From contig PTFA01000029.1 in assembly GCA_003342895.1 (NCBI GenBank), positions 310,001-374,000 on the forward strand: 64,000 nucleotides of DNA. Direction: 5' to 3'. This stretch comes from Casuarius casuarius. Its lineage: Eukaryota; Chordata; Aves; Casuariiformes; Casuariidae. The translations under genes were made by a program, and so were the position numbers. Below the pieces are notes generated by a model that worked only from the letters and a program-made list of their open reading frames with translations, did no database searches and was not told where the DNA came from. Below are positions 1-64,000 of this stretch, piece after piece (the stretch's first letter is position 1; the number at the start of each line of letters is the position of its first letter).

Positions 1-3000
1 GAACTGGCTTGGTGAAAATTTCCACACTTCTTCTTTCAAAGAAAGCTACAATTTCCCTGCTGTCAATCAACAAAAAGCGTTCTAAGGTATTGTTCTTTTT
101 TCTTTTTATATTATTTTAGATTTAGCAAATTTAGTAGTATATATTTACTGATGATGCAGAATTTTATGTAGTTCTCTTTAGCACTTAGTTTTATCCGCTG
201 TATTTCTGAGATGTTCAGAAACTCCAGCTGATTTTCTTTCCAGTGCCAACAATATCAGACCTTCCATTTCTATAACCTGTTTCATATGAAAAAGTACTGA
301 ACACTTTAAAAACAGACTAATCTACTAAGGAAACACAGCTCTGTATAAAAGTTGAAAACATGTAACTGTACATAGAAATAGTCTGAAGTAGTTGATGACA
401 TGCTTTATTCTTCTGCATACCCCAATTTAAAAGCAAGCTCAATTCTACTGAAATCAATGGATTAAAATCAATTTTAATATTTGAGATGAAAGAAGTCAAA
501 TCTTCCAGGTAGATTTTGCTCAGTTAAAAGCAAATGCTTGACTTGTAAATTGACAGATACATGGGGTTAACAGTGAGGTCGTGGGGAGAGTGACACAAAA
601 TTTTTAAGGGTCACCAGTACGCAGACTCTCTGCCACCTGTGAGTCACCTGGTGTTGAGTACTGACAAAGCAGGGAATGAACCATTTACTTAGTAATCAGT
701 ATCAGTATCTTACGGCAGCTCCCTCTTCCTCAGAGCTCTTCCATTAAACACAATCCACCTGGCAATGCTTAACCTTTGCAATTTCACAGAAAAACTTTCA
801 AGGATCTGCCTTCTCAGATAAAAAAAAAATGCAGTGCTTTTTACTTTAGGGCAACTAATATGAGCTAAATACAGCCCATGGTTAAAACAATGCACTTCAG
901 ATTACATACAGGATAAATTAACCAAAACTGTACTGTCAGAACTATATTTTTACCAAAGATAAGTTTGTTCACAGCTTTGCTAAAATTGGTACAAAAGCGT
1001 GTGAAAAACTATACTCCGAGAGTAGTAATCAATGATTTATTTGGACAAGGTGCATGTGAAAAAAGCACAAAGTGGTTCAAAATTTCTTACGCATTTTCAA
1101 CACAAAAGACTTGAGGAGTGCAGCAGAGTGTACTTACTGTGTGCAGATGGCACACAAAGATGGCACAAAGCTGGCAGTGACAAGAAATGTGCTGGAATAG
1201 GAGTCAAAATGTTATATGGCTGCAAAAGAAGGCAAACATCCTGCCAAGATGGATAAACGACCCATAAAATACAGGACGGAGTCCTTTCACTCTCCTGAGC
1301 TCTGCTGAACCCCTAAGCTGGGTTACAGAGTCCAGATTTGGCGCTGCACCATGAGGAAAGTGAGATCCAATTGGAGAAAATCCAGATGAAAGCCAGAGTA
1401 CATGAACACAGATCTGGAAAACAGGCCCTGTGATGAGCAGTTGAAAGGGCTGGCGTTGTTTAGTCTAGAAAGAGCAGACCAAAAGTGACATGATAACAGC
1501 CGCCAATTATGTAAAAGGCTGCTGCAAATTAAAAAGGAATAACATATTTTCTCTAATTGTGGTGGACAGAATACAATAAAAAAGAAGTTGTATCTTTTGT
1601 TAGACTAACCAACTGATCTGATAGATGTGAACAAACTTTAAGGCATATAGCCGTTTATTCAGGCTAGAAACAGAAGCTGTGAATAAGACCAACTTTGCTA
1701 TAATGCTACCTCTAAGGATATTTACAGTTTAGCACAGAAGCAGTATGTCCAGGGGGCTGTGGAATCCCTCTCTGTGTCCCTGGGTGTTTTTAATAACAGA
1801 TTAGGCAAATATGATTCAACATTAACCACTCCGACCTAAAACAACTTTTATTAACTGTGTAAGTCCCAATGCTGTAGGTCTTTTCTAAAGACCTTTGCCC
1901 ACACACTCAAAAAATACATATCCACTTGCTTAGATGCCCAACTCTAATGCTTAGATAACATTTAAAAAGCTGGTCAGCTGCCACCTAATTCTGTAAGTTC
2001 TTACATTTCTGTGGATGGGCATGTGCAGTTTATCCCACAGTTCAACTACGCTTGGAGGCAGCTTGTTATGTCCAACTGTGAGGAGGATTCTCGCACCAGG
2101 TGTTGTGTTTCGCTAGCAGGTCTACCTCGCAAGTCGTGAGTGTGTAAACCCAAGGAATGGCCCCACAAAACTGTGCTTGGGTACCACCACTCAAGGGCTG
2201 AGAAGCTGAGGTTCTCAAATGTGATGTGACAGACACTTGTTCAAATCCATGTTTTTCTCCAGCTAGAAACATGAACAGGAACTAGCCCGAGCCCTCTAAT
2301 AACTGAATTATGTGGTGTCTTTCTCTACCCAACAAATAATGAAACAGATACTAAAATTTGAGGCTTCCTTGTATGATTTCAGCTGTTTGAGTAAGTAATA
2401 TGCACAAACATTAGATCTTATAATGACAGCTGAGAGATTTAAAAACATATTTAAACTGAATGAGCTCAATTTTAGTCACCTCTTCAGCTGATATAATCAG
2501 TTGAAGATTCTGCAGAAGGATGTATATTTTAAGAGTTTAAAGGAACATTGCAATAGAGTTATACTCCCTTTTATCTGTGCGAGCATGGCCTGAAGTCTGC
2601 CAGGTTCCTGCTGAAGAATGGTGGCAAACTCATTGAACTCAGCAGAGTGGAATTACATTCATTGCTTAAAAGTTTTATGCTGTCAGATGCAATTAAGAAG
2701 CTTTTTTTCATTTTTTTCATCATCTTCTTTAGAAGATTAAGAGCCAGATAGCCTGTCTTTGCAATTGCACGTGAAAGAAATGCTGCTAAAAATCAAGAAT
2801 GTGTTCAGAATCAGCACAGTAGAAGCAGTCACTTGGGATCTTATTTGTTAGAATGTGATTTAAAAACGCAACTAATAAGCCTCACAGATTCAGGCACATT
2901 TGTTTAGCTCTATTTACTACGATGAACAAATACAAAAACAAAATACATATTGGAGTATAAATACATGTTCCTATTGTAAACAGTACTTCATTAATAACAT

Positions 3001-5206
3001 TCAAGCTTCTATTTGAAATTTCATATAATACTAAGTAAATCCTACATTAAAAGTTGTACTTGTCTGTATTATACATTTTTTTAAACCATCGTTACATACT
3101 TTAAAAAAGCAAACCAAAGCCAAGCAATACAGCAGTAGCTCAGTAACCTTTTAGCGAAAGAACAATTGTTTCTTATTTCCCCATTGAACTAAGGAATTTT
3201 CTCCTTAACAGGCTGCTCTTGAAGACTTGAAACTTTCACTAGTGCAAGACCAATTTATGCTGATGACATTTCATCATGTATCAGTTTGTTACCTGCAGCC
3301 AGACAATTAAGTCCTGCGTAAGTATAGACAGAATTTTACCAAAGAAAAGCTCTTGTATTTGACCCTGAATAAGTTGACATAAGAAACTGGTCTGGGGATG
3401 TGCTTTAGCAGTTGGTTTATATATATAAAGATAGCAGTTATATTGTGGAACTCCTGTGCTGTTGGTCAAAATTTACTTGCTCTTCATCTTTTAATAGCAT
3501 TTCATTTTCTGCTACAGTTACAGTATTTGCACCAGATGGATAAATTCTCACCAGATATTTAACATAACCTTCTGTGCACATTTTCACATTTTTTTCTTAT
3601 GAGTTTTTGTTTTATTGCTCACTCTGGTCATTGGCTACATGTCCAAATTTGCACTAGAATAAGATCTTTTTTTTTTCCACTTGGTTAAGAAAGCCAAATA
3701 CTTTATCATGTCCTGAAATATCATATAGGATAGGTCTTTGCAGTCAATAAAATTCTCTTCAAAAATTTATATGCCCTGTAATAGAAACTGATGCAACAGA
3801 CGCTGAAGAAAATAAAGCAAGATAGTTGTTTAATCCATTACAAAGCATGAGAAAAATCTTCATGTAAACATACATGTAACCATTTATGTTCAAAGGAGTT
3901 CAGGAATAGCTAGATATCTGAGCCCCTGTAATCAACAAGAGCCTGGCACCAAACTTTCTTTTTGGAAATCCTGCCTTGATTTAAACTTCATTCACAGGAA
4001 AGCTGTTTTTAATATGTGCAGTCAAGTAGTATATCGATCTGTCCTCTTAATCTGGACATTTAAGTTTTGGTGACAGTTTCGGACCATGCCTGGTTCTTAG
4101 CAGTTTTCAGTAGCTGCAAGCTTTTCCTTGTAAACAGTTAATAATGATGTGTATTTCTGCTTTCACATCTTCTTTTCGCTAGGGACAGTGAGATCATTGC
4201 CTGTACTAAGAGACTTTGCTGCTGTGTGCTATCTGTGGCATATCTGTCAACTGCAGAGAAATGATCCTCAGGCAACTGGAAAAAACAGACATTGACACTA
4301 AGAGAGCATGTGACTGGAGTTAAGGTCAGAGATTCAAAGACTGTAGGATTAGGGCCTTAAAGATTTATGCACAAGATTACCTCTGTGCACTATATATTAC
4401 TGACTTGAAGGGAGATACCTAAAAAGTTCAACACGTATGTAATTCTTTGTGGAACAAGGCTATGATAATCCTGTAAGCACATGCTAATAGGGTTCCACCA
4501 AATTTACTCTTTTCCTTACCTCCTTCAGGAAATAAATAGGAAGCTACTTAATTTGCTAAATATATGATCCCCCCAAAATATCTCTGGTTTATACATAGAC
4601 TGAAAATGTTAAAAATGATGAGTTCCAACCTCGTGCTAGGTCAGACCTGATTTCCTCTATAGCTTATGTCACCATATCCTGATGCAGATAAAAACAGATA
4701 GATTAAATGCCTGATTTTCACGTCACTGGTGCAATAATTAGGCACAGTTTCTAAAATAAGTATTGCAAAATAAACCCAAGTCTAAATTCTCTCTGTCATG
4801 TTTAAGTTTATATTCTAAGAATTAAGTCCACTTCCTCAGAAAACAGAAAAAAATACTATAGTCTCTTCTAAACTGGGTGTTGAAAATACAGGTTATTATA
4901 GTCTGATGCTTTCTTTTTACAAGGTTGAGACACCTTTAATCCTTATATCTGCTGAATGTTGCTTTATAATTTTATTTTACCATACACTAAGTTACTTGTC
5001 TGTATTTACAACAAAAAGGTTTATTGTTTTAATTTTCAGCTCTACATTAAGAATGTTATAATTGCAAAATAGGTAAAACATTCACAGTACAGGTTGTTCA
5101 GCAGTATTGAAAACTTTGTTTTGGTCAGTTTTCAATATATTTATATATATTTAAAAACACACTTCTAAAGACCAGTAACTGTGAAACAGAGGCTAAAAGA
5201 AGACCA
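1..5206. other. non-coding flank downstream of the INF2-like gene
   Basis: AT-rich DNA with only short chance open frames. I looked on the minus strand for a DAD/WH2-like exon ([16 protein letters not shown]) and a CAAX exon matching INF2 exons 19 and 21 and saw none. No RNA gene or intact mobile element is recognisable. Confidence 0.6.
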
Positions 5207-5212
5207 TTTATT
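5207..5212 (-). terminator. candidate polyadenylation signal of the INF2-like gene
   Basis: AATAAA on the minus strand about 760 nt after the in-frame TAA at 5968. It is consistent with a terminal exon ending here; AT-rich DNA makes chance matches common. Confidence 0.3.
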
Positions 5213-5967
5213 TAGACAACAGTGACAATGAGAAACAAGCACAAGCCTTCTAAGGGGTGAGCAACCAATGCAATATTTGCATGAACTCCACTCACACATA
5301 ATGCCTTTCCAGCAGTTGTTCTCTGAAGGATCAAGAATCATAACTAAATGTTATCGACACAAATCTTCATGAAAAGCAAGTGTCAGGTATTTGCCAAAGT
5401 GGAACTCTAAAATGTACGCACGCAAATGTTAACACCAGAAGTGCTTCACACCCAGCGAGGCCCCGCATGGTAAAAGCTTTTATGTCAGTCTGCCATTCTT
5501 CAGCAAAGCGCAGACTCTCAGTTAAGCACACACAAAACTGCTTTAAGGAATCAGAACTCTAATCAGAGAAGAGCAAAAAATTGTGGTAACAGTAACACGT
5601 GACTCAACTTGCCTCCCACCGTGCCACAAGGCAGCTTAAAGTTCAGAAGCGTGGAACCTTTCTACGTCCCTAGAAGCCTGCAAACAACTACTAAGAGCAA
5701 TACCAGGGTATCATCCACCTCTAAGCAAAATGCTAGTAACTTGCTCTTTGGAAATGATATTTTTTCTAACATCTCTATCATGATCTCTTCTGAACATTCA
5801 CATGAACTTGAAAATTGATGACCTACTATCCTATCTTACAATATTTTTCACTGTCTGCTTGACAGCTACGCCAACCATTGCTAAATCACTCTCATTGTCT
5901 TACATCATCCATAGCTAAACAGATAAATTCCTCCTGATTAGCAAAAGACAGGTTAATAAATCCAGGA

Positions 5968-6090
5968 TTAGTTTTTGTTAGATGTACTGATATTTCCATA
6001 CTCTCCCTTTAGTCTCTTTGCTTCTTCACCTTTAAGTTGTTTCTTCCTTTTCTCAGACTTTGCAGCTTGCTCTTTTCTTTCTTGATTTTC
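5968..6090 (-). CDS. INF2-like exon A12: basic helix and probable C-terminus
   Basis: Encodes [20 protein letters not shown] and [14 protein letters not shown]. The INF2 exon 18 equivalent ends at 5988 (103 nt), where a weak donor (A|gtacat) sits; reading on adds STSNKN and TAA at 5970-5968. Because no DAD exon is seen downstream, I take this as the likely terminal exon, but splicing at 5988 to an exon I did not recognise or outside the window remains possible. The gap to A11 (4.2 kb) is the largest intron of this gene. Confidence 0.8.
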   Translation of the reverse strand, partial: ENQERKEQAAKSEKRKKQLKGEEAKRLKGEYGNISTSNKN

Positions 6091-9000
6091 CTGCATTCAG
6101 ACAGAATGACAAATGGAAAGTTAAATAAAAACTGTTACTGGAGAAAAAGCTGGTTAAGGCACTCTCAATTTGCAATGAGTAACTATTCTAAATGTGTCTT
6201 ATACACCCTTGCAATGACATTTTTCAGTTGCAGGGGTTAGAGGGCAAAAGCCAATACAGAGCTTCCTCATCAATGCCTTTGGCCTTCTCCATGTGATGAT
6301 GTTACCAGCAAATTAGTTCATTAGCTTTACCTGTAAGGATTCAACTATGAACTGAAATGCATTCTTAATTAATCCCTGTGACCACAAAACACAGCATTAG
6401 TTCAACTTAATTAGCATTCTAGATATTTATTCCATAGCAACTTTGATTTTATATGACTTGTATTCAGGGATTTCTACCAGAAACTTCAGGAATTCATCAC
6501 TGTGTTGAACAACAATCCACAATTCCTATTCAGGCACCCATTAAATCTGCCAGCTGTATTTCTGCGCTGGTGTTCAGCAGCAGAGTCCAAGCTGCGTGTC
6601 TGTTGGTGCCAATCATACAGCTATCAGGATGGCATAAGTCCTGTTGGGACTTATGCAGTCAGATAGGACTCCAGTTTCATTAGACCTGCTGATACTGGGA
6701 TGCTGTGATTAATGGAGGAAGAGAAAGAAATTGAATGATTACTCTCAGTGAAAGAAGACCTGTACTCAACAGAGGAGTATTTCTGGATTTAGACAAGTAG
6801 CGCAGTTGTATGAAGGGGTAATTCTGAATGACTAGGCTAACAGTAGCAGAACATCAAGTTGATTTTCTTAAAAGCTTATGCAATCCTTATATCAGAGCTG
6901 CAATCGTCCACAGAACATTGCCATCACCACCTGGAAGTCCACCTGCTTTTGACTGCAACCGGTCAGCCACTGAACTGTGGGTTGTAGAAAAATCAGTTAT
7001 TGGGCCTCTTGCCATAGAGTTCTGTGATGTTGTGAGGAGGGTGCTGCTGTGTCATATAAAATTTAATAATATCCAGGAGGATGTTGATGATTTGGAAAAG
7101 AGAGGTTTCTTCATGAGACATGTCTGGTCTCCTTTGCAGATTTTAGCAGCAGCAAAGTACTAATAGATTTGGTTGATTGCCATGGATCATCTTCCACTGT
7201 TTCCATGAGATGGGCTGATGAAGTCCCAGGAAACATGCATGAATTTCTTAGAACTTTTACAGAATGCAAAAGCCTAGGATCTTTTGGTCCTCAGAAAGAC
7301 TTCAGGACAAATAAAGCAAACTTGTGAACATAGAGTTAGTCTCTCAGAATTATAGGAGTATTATGAGCTTCAGGTTGTGGGACTTCACTGGACACCTGGA
7401 GAAGGAGAGAAAAGTGGTGCATTATCCCTGCCAAAGAAAGAAAAGAATTCATCTGCCCTGAACAAAGAGTGCTTCTGAAAGGACGAGATACAGGTGGTGA
7501 AGTCTTATGAAGAGGCTAAAAGCTTTTAATCGTTGTATGCCTCCTATGTGCTTGCCTGATAAATTCCTGCTGTGTTTTAGCACAATATCTTTGAGATATT
7601 ATGGATGTTGAGAGACTTTCAAAACTGCAGGTCCTGGGAGAACGTCTCTATGTTACATTGCCCAAGAAATAAAGGAGATGAATTCAGGGATACATTGTTC
7701 TGCTACTTGAGCAGAACACACTGTAATGAAAACAAACCAAAACTCAGTAGGAGTAAATCTATGGACTGAGCAAGCTTAAATTGAATTGTTCAGAGAGAGA
7801 GAGAGAGAGAGAGAGAAAATAGTAGTTAGTGATTTGACATAAGCACTATGCTATCAGAGTTTCTTCAACACAAGAAAGCCCACTAAGGCAGAGTGGTAGC
7901 AAGGCAGGGGAATGAATGTCCACAATCCCTTCTCCATCTCTAGGGTTACTAAAGGTAGCTGTAAGAATTAGACTAAATGAAATAAGGGTGTCACTTTGGA
8001 GTTGCACTTTCCATTCTGTGGGACACTAGATACTTGCTTGGTGTTTGAATTAAAAGATGCTCTGTGACAACCTTTTACCCCCACACTGTCTAAAGAATGC
8101 CCCATTCCTACTGAGGAGCTGGTGCTCCAGCTCAGTTATCCAAGGGAGCGCACCAAGCAACTACCCCTTCACGGAGCTGGCTCTATGACTTTTGTGAAGA
8201 ACTGAGTACTTCCTAGAGCAGATTTTGTTTAGCAATTTTTTCTCCTTCTTCTGAGATCAGACTGCCTCTTTGTAGGGAGCTCCCCTCTTTGAATCGCTGC
8301 AACTGCTAAGGGAAAATTGAATGTTCCCCCCATGCTCTATAATTACACAGTGTTTCTTTTCCATACAGTTTTAGAACTCAGTGCATCTCCTGTACTGTAT
8401 CTTTGAGCTGGGAAGCTATTTTCTCCCCACCTCCTTCCTCCTGCCATCTGCTCCTTCAATTCTTTTGAAAAGTGGAAAAACATATAGCCCTGGGTAAAGA
8501 CCAGCTCCTTTTCACTGTGTCAGTTGTGGGGGTCACTTGGGTGTTTGAAGGACATTTTTCCTCAAGGTGCACATAAGCAGTTTCGTTTGTGTAAGTCAGT
8601 CTTCGTTACCTGAAGGATAAGAAACCAGAAAGGATCCTCAGGGAATGGAGTTAAAAAAAGGAAATCAAAATTTTTTTGGATAAACCTGGAAACATGAAGC
8701 ACCACAATTTATCAAAATAATTTCCTTGCTTACTTGATGTGAGAGTGGAAAGCCAACAGTAACTATTTTGGTAGTGCCAACAGACCTGCTTCACACAGAA
8801 CACTCATCTTAAAATAAAAGCAGCATCTTAGCCAAATGACATAGCCTCAAAAGCCAAATGACACTAGGAAGAGATGATGCGTATGTCTGATTCTAGCATA
8901 AAATCTAAACAACAGAGTAATAAAAATGTTTTAGAAATGGAAACCTTAAAGTTTTTGGCATGTTGCTGTTTTGAGCGCATACAATATCTTTACTACAGTG

Positions 9001-12000
9001 AGAGAGAGAAAGTAGAGAAAGATGGGAAAGGAATATAAAGGCCTGTAATGGAGTTAACAGATATGCAGACAAAGTGGTTAACAGCTGTGGTATTTTTGAA
9101 GTGAGGTACTGATGAGAAATTGAACCAAAAATAGGATGAAAAGGAGTTTACGTATTGGGTAGAGGAAAAGCAGCTTCTTTCTGGTTCCTCCAACTTTGCT
9201 GTGAACAAGCAGCATCTGAAAAAGTAGTTCAGATCTCCTTCTGCAGCTGTATTGGGACACACTACGTAACCTTTATTGGGACTTCTTCTTTCAAAGAACT
9301 TTGGTTGCTAGAGTTACTCTTCAAATCAATTGTCTAGTATGGCTCTGCACAGATGTTGGGCCATGATATTCCTGACCCTCTCAATCCTTCACTTCCTGCC
9401 TGGGTTTTGAGGAACTTTAAGGTTTAAGTGTATTGCCAAAGGTTCTGTGGTTTGTCAGATTTTTTTTTTTTCTTGACTGGGGCACTATCCCATCATTCCT
9501 GTGCTTGGGTATCCATATTGCTTGCAAAATTGTAACTCACATATCTCATAGGAGGACCAGGTAGTGGGAATATTACAGGATATCTTATTCATCTTTTGTC
9601 TCTCTAGCTTCTGTGGAAGCATCTGAAAAGTACATTACTTCAGGCATGAAGTATGCAGTAGGGGATATTAACTGGAGGATTACTGGAGGTTTAGTAATTA
9701 GGAGGAGCTAGTCTACACAACCTATATGAGTAAGTTGCTCTTTTCTTGATCCTAATTGAAAGGAGTGTTACCTCATAAGACCTTAAAGGGACAAATATCA
9801 TCTCTTGGGAAGCAGTTTTGTGGGGGACACAAAACATGCTGATTTGAACTAGCTAGTGCAACGAAATACCCACATGTAAACATATCTCCAGATCGGGCTT
9901 TGCCTATTGCAAGACCTTCACTCCTTCTGTAAAGCCTGTTAGGTTGCTCATTCTTTCACACACCACTAGCTTCTATTCTATTGAGGCTTGATTAGTAATT
10001 TTACAGTGGGACCAACATTTTGGAAAATTCTTAATTCTCTGTAGCAAAAAAAAAAAAAAAAAAAAGTACATTTTGAATTTGCCCACATGCTCATGCTCAT
10101 TTCTTGCTGTTGACTGCAAGCAAATAAGCAACTACTTCCATATACTCTTGGAACCAGGTTTTAGGTAGCCCAGCTTGAAATGAAAGAAAAAAAAGACATT
10201 CTTGCTTGTTTAGAAAAAGGCAATATCATTGTCTTTCTAAAAAGTCACAAATGCAAACCACCTGTAAGGCCTTGAGGAAGAGCTCCCTGAAGGTTTTCAT
10301 TGTGGTAAATAGATCTTCCAAGGACAGTTTTTTTCGGTCTTCACACAGATAATCAGCAAGTTCTTCTTTCTTCTTTTCGATGTTGGCAAACTCCTTCTGC
10401 AGGTCCTTTGAAGCGCTAATACTGCCCTGAGACACAGTTTACAACACAATTTATGCACATTTAGTAGTAACATATTCTGAGCTGCCCAGAAGACTCAAGC
10501 TAGTTAATGCAGAGCAATCCTTTTTTAAAAAAATGACAGTTAAAATTGGTTCAAGATGTGCAATACTTTCTTCCTAACTGAACTGTTTGCATTTCCCACC
10601 CCTTTCGTTTGGCCCCAAAGCAACACATTTTATGTTGCCACTTTCACCATACATCCACGTGAAAATTTTGCTCAGCCTGGGATGACTGATCAAGAGATTC
10701 ATGGCACCAGGATTAGCTCTGTTTATCTTTAGTTATATGACCCTGTTTTGAGAACACGAAAAGCTAGACTTCAAAGGGTATTTGGAAATACATGCAGAAA
10801 AATCAGACTGTAAATCTGTTCCCTTTTTTTTTTTTCTCTCCAAAGAGCAGCTAGTCAAAACATGTTACTGTACTGCACTATACCCATTTATAGTTGCATC
10901 CTACATTTCCTTTTTAAGGTCTTCCTTTCTTTTGCCCACACAGAGAGCTGACTGATTCTCATCGGTTTCCTTTTCACAATACCACATTACAGGCGTGGAA
11001 AAAAAACTGGGACACTTCTTCCGCAGAGGTGCGGAGGGAGCGTGGTTACGACCCGCTTCCTCCAGAGCTCTGTTTTCATTTGCAACCTGCAATCTCAGAG
11101 CCTTTGAGGAGAAGAGATTTAAAGCGGCTGGGAAAAAGAATGGGAATTGTGTTACACCCACTTTACCTACTTGAACAGATTTTCCATACTGCATTTTTAA
11201 ATCATCTGTTGACAAGAGTAAACGCTTCTCTATTTCCAACAGTTTCTTCACATTGGCACCTGCTTCAGCCTGCATAACTTCAAAGTGGATTCTGAAAGGT
11301 CCACAAAAGGGAAAGTAAATTAAAGCAGCAAGTCTTTTGTTTAAGTTAAATGATTATAAACAATATTATCTCTGCAAATGAATATAGGACTAGTTGTCCA
11401 ATTCAGACATTGCCTTTGCAAGTAATTCTCCTCCACATTAACCCTTTTTTAAGCTGCTCAAACTCCTTCTGAGGAGGATACCCCCATTGCTTTGCTTTTT
11501 TTTTTTTGCGCACCAAGCCCCCACTACCTCCATGGGTAGACTGTGAAAGAATCTCACTTTTTTAGTTTTTATAAACCTTCTCCAAGATTTCCAGTATATT
11601 GTTATTCATAGGCAATTAACATTCATCTCTCTTGTGCCAATACTGTGTTTACTTAAATAGTTCTTTTCCTTCCTTGCTGCTTTTCTCCCCGATCTATTTA
11701 TAGTCAGAAATTGTATCTCTTCTCGGACTTCATTTAGTCCGAGATGGACATGGAGGCCCAAACATGTATGCTGCATAACCAACACATTTTACTGTTCTGA
11801 CAACCTCTTTGCAGAGACACAAATCCAGACAAAAAGCACTGGATCAGCAATACATGACTTGGTGTTTTATGGTGCATCCAGATGTGAGCAGCATTAAAAG
11901 GGTCCCTTGCAGGCTTTGCATTGTAAACAGCTCTCCCAAGGCTGATTAGCAAAACAATTTTGTAAGTTTGATGGTTTGACTAAACTAGAGGGCAATTACT

Positions 12001-15000
12001 TTATAAAAAAGAGCACATTTGTATTAACAACCAGGAAGATTTAGATTCAGACAAAAGTATTTCTATTATTACACAAACCCAGAGAGAAATACAGATTTCA
12101 ACACACCATCGATCTTAAATTCTGTACAGATAACTCGTGAAAGCCGTAATGCTTTCTGTTCTGTTACTGAATCAGCATACTTTTTGCATTTAATTAATTT
12201 TAAGCAGCTGTTTAAAAATATCAGTACATCTCCAGATTTGCAGTTTACCCAGCTTCTATTTACAAGGAAAATTAAAACATTGTGAGGTTCCAAAGAATTC
12301 ATAAAAGATGAAAAAATGCTAATCCTGAGCTGTAAGTTTGGGTTCCTGATTAGTGTAATTTAGCATATCCTCATGTAATTTTTCTGAGCTAACTAGGATG
12401 AGTTGGTGTTAAATTCATGAGGCTTTCAGGCACATGGAAGGAAGTCTGCAGGAACAGCCTTTTTCTTTCCGCCCACATATATACTGTACTGATACTTGAC
12501 TCAGGGCCTCGTGAGGTCCCTTGATTGCTAGTAAACTGTCCCAGTTGTTCCCTCCTCAAACAGCTCTGCACATGGACCTCCTGATGAGCTTGCTCCCAGA
12601 TATGACTGAGAAATTTAAGGGAAGATACTGTTTCTATTGCAACCTGTGGGAGAAGAATCTGGTCTTTGAAAATGAAGGAGTTAACTCCTTGTAAAGAGGA
12701 GAAAATCCCACTGAGCTACATATGAGAGGCTTTAACCAAACTGCTTTGTAAATCTCAGAACCATGTGGGAGGGGAACCTCTCCCACACAGCAGAGAAGTC
12801 CTGTGACCTTATTATGCCACCATAAAATGACTCAGCTCCTGCTTGGTTCTAAGGAGATTGGCAATTGATACATGACAAAAACAAACAATAATGTCCTACC
12901 CTGCTGCCTTGGAAACAAAGTCAAGATCACTGGGAAGCTGCAGCAAATCTGTGTGGTTTCTTTCAATCTCCTAAAATTGAAGTGAAAAAGCAGTTACTTT
13001 GTGCAATCAGTGAAAAAGTATGGAAGTTTCTCAGAACAGTATCAGGACGGACATATTAACACTTCAGTTTTGCTTCTTATAAACACTGGGGTAAGTTTAG
13101 CCTTTAGCAGGGAGCAAACATGTTAAGCAAACCTGAGAAAGGAAACCTAGTATTAACTATTTAAACATTTTACTTCATATGCGTTTGATCCTTTCTGCCC
13201 AGGAAACAGTGGCAAAGTTCTTACTGTATTTGTAGGCATGGAGGCTCGCTCTTCAGATATCTATGGTGGCATGCTACTGGAGTTAAAGGACCTTCGTTTC
13301 AGGTGAACGTATGTATGAGACCAATGCACACAAGACTAACTTAACAGCTGTGCTATACCTCCAAAATATGGTGAAGCAGAGTAACATGGCTTTGGTTTGC
13401 CTTTGTCTCTGTTAGTCTGAGCAAGGCACTAATTTTAAAACCGCCAGCATCTCCAGTGTGATGCCCCTGGAAGATACAGAAAAAAAGTTCTTTGCTTCAG
13501 GTTCCAAGTCCTGCATTTGTATTTTCTGCTATCTTCAGAAATATACCAATTAAAAACTTACTTACATAGTTCAGAAAGTTTCCAACTTTAAGAATCAACT
13601 GACAGAAAATTGGCAGCCGGTGACTAGTAAGAAGGGCTGAAGAATAAAAAGGGACATTTTCAATAAATTAAATTAAGGGTTCTGAAATAGGATGTTCCCT
13701 GGGTCTGACAGCAGTGTTAAAACAATTCTCATCCAAGATTATGTAAAGCCAGTATTACTATGAACTTGGAAATATACCAGCACAAAAATGGTTCATGCAG
13801 AGCATGAACAGAAATAAGTCAGATGAATGAAAGTGCAATGAATAAGTTTCTGTTGGGGTCTCTTCCGTAAGCTATACAGAAGACTAGTTTTCCCATGAAG
13901 TTTAGAGTATACACGTCATCACTGCAACCACTTGTGAGGGAGAACTGCACATGAGAAAGTATTTAAACTTGAGAAGGTCTTGAGAAGGCTTTTGCAGAGC
14001 TAGAAGAGAATTCGCACCGACATGCTGGCCCACGCTGCTGAGGGCTGAATGAGGCTGCAGAAAGCTGTTGGTTGGGACACAGAGCCAAGAGTAACTATAG
14101 CATTGACATCAAATAACCAGGTATAGCCAGATTTTATATACAAACATACACAAAAGTGTTGCAGTTGAACTGATCAATAGGAGGTCAATGACTGCTTAAA
14201 ATTATTGATCTGAAGCTATAACTCAAGAGCTAGTTTACGAAGGAATTGAGTTAAAACTAAAACTGTAGCTAATTTTGTGTGGATGGAGTTTATGAAACTC
14301 TGATGCATGTTATCAGGGATTGTCTGTTTTGTAAGGCAAAACTGATTCTGTTATGTCACTCTGGCTGGCTCCATCACAGAGTTAGCCTGCGCTACAGCCA
14401 ACATGGACTGGAGGAAGAACTGGAACGGATTCATTGTTATGGACAAAAATGTCTGCTGGGCACAAGAATTCACCTTATATTCAAAGAAAATCTGTGACTA
14501 GCGTATAGAAGTTTTCCCTCTTCTGTATGGGGGACTGCTGGGAGGAGTGAGCCAACATGTCTGTTTTATTTAGCTTGATAAAAGCTCTACTTCAGAGCAG
14601 AATAGCACAAATTGCAACTCTGCAGAATGAACTCCAGAAACAGAATCTGTAGCCAGGATTTTGATGTTCACTATATTCAGCAAATAAAAGGTTAATTTTG
14701 ATTAGATTATAGAATATGATGTGATTGATTCTATTTAAATAGAAGTTTCCTGTGACTGAGCACTGGGCAGAGACACATCACTGATGTACTTACTTTCACA
14801 GGCTCTCCTGATTGCTTGTGCTTTTGGCCACAGACAATCCAGCAGAATTTTTGTTTCCTCACAAATCAACATACATTCAATCCGCAACTGGTAGCTAAAA
14901 GAAGTCAGTAAGAAAAAAGTAAACACAAGCCTGATTAATTGACTCATGTCTAACAAGAGAATTACCCATTTTAGGCAAAGAGCAGCACCACCATTGTTAT

Positions 15001-18000
15001 GCTCTTTTTAATGCTCTGACATGAGAGAGTTATCACTGAACTGGATTATAAATAAATCAAGTCCATAGACATTGCCAAAGATGTCCCAGAAGCAATTACA
15101 ATCTCCTCTTTCAGGCTGCAATCAAATCCAGCAGTGCCTTCCTTGCATAACGAGGCAATAATTTTTGACAATTCCTGGGCAACACAAAGCAGGGTTTTTG
15201 TTCTTCCTCTTAACTTCCAAGACAGAAATTCTGACTATTTTGCAGTGATGTCTTTTAATAGTATCATTATGGATCCTCATCATGGATCAATGTTGTGGAG
15301 GAGCCATGAAAACATTTTATAAAGTGTTTTTAAAGCTAGTTATAACTTTGAGAAAATTAAAAGCCACATTTTCTCCACCACATTTTACCACAAAAAAGTG
15401 TTGCTGGCTGCAGCATAGGCAAATGATCAGATTTCTTGGGGACTATTCCTATGATTTACAACATATCACCATGTTCTTTTGAAGAACACAAAGATTTCTT
15501 TCTGCGTGCCTCATCTGGCTTGGTAAAAATTTGGGAGGTGCCCAAAGCACAGGCACTGATGTAATTCACTCATGGGTTTGTGGACTCTCTTTTGCAGACT
15601 GAAATCTCTAAAACAGGGATAGAGAGAATCAGCAGCCTGGAGGCAGGATTCAGTCTGCAGCTTCATGCCATACAGATAGTAACTGCACAACAGTCAACAG
15701 TTTTCTCACTACAACTTACTAACACCTAGGTGAATTTAACAACAGCTTGCCAAAGGTATCTGAAAGCCTGTCTGGCCTTTGGAAAGGAAAGGTTTCTCAA
15801 CCATCAGTAGAGGGTTGAGAGCTCTACAAGTAGCAATCACATGACTTATCCTGAGGACTGAATGTTAGGGACATCTTTCTAGTACAGGAAACAGAAGACT
15901 TGCTTCTTATGGATAACTCCTGTGAGAAACACACACTCACAGGTAGAAGTTGAAGAAAATTTCACTTACCTAGGAACTTCCAGGAGATGGAGATAAAATT
16001 GATCTGTATTTGCTAGTTCTGATTTTTCTTCTCTGCAAGATTTCAGGCTATTTATCTAAAAAGGAATAAAACAGTAAAATCTCTGCACAAATATTTCTGG
16101 TGCCCTTGTTGCTTCTCACAGAGATGAAACCAGCTTTTCTGAACTTGCTGTGTGCACAGGCAATGGGATTGAGGCAGACAAGCTATAAATTGCCCAAATG
16201 AACTGGTTTGCAAGGGCAGTTTTGCTTCAACTGGAAGGTCATATACATTTGTACAGCCTCTTGCGTGATAAATCCCTGATCTATAGGCAGGACTTCAACA
16301 TGCTATGGTGCATCCAAGTCAGGTGACCCCTTAAGAAAGATGTGTCCAAACACCTCTAACTGAAGCCTGCGCTGAAAGGCTGTTTATTCACCCAGGTTCA
16401 CAAATGCTAACATACTGCATCCATTTAATTAAAATAACAGGAATGAAAAGCAGGACTCAGCCCCTTGGTGAATCTCACAGTGTGCTGTTGCCTAATCTTT
16501 GTGTCGTGAGGCCAGATTTTTGCCTTGCCGAAGGCTTCCCACCACTCTATCCTAGGAGGCCATTTACTAAGATGGTGCACGGGCATGTGGGATCCGGTCA
16601 CAGTACTTTGCCCTACGAGTGCAAGTATTTGAAGCTGAGCACCAGGCACACTCTAGGTCCAGCAGAATCAACATGCATAATAGATACCTCATGGTCTTCG
16701 GGCAGCAGTTTAAGTAGCTGTTTTAGTATCTCAGCATCAAACTTGGAGCCATCCCCTTTCTGAATCATGTCAGCAATCTCTTCATTGGAGCTGTAGGAAA
16801 GAGAGAGATGCCAAGGAGCAGCAGCATAAGGAGAGGTAACATGACAAACATAGGAGAGCACAGTTCCATAGCTAACACCGTAAGAATAAAAGACATTATC
16901 CATGCTACACTTGCCTCCCATTGCTTTTAGGATCTCACTCCTCAGAAGCACAGTGGAATGAAAAAGCAGAGGTTTTTTTGGAAGCCTAAAGCAACTTTTA
17001 TAATAATTTAGATAGGCTTTCTGAGTTTTATTCATCATTATACAACAAACCCAGAGGCCTCCCCTTTTAGTATGGGCATCCAGTGGCACTGAGGAGAGAT
17101 TTACTCCTGAATTTCTACACTGCTTTCAGCAAAGCCAAGGCTAAAACTGATGGCTTTCCTCCTGCTGAGAGACACTTAGAAAAATCCCAGAAAGTTTTAT
17201 CCAAAATCCTCACCTAAAACTCTGGCAGACAACATGTGTTTGGAAGGAACCCAGACTGCTCTGGTTTGGGCTCTGGAAACATCAGATCCCTGCAGCTACC
17301 AGTGCTAATAGAGGAGGCAGCTTGGTACAGAGCAATCTCATCATGCAAAAGGGGAAGTGAGGCTCAACAGCTTGATCCCGCAGTCTCTAGCTGCTCTCAG
17401 GAGGACTTAACCGCTGCCCAAGGAATCACGCAGAGAGGAAAAAATAGCAGCTAGGCTGCACAGAGCTATTCCACACCATAAAGCAGAGTTTGCAGTGGAA
17501 AAAGAGGGGGAAAAGAAAAAACCTTCAGACTGATTCTGATTGATTCTTAACACAAAAGAGTCTCTAGGTTGTTTTCTTTCTAAAGCCCTTATAACATGGG
17601 ACGTTGCACAGAGGGCAGGGAGAGAACAGAAAAACCCATCTTTGTACTGCAGTCATTCCAGGGAATGTCAGTGAAGATATTTTGCCAAGAAGTACTATGG
17701 ATTCCCTTCTTTTGCTTTTTTTCCTGTGGGGATTGTGACTTGGTGGATTTCTCTTTGTTTAATTACACAAACTATTCCCTCTTTATCTCAATCCCTCTCA
17801 ATTTGTGAGTAAAAACTATATATAATTTTGGCTCTGAACTCCTGGAGATGTCTTTTTAAAATTAACTAATTACAAAAGTAACTTGGATTTTCCAAGTAAT
17901 GCTTCCTGCATGCAATTGATATTTATGTCAATAATACTGAAGAGAAATACTTTTCTATGTGATTTTGTTGTTATTTATAAATACTGCCTCTTTAGGAATT

Positions 18001-20761
18001 AGTGTTGTTCCATTTTAGTTTAGTAACTATTTCCAACATGGTATTAATTGCCTGGGAAGAGCCTGACACTGCCACATCTTAGTAGTTAAAAAAAGTTGAC
18101 TTCCTGCTAAAGATAGATAGCAGCTGCAGAATCTCTGCTAAAATTATTTCGTGTATTTATTTGATGGGTTTGTGTTTATTCAGATGATACGCTGAATCAG
18201 AGGCTACTCTCCAAAACTTACCACTTAAATTGCTTCAGAAATATATTCAGAAGAAGACTTTTCTTTAGACCTATGAATGTGATCTATCAAAAGAAAAAAA
18301 GATAAGAAAAGAAAGCAGTCAGCTAGAAGTACATCTGCCTTGATTTTAACAAAAACTTGAGAGCTTTTGTGCATTTGTTGGCCAGATTAATACTTCTTCA
18401 GTAATAACATTATCAACACTATTCACAGCTCAAGCTTGGAGCAGTTTACAAAAGTATATGTCATTCGATCTATTTTAGGAAGAGAGAGAGAGAGAGAGAG
18501 ACAAAGGCCCAGAAAAGGGAATTGATTTGTCTAGAATATTCCAATTTATAAGAATTAGTACTGAAATTCCCACATCCTTCCTTTGTAAGTTTAAGATCTG
18601 TCCCTCAGCAGAGGGAATTTAACATGTTTAACCTACCTATTCTGTGCTTTTTTGTGGAAGTTTTAGGCACTAGGTATCAAAACATCCCAAACTTTCTACT
18701 TTATTATAAAAGATTGACAACAATAAAGAGTGAATAAGCTTTTTTTTTTTCCTCAAGAACTTTGGCAGGCTCTACAGAAAGTGAGAAATCCAGGTACCTC
18801 TTTCGGTTTCTTTGGTTTTGGCCCCGTTTTCTCCTGAGGTGCAGCTGATGGAACACAGAAAAGTATCTCCAAGCTGGCGTAGTCAGGCTCTACGAGCTCC
18901 TCGCTGCCACCTGCCACCACAGCCCACATGGAGCGGCTTTCTGGAAGAGAAGGATGCTTCAAGATGGACCACATAGATAGAGGAACACTTTCAAGCAGTG
19001 CAACTGGTAGAAAAGAAAACACTTTAGAGGATGAGTGAAATACGAGGCTCATTAGTCCTGGACGAATGTTAATTATTTAAGAGTGGCAGCTCCCACAGAC
19101 AGCATCCCAAAGGGTTGAAAGCTAATTAAACCTGGAAAACTACCACCACATGTGGTTCATGGAGCTGAAGGCAGCAGATGAACTTAATGGGCTGCTCCAA
19201 CTTCTTTTTGCTGTTGCTGATGGTGTACATATTGCACAATTGTGGTACCCACACAGGGGATGTTGCGTTTGATTAGGTAAACATCTCTCCCTACAAGAGA
19301 TAAGGACTCCCAAGCCCAGCAGCATTGCCACAGTCATTAGGAACCATCTAAATAACACATGGCACTTCAAAACATGAAGTTATCTACAGCACTAGAATTT
19401 TTAACAAAGCATCTCACCTCCTCTTCCTTCAGGAGAGACTGCCATACTGTCACTGAAGACACTGGGAGTAAATCTGAATTTGTATCTCAGCATAAGAAAG
19501 CAGACAGTGTCTCACACTGTGTTTTGCACACTTGTTTGTGTATTTTATCGGACCAACAAGTTCTTACAATGCTCACTTCAGTATTTTTTTTAAAGAACCC
19601 CTCCAATGTCCTGCTCTGCCACTTTCTTGGTGATGAGCAAAGTGGAGAACTCCTACAAGATATCTGGTGTGTGAACTGAATTTTAAAAACAGCAGCAGAA
19701 ATGGAAAGTAAGTTCACAGTTTTACGTGAGGGACCTATGCCGAAAATTGAACAGGCCTTACAAACCCCTTTGGCAGACTACATGTTAACCACAGACCTTA
19801 GTGTTATTTTGCAGCAGTGTCAAAATCACTGATGAACTGTGAGTTCACTTAGGAGGAGCCGCAGAGCATTACTGTTCAGCAGGTCTTTCCACTCAATGGA
19901 CTTCAGAGTGTTTTGTAAACCTGAAAACCTGAATTAGTGCAGATTCACAACATTTTAACAAATCAGAGAGAGAGGCTGAGTGGTTAAATAAAGGTCACTT
20001 CTGGCAGTGACAGACAAATATGGACCCTTAGTTCTGTGCTTTTTCCAAACTATTATTTCTTGCACTTAGCCAAGGACAAGACTTTTCAATTTTATTAGAG
20101 GTGACTAATTTTTTTGTAGGACTGAGAGAGAGCAACTGGACCATCTGTGCAGCCTGACTTACCCACTCAAGGTCTAACCCCCAACATTACTGTTTTCGTT
20201 TAGATGTGAAGTGAATGAACCAGCCACCCCAGTATTACAAGCACGTACGTCTCACCACATCAGAGGGGAGCTTCTGCCAGTGAAACACCTTCATCCTCAG
20301 TGTTGGTGTCTTTGCCTTCTTAGGGTAGGGCTGCCCGGCGCATCCACAGGCAAGATGGTTGCAGTCAGGAGTACTGCACAGCTGAGGTGGTGGGAGCAGC
20401 AGGGCGTTTTTGCCAGGCATGGGAAGGGGTGGTGGGAGCATCTTGGATCCAGGCGGTAGGGGTGGAGGGGCTGGCAGCAACGGCTGCAGAGCCAGCACGG
20501 CAGACTCTTTTGGGGAGGATGGGGAAACACCTTGCTGGGGAGGTAATGTGTTCCCTGGAGACTGCTGTGGCTTCTCAGAAAGGCAGGTCGTTGGAGAAAG
20601 GCTCAGATCCACCCTGGGGTTCTCTTCTTCCAAGTCCATGTCAACTTGAATGCATTTGTTCACTTTTTGAACAGCTCTCCTGGGCGCTGAATTAGGGACA
20701 GTGGGACACTTCTTGCTTGGTAGTGGGTTCTCCATAGCTTCCCTGGTGCTGTTTTCCTGCT
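5968..20761 (-). CDS. INF2-like half gene: FH1-FH2 formin without detected DID or DAD
   Basis: Twelve minus-strand exons (listed separately) correspond in order, phase and nearly always length to INF2 exons 7-18. From the ATG at 20735-20733 (gctATGG, strong Kozak context) to TAA at 5970-5968 they give 1641 nt, 546 residues plus stop. FH1 is short (about residues 85-118); FH2 runs about 142-505 and keeps [28 protein letters not shown] and TETK, so actin binding is plausible. By eye exon A8 matches INF2 exon 14 at 29 of 36 residues and A11 matches exon 17 at 35 of 55. No DID homology is visible upstream and no DAD or CAAX exon downstream. All frames are open and all splice sites present, arguing against a pseudogene. 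Alternatives: extra 5' exons not recognised, an in-frame ATG at 20864 in an extended first exon, or use as an alternative cassette of INF2. Confidence 0.88.
7792..7816. repeat. (GA)n microsatellite
   Basis: About twelve uninterrupted GA units in the large A11-A12 intron of the INF2-like gene. Confidence 0.95.
10046..10065. repeat. poly(A) tract
   Basis: Twenty As in an intron of the INF2-like gene; no attached retroposed sequence recognised. Confidence 0.9.
10262..10426 (-). CDS. INF2-like exon A11: end of FH2
   Basis: 165 nt as in INF2 exon 17. Encodes [40 protein letters not shown] and [15 protein letters not shown]; 35 of 55 residues equal INF2. Acceptor tctcag, donor CAG|gtggtt. Confidence 0.93.
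11171..11291 (-). CDS. INF2-like exon A10: FH2
   Basis: 121 nt as in INF2 exon 16. Encodes [20 protein letters not shown] and [20 protein letters not shown]. This is among the most diverged FH2 exons from INF2, but frame, phase and length are kept. Acceptor tttcag, donor CAA|gtaggt. Confidence 0.9.
12900..12970 (-). CDS. INF2-like exon A9: FH2
   Basis: 71 nt as in INF2 exon 15. Encodes [20 protein letters not shown] and KAA, ending in GG of a Gly codon. Acceptor ttttag, donor AGG|gtagga. Confidence 0.9.
13359..13466 (-). CDS. INF2-like exon A8: FH2
   Basis: 108 nt as in INF2 exon 14. Encodes [20 protein letters not shown] and [16 protein letters not shown]; 29 of 36 residues equal INF2. The usual GDADGF is GDAGGF here and LLKL is LLRL, but the Lys of TETK is kept. 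Acceptor ttccag, donor GAG|gtatag. Confidence 0.92.
13566..13636 (-). CDS. INF2-like exon A7: FH2 signature
   Basis: 71 nt as in INF2 exon 13. Encodes (T)[18 protein letters not shown] and NFLNY, the most conserved FH2 block. Acceptor cttcag, donor TAT|gtaagt-like (gtaag). Confidence 0.92.
14794..14894 (-). CDS. INF2-like exon A6: FH2
   Basis: 101 nt as in INF2 exon 12. Encodes (S)[19 protein letters not shown] and [14 protein letters not shown]. The first thirteen residues after the splice are unchanged from INF2. Acceptor ttttag, donor GAAA|gtaagt. Confidence 0.92.
15970..16055 (-). CDS. INF2-like exon A5: FH2
   Basis: 86 nt as in INF2 exon 11. Encodes [20 protein letters not shown] and YLHLLEVP. 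Acceptor ttttag, donor CTAG|gtaagt. Confidence 0.9.
16688..16790 (-). CDS. INF2-like exon A4: FH2
   Basis: 103 nt as in INF2 exon 10. Encodes (C)[19 protein letters not shown] and [15 protein letters not shown]. Acceptor cctacag, donor GAG|gtatct. Confidence 0.92.
18222..18283 (-). CDS. INF2-like exon A3: FH2 Ile helix
   Basis: 62 nt, identical in length to INF2 exon 9. Encodes [20 protein letters not shown]; the Ile of NIFLKQF, important for actin nucleation in the family, is kept. Acceptor tgatag, donor AGTG|gtaagt. Confidence 0.9.
18425..18600 (+). mobile_element. probable decayed MIR-like element with (GA)n
   Basis: Sequence gagcagtttacaaaagtata followed by a (GA)10 tract at 18481-18501 and acaaaggcccagaaaaggga plus ttgatttgtctagaa resembles the middle of a MIR/CORE-SINE in which the gagaga of the core expanded. 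Weak, by eye. Confidence 0.35.
18798..18940 (-). CDS. INF2-like exon A2: FH2 lasso
   Basis: 143 nt, one codon shorter than INF2 exon 8 (146). Encodes [20 protein letters not shown] and [17 protein letters not shown], then PKPKKPKE. Acceptor cttccag, donor GAG|gtacct. Confidence 0.9.
20249..20761 (-). CDS. INF2-like exon A1: linker, short FH1 and FH2 start
   Basis: 513 nt. Begins after acceptor cttgtag with [17 protein letters not shown], homologous to INF2 [17 protein letters not shown] and in the same phase (two bases, then QEN). Pro-rich core [20 protein letters not shown] is far shorter than in INF2. A cysteine cluster [13 protein letters not shown] follows, then [20 protein letters not shown], the FH2 entry. 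The ATG at 20735-20733 is the first Met inside the exon; an unspliced extension would open at an ATG at 20864. Donor AGAC|gtacgt corresponds exactly to the INF2 exon 7 donor. Confidence 0.9.
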
Positions 20762-23456
20762 CTACAAGACAACAGTGAGGTGCATGGATTAGTGAGCTCA
20801 CCCCCCAGCTGCCAGCTCCTGCTAACTCCCACAAAGAAATACGAAAGTAACAGCAACCTTCCATTTAGGGAGAACAGGAGAAACATTTCTATCTGCTTTA
20901 CATGGAATACAAGTGACGTTGCACAGTGGTTTGGGCTGGATACGTCAGGAGCAAAGGCCTCACCATAAGCCTCCTTTTTGATTTCCTCTTGCTCCTTCTA
21001 CTTTTTTGTTGTGACGTATAAAGAAAGGAAAAACAAGTGCTATCAGCACTGTAAACCTCTACCTGCCTTCTGATTGCTTTTCCCTCCACTGTTACTCAGC
21101 CATTCAGCAGGATGTTTCTTTTAAAGGAATAAGTGAATTCCTGCTGTGGAAGTAGCTACAGTCATAGCTGCATGAAGGCAACTTCTCAGACAGCAGGGAC
21201 ATGGTCACTCATCCCTGAGCCCTGAAGAACCTCATTACCACAACTTACTTTGACTGTGGAAGGGTGGGATTTTGAGAGAAACTTTGACCTAATAAATTAA
21301 ACAAGCTACAGCTGAGGAGAACTCAGGCTGGGATACTTAGGAGCTTATGACCCACAGGGAAATGACAGGTAAGCTTAAAAATGACTAAGATGTTCTTACT
21401 TTGCCTTTCAATCAGATTTTAATACAGGATAGAGCCTTACTCTTGTGTTGAAACTGTACAGTTTCTCTTAGACCTTCTTGCAAGAGACTGTTATATGAAG
21501 GGGCTGCAGAAGCAGTCCTTGACTTGGACAAATGTCCAATTTTAAACATGCAAGTCAGCAGAGGTACCTGCAGGCTCAGGACTTGGTTGTGATTGCTTAA
21601 CAGAGTGAAGGTTTCTTTTGCAGAGCTTCCTTCTCTTATGGACAGAAGGTGTCTTAGGACATTTAATCTCAGTGGCTATGGTTGGTGTGTGATTTCTCTC
21701 CTTTAGCTAACTTCCATAGTAGTCTTCTTCAACAGTGGTAGTAACATTACATATTAAACAGGGAATAATGAGCAAACTATCAAAATGCTAGAAGCAGTAC
21801 ACTTTATGTAGCCCTTTTAAAGATCTCAGGGAGACAGCAGCAGAGACCCACATCATCCCAGCGCTTACTTAAGCCTTTAACAAACCATACATTAGTGGTA
21901 CCAGTGGCTTTAACAGTGTTGAGTGGAGATCCAGAGACTTATTAGGTATATACCATTTTTATGCTCCCAAAGGACTAAATTAATACTTACGAATGGCCAT
22001 TATTCTCCTGACACAGCAGTTTAGGTAGAGTTTTATCTGCTTAAGTCATTAAGGGAGCTGCAGTAAAACCTACAATTGATGCATCTCTGTTCCATAGTAT
22101 TCCTTTAAAACATCTCCCACAATTTGAGACTATGTGTCCTTAAAACCGAGCAGTTCGTTCTGATGGTAGTGTCCAGTTCTTAGGACAGCCTCAGTTAAAC
22201 TGTGAGCCAATAGCTCCAAGGCAAAAGAAAGCCATACAAATTTGGTTTGTGTCTTTAATCTTAATTTAGTAAAAATGTCTTACATTAAAAACATTAAATA
22301 TTAAATCAAGTAGAAAATAACACTTGATTTACATACAAAATGGAACCAGTTAAAATCTCTGCTTAAAGTAGCTAAACCAAAGACCTATAATAGGAAATGA
22401 GTATTAACTGTATTTGCTGTTTACTTGAATTAATTTGTTGTTGCTTTCCATAAATATTTTTTCACACAAATAAGCGCTAACATTTTCCCAAAGGTAAAGT
22501 AGGCTTACATTTAATTTACGTAAACAACTTAATGTATCCCCTTTAGGACTCCACGATCTTTGTGCTAAACTTGTACAGATGTTTGTAATTACCCTAGCAG
22601 GACAAGTGAGGGATTCAGCACTGTGAAAGAGCCTAATGAGGAGTAATCCACTTTCTGCTAGAAATATTAGGAGTAAAATGAGCTGATAAAAAATTCTTAT
22701 TAGAAATAATCATCTGAAATTTCTGCTGCTTATGTGAGTTAATTAAGCTGTTGGAGGAATCAGTAAAAGACTATTAATTAGGAAGCTTTTTTTTTTTAAT
22801 CAGAGAGTTCTTCTAAATTGCTACAGGGTTTGTACAGAGGGAAAGTCTTGTTCTTAAATCCTAATGAAATAAGAATACTTCATAAGAAACATAGCTAATA
22901 TGCTTTGAATGATAAATAGGTTTATAATTATGTACCTTCAAAGATTATACTTTTGAGACTATGCAGTGAAATCCTGCTGTTAAGAAGATTAAGACTGTGG
23001 TATAACTCCAAGGCAGCTTTAACTTACTTTGCTGATAGTGTTCAAATGAGCTTGTGAGTATATTAAAGAAAAAATCTCTGCATGAAACTTCTTCCTAGAA
23101 TATGCAAAAATCTATCTCTGGCAAGAAAATTATACCTTAATGCAACCAAATAGGGACTGGCTTGCTACTGAGAGGTATGAAAGCAAGAAAACAGGCTTGC
23201 GCCATGCAGGCAGGGCAGGGAACAGCAGCTGACTCTATGGGCTAGCCCAGCTCTGATGATCCAGTTGGAAATCAATGAACCTGCAATTAACTGTAAAGTT
23301 GTTTCCAGTATTCTGCCTTTTGTTTTACTAGAAAAGCTACTAATATTCCAGGACTGCCACAATACAGACTTTCATTCTATACTTATTGATTCACTGAAAA
23401 TAGACCTGCTTCTCATTAGCCTAGAAATGTGTGTCATATTTTGATTATGTAGGATT

Positions 23457-23497
23457 TATATATATATATATATGTATACACACATATATATACATAA
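23457..23497. repeat. (TA)n/(CA)n compound microsatellite
   Basis: Starts as TA repeats, continues tgtatacacacatatatata; intergenic. Confidence 0.93.
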
Positions 23498-24339
23498 AAG
23501 ACTATGTGAGCACTACCATTTTTTTGTTTCTAGTGTTGCTGGTGGGCTGATGTGGGCCTATGTTATTGTGTAAGGCTTCATTTTCTTTGTAGCTGGAGGC
23601 TCATTTATTAGTCATTCTTGTACTGGAAACAGGTTTCAGGAAACACTTCAGAAAACCTGGTACTTCCCTTTGTGTACTATTTCCAAAGCTTTTTTAAAAA
23701 ACTGGATTACAAATTGTACCTCTAGAAAGTTTCAAGGTAACCATCAAAAATGTAAGCAGAAGAGTCAATTTTTGTAATGCAAGATGTATAATACAGAGTA
23801 ATAAGATGGGCTGTTTGCTGAATGGCTAGAAGCTAACCAGAAGGTGCGTAAATCAGTCGGGGGGAGAGTTAGTCACTCAGTCCTGTAAATGAATGATTTC
23901 TAACCAGCAGAGAGTGATCATGTGTTACCCCCAAAAGGCTGCACTTGCTGCTGTCTGGAGTCAGGCTTCTGCTTACATTAAGAGTTTTTGTTGACTTTTC
24001 AACAGGTGCCACTTTCTTTTTGTTGTTTATGATTGTTCCAAAGATAAAGATAACTTGAAGAAACCAAAATTCTCAATCCTTCCTTGAAAAAGCAATTTTT
24101 ATTTAACTCCTTTTTGCTATAAGGGTTACCCTCCTTCCTTCAGATACATTCGTATGGGTTTCAGGGGCTTCCTGCAGTCAGGGTTTCAGAGAGGTATTAG
24201 GGGAATTACAGTCCTTTGAAAGTCACACTCTTCCGTTCACAGTAGCAACCATGTGTTACAAAGTCACAGAAGAGAGAAAAAAAGCCATCTGTGCTTACTG
24301 TTAACAGCATTTCTTTTGTGGTGTTTCTCATCAACAGTT

Positions 24340-24505
24340 GTCAAAGTGTTTTATTTGGATATGATTGCTCCCATTTTACAGATAGGGAAACTGAGGCACA
24401 GAGAAATAACATACCCAAGGCCATTCAGGAAGTCAGTGGCAAAAACTGGGTAACCCCAGTAACCCAAGTCTCCTCTGTTCCAGTTTAGTGCTCTGGCTAT
24501 CAAAA
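24340..24505 (+). mobile_element. MIR/CORE-SINE-like element
   Basis: Contains cccattttacagatagggaa followed by actgaggcacagagaaa and cccaaggccattcaggaagt, then a tail reading gtctcctctgttccagttta, the usual order of a MIR/CORE-SINE. Fairly well preserved. Confidence 0.75.
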
Positions 24506-26492
24506 GCTATTTAATGTTTGCAATCCAGCAAGTTACCCATCTCTTCCTTACTGAGGTTCAGCTACTGCTATTTCTTGATTCTCTCATGCCAAATTACTGA
24601 AAGCAGATGGAAACAAGGCAGAAGGGCTCACTTTCTGCTCTGGTGCTGTCTGGAGCATGGATGTGAAGTCTATGTGCTTAATGTGGGCTAGATCCTGGGG
24701 ATGGTGTTACAGAAAAAGCCTTTTGAGAGAACTATCTGCACTTTACAGCAGCTGGAGACAAGGCAGGAGCCTTGGGAACCTGCTGCAGGTGGAGCCTGAG
24801 CCAGTAGAAACTATGGGGGGCTAATGTGGAGGGGAGACTGCTATTAAGACTACTACTAGCCTGTAATAGTGGTCTTAGCTGGTCTTTGTGTGCCTGCAAC
24901 AGAGCAGTGAGGCAGTTCAGCTTTAAGAAGCCACATGATGGTGTATGTAGAAATGGGGAGGGGGTGTGCAGGGTAGGAGGCTTGGAGAAGACAGGTTTTA
25001 GGACTAACAGAGGGCTATGTAGAGGATAGAGATGAGCTACAGAGCTGAAACGTAGGATAAGACTATAAGGAAACTCGGTGGTTTTTTTTGTCTATCCTTT
25101 GCAAGCTGCTGCCTGAGATTTGAGAGGTTGTCCCTTATTCTGACATCAGTATGGTACAATTCTTCCCTCCTGGTGGACTGTGAATGTTCCCCTTCTGTGG
25201 GAAACCTACTTTAGGAAGTGCATGTGATTCAGTTGGAACTGCACAACCATCATGGAGCTATTGGGCATGAAAGTGTGAATGATAATGAGCAGATACCTAG
25301 CAGACTGGGAGGCTGGCTACACAGGACACATGGCACTGTGCATGTTCATAAAATATGTGGCTGTATTTCACCCATGCTCTTCAAAATGGAAAGGAATTTC
25401 AGCAATCATTTTAATTGGGGTTTGTATGTCTGAAGGGATTAGTGACAGGATATAATAGCTTTTATCTTTGGATGTTTGCTAGGTTTGAGACAGGTCATGG
25501 TTTGGAAGAGCTTACCATGTGCTGGTTGTCATTTGACTACATGTAGTTAAGCTGTGGTCTGCACCTAGACCTTTGCAGGCAGCTGTAGGTGTCACAAAAC
25601 TTCACAGCTGTTTTCCTTTTTTTTACCACAGAGCTACATTGCCACTGCCAATCTTGCAAACAGTAGTTATTCTGGGAGATTGTCGCTGCATAGCAATTAC
25701 AAATACCTGAGCAGCTCTATTCACTATTACGGCCTCCTTTTTCCCTCTGTAGTCAAGGTTCCAGACATGGAAAACTGTTTTTCATAGGATGCCTACAGCT
25801 TGAGTTTGATGTGACTGAACAAAACACGGGTTGTGGTAGAGTTTGTCTTTGGGTAGTTCATGGATGAATTTGCTCTCAGATGCAGCAGGTGAACGTAATC
25901 CCCGTGACTAACATGTTCACCTGTATTTCACTGCTGTGGCTGTTAACATATATGTTTATAGAGATAGGATTGGCATGGTACTAATTTTATTACTGGTAAG
26001 CTTATATGTTGCACTCAAAGTCTGCACTGTGTACAGAAAGCCAGAAATATGTAGATCTAGGCTTTATGTTTAGACAGATGAAAATTGGTTAATTTTCCTG
26101 AAAGGCACTCCTAATATTTTTCCTTTAGTTTGAATTTTATCCTGTCCCCTCCCAAACAGAACAGAGGTATTTCTCAGCCCCTCCAGCTATATCAAATGTA
26201 AATGAGGACCAAGCGGTACACTCTAGCTGAACGGCATTGGTGCAGTTTTGGAGGTGCAGAAAGTCCAGATGCACTCCAAGCACGGCACACTGGTACCTGC
26301 ACCAGGGCTTGAGGCTGGGATCGAGTGTTGCAGCGCTGAGTAGCAGACATGTGAGCTAACATTCCTGCAGATCCCACTACAGGCCAGTAACCTCCGTCAG
26401 AGGGCAACACTGGAAACTTTAGGCAGTAACGTGTCAGGTAACATTCACCAACTTGTCTGACGAAGTCCCTGCTCCAAGGATATTTCTATTTT

Positions 26493-26607
26493 AAGGGCCC
26501 GATCCTGCAAAGACCTACAGTAGCTTGACTATACGTACACTGGAGGTTACACTGACTTTACTGTGATCTAGAGTACTGTAGCTAAGTCTTTGCATGATCA
26601 GGGCCTT
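26493..26607. mobile_element. short palindromic (MITE-like) element
   Basis: Begins AAGGGCCCGATCCTGCAAAG and ends with its imperfect inverse (TCTTTGCATGATCAGGGCCTT), giving a foldback of about 35-nt arms around a short centre. The GATCCTGCAAA terminus is one I associate with repeats common in turtle and crocodilian DNA; family name not assigned. Confidence 0.6.
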
Positions 26608-29284
26608 CAACAAGAGCCAGGGCACAACAGGAGGAGGAAGCACCTCCACCACTGACACAGTGTGAGTGAAGATTACAGCAATAGCTTTTTTGAATAGGGT
26701 GGAGGTTTCTTTTGGTTTGTCTTTCTTTTCACTTAAGGAAAAAGATTTTTAACTGTGCAGTAAAACGGTGTTAATAAGCAATTCTGGTTGGAATCCAGAA
26801 CTAGAACATAGCTTAATTGTGAAGTATTATTCTATTAAGAGAAACCATAAAAACGATTTGGGCCCTCACCATCCCCACAAAAGAAAGGAAAGGTGTCAAT
26901 TACTTTGACTTCTTTTATTCTAAATTTTGAAATATTTTCATTATTGAAATTAAAAAAAACAAAGCGAAACCAAAACCTGAAAATCCATCCCCTTAAACAT
27001 ACCCAAATTCTGGTGAAGTGTTTGGAAAAGACTTCTGCTCATTTCTTCCGTAGCTTGGTTTTATCATATAGCTGATGTTTAATTAGGAATATGCAGTTAT
27101 TTGACAGCTAGAGACTTGTGGTGTTAACAGGCTGGTTTACATAATGGACTCCATGTGCATTTGCTGTAATATACTACAATAATTTTTTTTGAGGTCCAAA
27201 CTCACTGTTGTCTTAAATGAGCACAGACCTGTTGAAGGAGCTGCAAGTGCCATTGTTTTTCCAGCAATTAGTTTGAGCTTACAACTACCACTGAAAAATC
27301 TTTAGGATCATGAGCTTTATTTTAAGGTTACAAATGGAGCAAATCCTGGTTGGACATCTTCCTTTGACCTGCTCGGATTCTGCCCTCCTGTTCCTGTTAA
27401 ACAATCTCTGTAAGGGAAGCAGAGCTGCTTTTAAGTAATAATTCTAAGTAAGTGCTGTGCTTTGACCTGCTTATCGGGATGTCATTGTATAGATAATTTA
27501 ATATAGTTTTCACAGATGAATACAGAACAAAGAACCAGCAGTGGCTCAGAATAACCCAGTTCTCAGCAAACTCTTGATGGAGGTGGAAAGACAATGCCAA
27601 ATGCCGTTTCCTTGAAGGCCAAGCTAGGAATGCAGGGAAATAAAATCCCTGGCCCTGTGAAAAGGGTTTTTCTCTTCAGATGCACATGGGAATAGCTGAA
27701 AGACCAGAGTGAGATGTGGACACCTGCTGCAGCATCTGAAGAAACCAGCCTGCCTGGGGCATCAGCAGGTAAGGCTTCCTATGTAACACCAGGGTAGCTT
27801 CTTTGTTCCCTAGTCCTAAATCTCAAAATGATTCTGTTCCTTTGGTAAAATAGCAGTGTGGGCTGGAGGAGGCTGGCTGCTCGCTGCTAGCCTGGGCTGC
27901 AGGCTCCTGATGGAAACATGGCGGTTGCAAAGCTGCTGGGTAAACGTGTTTGATAGTCAGATTTTTGTAGCCTGGGCTCTAATCTGAGAGCAGGAAGAAC
28001 AGAGTAATGAGCGCAAAAGGACTGATACTTGGGTGATGTGTTCTGAGACTGGAAAAAAGAGAAAAGGGTAGACCTGTAAACGTGATAGTGTTCGTACTGC
28101 AAGTCAAACCTGGGTGAGTTATGCAGTTCTGCCAGAAACGGTGGAGCTCTGCCTCCCTCCGCTAGCGGGGCATCTGATTTCAGCTGCAGTGGGGCTGTGC
28201 TGCCCCCCAGGATCTTGGGAACTGAACCTGCAACGTGTCTACTCTAAACTGATCCTTGCTTTTGCTAACCAATTCTCAAAATGTTCGTAACAATGCTGCT
28301 GTTAAAAGTTATCAGTGACGTAATTCTTGGTTTAACTCCTAACTTAGTCCAGCAAAGTTCTCAGTAAATGGATTATGAGTCCTGTAAAGCAAAGCAAAAT
28401 AAGCTTTAGCCTGAACGTTAGTCTAGACACAGTGAGTTACCATATAAAGGCATAGTTCTTAAATGTAACAATCTCTTCCACTTGATTCATGTTTCAGCAC
28501 AGTATCACAGGATACGCTTAACATATAGAATTTTAAATTGACAACTATGTACAAAACTATGATACAAAGTTATTACAAAACTTAATTGAGAAACAAAGCT
28601 CTGCATTTTTAAAACACAATACTGCACATTCCCAGTTTTAAAGCAACAATAACATGAAACTACCCGTTCTGCAGCTTGAACACAAAGACTACTTTTGAGT
28701 GCAAGCAGCTGAGCATGATATTCAAACCCAGAGATTTACTAAAGGATGAACTGAAAATGTAGCTAATAGAGCCCCCTGGAAAACCTCTTTCTGCTGCTTT
28801 AATAACAGGAATTTGGTTCCTGATTCTCCAAAGGTTTATGCATGTAGCTGTATGTGAGACTACTGCAAGACTACTGACATGCTTACACTTCATGGCACAT
28901 AAGCATAGGTGGGAACCAGACACTTTTTATATGGCCATGTGTTTAATAAAATACATATACTTTACTTCTATGACTGATCTCCCTTGCTTTAAATGATTGA
29001 GTGGGAAAATACATTTGTCTGAACTGTGTCTTGGACCTGCTCCGATATAAATCGTCAGTGGGCAATGAAGGAGCAACTTCCACCTGGGACAGTGCAACAA
29101 GTGCTTAATTCATATCCTTAATTTAGTTGAGGCACTGCTATTTTTAAAATTCCTCAGAGGGCTAAATGCTGCAGGGCTTTGTTGGGCCACGCTCAACTAT
29201 CGTTTCAAGAGGAGCCTGCCCTAAGAACAAGCTGAAAGATTTGGCTTGAAGAAGAGCTTCTTTGAGGTCTGGCCCTGGCAACCC

Positions 29285-29360
29285 TCCGCGCACAGAGTCC
29301 CCGCGTCTCGACGGGCGTCTGGGCGCGGAGCGCTCGCAGCACCAGGCCTCGGCGGAGGTC
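29285..29360. promoter_or_regulatory. small CpG-rich patch, possible promoter of the INF2-like gene
   Basis: A short CpG-dense stretch (ctccgcgcacag, cgtctcgacgggcgtctgggcg) in otherwise AT-rich intergenic DNA, 8.5 kb upstream of the first recognised INF2-like exon. It could mark a start site, but it is short and could also be an isolated conserved or random patch. Confidence 0.25.
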
Positions 29361-31799
29361 ACGTAAGGCACGGGCTGAAGGTGCTCAAGTCTCCAGGGAG
29401 GCTCTTTGGGCCTTCAGGAAGGGAGTAAAAGCCTGCGTGAGGAGAAGCTTTGCATCCAGTTACAGCAAAGGTGACCGCGAGTGGCGTGTGGGTACGGCAG
29501 AACTTTGCTTCCGCGAGACTGGCAGCACTGGGGGGGTTGTTAGCGTTTCACGGGGTTTCGGTTATTTCTTCTGCCTTGCTGTGACACCTGCAGGAGGAGA
29601 GGGAAACACAAAGCATTCACAACTATAAAAATTAAGCTGTGCGGTTTTGCATGTGTGGGTACCTAATAGTCAGGGTGCTACTAGAGAAACCAGCTACTAG
29701 AGAAACCAGAATAAGCTAAAAATTGGTAATCTAAATTTTTATTTACTTAATAAAACCCTCATGTACATTTACAGAACTAATTCTAGTGTTCAAGAGTTTA
29801 GCCAACTTTGCTTTGCAGCTAGGCACCAGTTCAATCCAATAACAAGAATCTTGCGTTTTCCAAGCAGAACATTGCAATATGCTTCTACATTTTAAATTAC
29901 TAAACTTACTAAATTTAGAGGCTGACTCTGTTGTCTCTGAAAGGGGAACTGGTTTTTTTTGCTGGTGGTTTAGGCAGGGGTGTCATTGTAAACCATTGTG
30001 AAATGAAATCTTTATTTGGCATTTCATACGGACGTGTGGCATCTGCCCAGCTTGCATGGTATAAGGGCGAGCACAGCTGGGTCCTGGCTGGAGGGAAGAG
30101 AGATTCACAGGGCACAAAGGAAATTTCCTGCTGAGCCAAATGTAGAAAAACTGCAGTGCTGAGTCCAGCCCTGCTCCTGTGCCCGTGTGTCGTCCCCCAG
30201 CTGCCCAGAGGTGTTTCTTGAGGGAGCTGGGACTGCCAGAAGACAGGACTGTATACTGTCACTTTTAAGGTCCTGTCCCACATAATAACTGAAGGAAATA
30301 CCATTTCTAAGGACAGACATGAAGGCAAAGGCCATACAGGAAGACAAACATTAGCCTGATTACATTCCTGCGGTCCATTAGTACGCAGCCCACCGGCGAC
30401 GCTGAGCCTGCAGGAGGGGAGGTGAAACATCTGGTTCTCTAGAATTAAATTAAAACAAAACAAAAACATTGATTCTCAAACCCTGCCGTCTCTTTGCAGG
30501 AGGATACTGATCCCTTTCCTTTTTTAATATATATGCGCAAATGGCATAAAGGTGGGAGGAGAGGAAAAAAGGGAATTGCAGATTTGAAGGGGCTGCTCGT
30601 CCCTGTCCTCCCAGCGCTGGAGCACTCGAGGGCGCTGCCGGCAGGATACGGCCGCAGCTGGGCGTTGTGTTTCAAGGGTGTGCTTAAACTCCTGCCTTCC
30701 TGCCTGAAGTTACTCAGCCACTTCATAAAGGTACTACTTTTCAATGTATCCCTCTCTGTTGCTTTCCTATGTCTCCAAAGGAGAATTCAAAGCAACTTGT
30801 GACTTTTTGTTGTTGTGTTTTTTTTTCCAAATTTGATTCCTTTTCAAGCCTGCATGGAATCCCTCTGCATAAAACATACATATTCAGTGTTATACCTAAC
30901 TCACAGTTTCAGCTTCCCTCCCTGTCTAGCACGATCACTGGTCCTGGCTTGCTTCTTACCTCTGCGTCATGGCTACTATTTTCTGCTCTTGCTGTAAACA
31001 TCAAGATTCTTAGATAAAACAACTTCCCTCTCCCTCTTGATGTAAATCTGTGGTGTGGCACAAAAGGGGCCAAGAGGAGGCCAGGAGTAGCCTGGAGTGC
31101 AACTACCCACAAGAGAGCTCATTTTCTGTTGCCAGAGATCAGGCTGCAAGTGCAGGGCAAAATTAATCCTACGTGGAAATCCTGCCGAGCTTCATCCGTT
31201 CCAGCCTCCCAAGAGAGGGGACGGAGGCGGTGGGCCCCAGGCTGCAGGGGAGCAGCGTGGCCCCGCTTGACTCTCATACCCAGACTCGGGGGATGCTGAG
31301 GAGCAAACACATTCCTTTCATGAAATGAGACCGTGAGAGATTTGGCATTATTGATTCATTTCAAAAGAGATGCTCATCAGAGTGGAAAGGGCAACAAGTA
31401 ACTATGCAATTTCAGTACAGCAGATGTTTTGTTTCTGTTTCTTGCTTTTCTTTCCACTTGCTATAAATACAGGCAAACTTTCATAAAAGTCTTATGGGCG
31501 GGACCCCCAAAGTTATCTTGTGATGAGCAACTGTATGTTCCCAACATCAGTGAAGGATGCAGGGGATATGATACACATGTTCTTTGAAACTGAGTTTACA
31601 TGTGTTTTCTTTCTTTTTTTTTTTTTTTGTTGACGATACAAAAATAATCTCCCCCCTCCATCCCCGAAAGCTGTATGAATGCACATGGTCTATTTGCTCC
31701 AACTATTTTGTGTGCCAAATCAGGATTCTGAAATTGAATTTGCCTTTGAGCTGGAGCTAGTATCTTGCCCCAAACAGTATTTCTCTGCAGATCCACCAT

Positions 31800-31805
31800 T
31801 TTATT
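31800..31805 (-). terminator. candidate INF2 polyadenylation signal
   Basis: AATAAA on the minus strand, about 450 nt downstream of the INF2 CAAX-exon stop. Position is right for a 3' UTR end, but no cleavage evidence is available. Confidence 0.4.
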
Positions 31806-32255
31806 CTATATACCAAATACCCATACTTAAACAGGGGCTACCCTGAAGGCAAACCAAACGTTTTTTGCAAGAAGTGTGTACTGAAATTGCATTTTTACAG
31901 TTTTTGAGAAAATAACTGGATCGAAGCAAAGACTTTGTTTATCACACGAAGCTGGATTCACTTGGTTAGAATAACAACTTTTGATTATCTGTAGGGAAAG
32001 GCAGGTTGGCTGCTGCTGACGCAGAAGACAGACACGTGGGATGTGACCCTGCGTGGTGGGGAGAGCAGCACTGACTCCACTCAACGCAAGATCAACCCCC
32101 GGAGAGTAAGAATCAGTAACAAATTTGTTTTAAACGTATTTGTGATTAGACACAAAGACAAAAAGCTTAGCTGATATGCCAAGTACTGATTAAGTTTGTA
32201 AAGTCCCAATGCTATGGTTAGTTCACAAAAAAATGCCTTTGCAAGTTTACATACC

Positions 32256-32311
32256 TCAGTGTACCACACAACTTTTTTTTGTTTTATTATCTCCAGTATC
32301 AGTGTCAACCT
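32256..32311 (-). CDS. INF2: INF2 exon 21: terminal CAAX-box exon
   Basis: 56 nt including TGA at 32258-32256. Spliced to exon 20 it reads [18 protein letters not shown], clearly homologous to human EEVPPDSDDNKTKKLCVIQ. The last four residues CVVH form a CAAX box predicted to be prenylated and to direct ER membrane binding. Acceptor aaaagcag with a pyrimidine tract (tgtctctctttc) upstream. A longer open frame at 32081-32308 is in a different frame and is a shadow. Confidence 0.9.
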
Positions 32312-35300
32312 CTGCTTTTAAATGAAAGAGAGACACTAAATATATGTGATCATGGCAAGGCAAATGTAACAACAGGGAACTTCTTAGGATAAACCCATTA
32401 CCTAGTAGCACAGAGGTTCTTAAAACTCAATCCCAGGGTGCCTAGGGACCCCCATGACTTTTGTGGGGTGTCTGTTCCTCAAGCCAGAAATATTCATTAC
32501 GGATGTCAGGAAAGCATTGTGAGACCTGGGAGTGTGGGGTGTTCCCTTTGCTGCAGCTTCTCCTATTACCTCCTGGGAAGGGCAGGGCGAGGAATTCCCT
32601 CCATCCTCAGCCTCTCCACTTCCGCCGGTTTTGGGAACAGAGAAGCTATGGGGCAGGGAGAGCACCTGAAGCTGTCAGGGAAGGGGAAATCAGGGTCAGG
32701 TGGAAAATAAAAGAGATCTAGGAGAAATTTATCCCCATTCCAGAAAAGCCTCAGGAGAGTGAAAGTTTGGGAACCACTGCTCTGGGAAACCACTTCTGTT
32801 TTGTGGTGTGTTTTTAAGTAGGGGAAACTGCCCTGTTTAGAAACAGAAATGATTATGGCCCTGAGGCATGCCAGCAACATAGGTATAAGCCCCTTTGTGG
32901 TAGATGCTCAGATCACGTTGTCTTCCTCAGCAGTTGGTATCTGAACCCTCCTTTCCTTTCTCCTCCACCTTCTTTGGAAGGAAAAATTCCTTTTTCCAAC
33001 ACTTGCCTGCCCATTTGCTTGATCCCAGGATCTTGCAGAAAACAGGCTTTGGACAGTATATTGTATCTATCAAAAGGCTGACAGACCCAAGTGTCTCCCC
33101 TATGAGTTAACCCCTCTATTTTGGGATAAAATATCCACCCAAGGGTGGCTCCAGCTCTGTTGAGTCTGGGGGACTTGGAAATACTTCCCAGGATTTGGGA
33201 CAGGCTGTGCATGCTTGCCATCAGGCCGAGACCTGGGTGGGCTCCATCTTTCCCACGGGCCGTGGTTCCTGCTGGAAGGGAGCAAGGAGCACAGGGAAGG
33301 GGCGACCTGCTCTCTCCTGAATGAGTGAGCCGCCCAGGACAAGGGATCGATTCAGCCTGCTGAATACAATCCTTTGCGCAAGCATCAGAAACTATTTTTA
33401 CTTGTTGGCTTTGTACCCCTGTCCTGCAGCTCAAAGGCCTGATGTTAAGGAGGAGCTCCCTGAAGTACACTTGGGGCATGTTTTCCAGTTACTGCAGGCA
33501 AAAAGCTCTTGCAACAAGGCTTATGAGGGGAAAAAAAATCACAGCAGTGCTGATGTTGCTGGCTTTATGCTTTTATAAATAGTAGAGAGGGGGTGATCGC
33601 TGATTAAGTACCCAGTATTAACTGCTCTTAATCACTGCTCTGGAGTCTAATGGAGCTCTTGTTTGCACATAACCATGGCTTGTAGCTGTCTTTAGCACAT
33701 TTGACAGATGTGCTTATTGCTATCTTTACTGCATATGTGTAATGGGCTTTTTAATTATTGATTCATCATTACTCTTTTATAAACAACTTATAAATGTCAA
33801 GAGAATGAACAATGCTTGTGTTTTCTTTTTAAACCTTTTTCAGATAAAATAGACTCCATTAAACAGAGTTGCTCTAGGGGCAGGGGGCCTCCTATGGACA
33901 GCACTGGACCTCTAAGTGGGGAGGAACAGATATATACAAAGATACTAGGAAGTCTCCCTGATTTAACTCAGTCCCAGAACACGATATATAAAATAGGCTA
34001 CCTGTGTAGCTTTTGCTGTGCCTCTTCTTCTTTTTCCGTTTTCCAGACGTTCTTTGCTTTTCCCTGTCACTGTAAGTTTGTCCAGGGGGAAGCGTTGCTG
34101 AACAGGAAGAATCGGTGGCTGGCTCCTCCGAGAAGGACTTCTCTTGAGAGGTGTCCAAAAGTGAGTCTGTACCAGGGTCTTCATTTTCCTTCGCCATCTC
34201 TTTTGACTCTGCCTGATGAGCCTCATCAAAGGGAGTGGACTGAGCACTGCCAGGATCTACTCCGTTCTCGCTTAGCCGGGAATTGCTTGGCTGGATTATC
34301 TGCTTGTTAGCTGGCCTGATGTTCTCTGAGCCATCAGGATGGGATTCGTTGTCCTGGTCTTCTGGGATGGACTCATTGAGCTGGTCTCTCAAAACAGTGC
34401 TCACACTGCTGCTCACAAACTTTATCCCAGTGCCTATACTGGTGGCAGAGAAGGTGATGGTGCCACTCCTTGTGCTCTCCTGGAGGCTTGCCAAGCCATT
34501 TGCCTGCTGCATGCCTGCTCCCTGCTTGGGCTGACCAGCCCCATCAACTTCTGTCAAGCTTACAGATGGGCCTTCAGTTCGGCACTCTTGGGGCAAATTT
34601 CCTTCAGCATTTTCTTTAGGTAATGCTTGGTTTGAAGATGAGGCATTTGTAACATCTTTACCTGTCTCTGTTAGGGCAGTGGCTGAGGTGGGGGTGCTTT
34701 CTGAGGGATGATCATTGCTGGTTTGCTTTTTCTTATCATTGATTTGTTTTCCTGCTGCTTGTGGATCTTTAATGCTCTTTCCTTTAAACAAAAAACACAT
34801 GATCAGGCACAGCTACAGAATTACACTTGAAATCAACCAAGGTGTTTCTGTCATAAGGATACAAGCTTGCAGCTGCCTGCACAGGGCATGTTGAACCTAA
34901 AGCAGCTATGCATAGGCAGGACCATTTTATCATACAGCCAAAGATGAACTGCTTCCTTAGCACAGTGACATGCCCTATTACACCCTTTGTGGTCACCTCA
35001 GTTGGACTCCAAGGCCCCTGTCCTCATCTAATGTGCACTAAATGTTGGCGCTGAGGTCACGAGCCAATAAAAAGGACTGAAGCCCTCTTGGGCTGTCTCC
35101 TAACAAGTACCTAAAAGTCTTGGGATTTGGAACCTTTTGCAAATGGGTTTTTACAGTCCTTTTTTTAAGGACTGCTCTAGACACCCAAATGTGGACATGT
35201 GGCATGGTGCAGTGATTTCCAGACAAGTGACAAGCTGTGTTAATGAGAATCAATGGCATGGGGGACCTCATGTGGGTATCACACCACTGTGAGGATGACA

Positions 35301-38300
35301 CCAATGTGGGTCTAGAAGCATCAGAGCCCCATCAGCATGGTATGGTGGCTGAGCCATGGGCCAGGCCTTCCAGAGGGTTTATCAGTGTGGGCACAAGGCC
35401 ATGCTATGATGAATGCTAATTCAGGAGCAGGCCTGGCTGACAGCAGGGCAGGGCGCTCTGCTCTGCTTCTCCATTGCACTGGCAGTAGAGCCTTCTTAAA
35501 TAAAATGCCCCAAATGCAAACACTGGAAACTTCTTGCATGTGTTTGGCTCAGGCCTAGAGGCAGATGGGAATGAATAGCTGCAGGTAAAGTCAGGTCCGT
35601 GTCCTTACCAGGCTGGTTTTCCTCTGGACTCTCCGCTGGCAAGGTTTTAGGAAGTGCATCTGCCTCGCTTCTGTTCTTTGTCTTCCTCAAAGTGAACCCT
35701 TTCCTTATGTCAGCCAGCAGTGCATCGATGATACACACATCCTCCTGCTTCACCGCTCCCTTCTTAACTACGATAGAGAGATGAGTGTTAACAACGTGCC
35801 CCACGAACCAGGGCAGAAGGCCTCTGACTCTGCCCTGCCCATGGGCAGGTGCATCAGTGCTATCCTGCCGCTCCTGCCTGCTGCCTGGTGTGAATGACAA
35901 AGGGACAAAAGCACTGAGGTGAAACCTGGCTGTGGACCAGCCCCTGGGACGGGGCCATAGGTCCTGCAGGAAGAAACTGCAACCAAGCTCCAGGGTTCAG
36001 CAGACCTAGGGTGCACTTTGGCTTTGTCCCTTACCTGAGTGCCTTGGGCTGTCACTCAGGGCATTCCACAGCAGCCGCTGCAGCTTGTCCGAGCCGAAGT
36101 CAGAGGGCCAAGCCCAAAGCCCCAGCCACTACAGACTGGTGCATACTCTTCCCTGACCTGTGCCTGGTGATGTCTGCTGTGCCAAGACCTTGAAACACAT
36201 CCTATTTGCTATCCATGTTGGTGGGGCTGTTTTTCTTTGTTTTTTTGTTTTTTTGTTTTTTTTTAATGTGAACAAAATGATCTCGATCTTTCTTTCCAGT
36301 TTTACTTTTCAGATGTGCCTTCCATTTCCAGCCACAAAAAGGCAGATTTAAGTTATCTGCAATATTTTTGGAACTTCTGTAATCTCTGGTAAACTGGGGT
36401 GAGACTACTTAAGTGCTCTGGGGATTTGGGGGGAAAATGTCAAGTGTCTCTGGCTAGATTTGGGATTCAAAAGCTTTGTTCGAAACTGAAAAAGTTCAAA
36501 TAACTGAAATGTTTCAATCTGAGATTTTTCCTCCCCTGTTCAGTCAGAAAAATAAAAGTTAAGTTTTTGGCCCCGCTGTAACTGGAAAGGCAATTCTTAG
36601 CTATGTAAGACACCTAAAAGCCTTCAGTGAGCCAGCACCTGGAAACCCAGAAAATAAACTACCATTTCTGGTCCATTAAAGCAAGAACAGAAAAAAGCTC
36701 CTATCAGCTCTCCCAACCGGTTTGGGATGACATGTCCATCTCTCTTTAATGAAACCCTTTCAGATACTTACTGACTTTTCCATTTTCTCCCTTCTGTCTC
36801 TTAGACTCTTCTTCTTCCAGTTGTTTCTTCCTCTTTTCTGCTTTTGCAGCTTGCTCCTTTCTGTCCTTGTTTTCCTGCAGTTAGGTAACAGGGGGCATGA
36901 GAAGGTTGGCTAATTATCTGGTAGAAAAGCCAATGAAGACAAAGATGATCTCAGTAAATAAAAACAGGTCCTAAGATTACGTGCTGTCTTTCCAAGAGGT
37001 TGAGAGGGAGACTACTGGCTTGCCCAGGACTCTGCCCATTCCTATTAGCAAGTGGCAGCAGTGATGTGCCTAATGCAGCTACCAAAGTGCAAATCCTCTG
37101 AATAGCTGAGACAAATGTGGAAGCTACTGAAGCCATGACATGCTCCACACTTGTGGCCTTTTTACCACATGCTCTTTTTACATCCCCTTTCTAAGCCTGT
37201 TTGCTCAGGTTGGAAGAAAGCATTAAGTTTTATAATCCTAATACTCTAAAACCTATGCACTTGACTCCTGAACAGCTTTGTGAATCTGGAGCCAAAGTAG
37301 CATGAAAAATCATAAAACTCCAGAGTATGGCTCTGATATGCTGCTGTGAATCTGGACTTTCTGAGGCAAAGGCAATAGAGCTGGTTCTGGCTCTGCCATT
37401 CAAGCTCTGGGCACCACCTTGAGAACGTAACCACGGGTCTCTCCTGTCACAGGGTTAACGCAAGGCAGAGAGAGGCTCTAGCAGGAAGGAGTCAGTGGGG
37501 AATACTCTGCTGGGGTCTAGCCGTCTACACCCAGACCAATGCTATGCAGATGCCATGAGGCTCAGACACCTATTCACTGGGTGACCTAATGCCACCTATT
37601 GAAAGGAGGGGGCTGTAACCAGCACCCTTCCCCTGCAGGGCCCAGGTGCACATCCCACCCCCATCTATCTGAGCAGAGCCAGGAACCAGTCCTGGGGTTG
37701 CTCAGCATTGTGTGCGCAAATGCCAACCTTCAGGGCTCGGATGAAAAGATCTCTGAAGGTCTTCATGGTGCTAAATATATCCTCTAAGGACAACTTGCTT
37801 GGGTCTTCACAGAGATAATTTGCAAGTTCTTCTCTCTTCCTTTCAATGGTTTCGAATTCCTCTTCCAGCTTTCTGGCGGCATCAATGCTATCCTGAAATG
37901 CATTTAGTATACACACTAAAACGCCATCCAGAGGATAATGAGTGAAGAGCAATTAAATAAAAAAGGATGACAATGTAGGAACTTGGAGCAGGGCTCTAGG
38001 GCCCTGCCTTTTAACTGTAGCAGATCTTACGCAGCACAAAGGAACTGAGATGGCCTTTGCAGCTAGTGACTGAGTTGTGCCAGTTTACAGGGGTGGCACT
38101 AGGAGGAAATGGAAAGCTTAATACAAAGCTTGATCCCAAGAGAAGGGATTTCCTCTGGTGATTCACACTGAGGGTAAACATGGTGGCTCAGATGGAGTGA
38201 GGAGCTGCACAACAGAGCGCAGAGAGCAGCCCAGGCAGGGTCCTTAAGAAATGGCCTTACCAAAAGATATTTGGGGCCTGGTGGGAGGTGGCAGATTAAC

Positions 38301-41300
38301 ACAAATGGGTTGTGTGCATCACAGACTACTTCCAAATCCGAGAGCATAGCTGGCGGCAAAATTTTTCAGTCTCTCATGAATCTCCTCAGCTACATATGTA
38401 CAAAGCGCTGGCTGCGTGTGTGTGTGTGTGTGCGCGCGCACGTGCGTGTGTGTNTGTTTAAGGTGGAAGATATAAGGGAACTCCATTCACTGACCTGGAT
38501 AGGTTTCTCATACTGTTGTTTCACGTCGTCATTTGATGATGAGATCTTTCGCTGAAGCTCCAGCAACTTCTTTAAATTGGCACTGGACTCCAAGCGTATA
38601 ATATCAAGGTTAATTCTGAAAAAACATAGTACTCTCCCATTAGTTCACTTCATAATAGCCTCAGCTAAAGAGAGAACTTGTCTGAGCTGGTGGCTTGGTT
38701 GTCCCTTTCTTTCCCACCACTTCACTGATTAACTGTAGAGCTGGCTGAATCTTGAGCTCTGAACTCTTTATGCAGCCCACGCTCATGAAAATGATACTTC
38801 CTCCATGGTACTTACGAAAAGAGGGAGAGGTCTACCTACAACTTCATATATTGACTAGATGGATGCCAAAAAAAGTCCATCCATTCAAAGGGTTATTCTC
38901 TACCTCCATGCTCCCCTCAGTGCTTGACATTAGCTTAGGTTCTCAGAACATGCTGGTTAAAGACACTTCAGAAATGCTTCTGGGTAGCTGGACTTAAGAA
39001 GATCCTGCTAATGCAAAAGCAGTGCAGTTTTGGGAAAGACCTGTGAGACAGTATTAACTGTGAATTTCACCCCTAAGTGTTGCCAGCTGCCATAGAACTA
39101 TCGTATATTATAGTGGTTTCAGCATTCATCAATCAATTGGTTAAAACTAAATAAGATGCTATCTCATTAATGTGCTATGACAGCTGTGTATGTCCTGATT
39201 TCTGATACATTATTGATGTGCACGGGATTTTTTTGTTATTATTTTTTTAATTTGAAGGAAAGGAGACTGTTTTACCCTGCTGCTTTTGAAACGTATTCAA
39301 GGTCCTTTGGCAGTTCCAGTAGGTCCGTGTGGCTGTTTTCTACTTCCTGAAGCAGGAGAAAGAAATGTTGTTTACTGTATGCCATGAGCTGACAGAGGAA
39401 GCCAGGTGGGAAGAGAAATGGGCAGAAGTGCTGAGGAAGGATGCCTGGCCTACATCCTGCTACTGACCCCCTCTCTGTAGTCTGCTTTGCCTCGCAGAGC
39501 AAAACAGGACTGCACATTCAGAGAGGTAAGGCATTGCTCCCAAACTATAAAAACACACACACGAGTGCTGAAAGTTTAGAAATACTCATTGTTCAAAGCA
39601 AAGCTGACCTGCTACTGTGCTCTGTTCTTATCTTACTGGGGATTTTTTTTACTTTCTTCTGTTAGCCTACTGTTGGCCATGGCAGGAGGCAGGACTCTGG
39701 TTTGATGCAGTCTGACAGTTCCTGCCATCCCAGCAAAGCATAAAAAGGGCTTGATTCTTATTTGCCTATTTTACTTCCATGGCTATGCTTGCTGAAGCTA
39801 CTGTGAGCTAAACAGGGGCTTGACCATGCATAACTGGAATTGAGAGACCTCGATGAATGAGGTTAGCAGAGCAGAACAAGGAGAAAAAGGAAAAGAAACC
39901 CAGCAATACAGAAAGTAAGAAAGCCATGGGGGCTTGGTGCGGATCATGAAAAGGTTGAGTATAGTCTGGTGGAGAAAGCAGAGGCAGTGAAAAGGCAGAG
40001 GGGCTGAAGTGGTACAGATCAGCCAAGACGGTTTTGGTAGCCACATGTTCTGTGTTATGTTCCCTTTAAGCTGAATAGTGCCCACAGGTAGCCACTGATA
40101 GCCTAAGCGAATTGAGTGCTCTCAACTTGCAACATTGTAGCTTGCCAGGGAGGATATGAATATGAGTATGTTACATCAACAAAAAGTAGAGTAGGAGAAA
40201 TGGTTCCTCTGTGATAAAGTCCTCCCCCTCCCCTATTGCCCAGGACTTGGCAGTGGTACCTCCAGAATATGATGGAGCAGCGTAATGCGGGTTTGGTTTG
40301 CTTTGGTTTCTGTTAGTTTGAGTAAAGTGCTGATTTTGAACCCATCAGCATCGCCCGTGTGACTTCCCTACAAGACAGAAAGAAAGCAAACATAACTCCT
40401 GTGTCCATCCAAATTACAACCCTAAAGGAGAAGAATCATCCACATATAGTGACTGGGGGTAGGACAAGACAAAAGAAATCCTTACATAGTTCAGAAAGTT
40501 TCCAACTTTGAGAATCAGTTGACAAAAGAGAGGCAGACGATGACTGTTCAGAAGATCTGAAAAACAAAAAGGACCTTTAACTAAAAGCCTCTGTCAAACC
40601 AGAATGTTTCCTAAACTGGATTAAAATTGGAATTCTGAATTCCACCAAACCAAACCAAACCAAATCTGGATTTTTCAGGTTTGCAGCCCAACGTCTCAGC
40701 CGGAAGAGAAACTGACTCTAAATAAACTCAATTTAACTAGCTGGGCTTCATAAAAGTTTTGATGACCTTTGTTTCTCTCTTTCTTTACATTTGGTCTCTC
40801 CCTCCTAATGGAAAATAATCTGGAGTTGGCCTCTTCTTACTAACTTGCTGCCTTCTGTGGAAGTATCCCAGATTTATACTGGTATGGGTGAGGATAACTG
40901 AACTAAAATTTTAATCCTAGAAGACTGAGAGTAGTGAAGCCAGATCTGACAGCTCTGTGAATACCTGCCAGCTGATAAAACCAGACACGCTCCCGCTGTT
41001 CCTCTTCTTGCATGTCTGAGGTGTTTATCAGTGCATGAAGGATACCACCCCTGTCCTTGCTTTTAGGACAGGGTGCTGCAGTGGCACGGTTTCTGACATT
41101 TAGTTTTGAGGCAGGAACAACTCCAAGAGGACAAGTGGACTGCTTGGAAGAAACTTTTTGGGGAAGTTTCAATTAATCCCAGCAGGCAGTTGTAACTCCA
41201 GCTGCAGAAACCCATCACAGGGCTTGGTGGGACTGGCTTTTCAGGACAGGTGGCCCTTGACAGTGCTGAGAAGGGGATAGCAGGGTCCCTCTGCTCTTGT

Positions 41301-44300
41301 TGGAGGGCTGGAACCAGTCCCCAGGCAGGCATCTCTGTGAATGCTTCCCTCAGGCAAAGCCAAAGGAGACTTCTAGATGCACAGATCTGAAATCTAGAAA
41401 TCACTGTGACGTTCACTTCCACTAGGTGAACGATCTTGAGAACAAACCGTTCAAAAGGATTTTATACCTCTTTTCCCCCTGCCAGCTGAATTTTCCATTC
41501 TGCTCTCTCGTATCTGCCCAGCTCGAACCGACTCTGCTGAGTGTGACCACATACTCAGATGCTTCCATCACTACAAAATTTGAGCATCAGCCATTTATAG
41601 CCCAAAATAATAAACTTTTTCTCTTCTGGTTCCATTTGTAGTCAGGGAAAACTAAAGTGTCACTGCTTTCTGGGGGAGGTTAGGAGTATGCTTTTGTCGC
41701 AGCAGAGGAAATCGCTGCATGAAGATCTTCAAGTGGCAAATAACACTGGATGAATTATCTGTAACAGGGCCAGTTCTGCTGTCTAAATTCAGTTCCTTTG
41801 AAAGGGCTGATGAGCTTCCCACGCTTCACTGTTGAAAGTGTTTCAGAGGAATACAGCTGCTGCAGAAAAACAGGACTGAGGGTGAGGGAAAGTGATCTCC
41901 AGTCCTACAAAGGGCTTTGACCATCAGTAGGGATACCTAGAGCTGCATCCCATATTCTGTAGTGAACCAGTGACCAGGCTGCAGCAGGAGGGGAGCTGTG
42001 GTGCTGGGTAGCCTCACTGCAAAGCTCTGTATGTAGGAGAGGTTTTCTGGCACATTGCAGTTGACTGTTGTAAATAAGATAAAGAAATAAGGTCAGCTCA
42101 TTTACCTTCACAGGCTCTCCGGATGACTCCAGCTTTTGGCTGAATCATGTCCAGCACAACGGTGGTCTCTTCACAGATCAGCATACATTCAATCCGCAGC
42201 TGGTAGCTAAGGAAGGAGATTGATTAAACATTTCAAGATATTGTGATCTTGGCCAGCATGGTGGCCTTCTTCCTACATCTCCTGGAAGTGTGGCAACTCT
42301 ACAACATTGCTATCAGCCATGTCCACATAAAACCTCTGCCCTGGGGCTTGTGGAGGGAGACACTGTTTTCCATGGGAACCAGTCACTGGGATGTAGTTTC
42401 TGTTGAAGCACTAAGATCAGCAGGGAGAGGACTGACCCGCGTGAGATCTGGGTTTTCCCTCCTTGGCATTGCCTTCGGCTCCCCCATGACTTTCATTAAG
42501 TTACATGGGAGATCTGGCCCTAGGTCTGGGCCAGCTTCTGCTATTTCAGAAGGAGAGAAGGTGCTGGAGCAGCAATAGCCTTTCATCCAAGGGTGATGGG
42601 GAAGGGATGACCCTAAGGTGGAAGGGGGAATCCACTAGGTATATCACTCAGTACCTGTCTGTGAGGTTCCTATGAAGAAACTTAAAACTGCTAGAGGGAA
42701 ACACAGAAAAAGACTGGGCTGAAGTTCATGATTAACTCCCTTACCTGGGAATCTGAAGGAGGAGGAGATAAAATTGATCTGCATTTGCTAGCTTTGATTT
42801 CTCTTCTTTGAAGGCCTTCAGGTTTTCTATCTAATGAGAAATAAAGAATCAAGACTGCAGGACTGCACTGCATTTACAGCTAAGTGAATTAAGCAAACCA
42901 CATTTCTGTCCTGACCTCATGCTTTTCAGGGAGCAGCTTGAGCAACTGCTTCAGCACCTCGACATCAAACTTGGTCCTGTCCCCGTTCTGGACCATGGCA
43001 GCAACCTCTTCGTTGGAGCTGCAGGGAGGAGGAGCAGAATCAGCAGTACTGAGATAGATATCCATGCAAATGCTCCATGCTTTGCCTAATGAGGGCCACA
43101 GTAATCCAAGAGGAAGCCTGTCACAGTGATTAACTGTGGACTTGGAAGATCCATACTCAAATCCCTGCTCTGCCCAAAGTTTTGTTTCTGGCCCTGGCCA
43201 AATGACTCAGGACCAGAGATAATTCTGCAATTTAGATGCCTGTCCCTACGTACTTGATTGTCTTAAAAAAAAAATCTGATTCTTAAGTTCTCTGTTGGCT
43301 CTGCTTTCAGTAGGGGTTTGCTCCACAGAGGTCTTTTGCAACCTAAATCACCCTATGATTCTGTGCCACAATGTCTCCTCTGTAAAATGAGATGTAAAGC
43401 CTTTTTTCAGTTTACAGGAATGTTGTATGTAAAAACACAAATATACCCCCAGACCCAGTGTTTTAAAGACAGTATATTATAAGCCAGGAAAGGTTCAGAT
43501 GTTTCAGTAACACAGATCACAAAAGCACAACGGCTGGAATAGATTTTGTGAGCACCTTACAGACACTAGGCAAAAGCTGCTCAAAGTTTTGGCAACTATC
43601 ATGAAAACTGGCTATATCTTACCATTTAAATTGCTTCAAAAATATGTTCAAATTGAGACTTTTCTTGGAGTCCAAAAATGTGATCTTCATTAAAGAAAAA
43701 GAAGATATTTGATATTAGACGAGCTGTCTGCGGTGATCTTTATTCTAAAGAATGAGAACGACCCCCTCACCTCCTTCGGTTCTGCCTTCACTGGTGCAGC
43801 CGTTTTCTCCTTGGGGGTTGGTTGTGGAAAGCAAAACAGTTGCTCTATGCTTGTGTAATTGGGCTCTATGGTTTCCTCACTGCTGCTACCCACTGAAGCC
43901 CACATCGAGTGACTTTCTGAAAAAAAAGACAAGGTATTCAGAGAGTTTACAAGGGCAGTCAAAAGCTCCTGGCTTTTGGGGCAACATGAGTTGCTAGAAG
44001 GGAAACTCCTCAGAAAATGAATGAAATAGTTAAGGACCCTCAAACTCAGCAATAGCACCAGAATCATTAGGAGCAATCTAGACAACGTACTGGGCCCTTC
44101 AGAATGTGAAGATACTCACATTCACTGCTTAACCAGCTAGAGGACACTGCTATGTGCCAGGCAGGAAAAAGGCACCTATCCTGGTGGTACTTTGGCATGT
44201 ACTTGTATGGTGTGGTACTTCAGCCCAAAATGTGCTGATAAGAAAATGAAGCATGAGGCCAACAGAGGTCATACAGCCACCATCCCCTCCCTAAAACTGC

Positions 44301-47300
44301 ATGCTCCTCCATGACTGGGTTACCAAATTGGGTTAGCACGAGAAGGGCCTCAGCCATTTCTTTCCTGGTCCCATGCATACTATTTTTGTTCCTTGATGCC
44401 AGCAGAGGGATCAGGCACAACCTGGCCATTTTCTAACTCTGACCTTCTTAAATTTTTCATTTTGTAATCTAGCCTCCTTATGGAATGCCAGATATAGGAC
44501 TACTTGAATTAATGAATTAATTAATCCCCCCTGCACTTTTTAAAATATCTTTTCTTTGAACATCACCTGAGCTTGGCTGTAGAAATCTCTACTGAAATAA
44601 TCCCAACAATGAACTTCCCTTGTGGTTAAAAATCTGCAGTATTTAGATGTTACCTATGCCACCTTCCATACAGCAGATGGTTGGTTGTCTAGGTCAAGGC
44701 TGACCTTGCCTACCCTTGCTTTTTCTCACATTTCAGGCTCCTTTTTGGATCCATTAGGAGAGGGAAATGTGACCCACGGATCGAGAAACAAGTCAATATT
44801 TCTCATGGCCCTTCAACTCTTTCGGTGTCCTTCTTGAGTTGTGGCTGATGCCCCCTCTCCATGACCTCTGCCATCTTTCTCACCACAGCAGCTTTCCAGA
44901 GTACCTGACTCTGACACACACTCTTAGTCACAACTTTCATATACCCAGATGCAAATATATACGAACTGGGGAACAGACAGTCTTGAACCCAGATCAGAGC
45001 CTGCTGAAAACCCAAGCCTAGGGTATGTCATGATGGATTAGGGGAATCTTCTGATCCGCCCCCCTGCTTTCAATTTCAAAGGATTTTAGTTCTAAACAAG
45101 GTATTCCAAACTACTGATCTAGCTGGAATGGTCATTAAATATTACTAGGTTAATGCTACTTTTTTTTGTTAAGCTTTGCAGGTCAGATGTACTGGAAATC
45201 AGAGAAGTTCTGCATCTAAATGGAGTCAACCAGATTTCACACAGTCAGAGAAAGCGGGGAACTGCTTGGGTCACCCAGAAAGCAGCAGCAACTTCATGCC
45301 AAGGGCACCCACCTCTCACCACGTTGGAGGGCAGCTTCTGCCAGTTCAGCTTCTTCATTCTCAACGTTGGTGTTTTCACCGTCTTGTGGATGGGCCTGCT
45401 GGAGCCGATTGGGCTGATGAACTGGGCGGCAATGACTTCTGTATGATCTCCTGGGATGGGTGCCATGCCGGGAAGAGGGGGCGGAGGTGGTGGGATGCCT
45501 CCCATGCCAGGCAGCGGTGGAGGGGGTGGGACGCCCCCCATGCCAGGCAGCGGTGGAGGGGGTGGGACGCCCCCCATGCCAGGCAGCGGTGGAGGGGGTG
45601 GGATGCCCCCCATGCCAGGCAGCGGTGGAGGGGGTGGGATGCCCCCTATGCCGGGCAGTGGTGGAGGGGGTGGGATGCCCCCCATGCCGGGCAGTGGTGG
45701 AGGGGGTGGGATGCCCCCCATGCTGGGCAGCGGTGGAGGGGGTGGTATGGCTGCCATATCAAGAAGGGGGGGTGCAGAGGGTGGAGGCATGCCTGGGAGC
45801 GGAGGGGCTGGAGGCACATCCACCATGGGGCATGCGGGCGGCATGGCTGCCATGCCTGGGAGCGGTGGAGGGGGTGGTGGCGGGGGAGGTGCCGGGGCAG
45901 GGGCAGTGATGGGGGCAGGGGTAAATGTCTCTGGCAAAGCCGAGCAGGCTGACAGCTGGGAGGATGAAATCTTCTCTTCTGCAGCGGGTGGCCCTGATGG
46001 AGGTGCTGGTGCCTTGGAGGGGTTAGCTGGTCTCACAGGGCTCTGAACTGCACTTGCACACACTTCCAGTTCAGTCTGAACACCTTCATTCGTATTCCAG
46101 GACAGCCGGTTTTCAGCTCGCTTTTGCTTGTTTGGATGTTTCTTGATAGATAGCAACCTCTCAATGACTTCTTCAACTGTGTTCTCCTGGACTAAAAAAA
46201 CAGGTGAGGGTCAGCGGAAGAGATGGGGCTCAAAGGCTGGTACATGCTGTTCAACCCCCAACAAGTGCCGAATCTGGATCCCCAGAAACTGCTCCCTGGA
46301 GTCACTTTACAAAACTGTACTTTTTCCTTCTGTGCAATTTCCTTCCCAGGGTCCTGGCCCAGCTCAAAGTCCATAAACACTGCTTTGAGCATGACTGCCA
46401 GCAAGGCTAGCCAGCACCAGCGGCAGGATGTCAACAAAGACAGACAGTCCCGCTGACTCCTACCACCCAAAGCCCACTGCAATGGCAGGGCTTAACCATC
46501 AAAGCGACGCAGCGAATCCTAAGCCGACCGCTAAATATGGCCAGCTCTCACTGGCATCTACAGGTCCAGGGCTTTTACACAAAGACTTGACCCCATGTCA
46601 TATATGAGTTTTGTCTCTGCTTCTGTTCAGTTCTTAGGATGCCCCATAGCTTTTTCCTGTGCATTTGGGAAGGAGTTTTGCAGGTATTGGACAGGGGGAG
46701 GGGAAAAAAAGAGGTTAGTGCGAGGCTGGAAGTATATGCCACTCTTATGTCAGTCTTACTGTCATTTGCAAGCAAAATGGCTCTGTTCACTACAGCATCC
46801 AGGGACTCCCACAGCAAGAGGCTGGAGTGGTGAGACGGTTCCAGGTGTAGAAGGCTCTGGAGGATGGACAACAGCTGGATGGAGACTGGAGAGCGGCTCA
46901 CCTGGAAGACAAGGCACTTTCCATTAAGGGTAAGGCTATGCACCAGACTGGTTCCAAGCAAAGTGTGTCAGCTTTGCCATTGCATGATCTTGCTCCCCAC
47001 AGGAGGGCCTACTTACTTTATTGAAGAGAGACGAAAAAACCTCATGATGATCGTTCATATTTATCCCATCACATATCTTTAACAATTCCTCATCATCTTC
47101 TATCTTGAACTCCTCAAATGTGTCACACTGGATAAGCAGATCCTCCTCCTCTATGTCTCTGCAATCATAGAGCATTCATTTTCATTGGAGAGTCCTTCAC
47201 TGATGATTCAGATGATTGATTTTGTTTAAGTTGTTTTTATCTCTTTGCCTCTTGGACTCAGCCAGTCAGTGTTGAAAGTACCCAACTCTAGCTTATTTGT

Positions 47301-50300
47301 AAAGGATTAAAACCCAACAGCACTTCCTTTCTTGAACAGAATATACCTCTATCTACAGTCAACACATGGAAACGAACGTGACTTTTCATGGCATAATCTA
47401 GCTCAGTGTATGCTTTGTATGGACATCTCCTTGGAGCTACAACAACAGAGTGGCATTTCCACTCTTTTGAAATTTGGCCTTGTGTTTTTTTTTTTTTTTT
47501 TTGTCAAGACAAAGAAAAAATATGCAAGTGCTGTTCCTGTTTGAAGAAACTTTCCTCTCTGTTATTCAATATTAGATTAAAAAAACCCCTAAAGCCAAGT
47601 TTTTCAGTTCTCTTGAGTACTTTCAAGGCAGGAACTCTACTGTTGCTAGCTGGTAGTCATTTCTCCCCTAATTTTTAAAGGGTTGAATGGAGAAATTCAA
47701 GTTACACGGGTAACTACAACTAACATATAACACACTCTAGAACTTACCATGGGTGCTTCTGACAGAACATCCTTTTTAAATTAAGAAATTGTGAAGATAG
47801 ATACGTCTAGGTAGGCTTTAGCAAAGTGTCTTAGCTGCATCCTTCCAGGACAAAGACCAGCCATGAAGCAGTTTTGAATACACCAAGCTGTTCAGTGAGC
47901 CTAGAGCATCAGTTCAGGTTCAGTCTGAAATGCTGCCTCAACAAGGACATTGTTGTGCTTTGTTCTGCCTGTGCCCAGAACCTCTGCCAATGCCAGCTGT
48001 GACAACAGCTGCTCCAGGAATACTGTGGCTGGTAAGAATGTCTTAATGTTGGCCGAAAGCCTCTGGTTCCCACGTAAAGTGTGCACGCTACCATGATCCG
48101 CTCCACCCAGGTACCTTTCACTGTACACCACTGAAGGCTAGTGTTACGTTTCCATAGCTATATTACTATGAATCTCATTTATAAAAGAAAATTTAAATGG
48201 TGATCCTTACCTTAGCTTGTCTAAAATATCCAACAACTGAAGCCCTGAGAACAAAAATATATATATATATTGGCATTTTGGCCTACTTGGCACTGAGGTA
48301 TTATGATCATCATATAATGGTATTCTCTAAATACATTTTGCAGAAATAAAAAGTGAAAATATCTTCATATGGATCTGTCAAAATGGATAGGTTCATTGAT
48401 AAAATGAGGAGACCTATAGAAGACACATCTTCAGCTGAGTGAGATGTGGAGCATCCCCTTAGAATTACTGAGGGACACAGGCACTTCTGGGGGCATGACT
48501 CACCTCATTCTGAATTAGATGTCTAAAATAAGTCAAATGAATTGTGCAGCCACATGCCCCTTTCTCCCACAGAAAGAAATGGAGCATAGGCTCATCAGCT
48601 CAGATAAGCACATTATGTGAGAAGAATCCTAACCATGGGGCTTAGGATCCCAATATTCAAGTAGTTGGAAGTGATCCTGAATCACAGGATCTGTGGCAAA
48701 ACTGAGTGGCTGCAGGCTGAAGAAACCTCAGATCCTATTAGGAGGAGTTGCAATGTATGGAAATGTGGCCCCATAAGATGGTTGGCTATAGAAACATATT
48801 GAAGACGTTCAAAGAATAGAGTTCTGTTGGAATGCCAGAAGAGATCAAAGCTATGGGAAAGCAGCAAAGAAAGGTTAAATAGATCTGGTGCAAAAAGGTT
48901 GTTTAAGAGAAGAAAAGAGTCAAAAGCCAAGGCATATGGCTTTAACAATTGCACAGTTTTGCTCCCCATCCCTCTTTAATCATCTTATCGATACATTAAA
49001 GAATAAAGCCATAAAACCACCCTGTTTCTGGAACCAATTTTCTCTGAAGAAAGTTAGGTGCAACAAATATGCTTACCTATGAACTCGTTTCTGATTTGTG
49101 TTCTTGTTCTTAGCTCTTCTTTCCCCAATATTATGGCATTGATAGCACTCAGCAGTGTCACCATGTATGGTACGTTATCTGTATTTGAGAGCTCATTCAT
49201 TATGACACTGAATCGATACTGCTGGTTCTTCACATTCTGTTAATAACACAAGTGACATTTCTGTTCAGACAGTTCAGAAACTTCTTCCTCTAAATGAAGG
49301 CTCTCAAATAGAATTAGCATCTTAAAACATCTGTCAGTTTATCCTGCTGAGCACAAAACAGGAAGATATGGCTAAAAGCCACATTTCCCAGCCACAGAGT
49401 GGTGTCTAGGCAGCAGAGAAAGTCAGTGAAACTCCTCTCAGATCCCTTTATGCTTTCTGACAGCAGGTGAACCACCTGGATTTTGGTCCAGTGAAACCCA
49501 TGGATGTGGCACCTTCTATTTGGTTAATCTGGTGGCACTTTTCCTGCCAGAAAGGACCTTGTGGTTGGCAGGGAGCTGCCTGTAGACAGCTCACAGGGCA
49601 GCACCTTGGCGCAGAACTGGCCAGGCCAAAATTCCTACAAATTTCACCATATAAATCTCTGCCTCTCTTACCAAAATGATGCAAAATGAACCTAATTTCT
49701 CTTCCTTTTCTGTGGTACATGGACCTACCTGCATGAATCAGACCCCAAGTGAGTGTTTGCACATACTGTGAGGCAGCAGCACCTCCTGCTGCAGTCCAAC
49801 ACTTGCCTTGTAATGGTCCAGGGCATCCAAAGCCAAAGCGTGGCCATCTGATGAATAAATGCACAGTGCAGCCAGGAGCTCAAATACTTGCTTTTTGACC
49901 ATGACGTTAGTTGTGTCAAGTGCTGGGGGTGGGGGGGTGGGGGGTGGGAACAAAAGAAAAAAGCAATTTATAATGGCAGATTAATGTTCCAAATCTCAGT
50001 GCCTTCTGGTACTGGCTTATGACATGTGGTAGAAAAAAGATTTAAGAAGTAGTGCCACAGTACATGAAAGATGGGAAAAAATATCCCATTTTACAGCTGT
50101 CTCATCTCAATCACAATCCATATCACAATCCCAATCACAAACTACAATATGGTAGTAACTTCTAGTGGGAATAGCAAATGCTAGTTCACTTACCCTACAG
50201 GCATTTTGACTGCTGCTTGTAGCTGTTCACCTGCTCCAAGTACTAGTGCAAGTGCTGCCAACAGCAGACAAGCTCTCAGCAACTGCAGTCACACATTTTA

Positions 50301-51854
50301 TTTCCAGTTTTCGAAGATGGGTATTTTCTAGAATGGCAGATGAACCACTGCCATTTTCCCAATTAATGAGTCTTATTTTTAGTGCAGAAGTACTAATATG
50401 CACATCAAATAGACCAGTTGTTGTAACCAGGCCTCACGTATTTCCTTTTCTTTCACTACTGTTTCTCTGTGAGCCCGGGGAGGTGTGGAGGAGTGGATTA
50501 GACTGTCTCACTTTCCTTTTATTATTGTACAAAGAAGCCAGACCACTCAAAAACCCAGAGTGTCCTCTTATTTTTCACAGTACAAAAATGCCAGTTTTAT
50601 ATTTCACACTGGCTAAGAAAATACAGGGCAGAGAGAAAGGAAGAGGACTTTACAACTGAAGAGGGGAACAAGCCAGCTTTCAGCCTAAATGCATTTTAAA
50701 GAGATATTAAAAAGGGTTTCTAAGCACAGCTGTGAACTCAGCTCCGCAAAGAAGCACAGAAGTTTTCCTCCTGGCCTCACCGTAGTTAAGTGCTGTGCAA
50801 GTAAGTCCTAGGAGCTGCCCTGATGAGTTTGCTACCTAATGAGGAGCCAAGTGAATGGCAGGAGAAAGCAAGTGGCATCATCTGTAATTTTATAGATGGG
50901 AACAGACTGAGCAGCAGAGAGAATGGGCTCTCTTGAGTCTAAACCATGCCAGACTCTTTCCTCTTTATGAGCTGCAAGTCTCCAAGCCCTCTGAATTTCT
51001 CTCTCTCTGCCCTTGGGCCTGACAAAAACTAAACGGCAAATGTCGGCTGACAAGCCAAAAGCTGAGAGGTCATGGACTTCTCATGCCTGCCTAACGCTCA
51101 GGCAGGGTTTACCTGACTCCTCAGGGAGCTAAGAAGACATTTGCATGGAAGTGAGCCCACCTATATAGCAGAGAGTGGCAAAGGCAATGTCATGTCAAAG
51201 CAGTATTATTTTAAAGAGGAAAACAATCCGTGTTATTAATCAGTTGCAATCAAAAACTTGCAAGAAGCCTGTTAACACCTGTTAACACCTTTGGATATAT
51301 AAAAAGTGACAGAATAGTGGGATAATTGAAAGACACATCTGTGAAATACGTCCAGTGCAGGGCGGGAGGATAAGCAGCAGAAACTTTTCCTGCAAAGTCT
51401 CCCCCTGCCTTGTGTAGTGGGTGAAGTAAGAAGATGTCTTCTTACCTTGGAAGAGTTTTCTGACGTAGCCCTCATTGCTGACAATGTATTCGATCCCTTT
51501 GTGGGAGTTCATCACCGCTCGCACACAATTAATGCAGGTGAGCTGAAGCAAGGCGTCAGAAATCCTGGCCACCCCTCGCCCAGACAGCCTGTCCAGGGCC
51601 TCCAAGAGGAGGTCGAGCCCACAGAGCTCCAGGAACTGGACCATCCAGGTGTCGTCGCTGTTCTCCAGCCGCTTCTTCAGCCCGGAGTAGTTCACCACAG
51701 AAGGCATTTGTAGCAGGCGGATGCACAGCTCCGGCTCTGCATTTTCCAGGTTGGCCTCCGACTGGTCTGTCTCCTGGGGCCCGAGTTTCTCCTTCAGGGC
51801 AGCCCATTTTTTGTGGGCACCTTCCTTTTTGATGGACATTGTGAACAATTTATC
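32256..51854 (-). CDS. INF2: INF2, inverted formin 2 (21 coding exons, complete)
   Basis: Formin that nucleates, elongates and also severs/depolymerises actin filaments; in vertebrates it acts at the ER, mitochondria and cytosol, and the CAAX isoform is ER-anchored. Joining 21 minus-strand exons (listed separately) gives 3999 coding nt, 1332 residues plus stop, against about 1249 in human INF2 (family knowledge). Order seen: DID about residues 1-330, FH1 about 425-590, FH2 about 602-990, WH2/DAD-like motif about 1014-1029, a low-complexity tail, and a C-terminal CVVH CAAX box. The start is the ATG at 51839-51837, giving [12 protein letters not shown], which matches the human MSVKEGAQRKW start; A lies at -3. 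An INF2-like half gene follows 11 kb downstream in the same orientation. Odd points: a GC-AG intron after exon 2 and a coding minisatellite in FH1. Exon joins rest on splice consensus plus unbroken frame; identity of the gene is near certain. Confidence 0.97.
32411..32779. mobile_element. degenerate hAT-like DNA transposon (non-autonomous)
   Basis: Ends are imperfect inverted repeats: CAGAGGTTCTTAAAACT on the left and, in reverse complement, CAGTGGTTCCCAAACTT on the right, typical of hAT/Charlie-type elements. 369 bp, no transposase. The 8-bp flanks no longer match, consistent with age. It sits in the last INF2 intron, 100 bp from the CAAX-exon acceptor. Confidence 0.65.
34002..34781 (-). CDS. 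INF2: INF2 exon 20: low-complexity C-terminal tail
   Basis: 780 nt. Encodes a Ser/Thr/Glu-rich, probably disordered tail ending with [20 protein letters not shown] and then [14 protein letters not shown], which mirrors human [20 protein letters not shown] and GKRRKKRPSRS. Acceptor tttaaag; donor ACACAG|gtagcc leads in phase to the CAAX exon. If the donor is not used, the frame runs 36 residues further to a TAG at 33894-33892, giving a possible non-CAAX isoform ending LEVQCCP; human INF2 is known to have CAAX and non-CAAX forms. Confidence 0.94.
35609..35767 (-). CDS. INF2: INF2 exon 19: WH2/DAD-like autoregulatory motif
   Basis: 159 nt. Encodes [20 protein letters not shown] and [12 protein letters not shown], then an acidic/Pro tail. 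The [12 protein letters not shown] core is nearly identical to human INF2, where it both binds actin monomer (WH2-like) and contacts the DID for autoinhibition. Acceptor tcgtag, donor CCTG|gtaagg. No counterpart was found in the downstream INF2-like gene. Confidence 0.96.
36225..36264. repeat. T-rich (GTTTTTTT)n repeat
   Basis: Runs of seven to nine Ts separated by single Gs, in INF2 intron 18. Confidence 0.85.
36772..36874 (-). CDS. INF2: INF2 exon 18: basic helix after FH2
   Basis: 103 nt. Encodes [20 protein letters not shown] and [14 protein letters not shown], a charged helix continuing from FH2 (human [26 protein letters not shown]). Acceptor ctgcag, donor GTCA|gtaagt. Confidence 0.94.
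37728..37892 (-). CDS. INF2: INF2 exon 17: end of FH2
   Basis: 165 nt, 55 codons, phase 0. Encodes [20 protein letters not shown], then [20 protein letters not shown] and [15 protein letters not shown], the C-terminal FH2 helices (ADYLCEDxxxLSLEDxFSTMKxFRDLF in human). Acceptor atttcag, donor AAG|gttggc, a weak donor. Confidence 0.95.
38415..38457. repeat. (TG)n/(CG)n compound microsatellite with ambiguous base
   Basis: TG repeats interrupted by gcgcgcgcacgtgcg; contains the only N in the window, at 38454, likely an assembly or polymorphism mark. Lies 38 bp into the intron after INF2 exon 16 donor. Confidence 0.95.
38495..38615 (-). CDS. INF2: INF2 exon 16: FH2
   Basis: 121 nt. Encodes [20 protein letters not shown] and [20 protein letters not shown], matching human INLEIIRSEASSNLKKLLE. 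Acceptor tttcag, donor CAG|gtcagt. A (TG)n tract containing the window's one ambiguous base (38454) lies just beyond the donor in the intron. Confidence 0.95.
39276..39346 (-). CDS. INF2: INF2 exon 15: FH2
   Basis: 71 nt. Encodes [20 protein letters not shown] and KAA, ending in the first two bases of Gly. Matches human EAEKSHPDLLQLPRDLEQ. Acceptor gcttcag, donor AGG|gtaaaa. Confidence 0.95.
40260..40367 (-). CDS. INF2: INF2 exon 14: FH2, GDADGFKI signature and conserved Lys
   Basis: 108 nt, phase 0 at both ends. Encodes [20 protein letters not shown] and [16 protein letters not shown]. The Lys of TETK aligns with the FH2 lysine required for barbed-end activity in other formins (inferred from remembered alignments). 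Acceptor ttgtag, donor GAG|gtacca. Confidence 0.96.
40486..40556 (-). CDS. INF2: INF2 exon 13: FH2
   Basis: 71 nt. Encodes (D)[18 protein letters not shown] and NFLNY, the FH2 signature LPxFCQLILxxGNFLNYG. Acceptor tttcag, donor TAT|gtaagg. Confidence 0.96.
42106..42206 (-). CDS. INF2: INF2 exon 12: FH2
   Basis: 101 nt. Encodes (S)[19 protein letters not shown] followed by [14 protein letters not shown], matching human [13 protein letters not shown]. Acceptor ccttag, donor GAAG|gtaaat. Confidence 0.96.
42745..42830 (-). CDS. INF2: INF2 exon 11: FH2
   Basis: 86 nt. Encodes [20 protein letters not shown] and YLLLLQIP, equivalent to human [20 protein letters not shown]. Acceptor cattag, donor CCAG|gtaagg; leaves two bases completed as Ser by exon 12. 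Confidence 0.95.
42916..43018 (-). CDS. INF2: INF2 exon 10: FH2
   Basis: 103 nt. Completes Cys and encodes [20 protein letters not shown] and [14 protein letters not shown], nearly the human sequence (NEEVAAMIRAGDTTKFDVE). Acceptor cctgcag, donor GAG|gtcagg. Confidence 0.96.
43111..43405 (+). mobile_element. MIR-like fragment with CR1-like 3' end inside
   Basis: Starts with ggaagatccatactcaaatc and ctgctctgcc (MIR-like sense 5' part) and ends tctcctctgtaaaatgagat (MIR-like 3' part). Between them, at about 43312-43365, lies gaggtcttttgcaacctaaa then tcaccctatgattctgtg, which resembles the 3' end of a CR1 LINE. Looks like nested insertion; lies in INF2 intron 9. Confidence 0.5.
43623..43684 (-). 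CDS. INF2: INF2 exon 9: FH2, actin-binding Ile helix
   Basis: 62 nt. Encodes [20 protein letters not shown]. The Ile in NIFLKQF aligns with the conserved FH2 isoleucine needed for actin nucleation (family knowledge). Acceptor aatgaag, donor AATG|gtaaga; the split TG|C codon gives Cys at the start of CSNEE. Confidence 0.94.
43771..43916 (-). CDS. INF2: INF2 exon 8: FH2 lasso region
   Basis: 146 nt. Encodes [20 protein letters not shown] and [17 protein letters not shown], then a Lys/Pro stretch ending KAEPKE. The Trp of SMWA belongs to the FH2 lasso that mediates dimerisation in formins. Acceptor ttcag, donor GAG|gtgagg, phase 0 out. Confidence 0.95.
45313..46191 (-). CDS. INF2: INF2 exon 7: linker, FH1 and start of FH2
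   Basis: 879-nt exon. Opens (I)[17 protein letters not shown] (human QECTLEEVVERLLS), then a Ser/Ala/Pro linker, then FH1: a run of prolines, a [12 protein letters not shown] stretch and eight near-identical [13 protein letters not shown] units that would bind profilin-actin and SH3 domains. It ends with [20 protein letters not shown], the FH2 entry (KLNWQKLP). Of two possible donors, AGAG|gtgggt is chosen because it restores VVRESHSMW in exon 8, as in human NVAREHNSMW. The FH1 repeats create long antisense open frames that are shadows. Confidence 0.96.
45474..45765 (-). repeat. 36-nt coding minisatellite in INF2 FH1
   Basis: Eight tandem 36-nt units, each encoding [13 protein letters not shown] with small variations (S for G, I for M, a sixth Pro and a MAP ending in the last unit). 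The units keep frame because their length is a multiple of three. On the plus strand they read as G-rich repeats with long antisense open frames. Confidence 0.93.
46760..46901 (-). CDS. INF2: INF2 exon 6: last DID exon
   Basis: 142 nt, phase 0 in and phase 1 out. Encodes [20 protein letters not shown] and ends with [11 protein letters not shown], closing the DID. Acceptor cttccag, donor GACA|gtaaga. Its outgoing phase (one base, A) is compatible with INF2 exon 7 and also with the first exon of the downstream INF2-like cassette, which begins with two bases before the same QEN motif. Confidence 0.95.
47017..47158 (-). CDS. INF2: INF2 exon 5: DID
   Basis: 142 nt. Completes an Arg codon and encodes [20 protein letters not shown] and then [15 protein letters not shown], matching the human acidic DLEDADLLIQLEAFEE region and HQEVFASLFHK. 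Acceptor attgcag, donor AAA|gtaagt; ends in phase 0. Confidence 0.95.
47485..47502. repeat. poly(T) tract
   Basis: Eighteen Ts in INF2 intron 4 (poly(A) in sense orientation), followed by gtcaagacaaag; could be the tail of an old retroposon but no body is recognised. Confidence 0.85.
48211..48244 (-). CDS. INF2: INF2 exon 4: 34-nt DID microexon
   Basis: Encodes (G)[10 protein letters not shown](R), equivalent to human GLQLLDVLARLR. Acceptor tctcag, donor TAAG|gtaag. The phase 1 to phase 2 transition fits both neighbours exactly. It is too short for a simple ORF scan but is required to join exons 3 and 5 in frame. Confidence 0.93.
48257..48271. repeat. (AT)n microsatellite
   Basis: Short AT repeat close to the acceptor of the INF2 34-nt exon 4, 12 bp beyond its start on the intron side. 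Confidence 0.85.
49077..49236 (-). CDS. INF2: INF2 exon 3: DID
   Basis: 160 nt, phase 0 in and phase 1 out. Encodes [20 protein letters not shown] followed by [18 protein letters not shown] and ends RNEFI(G), matching the human DID segment with QQYRFS and NEFIG. Acceptor ttaacag, donor ATAG|gtaagc. Confidence 0.95.
49807..49922 (-). CDS. INF2: INF2 exon 2: DID, flanked by unusual splice sites
   Basis: 116 nt, phase 1 in and phase 0 out; encodes [20 protein letters not shown] and ends ALDHYK, a strongly conserved DID armadillo segment. The acceptor is preceded by an almost pure C tract. The donor reads ACAAG|gcaagt, a GC donor with otherwise ideal consensus; no GT placed at the conserved K-codon boundary would keep the family reading frame. 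Confidence 0.95.
49923..49949 (+). repeat. G-rich tract (C-rich in the INF2 transcript sense) at the exon 2 acceptor
   Basis: Reads gctgggggtgggggggtggg and on to ggggtggg, directly abutting the acceptor of INF2 exon 2. In sense orientation it is the polypyrimidine tract, made almost only of C. Runs of five to seven G could form a G-quadruplex on the plus strand. Confidence 0.85.
50868..50935 (+). mobile_element. probable MIR-like fragment
   Basis: Contains atctgtaattttatagatgg then gaacagactgagcagcagag, a decayed version of the MIR core. In INF2 intron 1. Confidence 0.35.
51446..51854 (-). CDS. INF2: INF2 exon 1: start codon and first half of DID
   Basis: The exon begins after an acceptor (ttccag) at 51855, has 15 nt of 5' UTR, and the ATG is at 51839-51837; the presence of an acceptor shows there is at least one upstream non-coding exon. 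It encodes 131 residues plus one base, including [17 protein letters not shown] and [19 protein letters not shown], hallmark INF2 DID helices. The upstream in-frame codon at 51848 is TTG, so it is not a start. Donor CAAG|gtaag. Confidence 0.97.
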
Positions 51855-54800
51855 CTGGAAAGATAAGAAAAGATAAAGTGAGAATTTTTTTTGGACTGAA
51901 CACCAGCCCTTGGCAGTAGTGGTTTTTCTCCCAATGATCAGGACTTAAACCACAGCTGCAGCAGGCCTCTTCTTAGGCCAGCTCTCACGCATGCGGGGCG
52001 CACACAGTGGAACCAGTCTGTTGAGAAACTAAATATATTCCCCACTTAACCGTGCACATTACATTCAGGCCCTGAAAGCTCTGTAGACAGACTCTTAGCA
52101 CATCTAAGCCAGCAAACACAGCTTTAAAAGTAGCCAAATTACACCAGTCAATAGCCACTGCCTATTTTCATGCAGTGAAAGGACAAGGTTGGAAGCGGCA
52201 TTATCAGCTCTGAACTCCTTATGCCCATTTAACCTCTTTAAAATCTCACTACACTGGCGAGATTGTGCAGTTTCTAAGTGTTTGTAGTGGGATGAAGTCA
52301 ATTTGAACATATCCTGCTCATAAGAGCATCCGATGCGGAGGTTAATTTTATAGCACTCACTTAATCTCTTCCTGTCTGCTCTAACAGCAAATATGTTTGC
52401 AAAATGTGGTGCTTGTGGGTGATAATGTGAGAGCCCAACAGGTTGTAAGTGGAGGAACTACAGCGGGAAGTTATTAAAACAGCAGTGCATCTGGTCAAAG
52501 ATGGGGAACAGCTTTTTCGAGGCTCATCTCCCTGGTGGACATGGTCCGCCTCAGCCATTCTCTTCGCAGCAATGACTGCGAGGGGCTGATGCCCCATGGA
52601 GAAATATCAAAACCAAGTTAAATTAACCCGGGGTGACAAACTTTATGTCTGAGGCAGGTTCTTTATTTTTAGACCTGCAGTGATTAAGATACAGAATGTA
52701 AGAGCTTTTCACATATTTTAAGCAACCATTTCAAATCCCAGGTGCTCTGCTGTCCTACACAAGCAGGATAACTCCAGCACCTGCCTCCCTGGTCCCCAAG
52801 CCACATGCCACACAGCAGAGCAACCCTGAGATGGCTCGTGCGTCCCCAGCCAGGTGCTAACGTCACCTCCCCTCCCAGCCGCACCGCTGCGACCCTCCCT
52901 GCGGCTGAGGAGCCCCCACGGAGGTCAGGAGAACCCAGGGGCTAGCTGGCCTACAAAGCAGGCTAACATGGGAAGACTGCTCTCCTGCCCCGGTCCCTAG
53001 TTGCCACCTCTCAGCCACAGGACTCCGCTCAGTCACTCCAAGGCTTCCCCACTGACATCACACATCTCTCCTCTTTTTGCCACCCCTTTTGCAAAGAGCG
53101 GACAACAGAACTGCTTCATAGCACTGAACAAACCAGTCATGGTAAGGACAGCAATGAGGTGTCGGTATTCCCTGTCCTATGGCTCGCCTGCCTCTGCTAT
53201 AGGTAAACCCCAAGCCAGCTAGAGGCAGACAGGTCTGGCCAAGTGGTGGCAGAGCCATCCAAATCTCCACCTCCTGTGACTTTATTACACTGCACACTAG
53301 TCGAGGGTTTCCTTTACGACGCCAGCTGTAGGCTCAAGGAATTATAGGAGAATCTTGCTTTTCCTTATGAACTCCAGCACTAGTGTTTCTAGCCCTTCAG
53401 AGGGTAGGAAAAGGCTTGAAAATCCAGACTGAAAGTCTCTGAAAGGTTTATTTGCCAGAAGGCCAAGAAAAAGGACCAGTGACAACTATTCAAAATAAAC
53501 TTCTTACTCTAAAGCCTGCCTTGTGATGTTTACTGAGGATCAAAGTGTGAGGATCAAAGAGGTACTGACTGCTTTCCTGCAACAGAGCTGCATGCCCCAC
53601 GTACTGGCTGAGGTTTTCTGGTTTACCAGATGGTCTCCTTTCCGTAGTCACTCCTCTGGCAATCTCCACATGAAAAGTTTGCGTAACAATTCGCAGTAGA
53701 CACTTAGAGCATGATATTATGGGTCTAAACATGTCTCTTGGAAGGATGCAAAGGACAGGGAATGGGCTGCTCTGAACAGTTAGAATAATTCCTGGGGGAA
53801 GGTGATGGGTGAAACTTTCTGCCAAGGGCACTCAAGCCACAACTCAGGGCATTAAAGGCTGTGTTGAGTAAGGGTCAGAGAAGTAGTGAAGTTAGAGGGA
53901 TGTAGCACAGAAAATCCTCATACACTCTTGGAGAGCTGGGGAGAAAACCTTTTGCAGCATTTCCCTTTGCTTCAAAGGGGAAAGAAATTCTTGGCCAAGA
54001 GCCCAGTTGTGCACTGTTTTGTTAACTGAAAAAAAATACATGGTCATGATGGGAAAAACGTGAAGTTGCGAAAATAGCATTTGGGGACATACTGTACAGC
54101 TTAAAAATAAAAAAAGGACCATTAAAAAAAAATCCTACCAAAGTACTGGCCAAAGTTTCTAAGATTTGTCACAACTGTCGGAAACCCAGAGCCCTTACTC
54201 ACCCTTGGCAAAAGTTTTGTTGGAGTTGGTCAGTCCCCCAGTCACTCCTCTGTACTCAAGCCCAGGAATTTGGGTTTGGCATGAAGCAGAGGAGAAAAGA
54301 AATCCTCCCTCCCTGGTACAGTGAGGGGTGCTGCCCCCACAGTCACAGCCCTGGCGTCGTGGCAGCGTCCCACCGCTCTTGCCTTAGCAAATATACAGTC
54401 AGAGGGCTGGACAGGCACTCTGAAAAAGCTGCGGTCAAATCCTGCCCCGTATGGTGCGCCAAGCCCAGCAATGGAGTTTAGTGTTGCGGGTTCGAGGCAT
54501 GAACGGCAGCGCGGGCTTCGCGGGGAGACATGGCGAAGTTCTCCTGAGGAGGAAGAAGCAGAAGGGAACATGTGTGTTACCTATCCCATGGCATTTGTGC
54601 GAAAGGAGAAAACGAGTCTTCCTCCTCCCTTACAGACGAGCCGGGTCTCCATGGAGGCTGCGATGGGGCATCAGCATGGCGTGGAGGCTGCGGCAGGGCC
54701 CGGAGGACCAGCTCAGGGCTGTGGGGGACAGCATGGGAGCCAGTGCCCGCGGGTGGCGCGGAGCAGACCCCACGTGGCTCAGCACAGCGGTCCCCGAGTC

Positions 54801-57800
54801 TGGGACCATCAGGCTGAGCCAGGCCTGGTAAATAGTCTGGAGCCAACCCGGTGCCAGCAGAGGCTTGGGGATGTCCCTTTAGCATCCTGCCTTCTCCAAA
54901 GACCCCGGACCTCTTGGCCTCCTGCTAGCGGCGATAATGGAGAATTGACTGTCCTGGGTTTTGTACTCCCGGGCAGGGAATGGGCACAGAGCCACGCACG
55001 TGCACAGCCGGCCGAGCCCCGGCGCTTGGCCCCGTCCCAGCCCTGACTCACAGGGTGGGACTAGTCCCTCCTCTCCGCTCCAGCCTAAGTGAGCCTCTTT
55101 GCTCTCCCCAAAGCGAAAGTGTGCACCAAGCCAAGAATCCGGTTTTGAACAAGCCTGGGCTGCTGGTTTTAACCCTGCTGGAGCCTCCCCAACCAGCCCC
55201 AGGAGAAGGGCTGCACAGATGGCCCTGGGCGCGGGAAGGCGCAGGCGGCACACGAGCGGGCGCTGCCCTGGCCGGAGCGGCCGTGCCCAAGGTTCAGCCA
55301 CCCAGCAGAGGGGCTGCACAAGGAGCTGCTCTCTGCAAGCTCTCTTTCAATCTACCTTATTTTCACACCCAGTAAATCATGATTATTTCCATAGGACCAA
55401 ACCTTCCTTATCAAACTTGATAACATAGTGGCTTGGCTTTTTTCCCTCAGTTATTCAAATACCCTGTTGTATACTGTACCAGTTACAGAAAGTCGTAGAG
55501 ATTGCAATAGCATTACTGCCCTTAAGTTCAGCCAATTTCTAAAAATTAAGCTAAATCAGTGCAGCAGGAGACAGGAAATAATGATACAGCATCCTGTTTA
55601 CCAGCATATTTTTTTCTAAATTATCCCTTCCTCCCCACCTGCTCTGCGCAGACGTGAAGAAAAGGGAAACAAACCCAGACAGGTACATCTCGAAACAGTG
55701 ATGGCTTGTGGTTACACACTAAGCTGAACAAATTTGATTGATTAAATATTCTCTCCCACGGGGTGTGTACTCTTTCTGTGGGGAAGAAAAAAGATTGCTA
55801 ATGTATCTGATCATAAAAAGGGAATAAAATAAATGGGAGCAGTACTATATAAATGAAAAGGAAATAAATATGGAGGAGAGCATGGTACAATTCTGCAGAT
55901 GGTGTGATAAATCTGTTTACAAACACAGATATGAGTGATATATTATGAATGCAGCATCTTTCCTTATTGTCCATGAAGCACAGTACGGCAAATCCACTCA
56001 GATACATCCTTAAAGGGCCAATAGTTTTCTGTTTTATCTCTGACTACGACGGCTTATTAACGGGCAAATGGTCTAACCGGAGTGAGACATATCAGAGATT
56101 AAAATGGCATGCAATTATTTTGCTGTCTCAGAGAGGCAATTTAGCACTATGCTGGCTGAGAAAAGGGAAGTACCCTGACAAAAAAGACTTGGCACTAGAC
56201 TTAAAAGGCTGCATACATCTTGCCTTACATCCAGCCAGGCTTGCAGCACCCATGGCCTGACCCCTGACTAAGCTGCAGGGCTTCAGGGTATATGCTACTG
56301 CTGTTTCCTAGGGCTTCAGGACATGTCGTGGTGGCGCATCCTTACAGCCTGCAGTGGGGACACTCGTAGGTCACAACATCCACTGCGATGAATGCAACCC
56401 TCTCCTGATCTTGCTTATTGTCCCCCAAGGTTGGCTAAGCCTGATGGAGGCTGGACCTAAAGAAGTATCAACACAAAAATACTGCGGAGCAGCCCAATTT
56501 AAAGAGGTTCCCTTGGGAAACATAAGGTCATCAGAAATGCTTGTCCTCTTGCACCCATGCAATATTGTGGTTCATGCTGACGACTTTCTGGAGCATTTGG
56601 CCTGCAAAGCTGTGATGCTCCTTGCATCCATCCAAGCCAATTCTTCAAGCCTTCCTTTCCCTTTCTCTCCAAACACAAGGTGCTTCCCTGCAGTTTTCTG
56701 TGCCTCACTGTCCTCCAAGTAAAAGCCAGCTCCTACAGAGATGACATCCATGGGAGACAAATCAGGGCATGTCAATACTTCCTCCAGCCTGTGAAGTTGT
56801 GCAGACCATGGCTGTACAGCACAGCATTCAGTCTAAATTATTGCATGCCTCTAGGATGGCATGGGTCACAGCAAGGACCTGGGAAGACATGTGAAAGGGC
56901 ATCTCTTACCAGCTAAGTATAATTGGGTATAGGGAAAATGGAGATAAGTTACAGGGCACAGCCGTTCTGATTTGCGGGGGCAGGCCCTGAATCTCGAGGG
57001 ACCATAGCCCCCCGTGTCTGTGCCGCAGGACGGGGGACACCGGGGGACCGGCAGCTCCCTACAGCCCTTTGAGAGGTCTGACGAGCTGCGTGGACCCCGA
57101 GCCCGCGCGCTGCCTTCCTGGCTGTGCAGCCCTCCGCTTCCCTCGACAAGGCTGTCGCTGCACGCTGCCGGCCCCAAAGAAAAGCTCTTTTTTTGCTGCT
57201 CAGTCCCTCCCTCCCTTCTGTGCCTGTTTATGGCATTCGGGAGGCTGTTCTGCTTGGATGAGTGCTAATGATAGGTTTTGCTTCTGGATAGCTCCAGTTT
57301 TCTCTCTGCCACAGGGAATACGCAGAGCCTTTGTATTTTGCAACATGTCAGACTACTCAGTCACTAAAAAGGAACAACATCCTGGCTTTGTGCTGTCCAA
57401 AAACACTTCAAGAAGGCTGATGGGTTTGTTCTTCCTCTCCTCTTGCTTTCATTTGTACTATTGTGTTTTCCAGCGCAGCATCTGAACAGCGCGCATACAT
57501 ACAGATTAACGAAATCATCCTCCCACGCACTGAGAGAAGGGAGAGGATTTTAGAAACCAATCCGAACCCTTGGTGCGGGACCACAGGTGCTGGCAGAATT
57601 GAGACGCGCAGGCAAAAGCATCGTTTGCCCAACAGACGGCAGCCGAGCCAGCCGAGACCCCGGCCCAGCACTCTAACCCCTGGTAACGGCTTCCTCTGCC
57701 GGCAAACTTCTGGAAAAGGACCTCAGTTCATTAAAAATAAAATAAAATAAAATTAGGAGCATGGCCATATGGGTATAAATGTATATGCATTATAGCAGTA

Positions 57801-60800
57801 TAGCTTATTCTTGTAAAAAAGGAAGAGGGATGTGTTGTTATTTACACTAGTAAATAAATTGGGCTGCTATGGGAGCAATACACAGATCAAGCTAAAGGGA
57901 GACACTTAAGGATGCTCATGTCAGGATCTTCAGTGACATGTAAAGCCCTTATTTATATTTAAAGGTCGCACGAGCTTAACTTTAAATGGGTTTGAGAAAC
58001 ACACTTAGCTACAACAGTAACATTGTCTGAGGACAGTCAATAACCAATTTACCTTAAGCCAGTAAGCTAGGTTTAAATCAAATCGATGCTGCAGTCAGAC
58101 CTTTGGAAATGGTGATCGCTGCCCCAGGAAAAACGGCAGGAAGGAATGCGTGAATCTTCCTTCTCCGTCTCAGTCCAAAGTCAGCCAAACTGCCCAGACA
58201 TCCCCCCCCTTCAGGGTGCAACACGGGTCTGGAGCAACCTGCCACTCTGCCCTGCAGCGCCTGCAGAGGTGGCACCTCCGGTCACCCGCCGGTAAGAGCT
58301 TTATGCCATTTGGCATTTCAGGGTGCAGCTTTTTTAAGGATGACTTGGCGGTCACGGGAAGAGCAGAAATTGTCCGTCACCCAGCAACACGGGAAGCACC
58401 GTAGTAACTTTCTAAGATCCACAGTTCCTCCTCAGTGGGAAGCTGTCACGCAAACAGATACTGCAAAAGCCAAAAAGCTGCTTTTATTGCCTTAAGAAAA
58501 AGAAAAAAGAAAAAAGCCAAAACAAAGCAAGAAGACACTTCCACACCAGTGCTGCCAAGAGGACAGAGAAAACAGGCAGAGGGAAGGACTCCTACCTCGG
58601 AGCTGAAGCCAAATTACCCTCGCCCCGCCGGCGCAGGAGGATCCCTTTCAGAGAGCAGTGCAAGCTTCCACTTCCCAGCCCGGCTCGTTTTCTCCCCCCA
58701 GTCCAAGCCCCTGAACGCACATGTGCAGTTTGCACAGTGTAAGACAGCTCAACAGTGCTGGTGTTTAATGCTACATGAGCATCAGTAGCATCAGTGAGCA
58801 ACAGTCTTCCAAGAGGTGCCCGCAAGCACCTTTCCCGCAGCCCCCAGGGAAGGCGCCCGCGTGTCCTTCGCCACCCCTCGGGCCCCGAGGCCGGCCGCCC
58901 GCGCGGTGGCCGCTGGAGACGGGGAAGGCTGCAGGCTCACGGGCCGCGTCCGCGCGTGACCGCACCGCGGCTTTCGACCGAGAGGCGTTTCGGACGCGCA
59001 AAGGACCAGGATCGCCGCAGATGGCGGGGCAAGCTTCCCCCGGCCGCGGCAGCCCGGAGCGGAGGGGCAGGGCAAGCCCGGGGGCGCAGGCCAGGGCCCC
59101 GTGGCCGGGCATCCCCCTCCCCAGCAGCGCTGCGAGCAGGTGCTGAAGAGCTCAGAAGCTCTTAACACAAACCGTCTCTGTGCCTGTCTGGTGGAGGTTT
59201 CCACCCGTAAACCAGCGTGAGGACCACAGCTGGAGAGCGCAGCCAGCCGTCCTCTCGGGAGGTGTTAACCGAAAGCCAGTTATTACTAAATGGGGACTAT
59301 TTCAACATATTTCAACTATTTCAACATCACCCATTTTAGCAGAGGCCTCCTACCCGGCTCGTGACAGTGGTTGGACTTCAACCTTTCTTCTTACCCCACG
59401 AGGCCTCTGAATTGATCTGAATTGAGCTGCACAGACCAAAATTTGGAGCCCTCAGTAACAACTTTCCTGCCTAAGCGGGGAAACTCAACACTCGAGCGTG
59501 TGAGCACAGCTCCCCGATGCCGGCCGTATTACAAACACATTCACCTGTTTGCCCTTCAGTCCGAATCAGCCAGCTTTTACGAGAAGGATTTGCCCGTGCA
59601 CTTTTAAACCGAGCTTTACCTTAACAACGCGGCGCTCGGGGAAATGACTCCGCGCCGTTCTCCATCCTGTCCTCGGAAGCCGCCTGAGCGTCTGCTCGTA
59701 TGATCCAAGATAAACATTAACTCATGATGGATTTTACACCAGCAAATGAATTTCACTCTGTTACGTGCACTCCTGAAGCGTAATCCACAGGTCCCAAGAA
59801 TCAGATTAGTGACTAATATTCCGGGAAGTAGAATGAGGCTCACAGTAGGTTTGGGAGGAAAAAAAAAAAAAAGTGAAGTAAAAGAATTCCTGCAAAGAAA
59901 GGATTGTTGATGCTGCAAATTCCAGTCCTCTCAATCACAGAGGGAGATTTAAAGGGCTATCAGCTCCCATCACATCTCATTTGAACCCTGAATCTGTGAG
60001 AGATGCCAGAAACGTTTGTGTTCGTACAAAGGCTGCCTCTGCTGCCACATAAAAAAATAACCAGAAACAGAAAAAATATGCTAAAAAGCTGAAATACAGC
60101 TCCAGGGCTGCAGCTTCCCCTCGCAGGCCCCCAAGCACATTAACAGAAGTGGCAACGGGCAGCAGCTGGGCTTGGAGCCGGCCTCCTGCTTGCAGCTCAT
60201 GGATCGGCTGTGCTGCTTCCAGGTGTTTCCAGCCCTGCCAGCGCAGCTGGGCCTCCTGGCAAGCTGTGCTCGGCATCACGTCACCACGCGCGGTGGGCTG
60301 CCAGGCTGTGCCCCCATGAGCAAACGCTGCTCTTGGGGTGGGCTCAGCGTGGGGACCGAGTGACACTGCTGCGTCCAGCTGTGCTAGAGCATCCTGCTCC
60401 TCCCTGCAGACCTCTGTCCCCAGCCACGTTCGGGAGACGCGACCCTCTCTAACCACAGCGAGGAGAGACCGTTCACATACCTAAGGATCTGAACCACATC
60501 GCTTCTGGCTGCCCTCAGCACCGGGGTGGAAACACAACTGGACTTTTCTCCTACCAAAGGTGCTCACTTTGCGCGGCATGACCAGAAAGAGCACAAGACC
60601 ATGGACGTGTCTCTGACCGCTTGGGGCACAGCCTAGGAAATGAGGGGAGCCTGGGTTTCCTCTCCGTGAGCACATGCCTGGAAGGATCGCAGCCCAATGG
60701 AGATAGACTGGACTGCGGTGGGGCAGTCTGGAGACTTGTCTCCCAGGTAAGGGCTGAGTGCTGTCCTGGAGAGCAAAGGTTTGCACTGAAACACCTCAAA

Positions 60801-63800
60801 TCACAATGAGGATCCTTTCATGGATCCATCTCTCCGCCAGTGAGGGTCACCAGAGACATTGCTTTTAAGCTGCACAGAGAGGGCTAATGGTTTTCCCCCA
60901 GCAAATTAGCATCCAGGTTACCCCAATTTTCTAGCAGATGATTCTGTGACCCTCTGAACAGTAACTACATTAAAATTGGATGGATTAAATCAAGAACTGA
61001 GAGTTTAATCCCACTTTAAAAAAACAAGAAAACCCAAGAATCTCAAGATCCAGCATCACTCTGCCATCTCTGCAGTAGTTTGTCTGGGTACACAATGGGT
61101 CCATGAAATGCAGGAATCCAATTAAATAGAAATAAGTACGCCTAATTTGCCTTTAAGAATTAGATTATTCTTAATTATAGCAATCAGTACCCTCTTGCTG
61201 CTCTGTGTTTACAAGACAAATCAGCTCCTGTGCCCATGGTTTTTCTTGTAAGTTGAGTCTCAAGGATTCTAGAAAGCAGATGCCCAGCTCATTTCTGGCT
61301 GGCAGAGAGAGAAGCCAGCCAGAGTCTGCTGCAATGGCAGTGCTCTCCATAGGTGATCCCGGCTGGAGCTTCTCATCCACTGTTACATACGGGCACAGCC
61401 AGTGTTCAAGTATTGCAAAGCACGTTCAGCGGCGTGAAGACATACAAGACGTAGGGAGAGAGCCCAACCTCCCCGCTGCCCACGAGGAAGGGAAGGACTT
61501 TGTCCTTTGCAGCGTTACGCTGTCCTGCAGGGAAGACAGGAAACTCCCGAATAGCTGCCAGGGAAGCAGATGGGGTGTGACAGTAATGACTCTTCCCGGG
61601 CATGATAGGGCCGAAGGACAAAGTGAAATCAGCTGGTTTGCTCCTTCCTGTGCAAGTGGTGACATTTGAGCACCCTCAGGAAGCCACGGGAGCAAAACAG
61701 GGAGCTGCAAAGCTGGCTACTCACTTCCTAAATTTCTCTACTCTCCTTGGAGCTAGAGGAGATTTTATCTATGTATGTTTTTGACAATCCTCCAGCCCAC
61801 TTTCCACAGGCCAGCTCTCTGGCTGCTTTTGTGCTAGGTACATTCACTTTAGAAGATGCAACAAGGAAGAAAAAAAAAAAAGAAAGAAAAACCAAAAAAC
61901 CAAAACCCACTGAAGTCGTCTTTATCTGATGGATACTACTGATAAAGAAAACAAAGGACTGTGCTAATACCGCACATGCATGCTTCCTGGAACTGTTTCG
62001 TATTTAATGGGATAGATCTGCATTACACATCTAGCACACCAGCCCTACAGCTCTTCTGCTGGGAAACTGCTGCAACAAAAAACATCCTGTTTTGGGGAAG
62101 GTGCTTCCAGCCAGGGAGAATGCTCCGTTAGCAGTGGGGAAACTGTGCTTTGTTTGCACACAAGATCACAACATTTTCTGCAGAACATCCAAATTGTATC
62201 AGCAGTTCTACCTGGAGCAAAGGGCACAGACCCATTCCTGGGTTTCTAAAACACATGTGCGCTCACACTGGCTATCAGAGGCTAATAAAGAGGCTGATAT
62301 TTATTCAGTTTATTTATTCTGCATAAATATATAACGCACCCATGTTAAGGTTGCAGGGGAACCACTTAGGAAGTGCTGAGATTAAGGCTGCCTGGACAGC
62401 TTGAATGCTGTTCCCGCGCCCGTATGCACGGTGATACAGCCTCCACTTTGCCCGGCGCAGTTTTCCACAGTAACCCTGTTGCATTCAGTGCACAGGCGGC
62501 AGGAATATTCCTGTATTTGCACAGCTCCATGCGTGGGTCCCTGCCCCTTTCATGGCCCTTATGGACTGCCTGGAAGACAAGATTATTTGCTCACGAGGTT
62601 TTCCAGATGCTCTTCTCCACTGACTTACAGATGAATTAACCAGCTTTCACGACACCTTCCACAACTGAGATGGTGATGTTATGCCTGTTTAACAGTTGCA
62701 AAAGTGAAGGTGAGAGAAGAAAAAAAAGTGGCCTCCAATTTGGGGTTCTTTGGATCTGATTTTTCGCGGGGCTTCGCTTCCTCCAGCACGCACCGTGCTC
62801 AGACGCGGGTCGTAGTGCCCACGCGCTGCAGCAGTGTCCCTGGCCCCAGCGAGCAGCCCGGCATCGCACAGAGGCGGTGGCCGAGGCCAGGACAGACCGA
62901 TCCGGGGCCAGGCTCAGTTGCCCGAGGTGGAAGACTGCGTGTTTTCTCCCTGCAGGCTGTTTGCTCCCTCCCCGCACACAACTGCATTTCTGCAGCAGGC
63001 GAAAGACAACGCAGCTGTGTAATCATAAGTATAAAGAGAGACTCCGCATTGCGGACACATTTCCCCAGCGCTGGGGTTTTACTTCACGCTTGCAGTGCTC
63101 CTTGCTCGAAGGGCTTTAGGTGGTTTTTCTCCGGCTTGGGGAAAACGTGCCGAACTGGCATTTGCGGCAGCCCAGTAGACACCCACGTCGGTTCTTCACA
63201 GCTTCAATCTCTTACTCCCCGCACCACGGCCCGTCCCTGTTCCCCCTCTGGGGGTTCCCATTTTGGGGAAAAATTGGCAGGAGCACAGACCTTTCGAGCC
63301 CTGCCCTGCAGGGAAATACACAGACAGGTCATGCAAAGGCTTTAGCCCTGTTCCTCCTGCACACGCAGGCACTCCACACTCGCGCAGGGATGTGCACCTT
63401 CAGCAGGCAACCGCTCCTCCCCAAAAACCAGTGTAAAGCAAGAGCTCTGCAGAGGAAAGGGCTGCACACGCTGCTAAGCCAAAGAACTACTCAGATTCAC
63501 ATCAGCATTTGAGGACACCTCCGCTGAAGACGGCTACGGAGACACGAGTACCCGACTGGTGCTTATGGCAGCAGCATTTTTTCCAGGATCAAGTGGGCTG
63601 CAGACGCGACTCCCTCCTACGAGATTTGCTTTTCTATTTCAGCAGCTGATGAATCACCGTGGCCAGTATTTTACCTAGCGAATGGCCCACAGCAAACATG
63701 CTGAGCGGTTCTGCTCAGATACGGTTGATCATAGCCACAATTCCTAACGACGCAGGCAAAGGCGATGCTGGGCTATGCACACACTAGGGAGATCAGACCT

Positions 63801-64000
63801 TTCTCTCTGCCACATGCTTTACTGGGAGCTTGTTTGTACATGGACATTACTAAGAGGGACCAGAGGACATGCTCAGTTGCTAATTCAAAAGTTACGCATT
63901 TGAGCTGTTTAAACTAAATTCTTGTACAAAGTAGGTGCCTGGTTTAGTGTTATTGCAAAACTAATCCGCTCCAAAATTCCTTTCAGATTATTTTCTCTGT
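51855..64000. other. upstream region of INF2 (5' UTR exons and promoter not resolved)
   Basis: Twelve kilobases upstream of the first coding exon. That exon begins with an acceptor site, so at least one non-coding exon must lie here or further out. CpG-rich patches occur at about 54480-54560, 55000-55300, 57000-57180, 58840-59115 and 62760-63200. Open frames of 100-240 codons in these GC-rich patches show no recognisable domain and lie in several overlapping frames, so I treat them as chance. Confidence 0.6.
58840..59115. promoter_or_regulatory. CpG island, candidate INF2 promoter / non-coding exon 1
   Basis: The densest CpG stretch in the window, with runs such as ccgcgcggtggccgc and cgcgtccgcgcgtgac. 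It is about 7 kb upstream of the INF2 start codon, a plausible distance for a separate 5' UTR exon. A minus-strand gtgag at 58940-58936 could be its donor. No transcript evidence. Confidence 0.45.

Follow-up and report, generated by a model that had tools for sequence, protein, structure and literature searches.

The window analysed here, a stretch of 64,000 nucleotides from Casuarius casuarius, carries on its minus strand the formin gene INF2 and, downstream of it, a second gene (termed here 'the copy') that sits between INF2 and ADSS1, whose exons lie downstream of the copy on the same strand. The copy occupies positions 20761-5968 and is built from twelve exons, counterparts of INF2 exons 7-18 in the same order and phase and with the same splice sites. 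AG stands at each of the 12 acceptors and GT at each of the 11 donors, and the joined reading frame runs for 554 codons plus a stop (in exon 18, the terminal exon) with no internal stops. A first-pass annotation of this DNA had described a tandem, partial copy of INF2 in the orientation of its parent, with twelve open exons matching INF2 exons 7-18; strand, splice sites, phases and frame all bear this out. The ten exons that it had counted as identical in length to those of INF2 must be reduced, by present boundaries, to nine of the twelve (exons 9-17); exon 7 measures 513 nt in the copy versus 879 nt in INF2, and exon 8 measures 143 nt versus 146 nt. The features of both genes, all on the minus strand, are listed below; copy exons 8-17 were placed by comparison with the INF2 exons, with a residue check for exons 9 and 14.

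46578..51944, minus: INF2 DID region, five exon ORFs (DID profile matches)
36772..46191, minus: INF2 exons 7-18, the parent block (compared exon by exon with the copy)
35609..35767, minus: INF2 exon 19 (WH2/DAD), used as query
32256..32315, minus: INF2 CAAX end (CAAX peptide search)
26953..27060, minus: borderline INF2 DID profile match, either a chance similarity or possibly the remnant of a DID exon
20249..20761, minus: copy exon 7, 513 nt, reduced FH1 and FH2 lasso start (splice sites AG and GT; in the phase of INF2 exon 7, 46191-45313)
20733..20735, minus: likely start codon, context gaagctATGg (Met shared with reptile models)
20622..20666, minus: copy-specific N-terminal motif, 15 residues, acidic, conserved from lizards to birds
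18798..18940, minus: copy exon 8
18222..18283, minus: copy exon 9, NIFLKQF with the key Ile
16688..16790, minus: copy exon 10
15970..16055, minus: copy exon 11
14794..14894, minus: copy exon 12
13566..13636, minus: copy exon 13
13359..13466, minus: copy exon 14, TETK with the key Lys
12900..12970, minus: copy exon 15
11171..11291, minus: copy exon 16
10262..10426, minus: copy exon 17
5968..6090, minus: copy exon 18, terminal, running past the old donor into STSNKN-stop
5207..5212, minus: first AATAAA 3' of the copy stop, a possible polyadenylation signal
4063..4137, minus: probable fossil of exon 19 (WH2/DAD), decayed, chiefly the stretch that follows the LLADI box (RKSLQLLKTAKNQ...), seen with protein profiles

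The likeness to INF2 extends from FH2 sequence to exon order, phases and the lengths of exons 9-17, and the parent gene is also the neighbour. The best PDB match of the copy is human INF2 (E 1.2e-159, far beyond chance), followed among non-INF2 relatives by mDia1 (E 3.3e-48). Its FH2 domain is complete (Pfam PF02181, positions 2-371 of 372, E 2.3e-72) and is 69% identical to that of INF2 in the same genome. The two residues that we take to be the key ones of FH2, the Ile of NIFLKQF and the Lys of TETK, are both present in the window copy, as had been claimed; across 16 copies the Ile is kept in every one and the Lys in 13 (Arg in three lizards). Of 126 FH2 columns that are invariant in 23 INF2 rows, the window copy keeps 114; across all 16 copies 79 are kept and 47 are changed in at least one. 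Columns corresponding approximately to human 568, 640 and 772 (a numbering anchored on what is presumed to be Ile643) are changed in every copy row that covers them. The copy FH2 is faster evolving than that of INF2, with a mean pairwise identity of 0.74 among 16 copies versus 0.87 among 12 sauropsid INF2 proteins.

Reptile models of the copy begin at, or contain, a Met at the position where INF2 reads VIERLL, and translation from this new Met inside exon 7 would yield a protein of about 546 residues in Casuarius. The MAEQQG starts of neognath models prompted a search for an upstream exon ending in ATGGCNG/GT (slash at the junction), and none was found; as the last part of the former intron 6 is in frame with these starts, an extended exon 7 may account for them. 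Proline runs of three or more in FH1 number 10 in INF2 and three in the copy (PPP runs), and the Pfam FH1 domain, found in INF2, is absent from the Pfam result of the copy. The lasso begins with KKLNW in INF2 and, among seven bird copies covering it, with KVFHW (five) or KVLHW (two); the two lasso tryptophans, whose role is assumed here, are invariant wherever a row among the 16 copies covers them.

Searches for the remaining INF2 modules covered 124 kb (the window, 40 kb past its low end and 20 kb past its high end). Across this interval the DID profile recovered the five exon ORFs of INF2 itself, all further matches being at E 1.4 or worse, and thus no intact DID belonging to the copy. One of two matches at E 1.4 (27060-26953) lies between INF2 and the copy, and 7 of 200 shuffles of that 11.5 kb interval scored as well, a borderline result. 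The earlier statement that exons 1-6 (DID) lack counterparts therefore holds for an intact DID in the 124 kb, with this one borderline scrap set against it. The corresponding statement for the CAAX end stands: the INF2 CAAX peptide matched itself, with everything else in the 124 kb at E 2.1 or worse, and the frame of the copy stops in exon 18, ahead of any tail or CAAX. The tail profile detected the two INF2 ORFs and the exon 19 fossil, with the next match at E 2; since it overlooked INF2's own CAAX exon, it is no test for CAAX.

At the old exon 18 donor, INF2 reads TCA/gtaagt and the copy TCA/gtacat (slash at the junction), and the copy passes through to STSNKN-stop. Bird copies share this exon 18 extended into its former intron, with its stop in common; of the 38 rows of bird copies that extend into exon 18, with the isoforms of a species counted separately, 35 have an STSNKN-type tail. 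Turtle and Alligator copy proteins, in contrast to the bird protein, carry exon 19, as a degenerate WH2/DAD in which the LLxDI box is kept. A profile of exon 19 (19 rows selected, 15 used after removal of four short ones) matched positions 4137-4063 at E 2.8e-5 when run against positions 1-5967, a score equalled by none of 300 Markov shuffles. The same segment was seen by the turtle copy peptide (E 0.011) and by the tail profile (E 0.04, in the 124 kb searched), and by INF2's own exon 19 only at E 7.0; DNA alignment of INF2 exon 19 against positions 1-5967 gave nothing, 217 of 300 shuffled exons doing as well. The segment is probably a remnant of exon 19, visible at the level of protein profiles only. 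An intact WH2/DAD exon is indeed absent from the window copy, as had been noted, but a probable decayed trace is not. Because turtle and Alligator orthologues have exon 19 and the window keeps this probable fossil, the DAD was very likely lost after the duplication; WH2/DAD has apparently been lost in lacertoid lizards too. The duplicated block was thus larger than the exons 7-18 first proposed: it spanned at least INF2 exons 7-19 and perhaps further sequence that has since decayed.

Orthologues of the copy were found in many birds, turtles, Alligator and lacertoid lizards, among the best 120 of 269 and the best 120 of 395 proteins. Their database names are mostly pipeline-given: 'inverted formin-2-like' in birds, turtles, Rhineura and Lacerta, 'inverted formin-2' in Alligator, and none in Podarcis. 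Literature searches for the copy gene or for the 'inverted formin-2-like' models found no paper describing them. The copy is not private to the Casuarius genome; annotation pipelines record it in many sauropsids. All 26 proteins found with the copy-specific N-terminus come from the ncbi, uniref or nr sources and none from 'lgn' (presumably assembled sequencing reads), which does hold INF2 relatives.

Trees were built from chosen INF2-type rows, with partial and redundant isoforms mostly removed by hand (main tree, 37 of 146 proteins; quick tree, 47 of the 120 listed; 2 window rows added to each). The main tree unites 16 rows in a copy clade apart from INF2 (support 100/99) and pairs this clade with sauropsid INF2 as its sister (90/86, 28 rows; not starred); the quick tree recovers the same copy clade with 24 rows. 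The duplication most likely occurred on the sauropsid stem. An origin before the amniotes, followed by loss of the copy in mammals, is rather improbable: an AU test leaves standing a tree that keeps the copy outside a single clade of amniote INF2 (p 0.114), but the best tree splits inside sauropsids, none of the mammal and amphibian rows included falls in the copy clade, and the pre-tetrapod version of such an origin is rejected (p 0.019).

That the copy is a gene of this identity, under constraint, is close to certain. Its dN/dS against INF2 is 0.11-0.28 (four methods, 397 codons), a rough figure because dS is near saturation; if a constrained gene had one copy in decay, a value nearer 0.5 would be expected, and the value found thus indicates that the copy itself is constrained. 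Together with orthologues across sauropsids, this agrees with the earlier suggestion that it is kept under selection. Some bird models are truncated, as might be expected of an unprocessed pseudogene left open by chance, but such a pseudogene is very hard to reconcile with twelve exons in an open frame with GT-AG sites, with orthologues from lizards through birds and with the low dN/dS. The partial models (Falco, 374 aa; Heliangelus, 380 aa) and a broken and fused one (Athene P0147) suggest that the gene may be being lost in some lineages.

The first-pass annotation had proposed that the actin-assembly half of INF2 was freed from autoinhibition and anchoring. The DID/DAD partners of autoinhibition are indeed gone and the frame ends before the CAAX; against this, the WH2/DAD on which the cellular activity and the severing of INF2 depend (PMC12871907) is gone as well, and FH1 has fallen from 10 proline runs to three. 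On balance, the probable reading is an old, genuine INF2 paralogue of sauropsids whose permanently open FH2 would bind barbed ends, nucleate weakly and leave filaments unsevered; for birds specifically, this weak barbed-end-binder mechanism is put forward more tentatively, at somewhat less than even odds. The bird protein would form a permanently open FH2 dimer that holds filament barbed ends. With WH2/DAD absent and FH1 almost absent, weak nucleation, slow elongation in the presence of profilin and no severing would be expected of it, which suits barbed-end binding or an anti-capping role better than a deregulated INF2. Other formins polymerise actin without a DAD, which counts against this mechanism, itself built for the bird copy on human INF2 constructs. 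According to one study, INF2-KO MDCK cells show no rise of F-actin with an INF2 that lacks WH2/DAD, an FH1-FH2 construct by itself is unable to sever, and removal of the basic half of WH2/DAD increases activity (PMC12871907). The partial WH2/DAD of turtles and Alligator, without a DID, may raise the activity of their copies.

These same constructs bear on the possibility that removal of DID and DAD left a constitutively active formin making cytosolic filaments. In its favour are the FH2 key residues, the restriction of intact DID sequence in the 124 kb to INF2's own and, in turtles and Alligator, the retained LLxDI box, given the activation of INF2 by loss of the basic half; the bird copy, however, lacks the whole WH2/DAD, without which INF2 is inactive in cells (PMC12871907), and has almost no FH1, and such an assembler seems unlikely. 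Comparably doubtful is a role in damping INF2, in which the copy FH2 would heterodimerise with INF2 or compete with it at barbed ends; the 69% identity and the retained lasso tryptophans would suit such pairing, but a lasso start unlike that of INF2 could equally separate the two. It is a long shot, finally, that the copy represents an additional class of formins in sauropsids, descended from INF2 but devoid of DID and CAAX, with a new start codon and a conserved acidic motif and with WH2/DAD lost in birds and apparently lacertoid lizards, whose FH2 would restrain or partner INF2 at barbed ends.

Relative to INF2, the copy lacks an intact DID with its calmodulin-binding N-terminus, lacks WH2/DAD (save the probable fossil) and stops before the tail and CAAX, and it has a reduced FH1, a new N-terminal motif and a new C-terminal end. 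FMN-type and PHCF formins are likewise described as lacking the DID-DAD pair (PMC5047451; for FMN1, PMC12159680), but they have other FH2 subtypes, whereas INF2, from which the copy derives, is a DID-DAD formin. A PHCF origin (PMC5047451) was considered and dropped, the FH2 being INF2-type. Pathogenic human INF2 variants work through the DID (PMC12871907), the exact module missing from the copy. An INF2 core that has existed naturally without DID for roughly 300 million years, with WH2/DAD kept in turtles and Alligator and lost in birds, offers a comparison for the roles of these modules. The 'inverted formin-2-like' database models are the same gene as the copy, orthologous by tree; sauropsid models under this name frequently represent a gene distinct from INF2 and should be left out of INF2 counts.

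The copy lies 6-21 kb from the window's low end, as twelve minus-strand exons matching INF2 exons 7-18, and all twelve were recovered in order by tblastn (queries, minus-strand ORFs of at least 15 aa from 33901-64000; target, 1-33900). With exact boundaries set, acceptors are AG at 12 of 12 exons, donors are GT at 11, phases are those of INF2, and the joined frame runs for 554 codons to a stop. The first-pass annotation's description of twelve open exons in order and phase is thereby borne out, but its count of ten exons identical in length falls to nine. The elements discussed below are as follows.

46578-51944, minus strand: five INF2 exon ORFs matched by the DID profile
32315-32256, minus strand: CAAX end of INF2
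27060-26953, minus strand: borderline match to the DID profile
20761-5968, minus strand: the copy, counterparts of INF2 exons 7-18
20666-20622, minus strand: 15-residue motif near the N-terminus of the copy
4137-4063, minus strand: probable decayed trace (fossil) of exon 19 of the copy

The FH2 domain of the copy spans Pfam profile positions 2-371 of 372 (E 2.3e-72), and in the PDB the copy is best matched by chains of human INF2 (E 1.2e-159), with mDia1 next at 3.3e-48. Compared with INF2 of the same genome over 397 FH2 codons, amino-acid identity is 68.5%, with 97, 58 and 175 differences at first, second and third codon positions. The corresponding dN/dS ratios of 0.11 (NG86), 0.20 (LWL85), 0.28 (YN00) and 0.19 (ML) are rough because dS is near saturation; together with the 126 FH2 columns invariant in 23 INF2 sequences, 114 of which the window copy retains (79 in all 16 copies), they uphold the earlier claim of selection. 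FH2 has drifted faster in the copies than in INF2 (mean identity 0.74 vs 0.87), and FH1 of the copy has three runs of three or more prolines, against 10 in INF2.

Among the matches listed (the best 120 of 269 and the best 120 of 395), models lacking the DID occur in many birds, turtles, Rhineura and Lacerta under the name 'inverted formin-2-like', in Alligator as 'inverted formin-2', and unnamed in Podarcis. In a tree of 39 rows and 420 columns, all 16 copy rows group in a single clade (support 100/99) whose sister is sauropsid INF2 (12 rows, 98/93); the combined group of 28 rows (90/86, not starred) leaves mammals outside, and the window copy joins Struthio and Apteryx (97/96), which makes a palaeognath the probable source. 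AU tests do not reject amniote INF2 as a single clade (p 0.114), and weakly reject an origin of the copy before tetrapods (p 0.019). Squamate copies among the best 120 of each search come from Rhineura, Podarcis and Lacerta only, and the sequences entered in the trees for snakes, iguanians and Varanus belong to INF2, which suggests loss of the copy, or missing models, in other squamates. Copy models from falcon, hummingbird and owl (P0047, P0049, P0147) are partial or broken, and the copy may therefore be decaying in some birds. In Emydura, the INF2-type P0060 and copy-type P0039 are labelled isoforms X1 and X2 and come from contigs of equal length, consistent with a tandem pair that annotation has merged.

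The sequence searched comprised 124 kb (the window, 40 kb past its low end and 20 kb past its high end). The first exon of the copy lies about 11.5 kb beyond the CAAX end of INF2, and ADSS1 exons begin on the same strand 19.3 kb past the low end, giving the order INF2, copy, ADSS1, with 25 kb between the last two. The CAAX end of INF2 here is CVVH; that of human INF2 is CVIQ. All ORFs of this sequence were scanned with DID and tail profiles derived from 15 longer INF2 proteins. Beyond INF2's own exons the DID profile gave nothing better in the 124 kb than two matches at E 1.4; one of them falls between the two genes on their coding strand, and 7 of 200 Markov shuffles of the 11.5 kb (32250-20762) equalled its score. 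The absence of a DID counterpart holds for intact exons; given this borderline scrap, the copy may once have included the DID or may always have lacked it, and if the scrap is real, the original duplication extended into the DID exons. The INF2 CAAX peptide matched nothing except itself below E 2.1, in agreement with the earlier claim for that end.

The tail profile matched INF2's two ORFs and then the fossil (E 0.04; next, E 2). Turtle copies P0041, P0044 and P0069 and Alligator copy P0040 carry a WH2/DAD-like stretch after exon 18 and end without a CAAX; the stretch is missing from one Emydura model, from bird copies and from three lizard copies (those of Rhineura and Podarcis finish in ...KHC, and that of Lacerta is truncated). 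In the window copy, TCA/gtacat stands in place of the INF2 donor TCA/gtaagt at the end of exon 18, and the frame continues to STSNKN-stop. Exon 18 is reached by 38 of the 48 bird rows classed as copy, with isoforms and clusters entered separately; 35 of the 38 have an STSNKN-type tail, and the remaining three stop within or just past exon 18. Within 1-5967, an exon-19 profile of 15 rows matched the fossil at E 2.8e-5 (0 of 300 Markov shuffles as high), and a profile restricted to exon 19 of four copies gave 1 of 300; DNA alignment did not detect it, and INF2's own exon 19 reached E 7.0 at best. The proteins of turtles and Alligator are enough on their own to show that exons 7-19, at least, were duplicated and that loss of the DAD came afterwards; the probable fossil adds support. 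A copied block of exons 7-18 without a DAD counterpart, as originally proposed, therefore describes the window frame and the bird protein, but not the turtle and Alligator copies or the probable remnant.

Within an otherwise variable region, the N-terminal motif shows strong conservation all the way from lizards to birds. At the site of INF2 Val-Ile-Glu-Arg-Leu-Leu, the sequence is AMERLP or MERLP in three turtle models, MEKLP in Alligator, MMEQPL in two of the three lizard copies and AMENPL in the window copy; translation therefore likely begins at a new start Met, although many neognath models begin further upstream.

According to PMC12871907, INF2 without its WH2/DAD, or without the hydrophobic half, gives no rise in F-actin in INF2-knockout cells; deletion of the basic half raises activity, and FH1-FH2 alone has no severing activity. 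By that standard the bird copy would be open but poorly equipped for nucleation or severing. The reading therefore tentatively favoured, at somewhat less than even confidence, is that the open FH2 would grip barbed ends and assemble filaments weakly. Turtle and Alligator copies keep the LLxDI box, have an altered basic box and lack the DID, and could therefore be more active than the bird copy.

None of 26 proteins found with the copy N-terminus came from the source 'lgn', though it contains INF2 relatives; that several species have more than one 'isoform X' model may, by way of the annotation pipeline, hint at transcript support. Among the papers listed by literature searches, titles and abstract openings gave no description of the copy, and the passages considered from an animal formin survey that includes chicken (PMC5047451) name no second INF2. 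Models from Geospiza fortis (P0050) and Athene cunicularia (P0147) fuse part of the copy to its downstream neighbour ADSS1, using different exons, and represent read-through transcripts or annotation artefacts. INF2's own FH1 in the window (45313-46191) contains near-identical tandem units of 11 residues followed by Ile or Val, likely variable in number.
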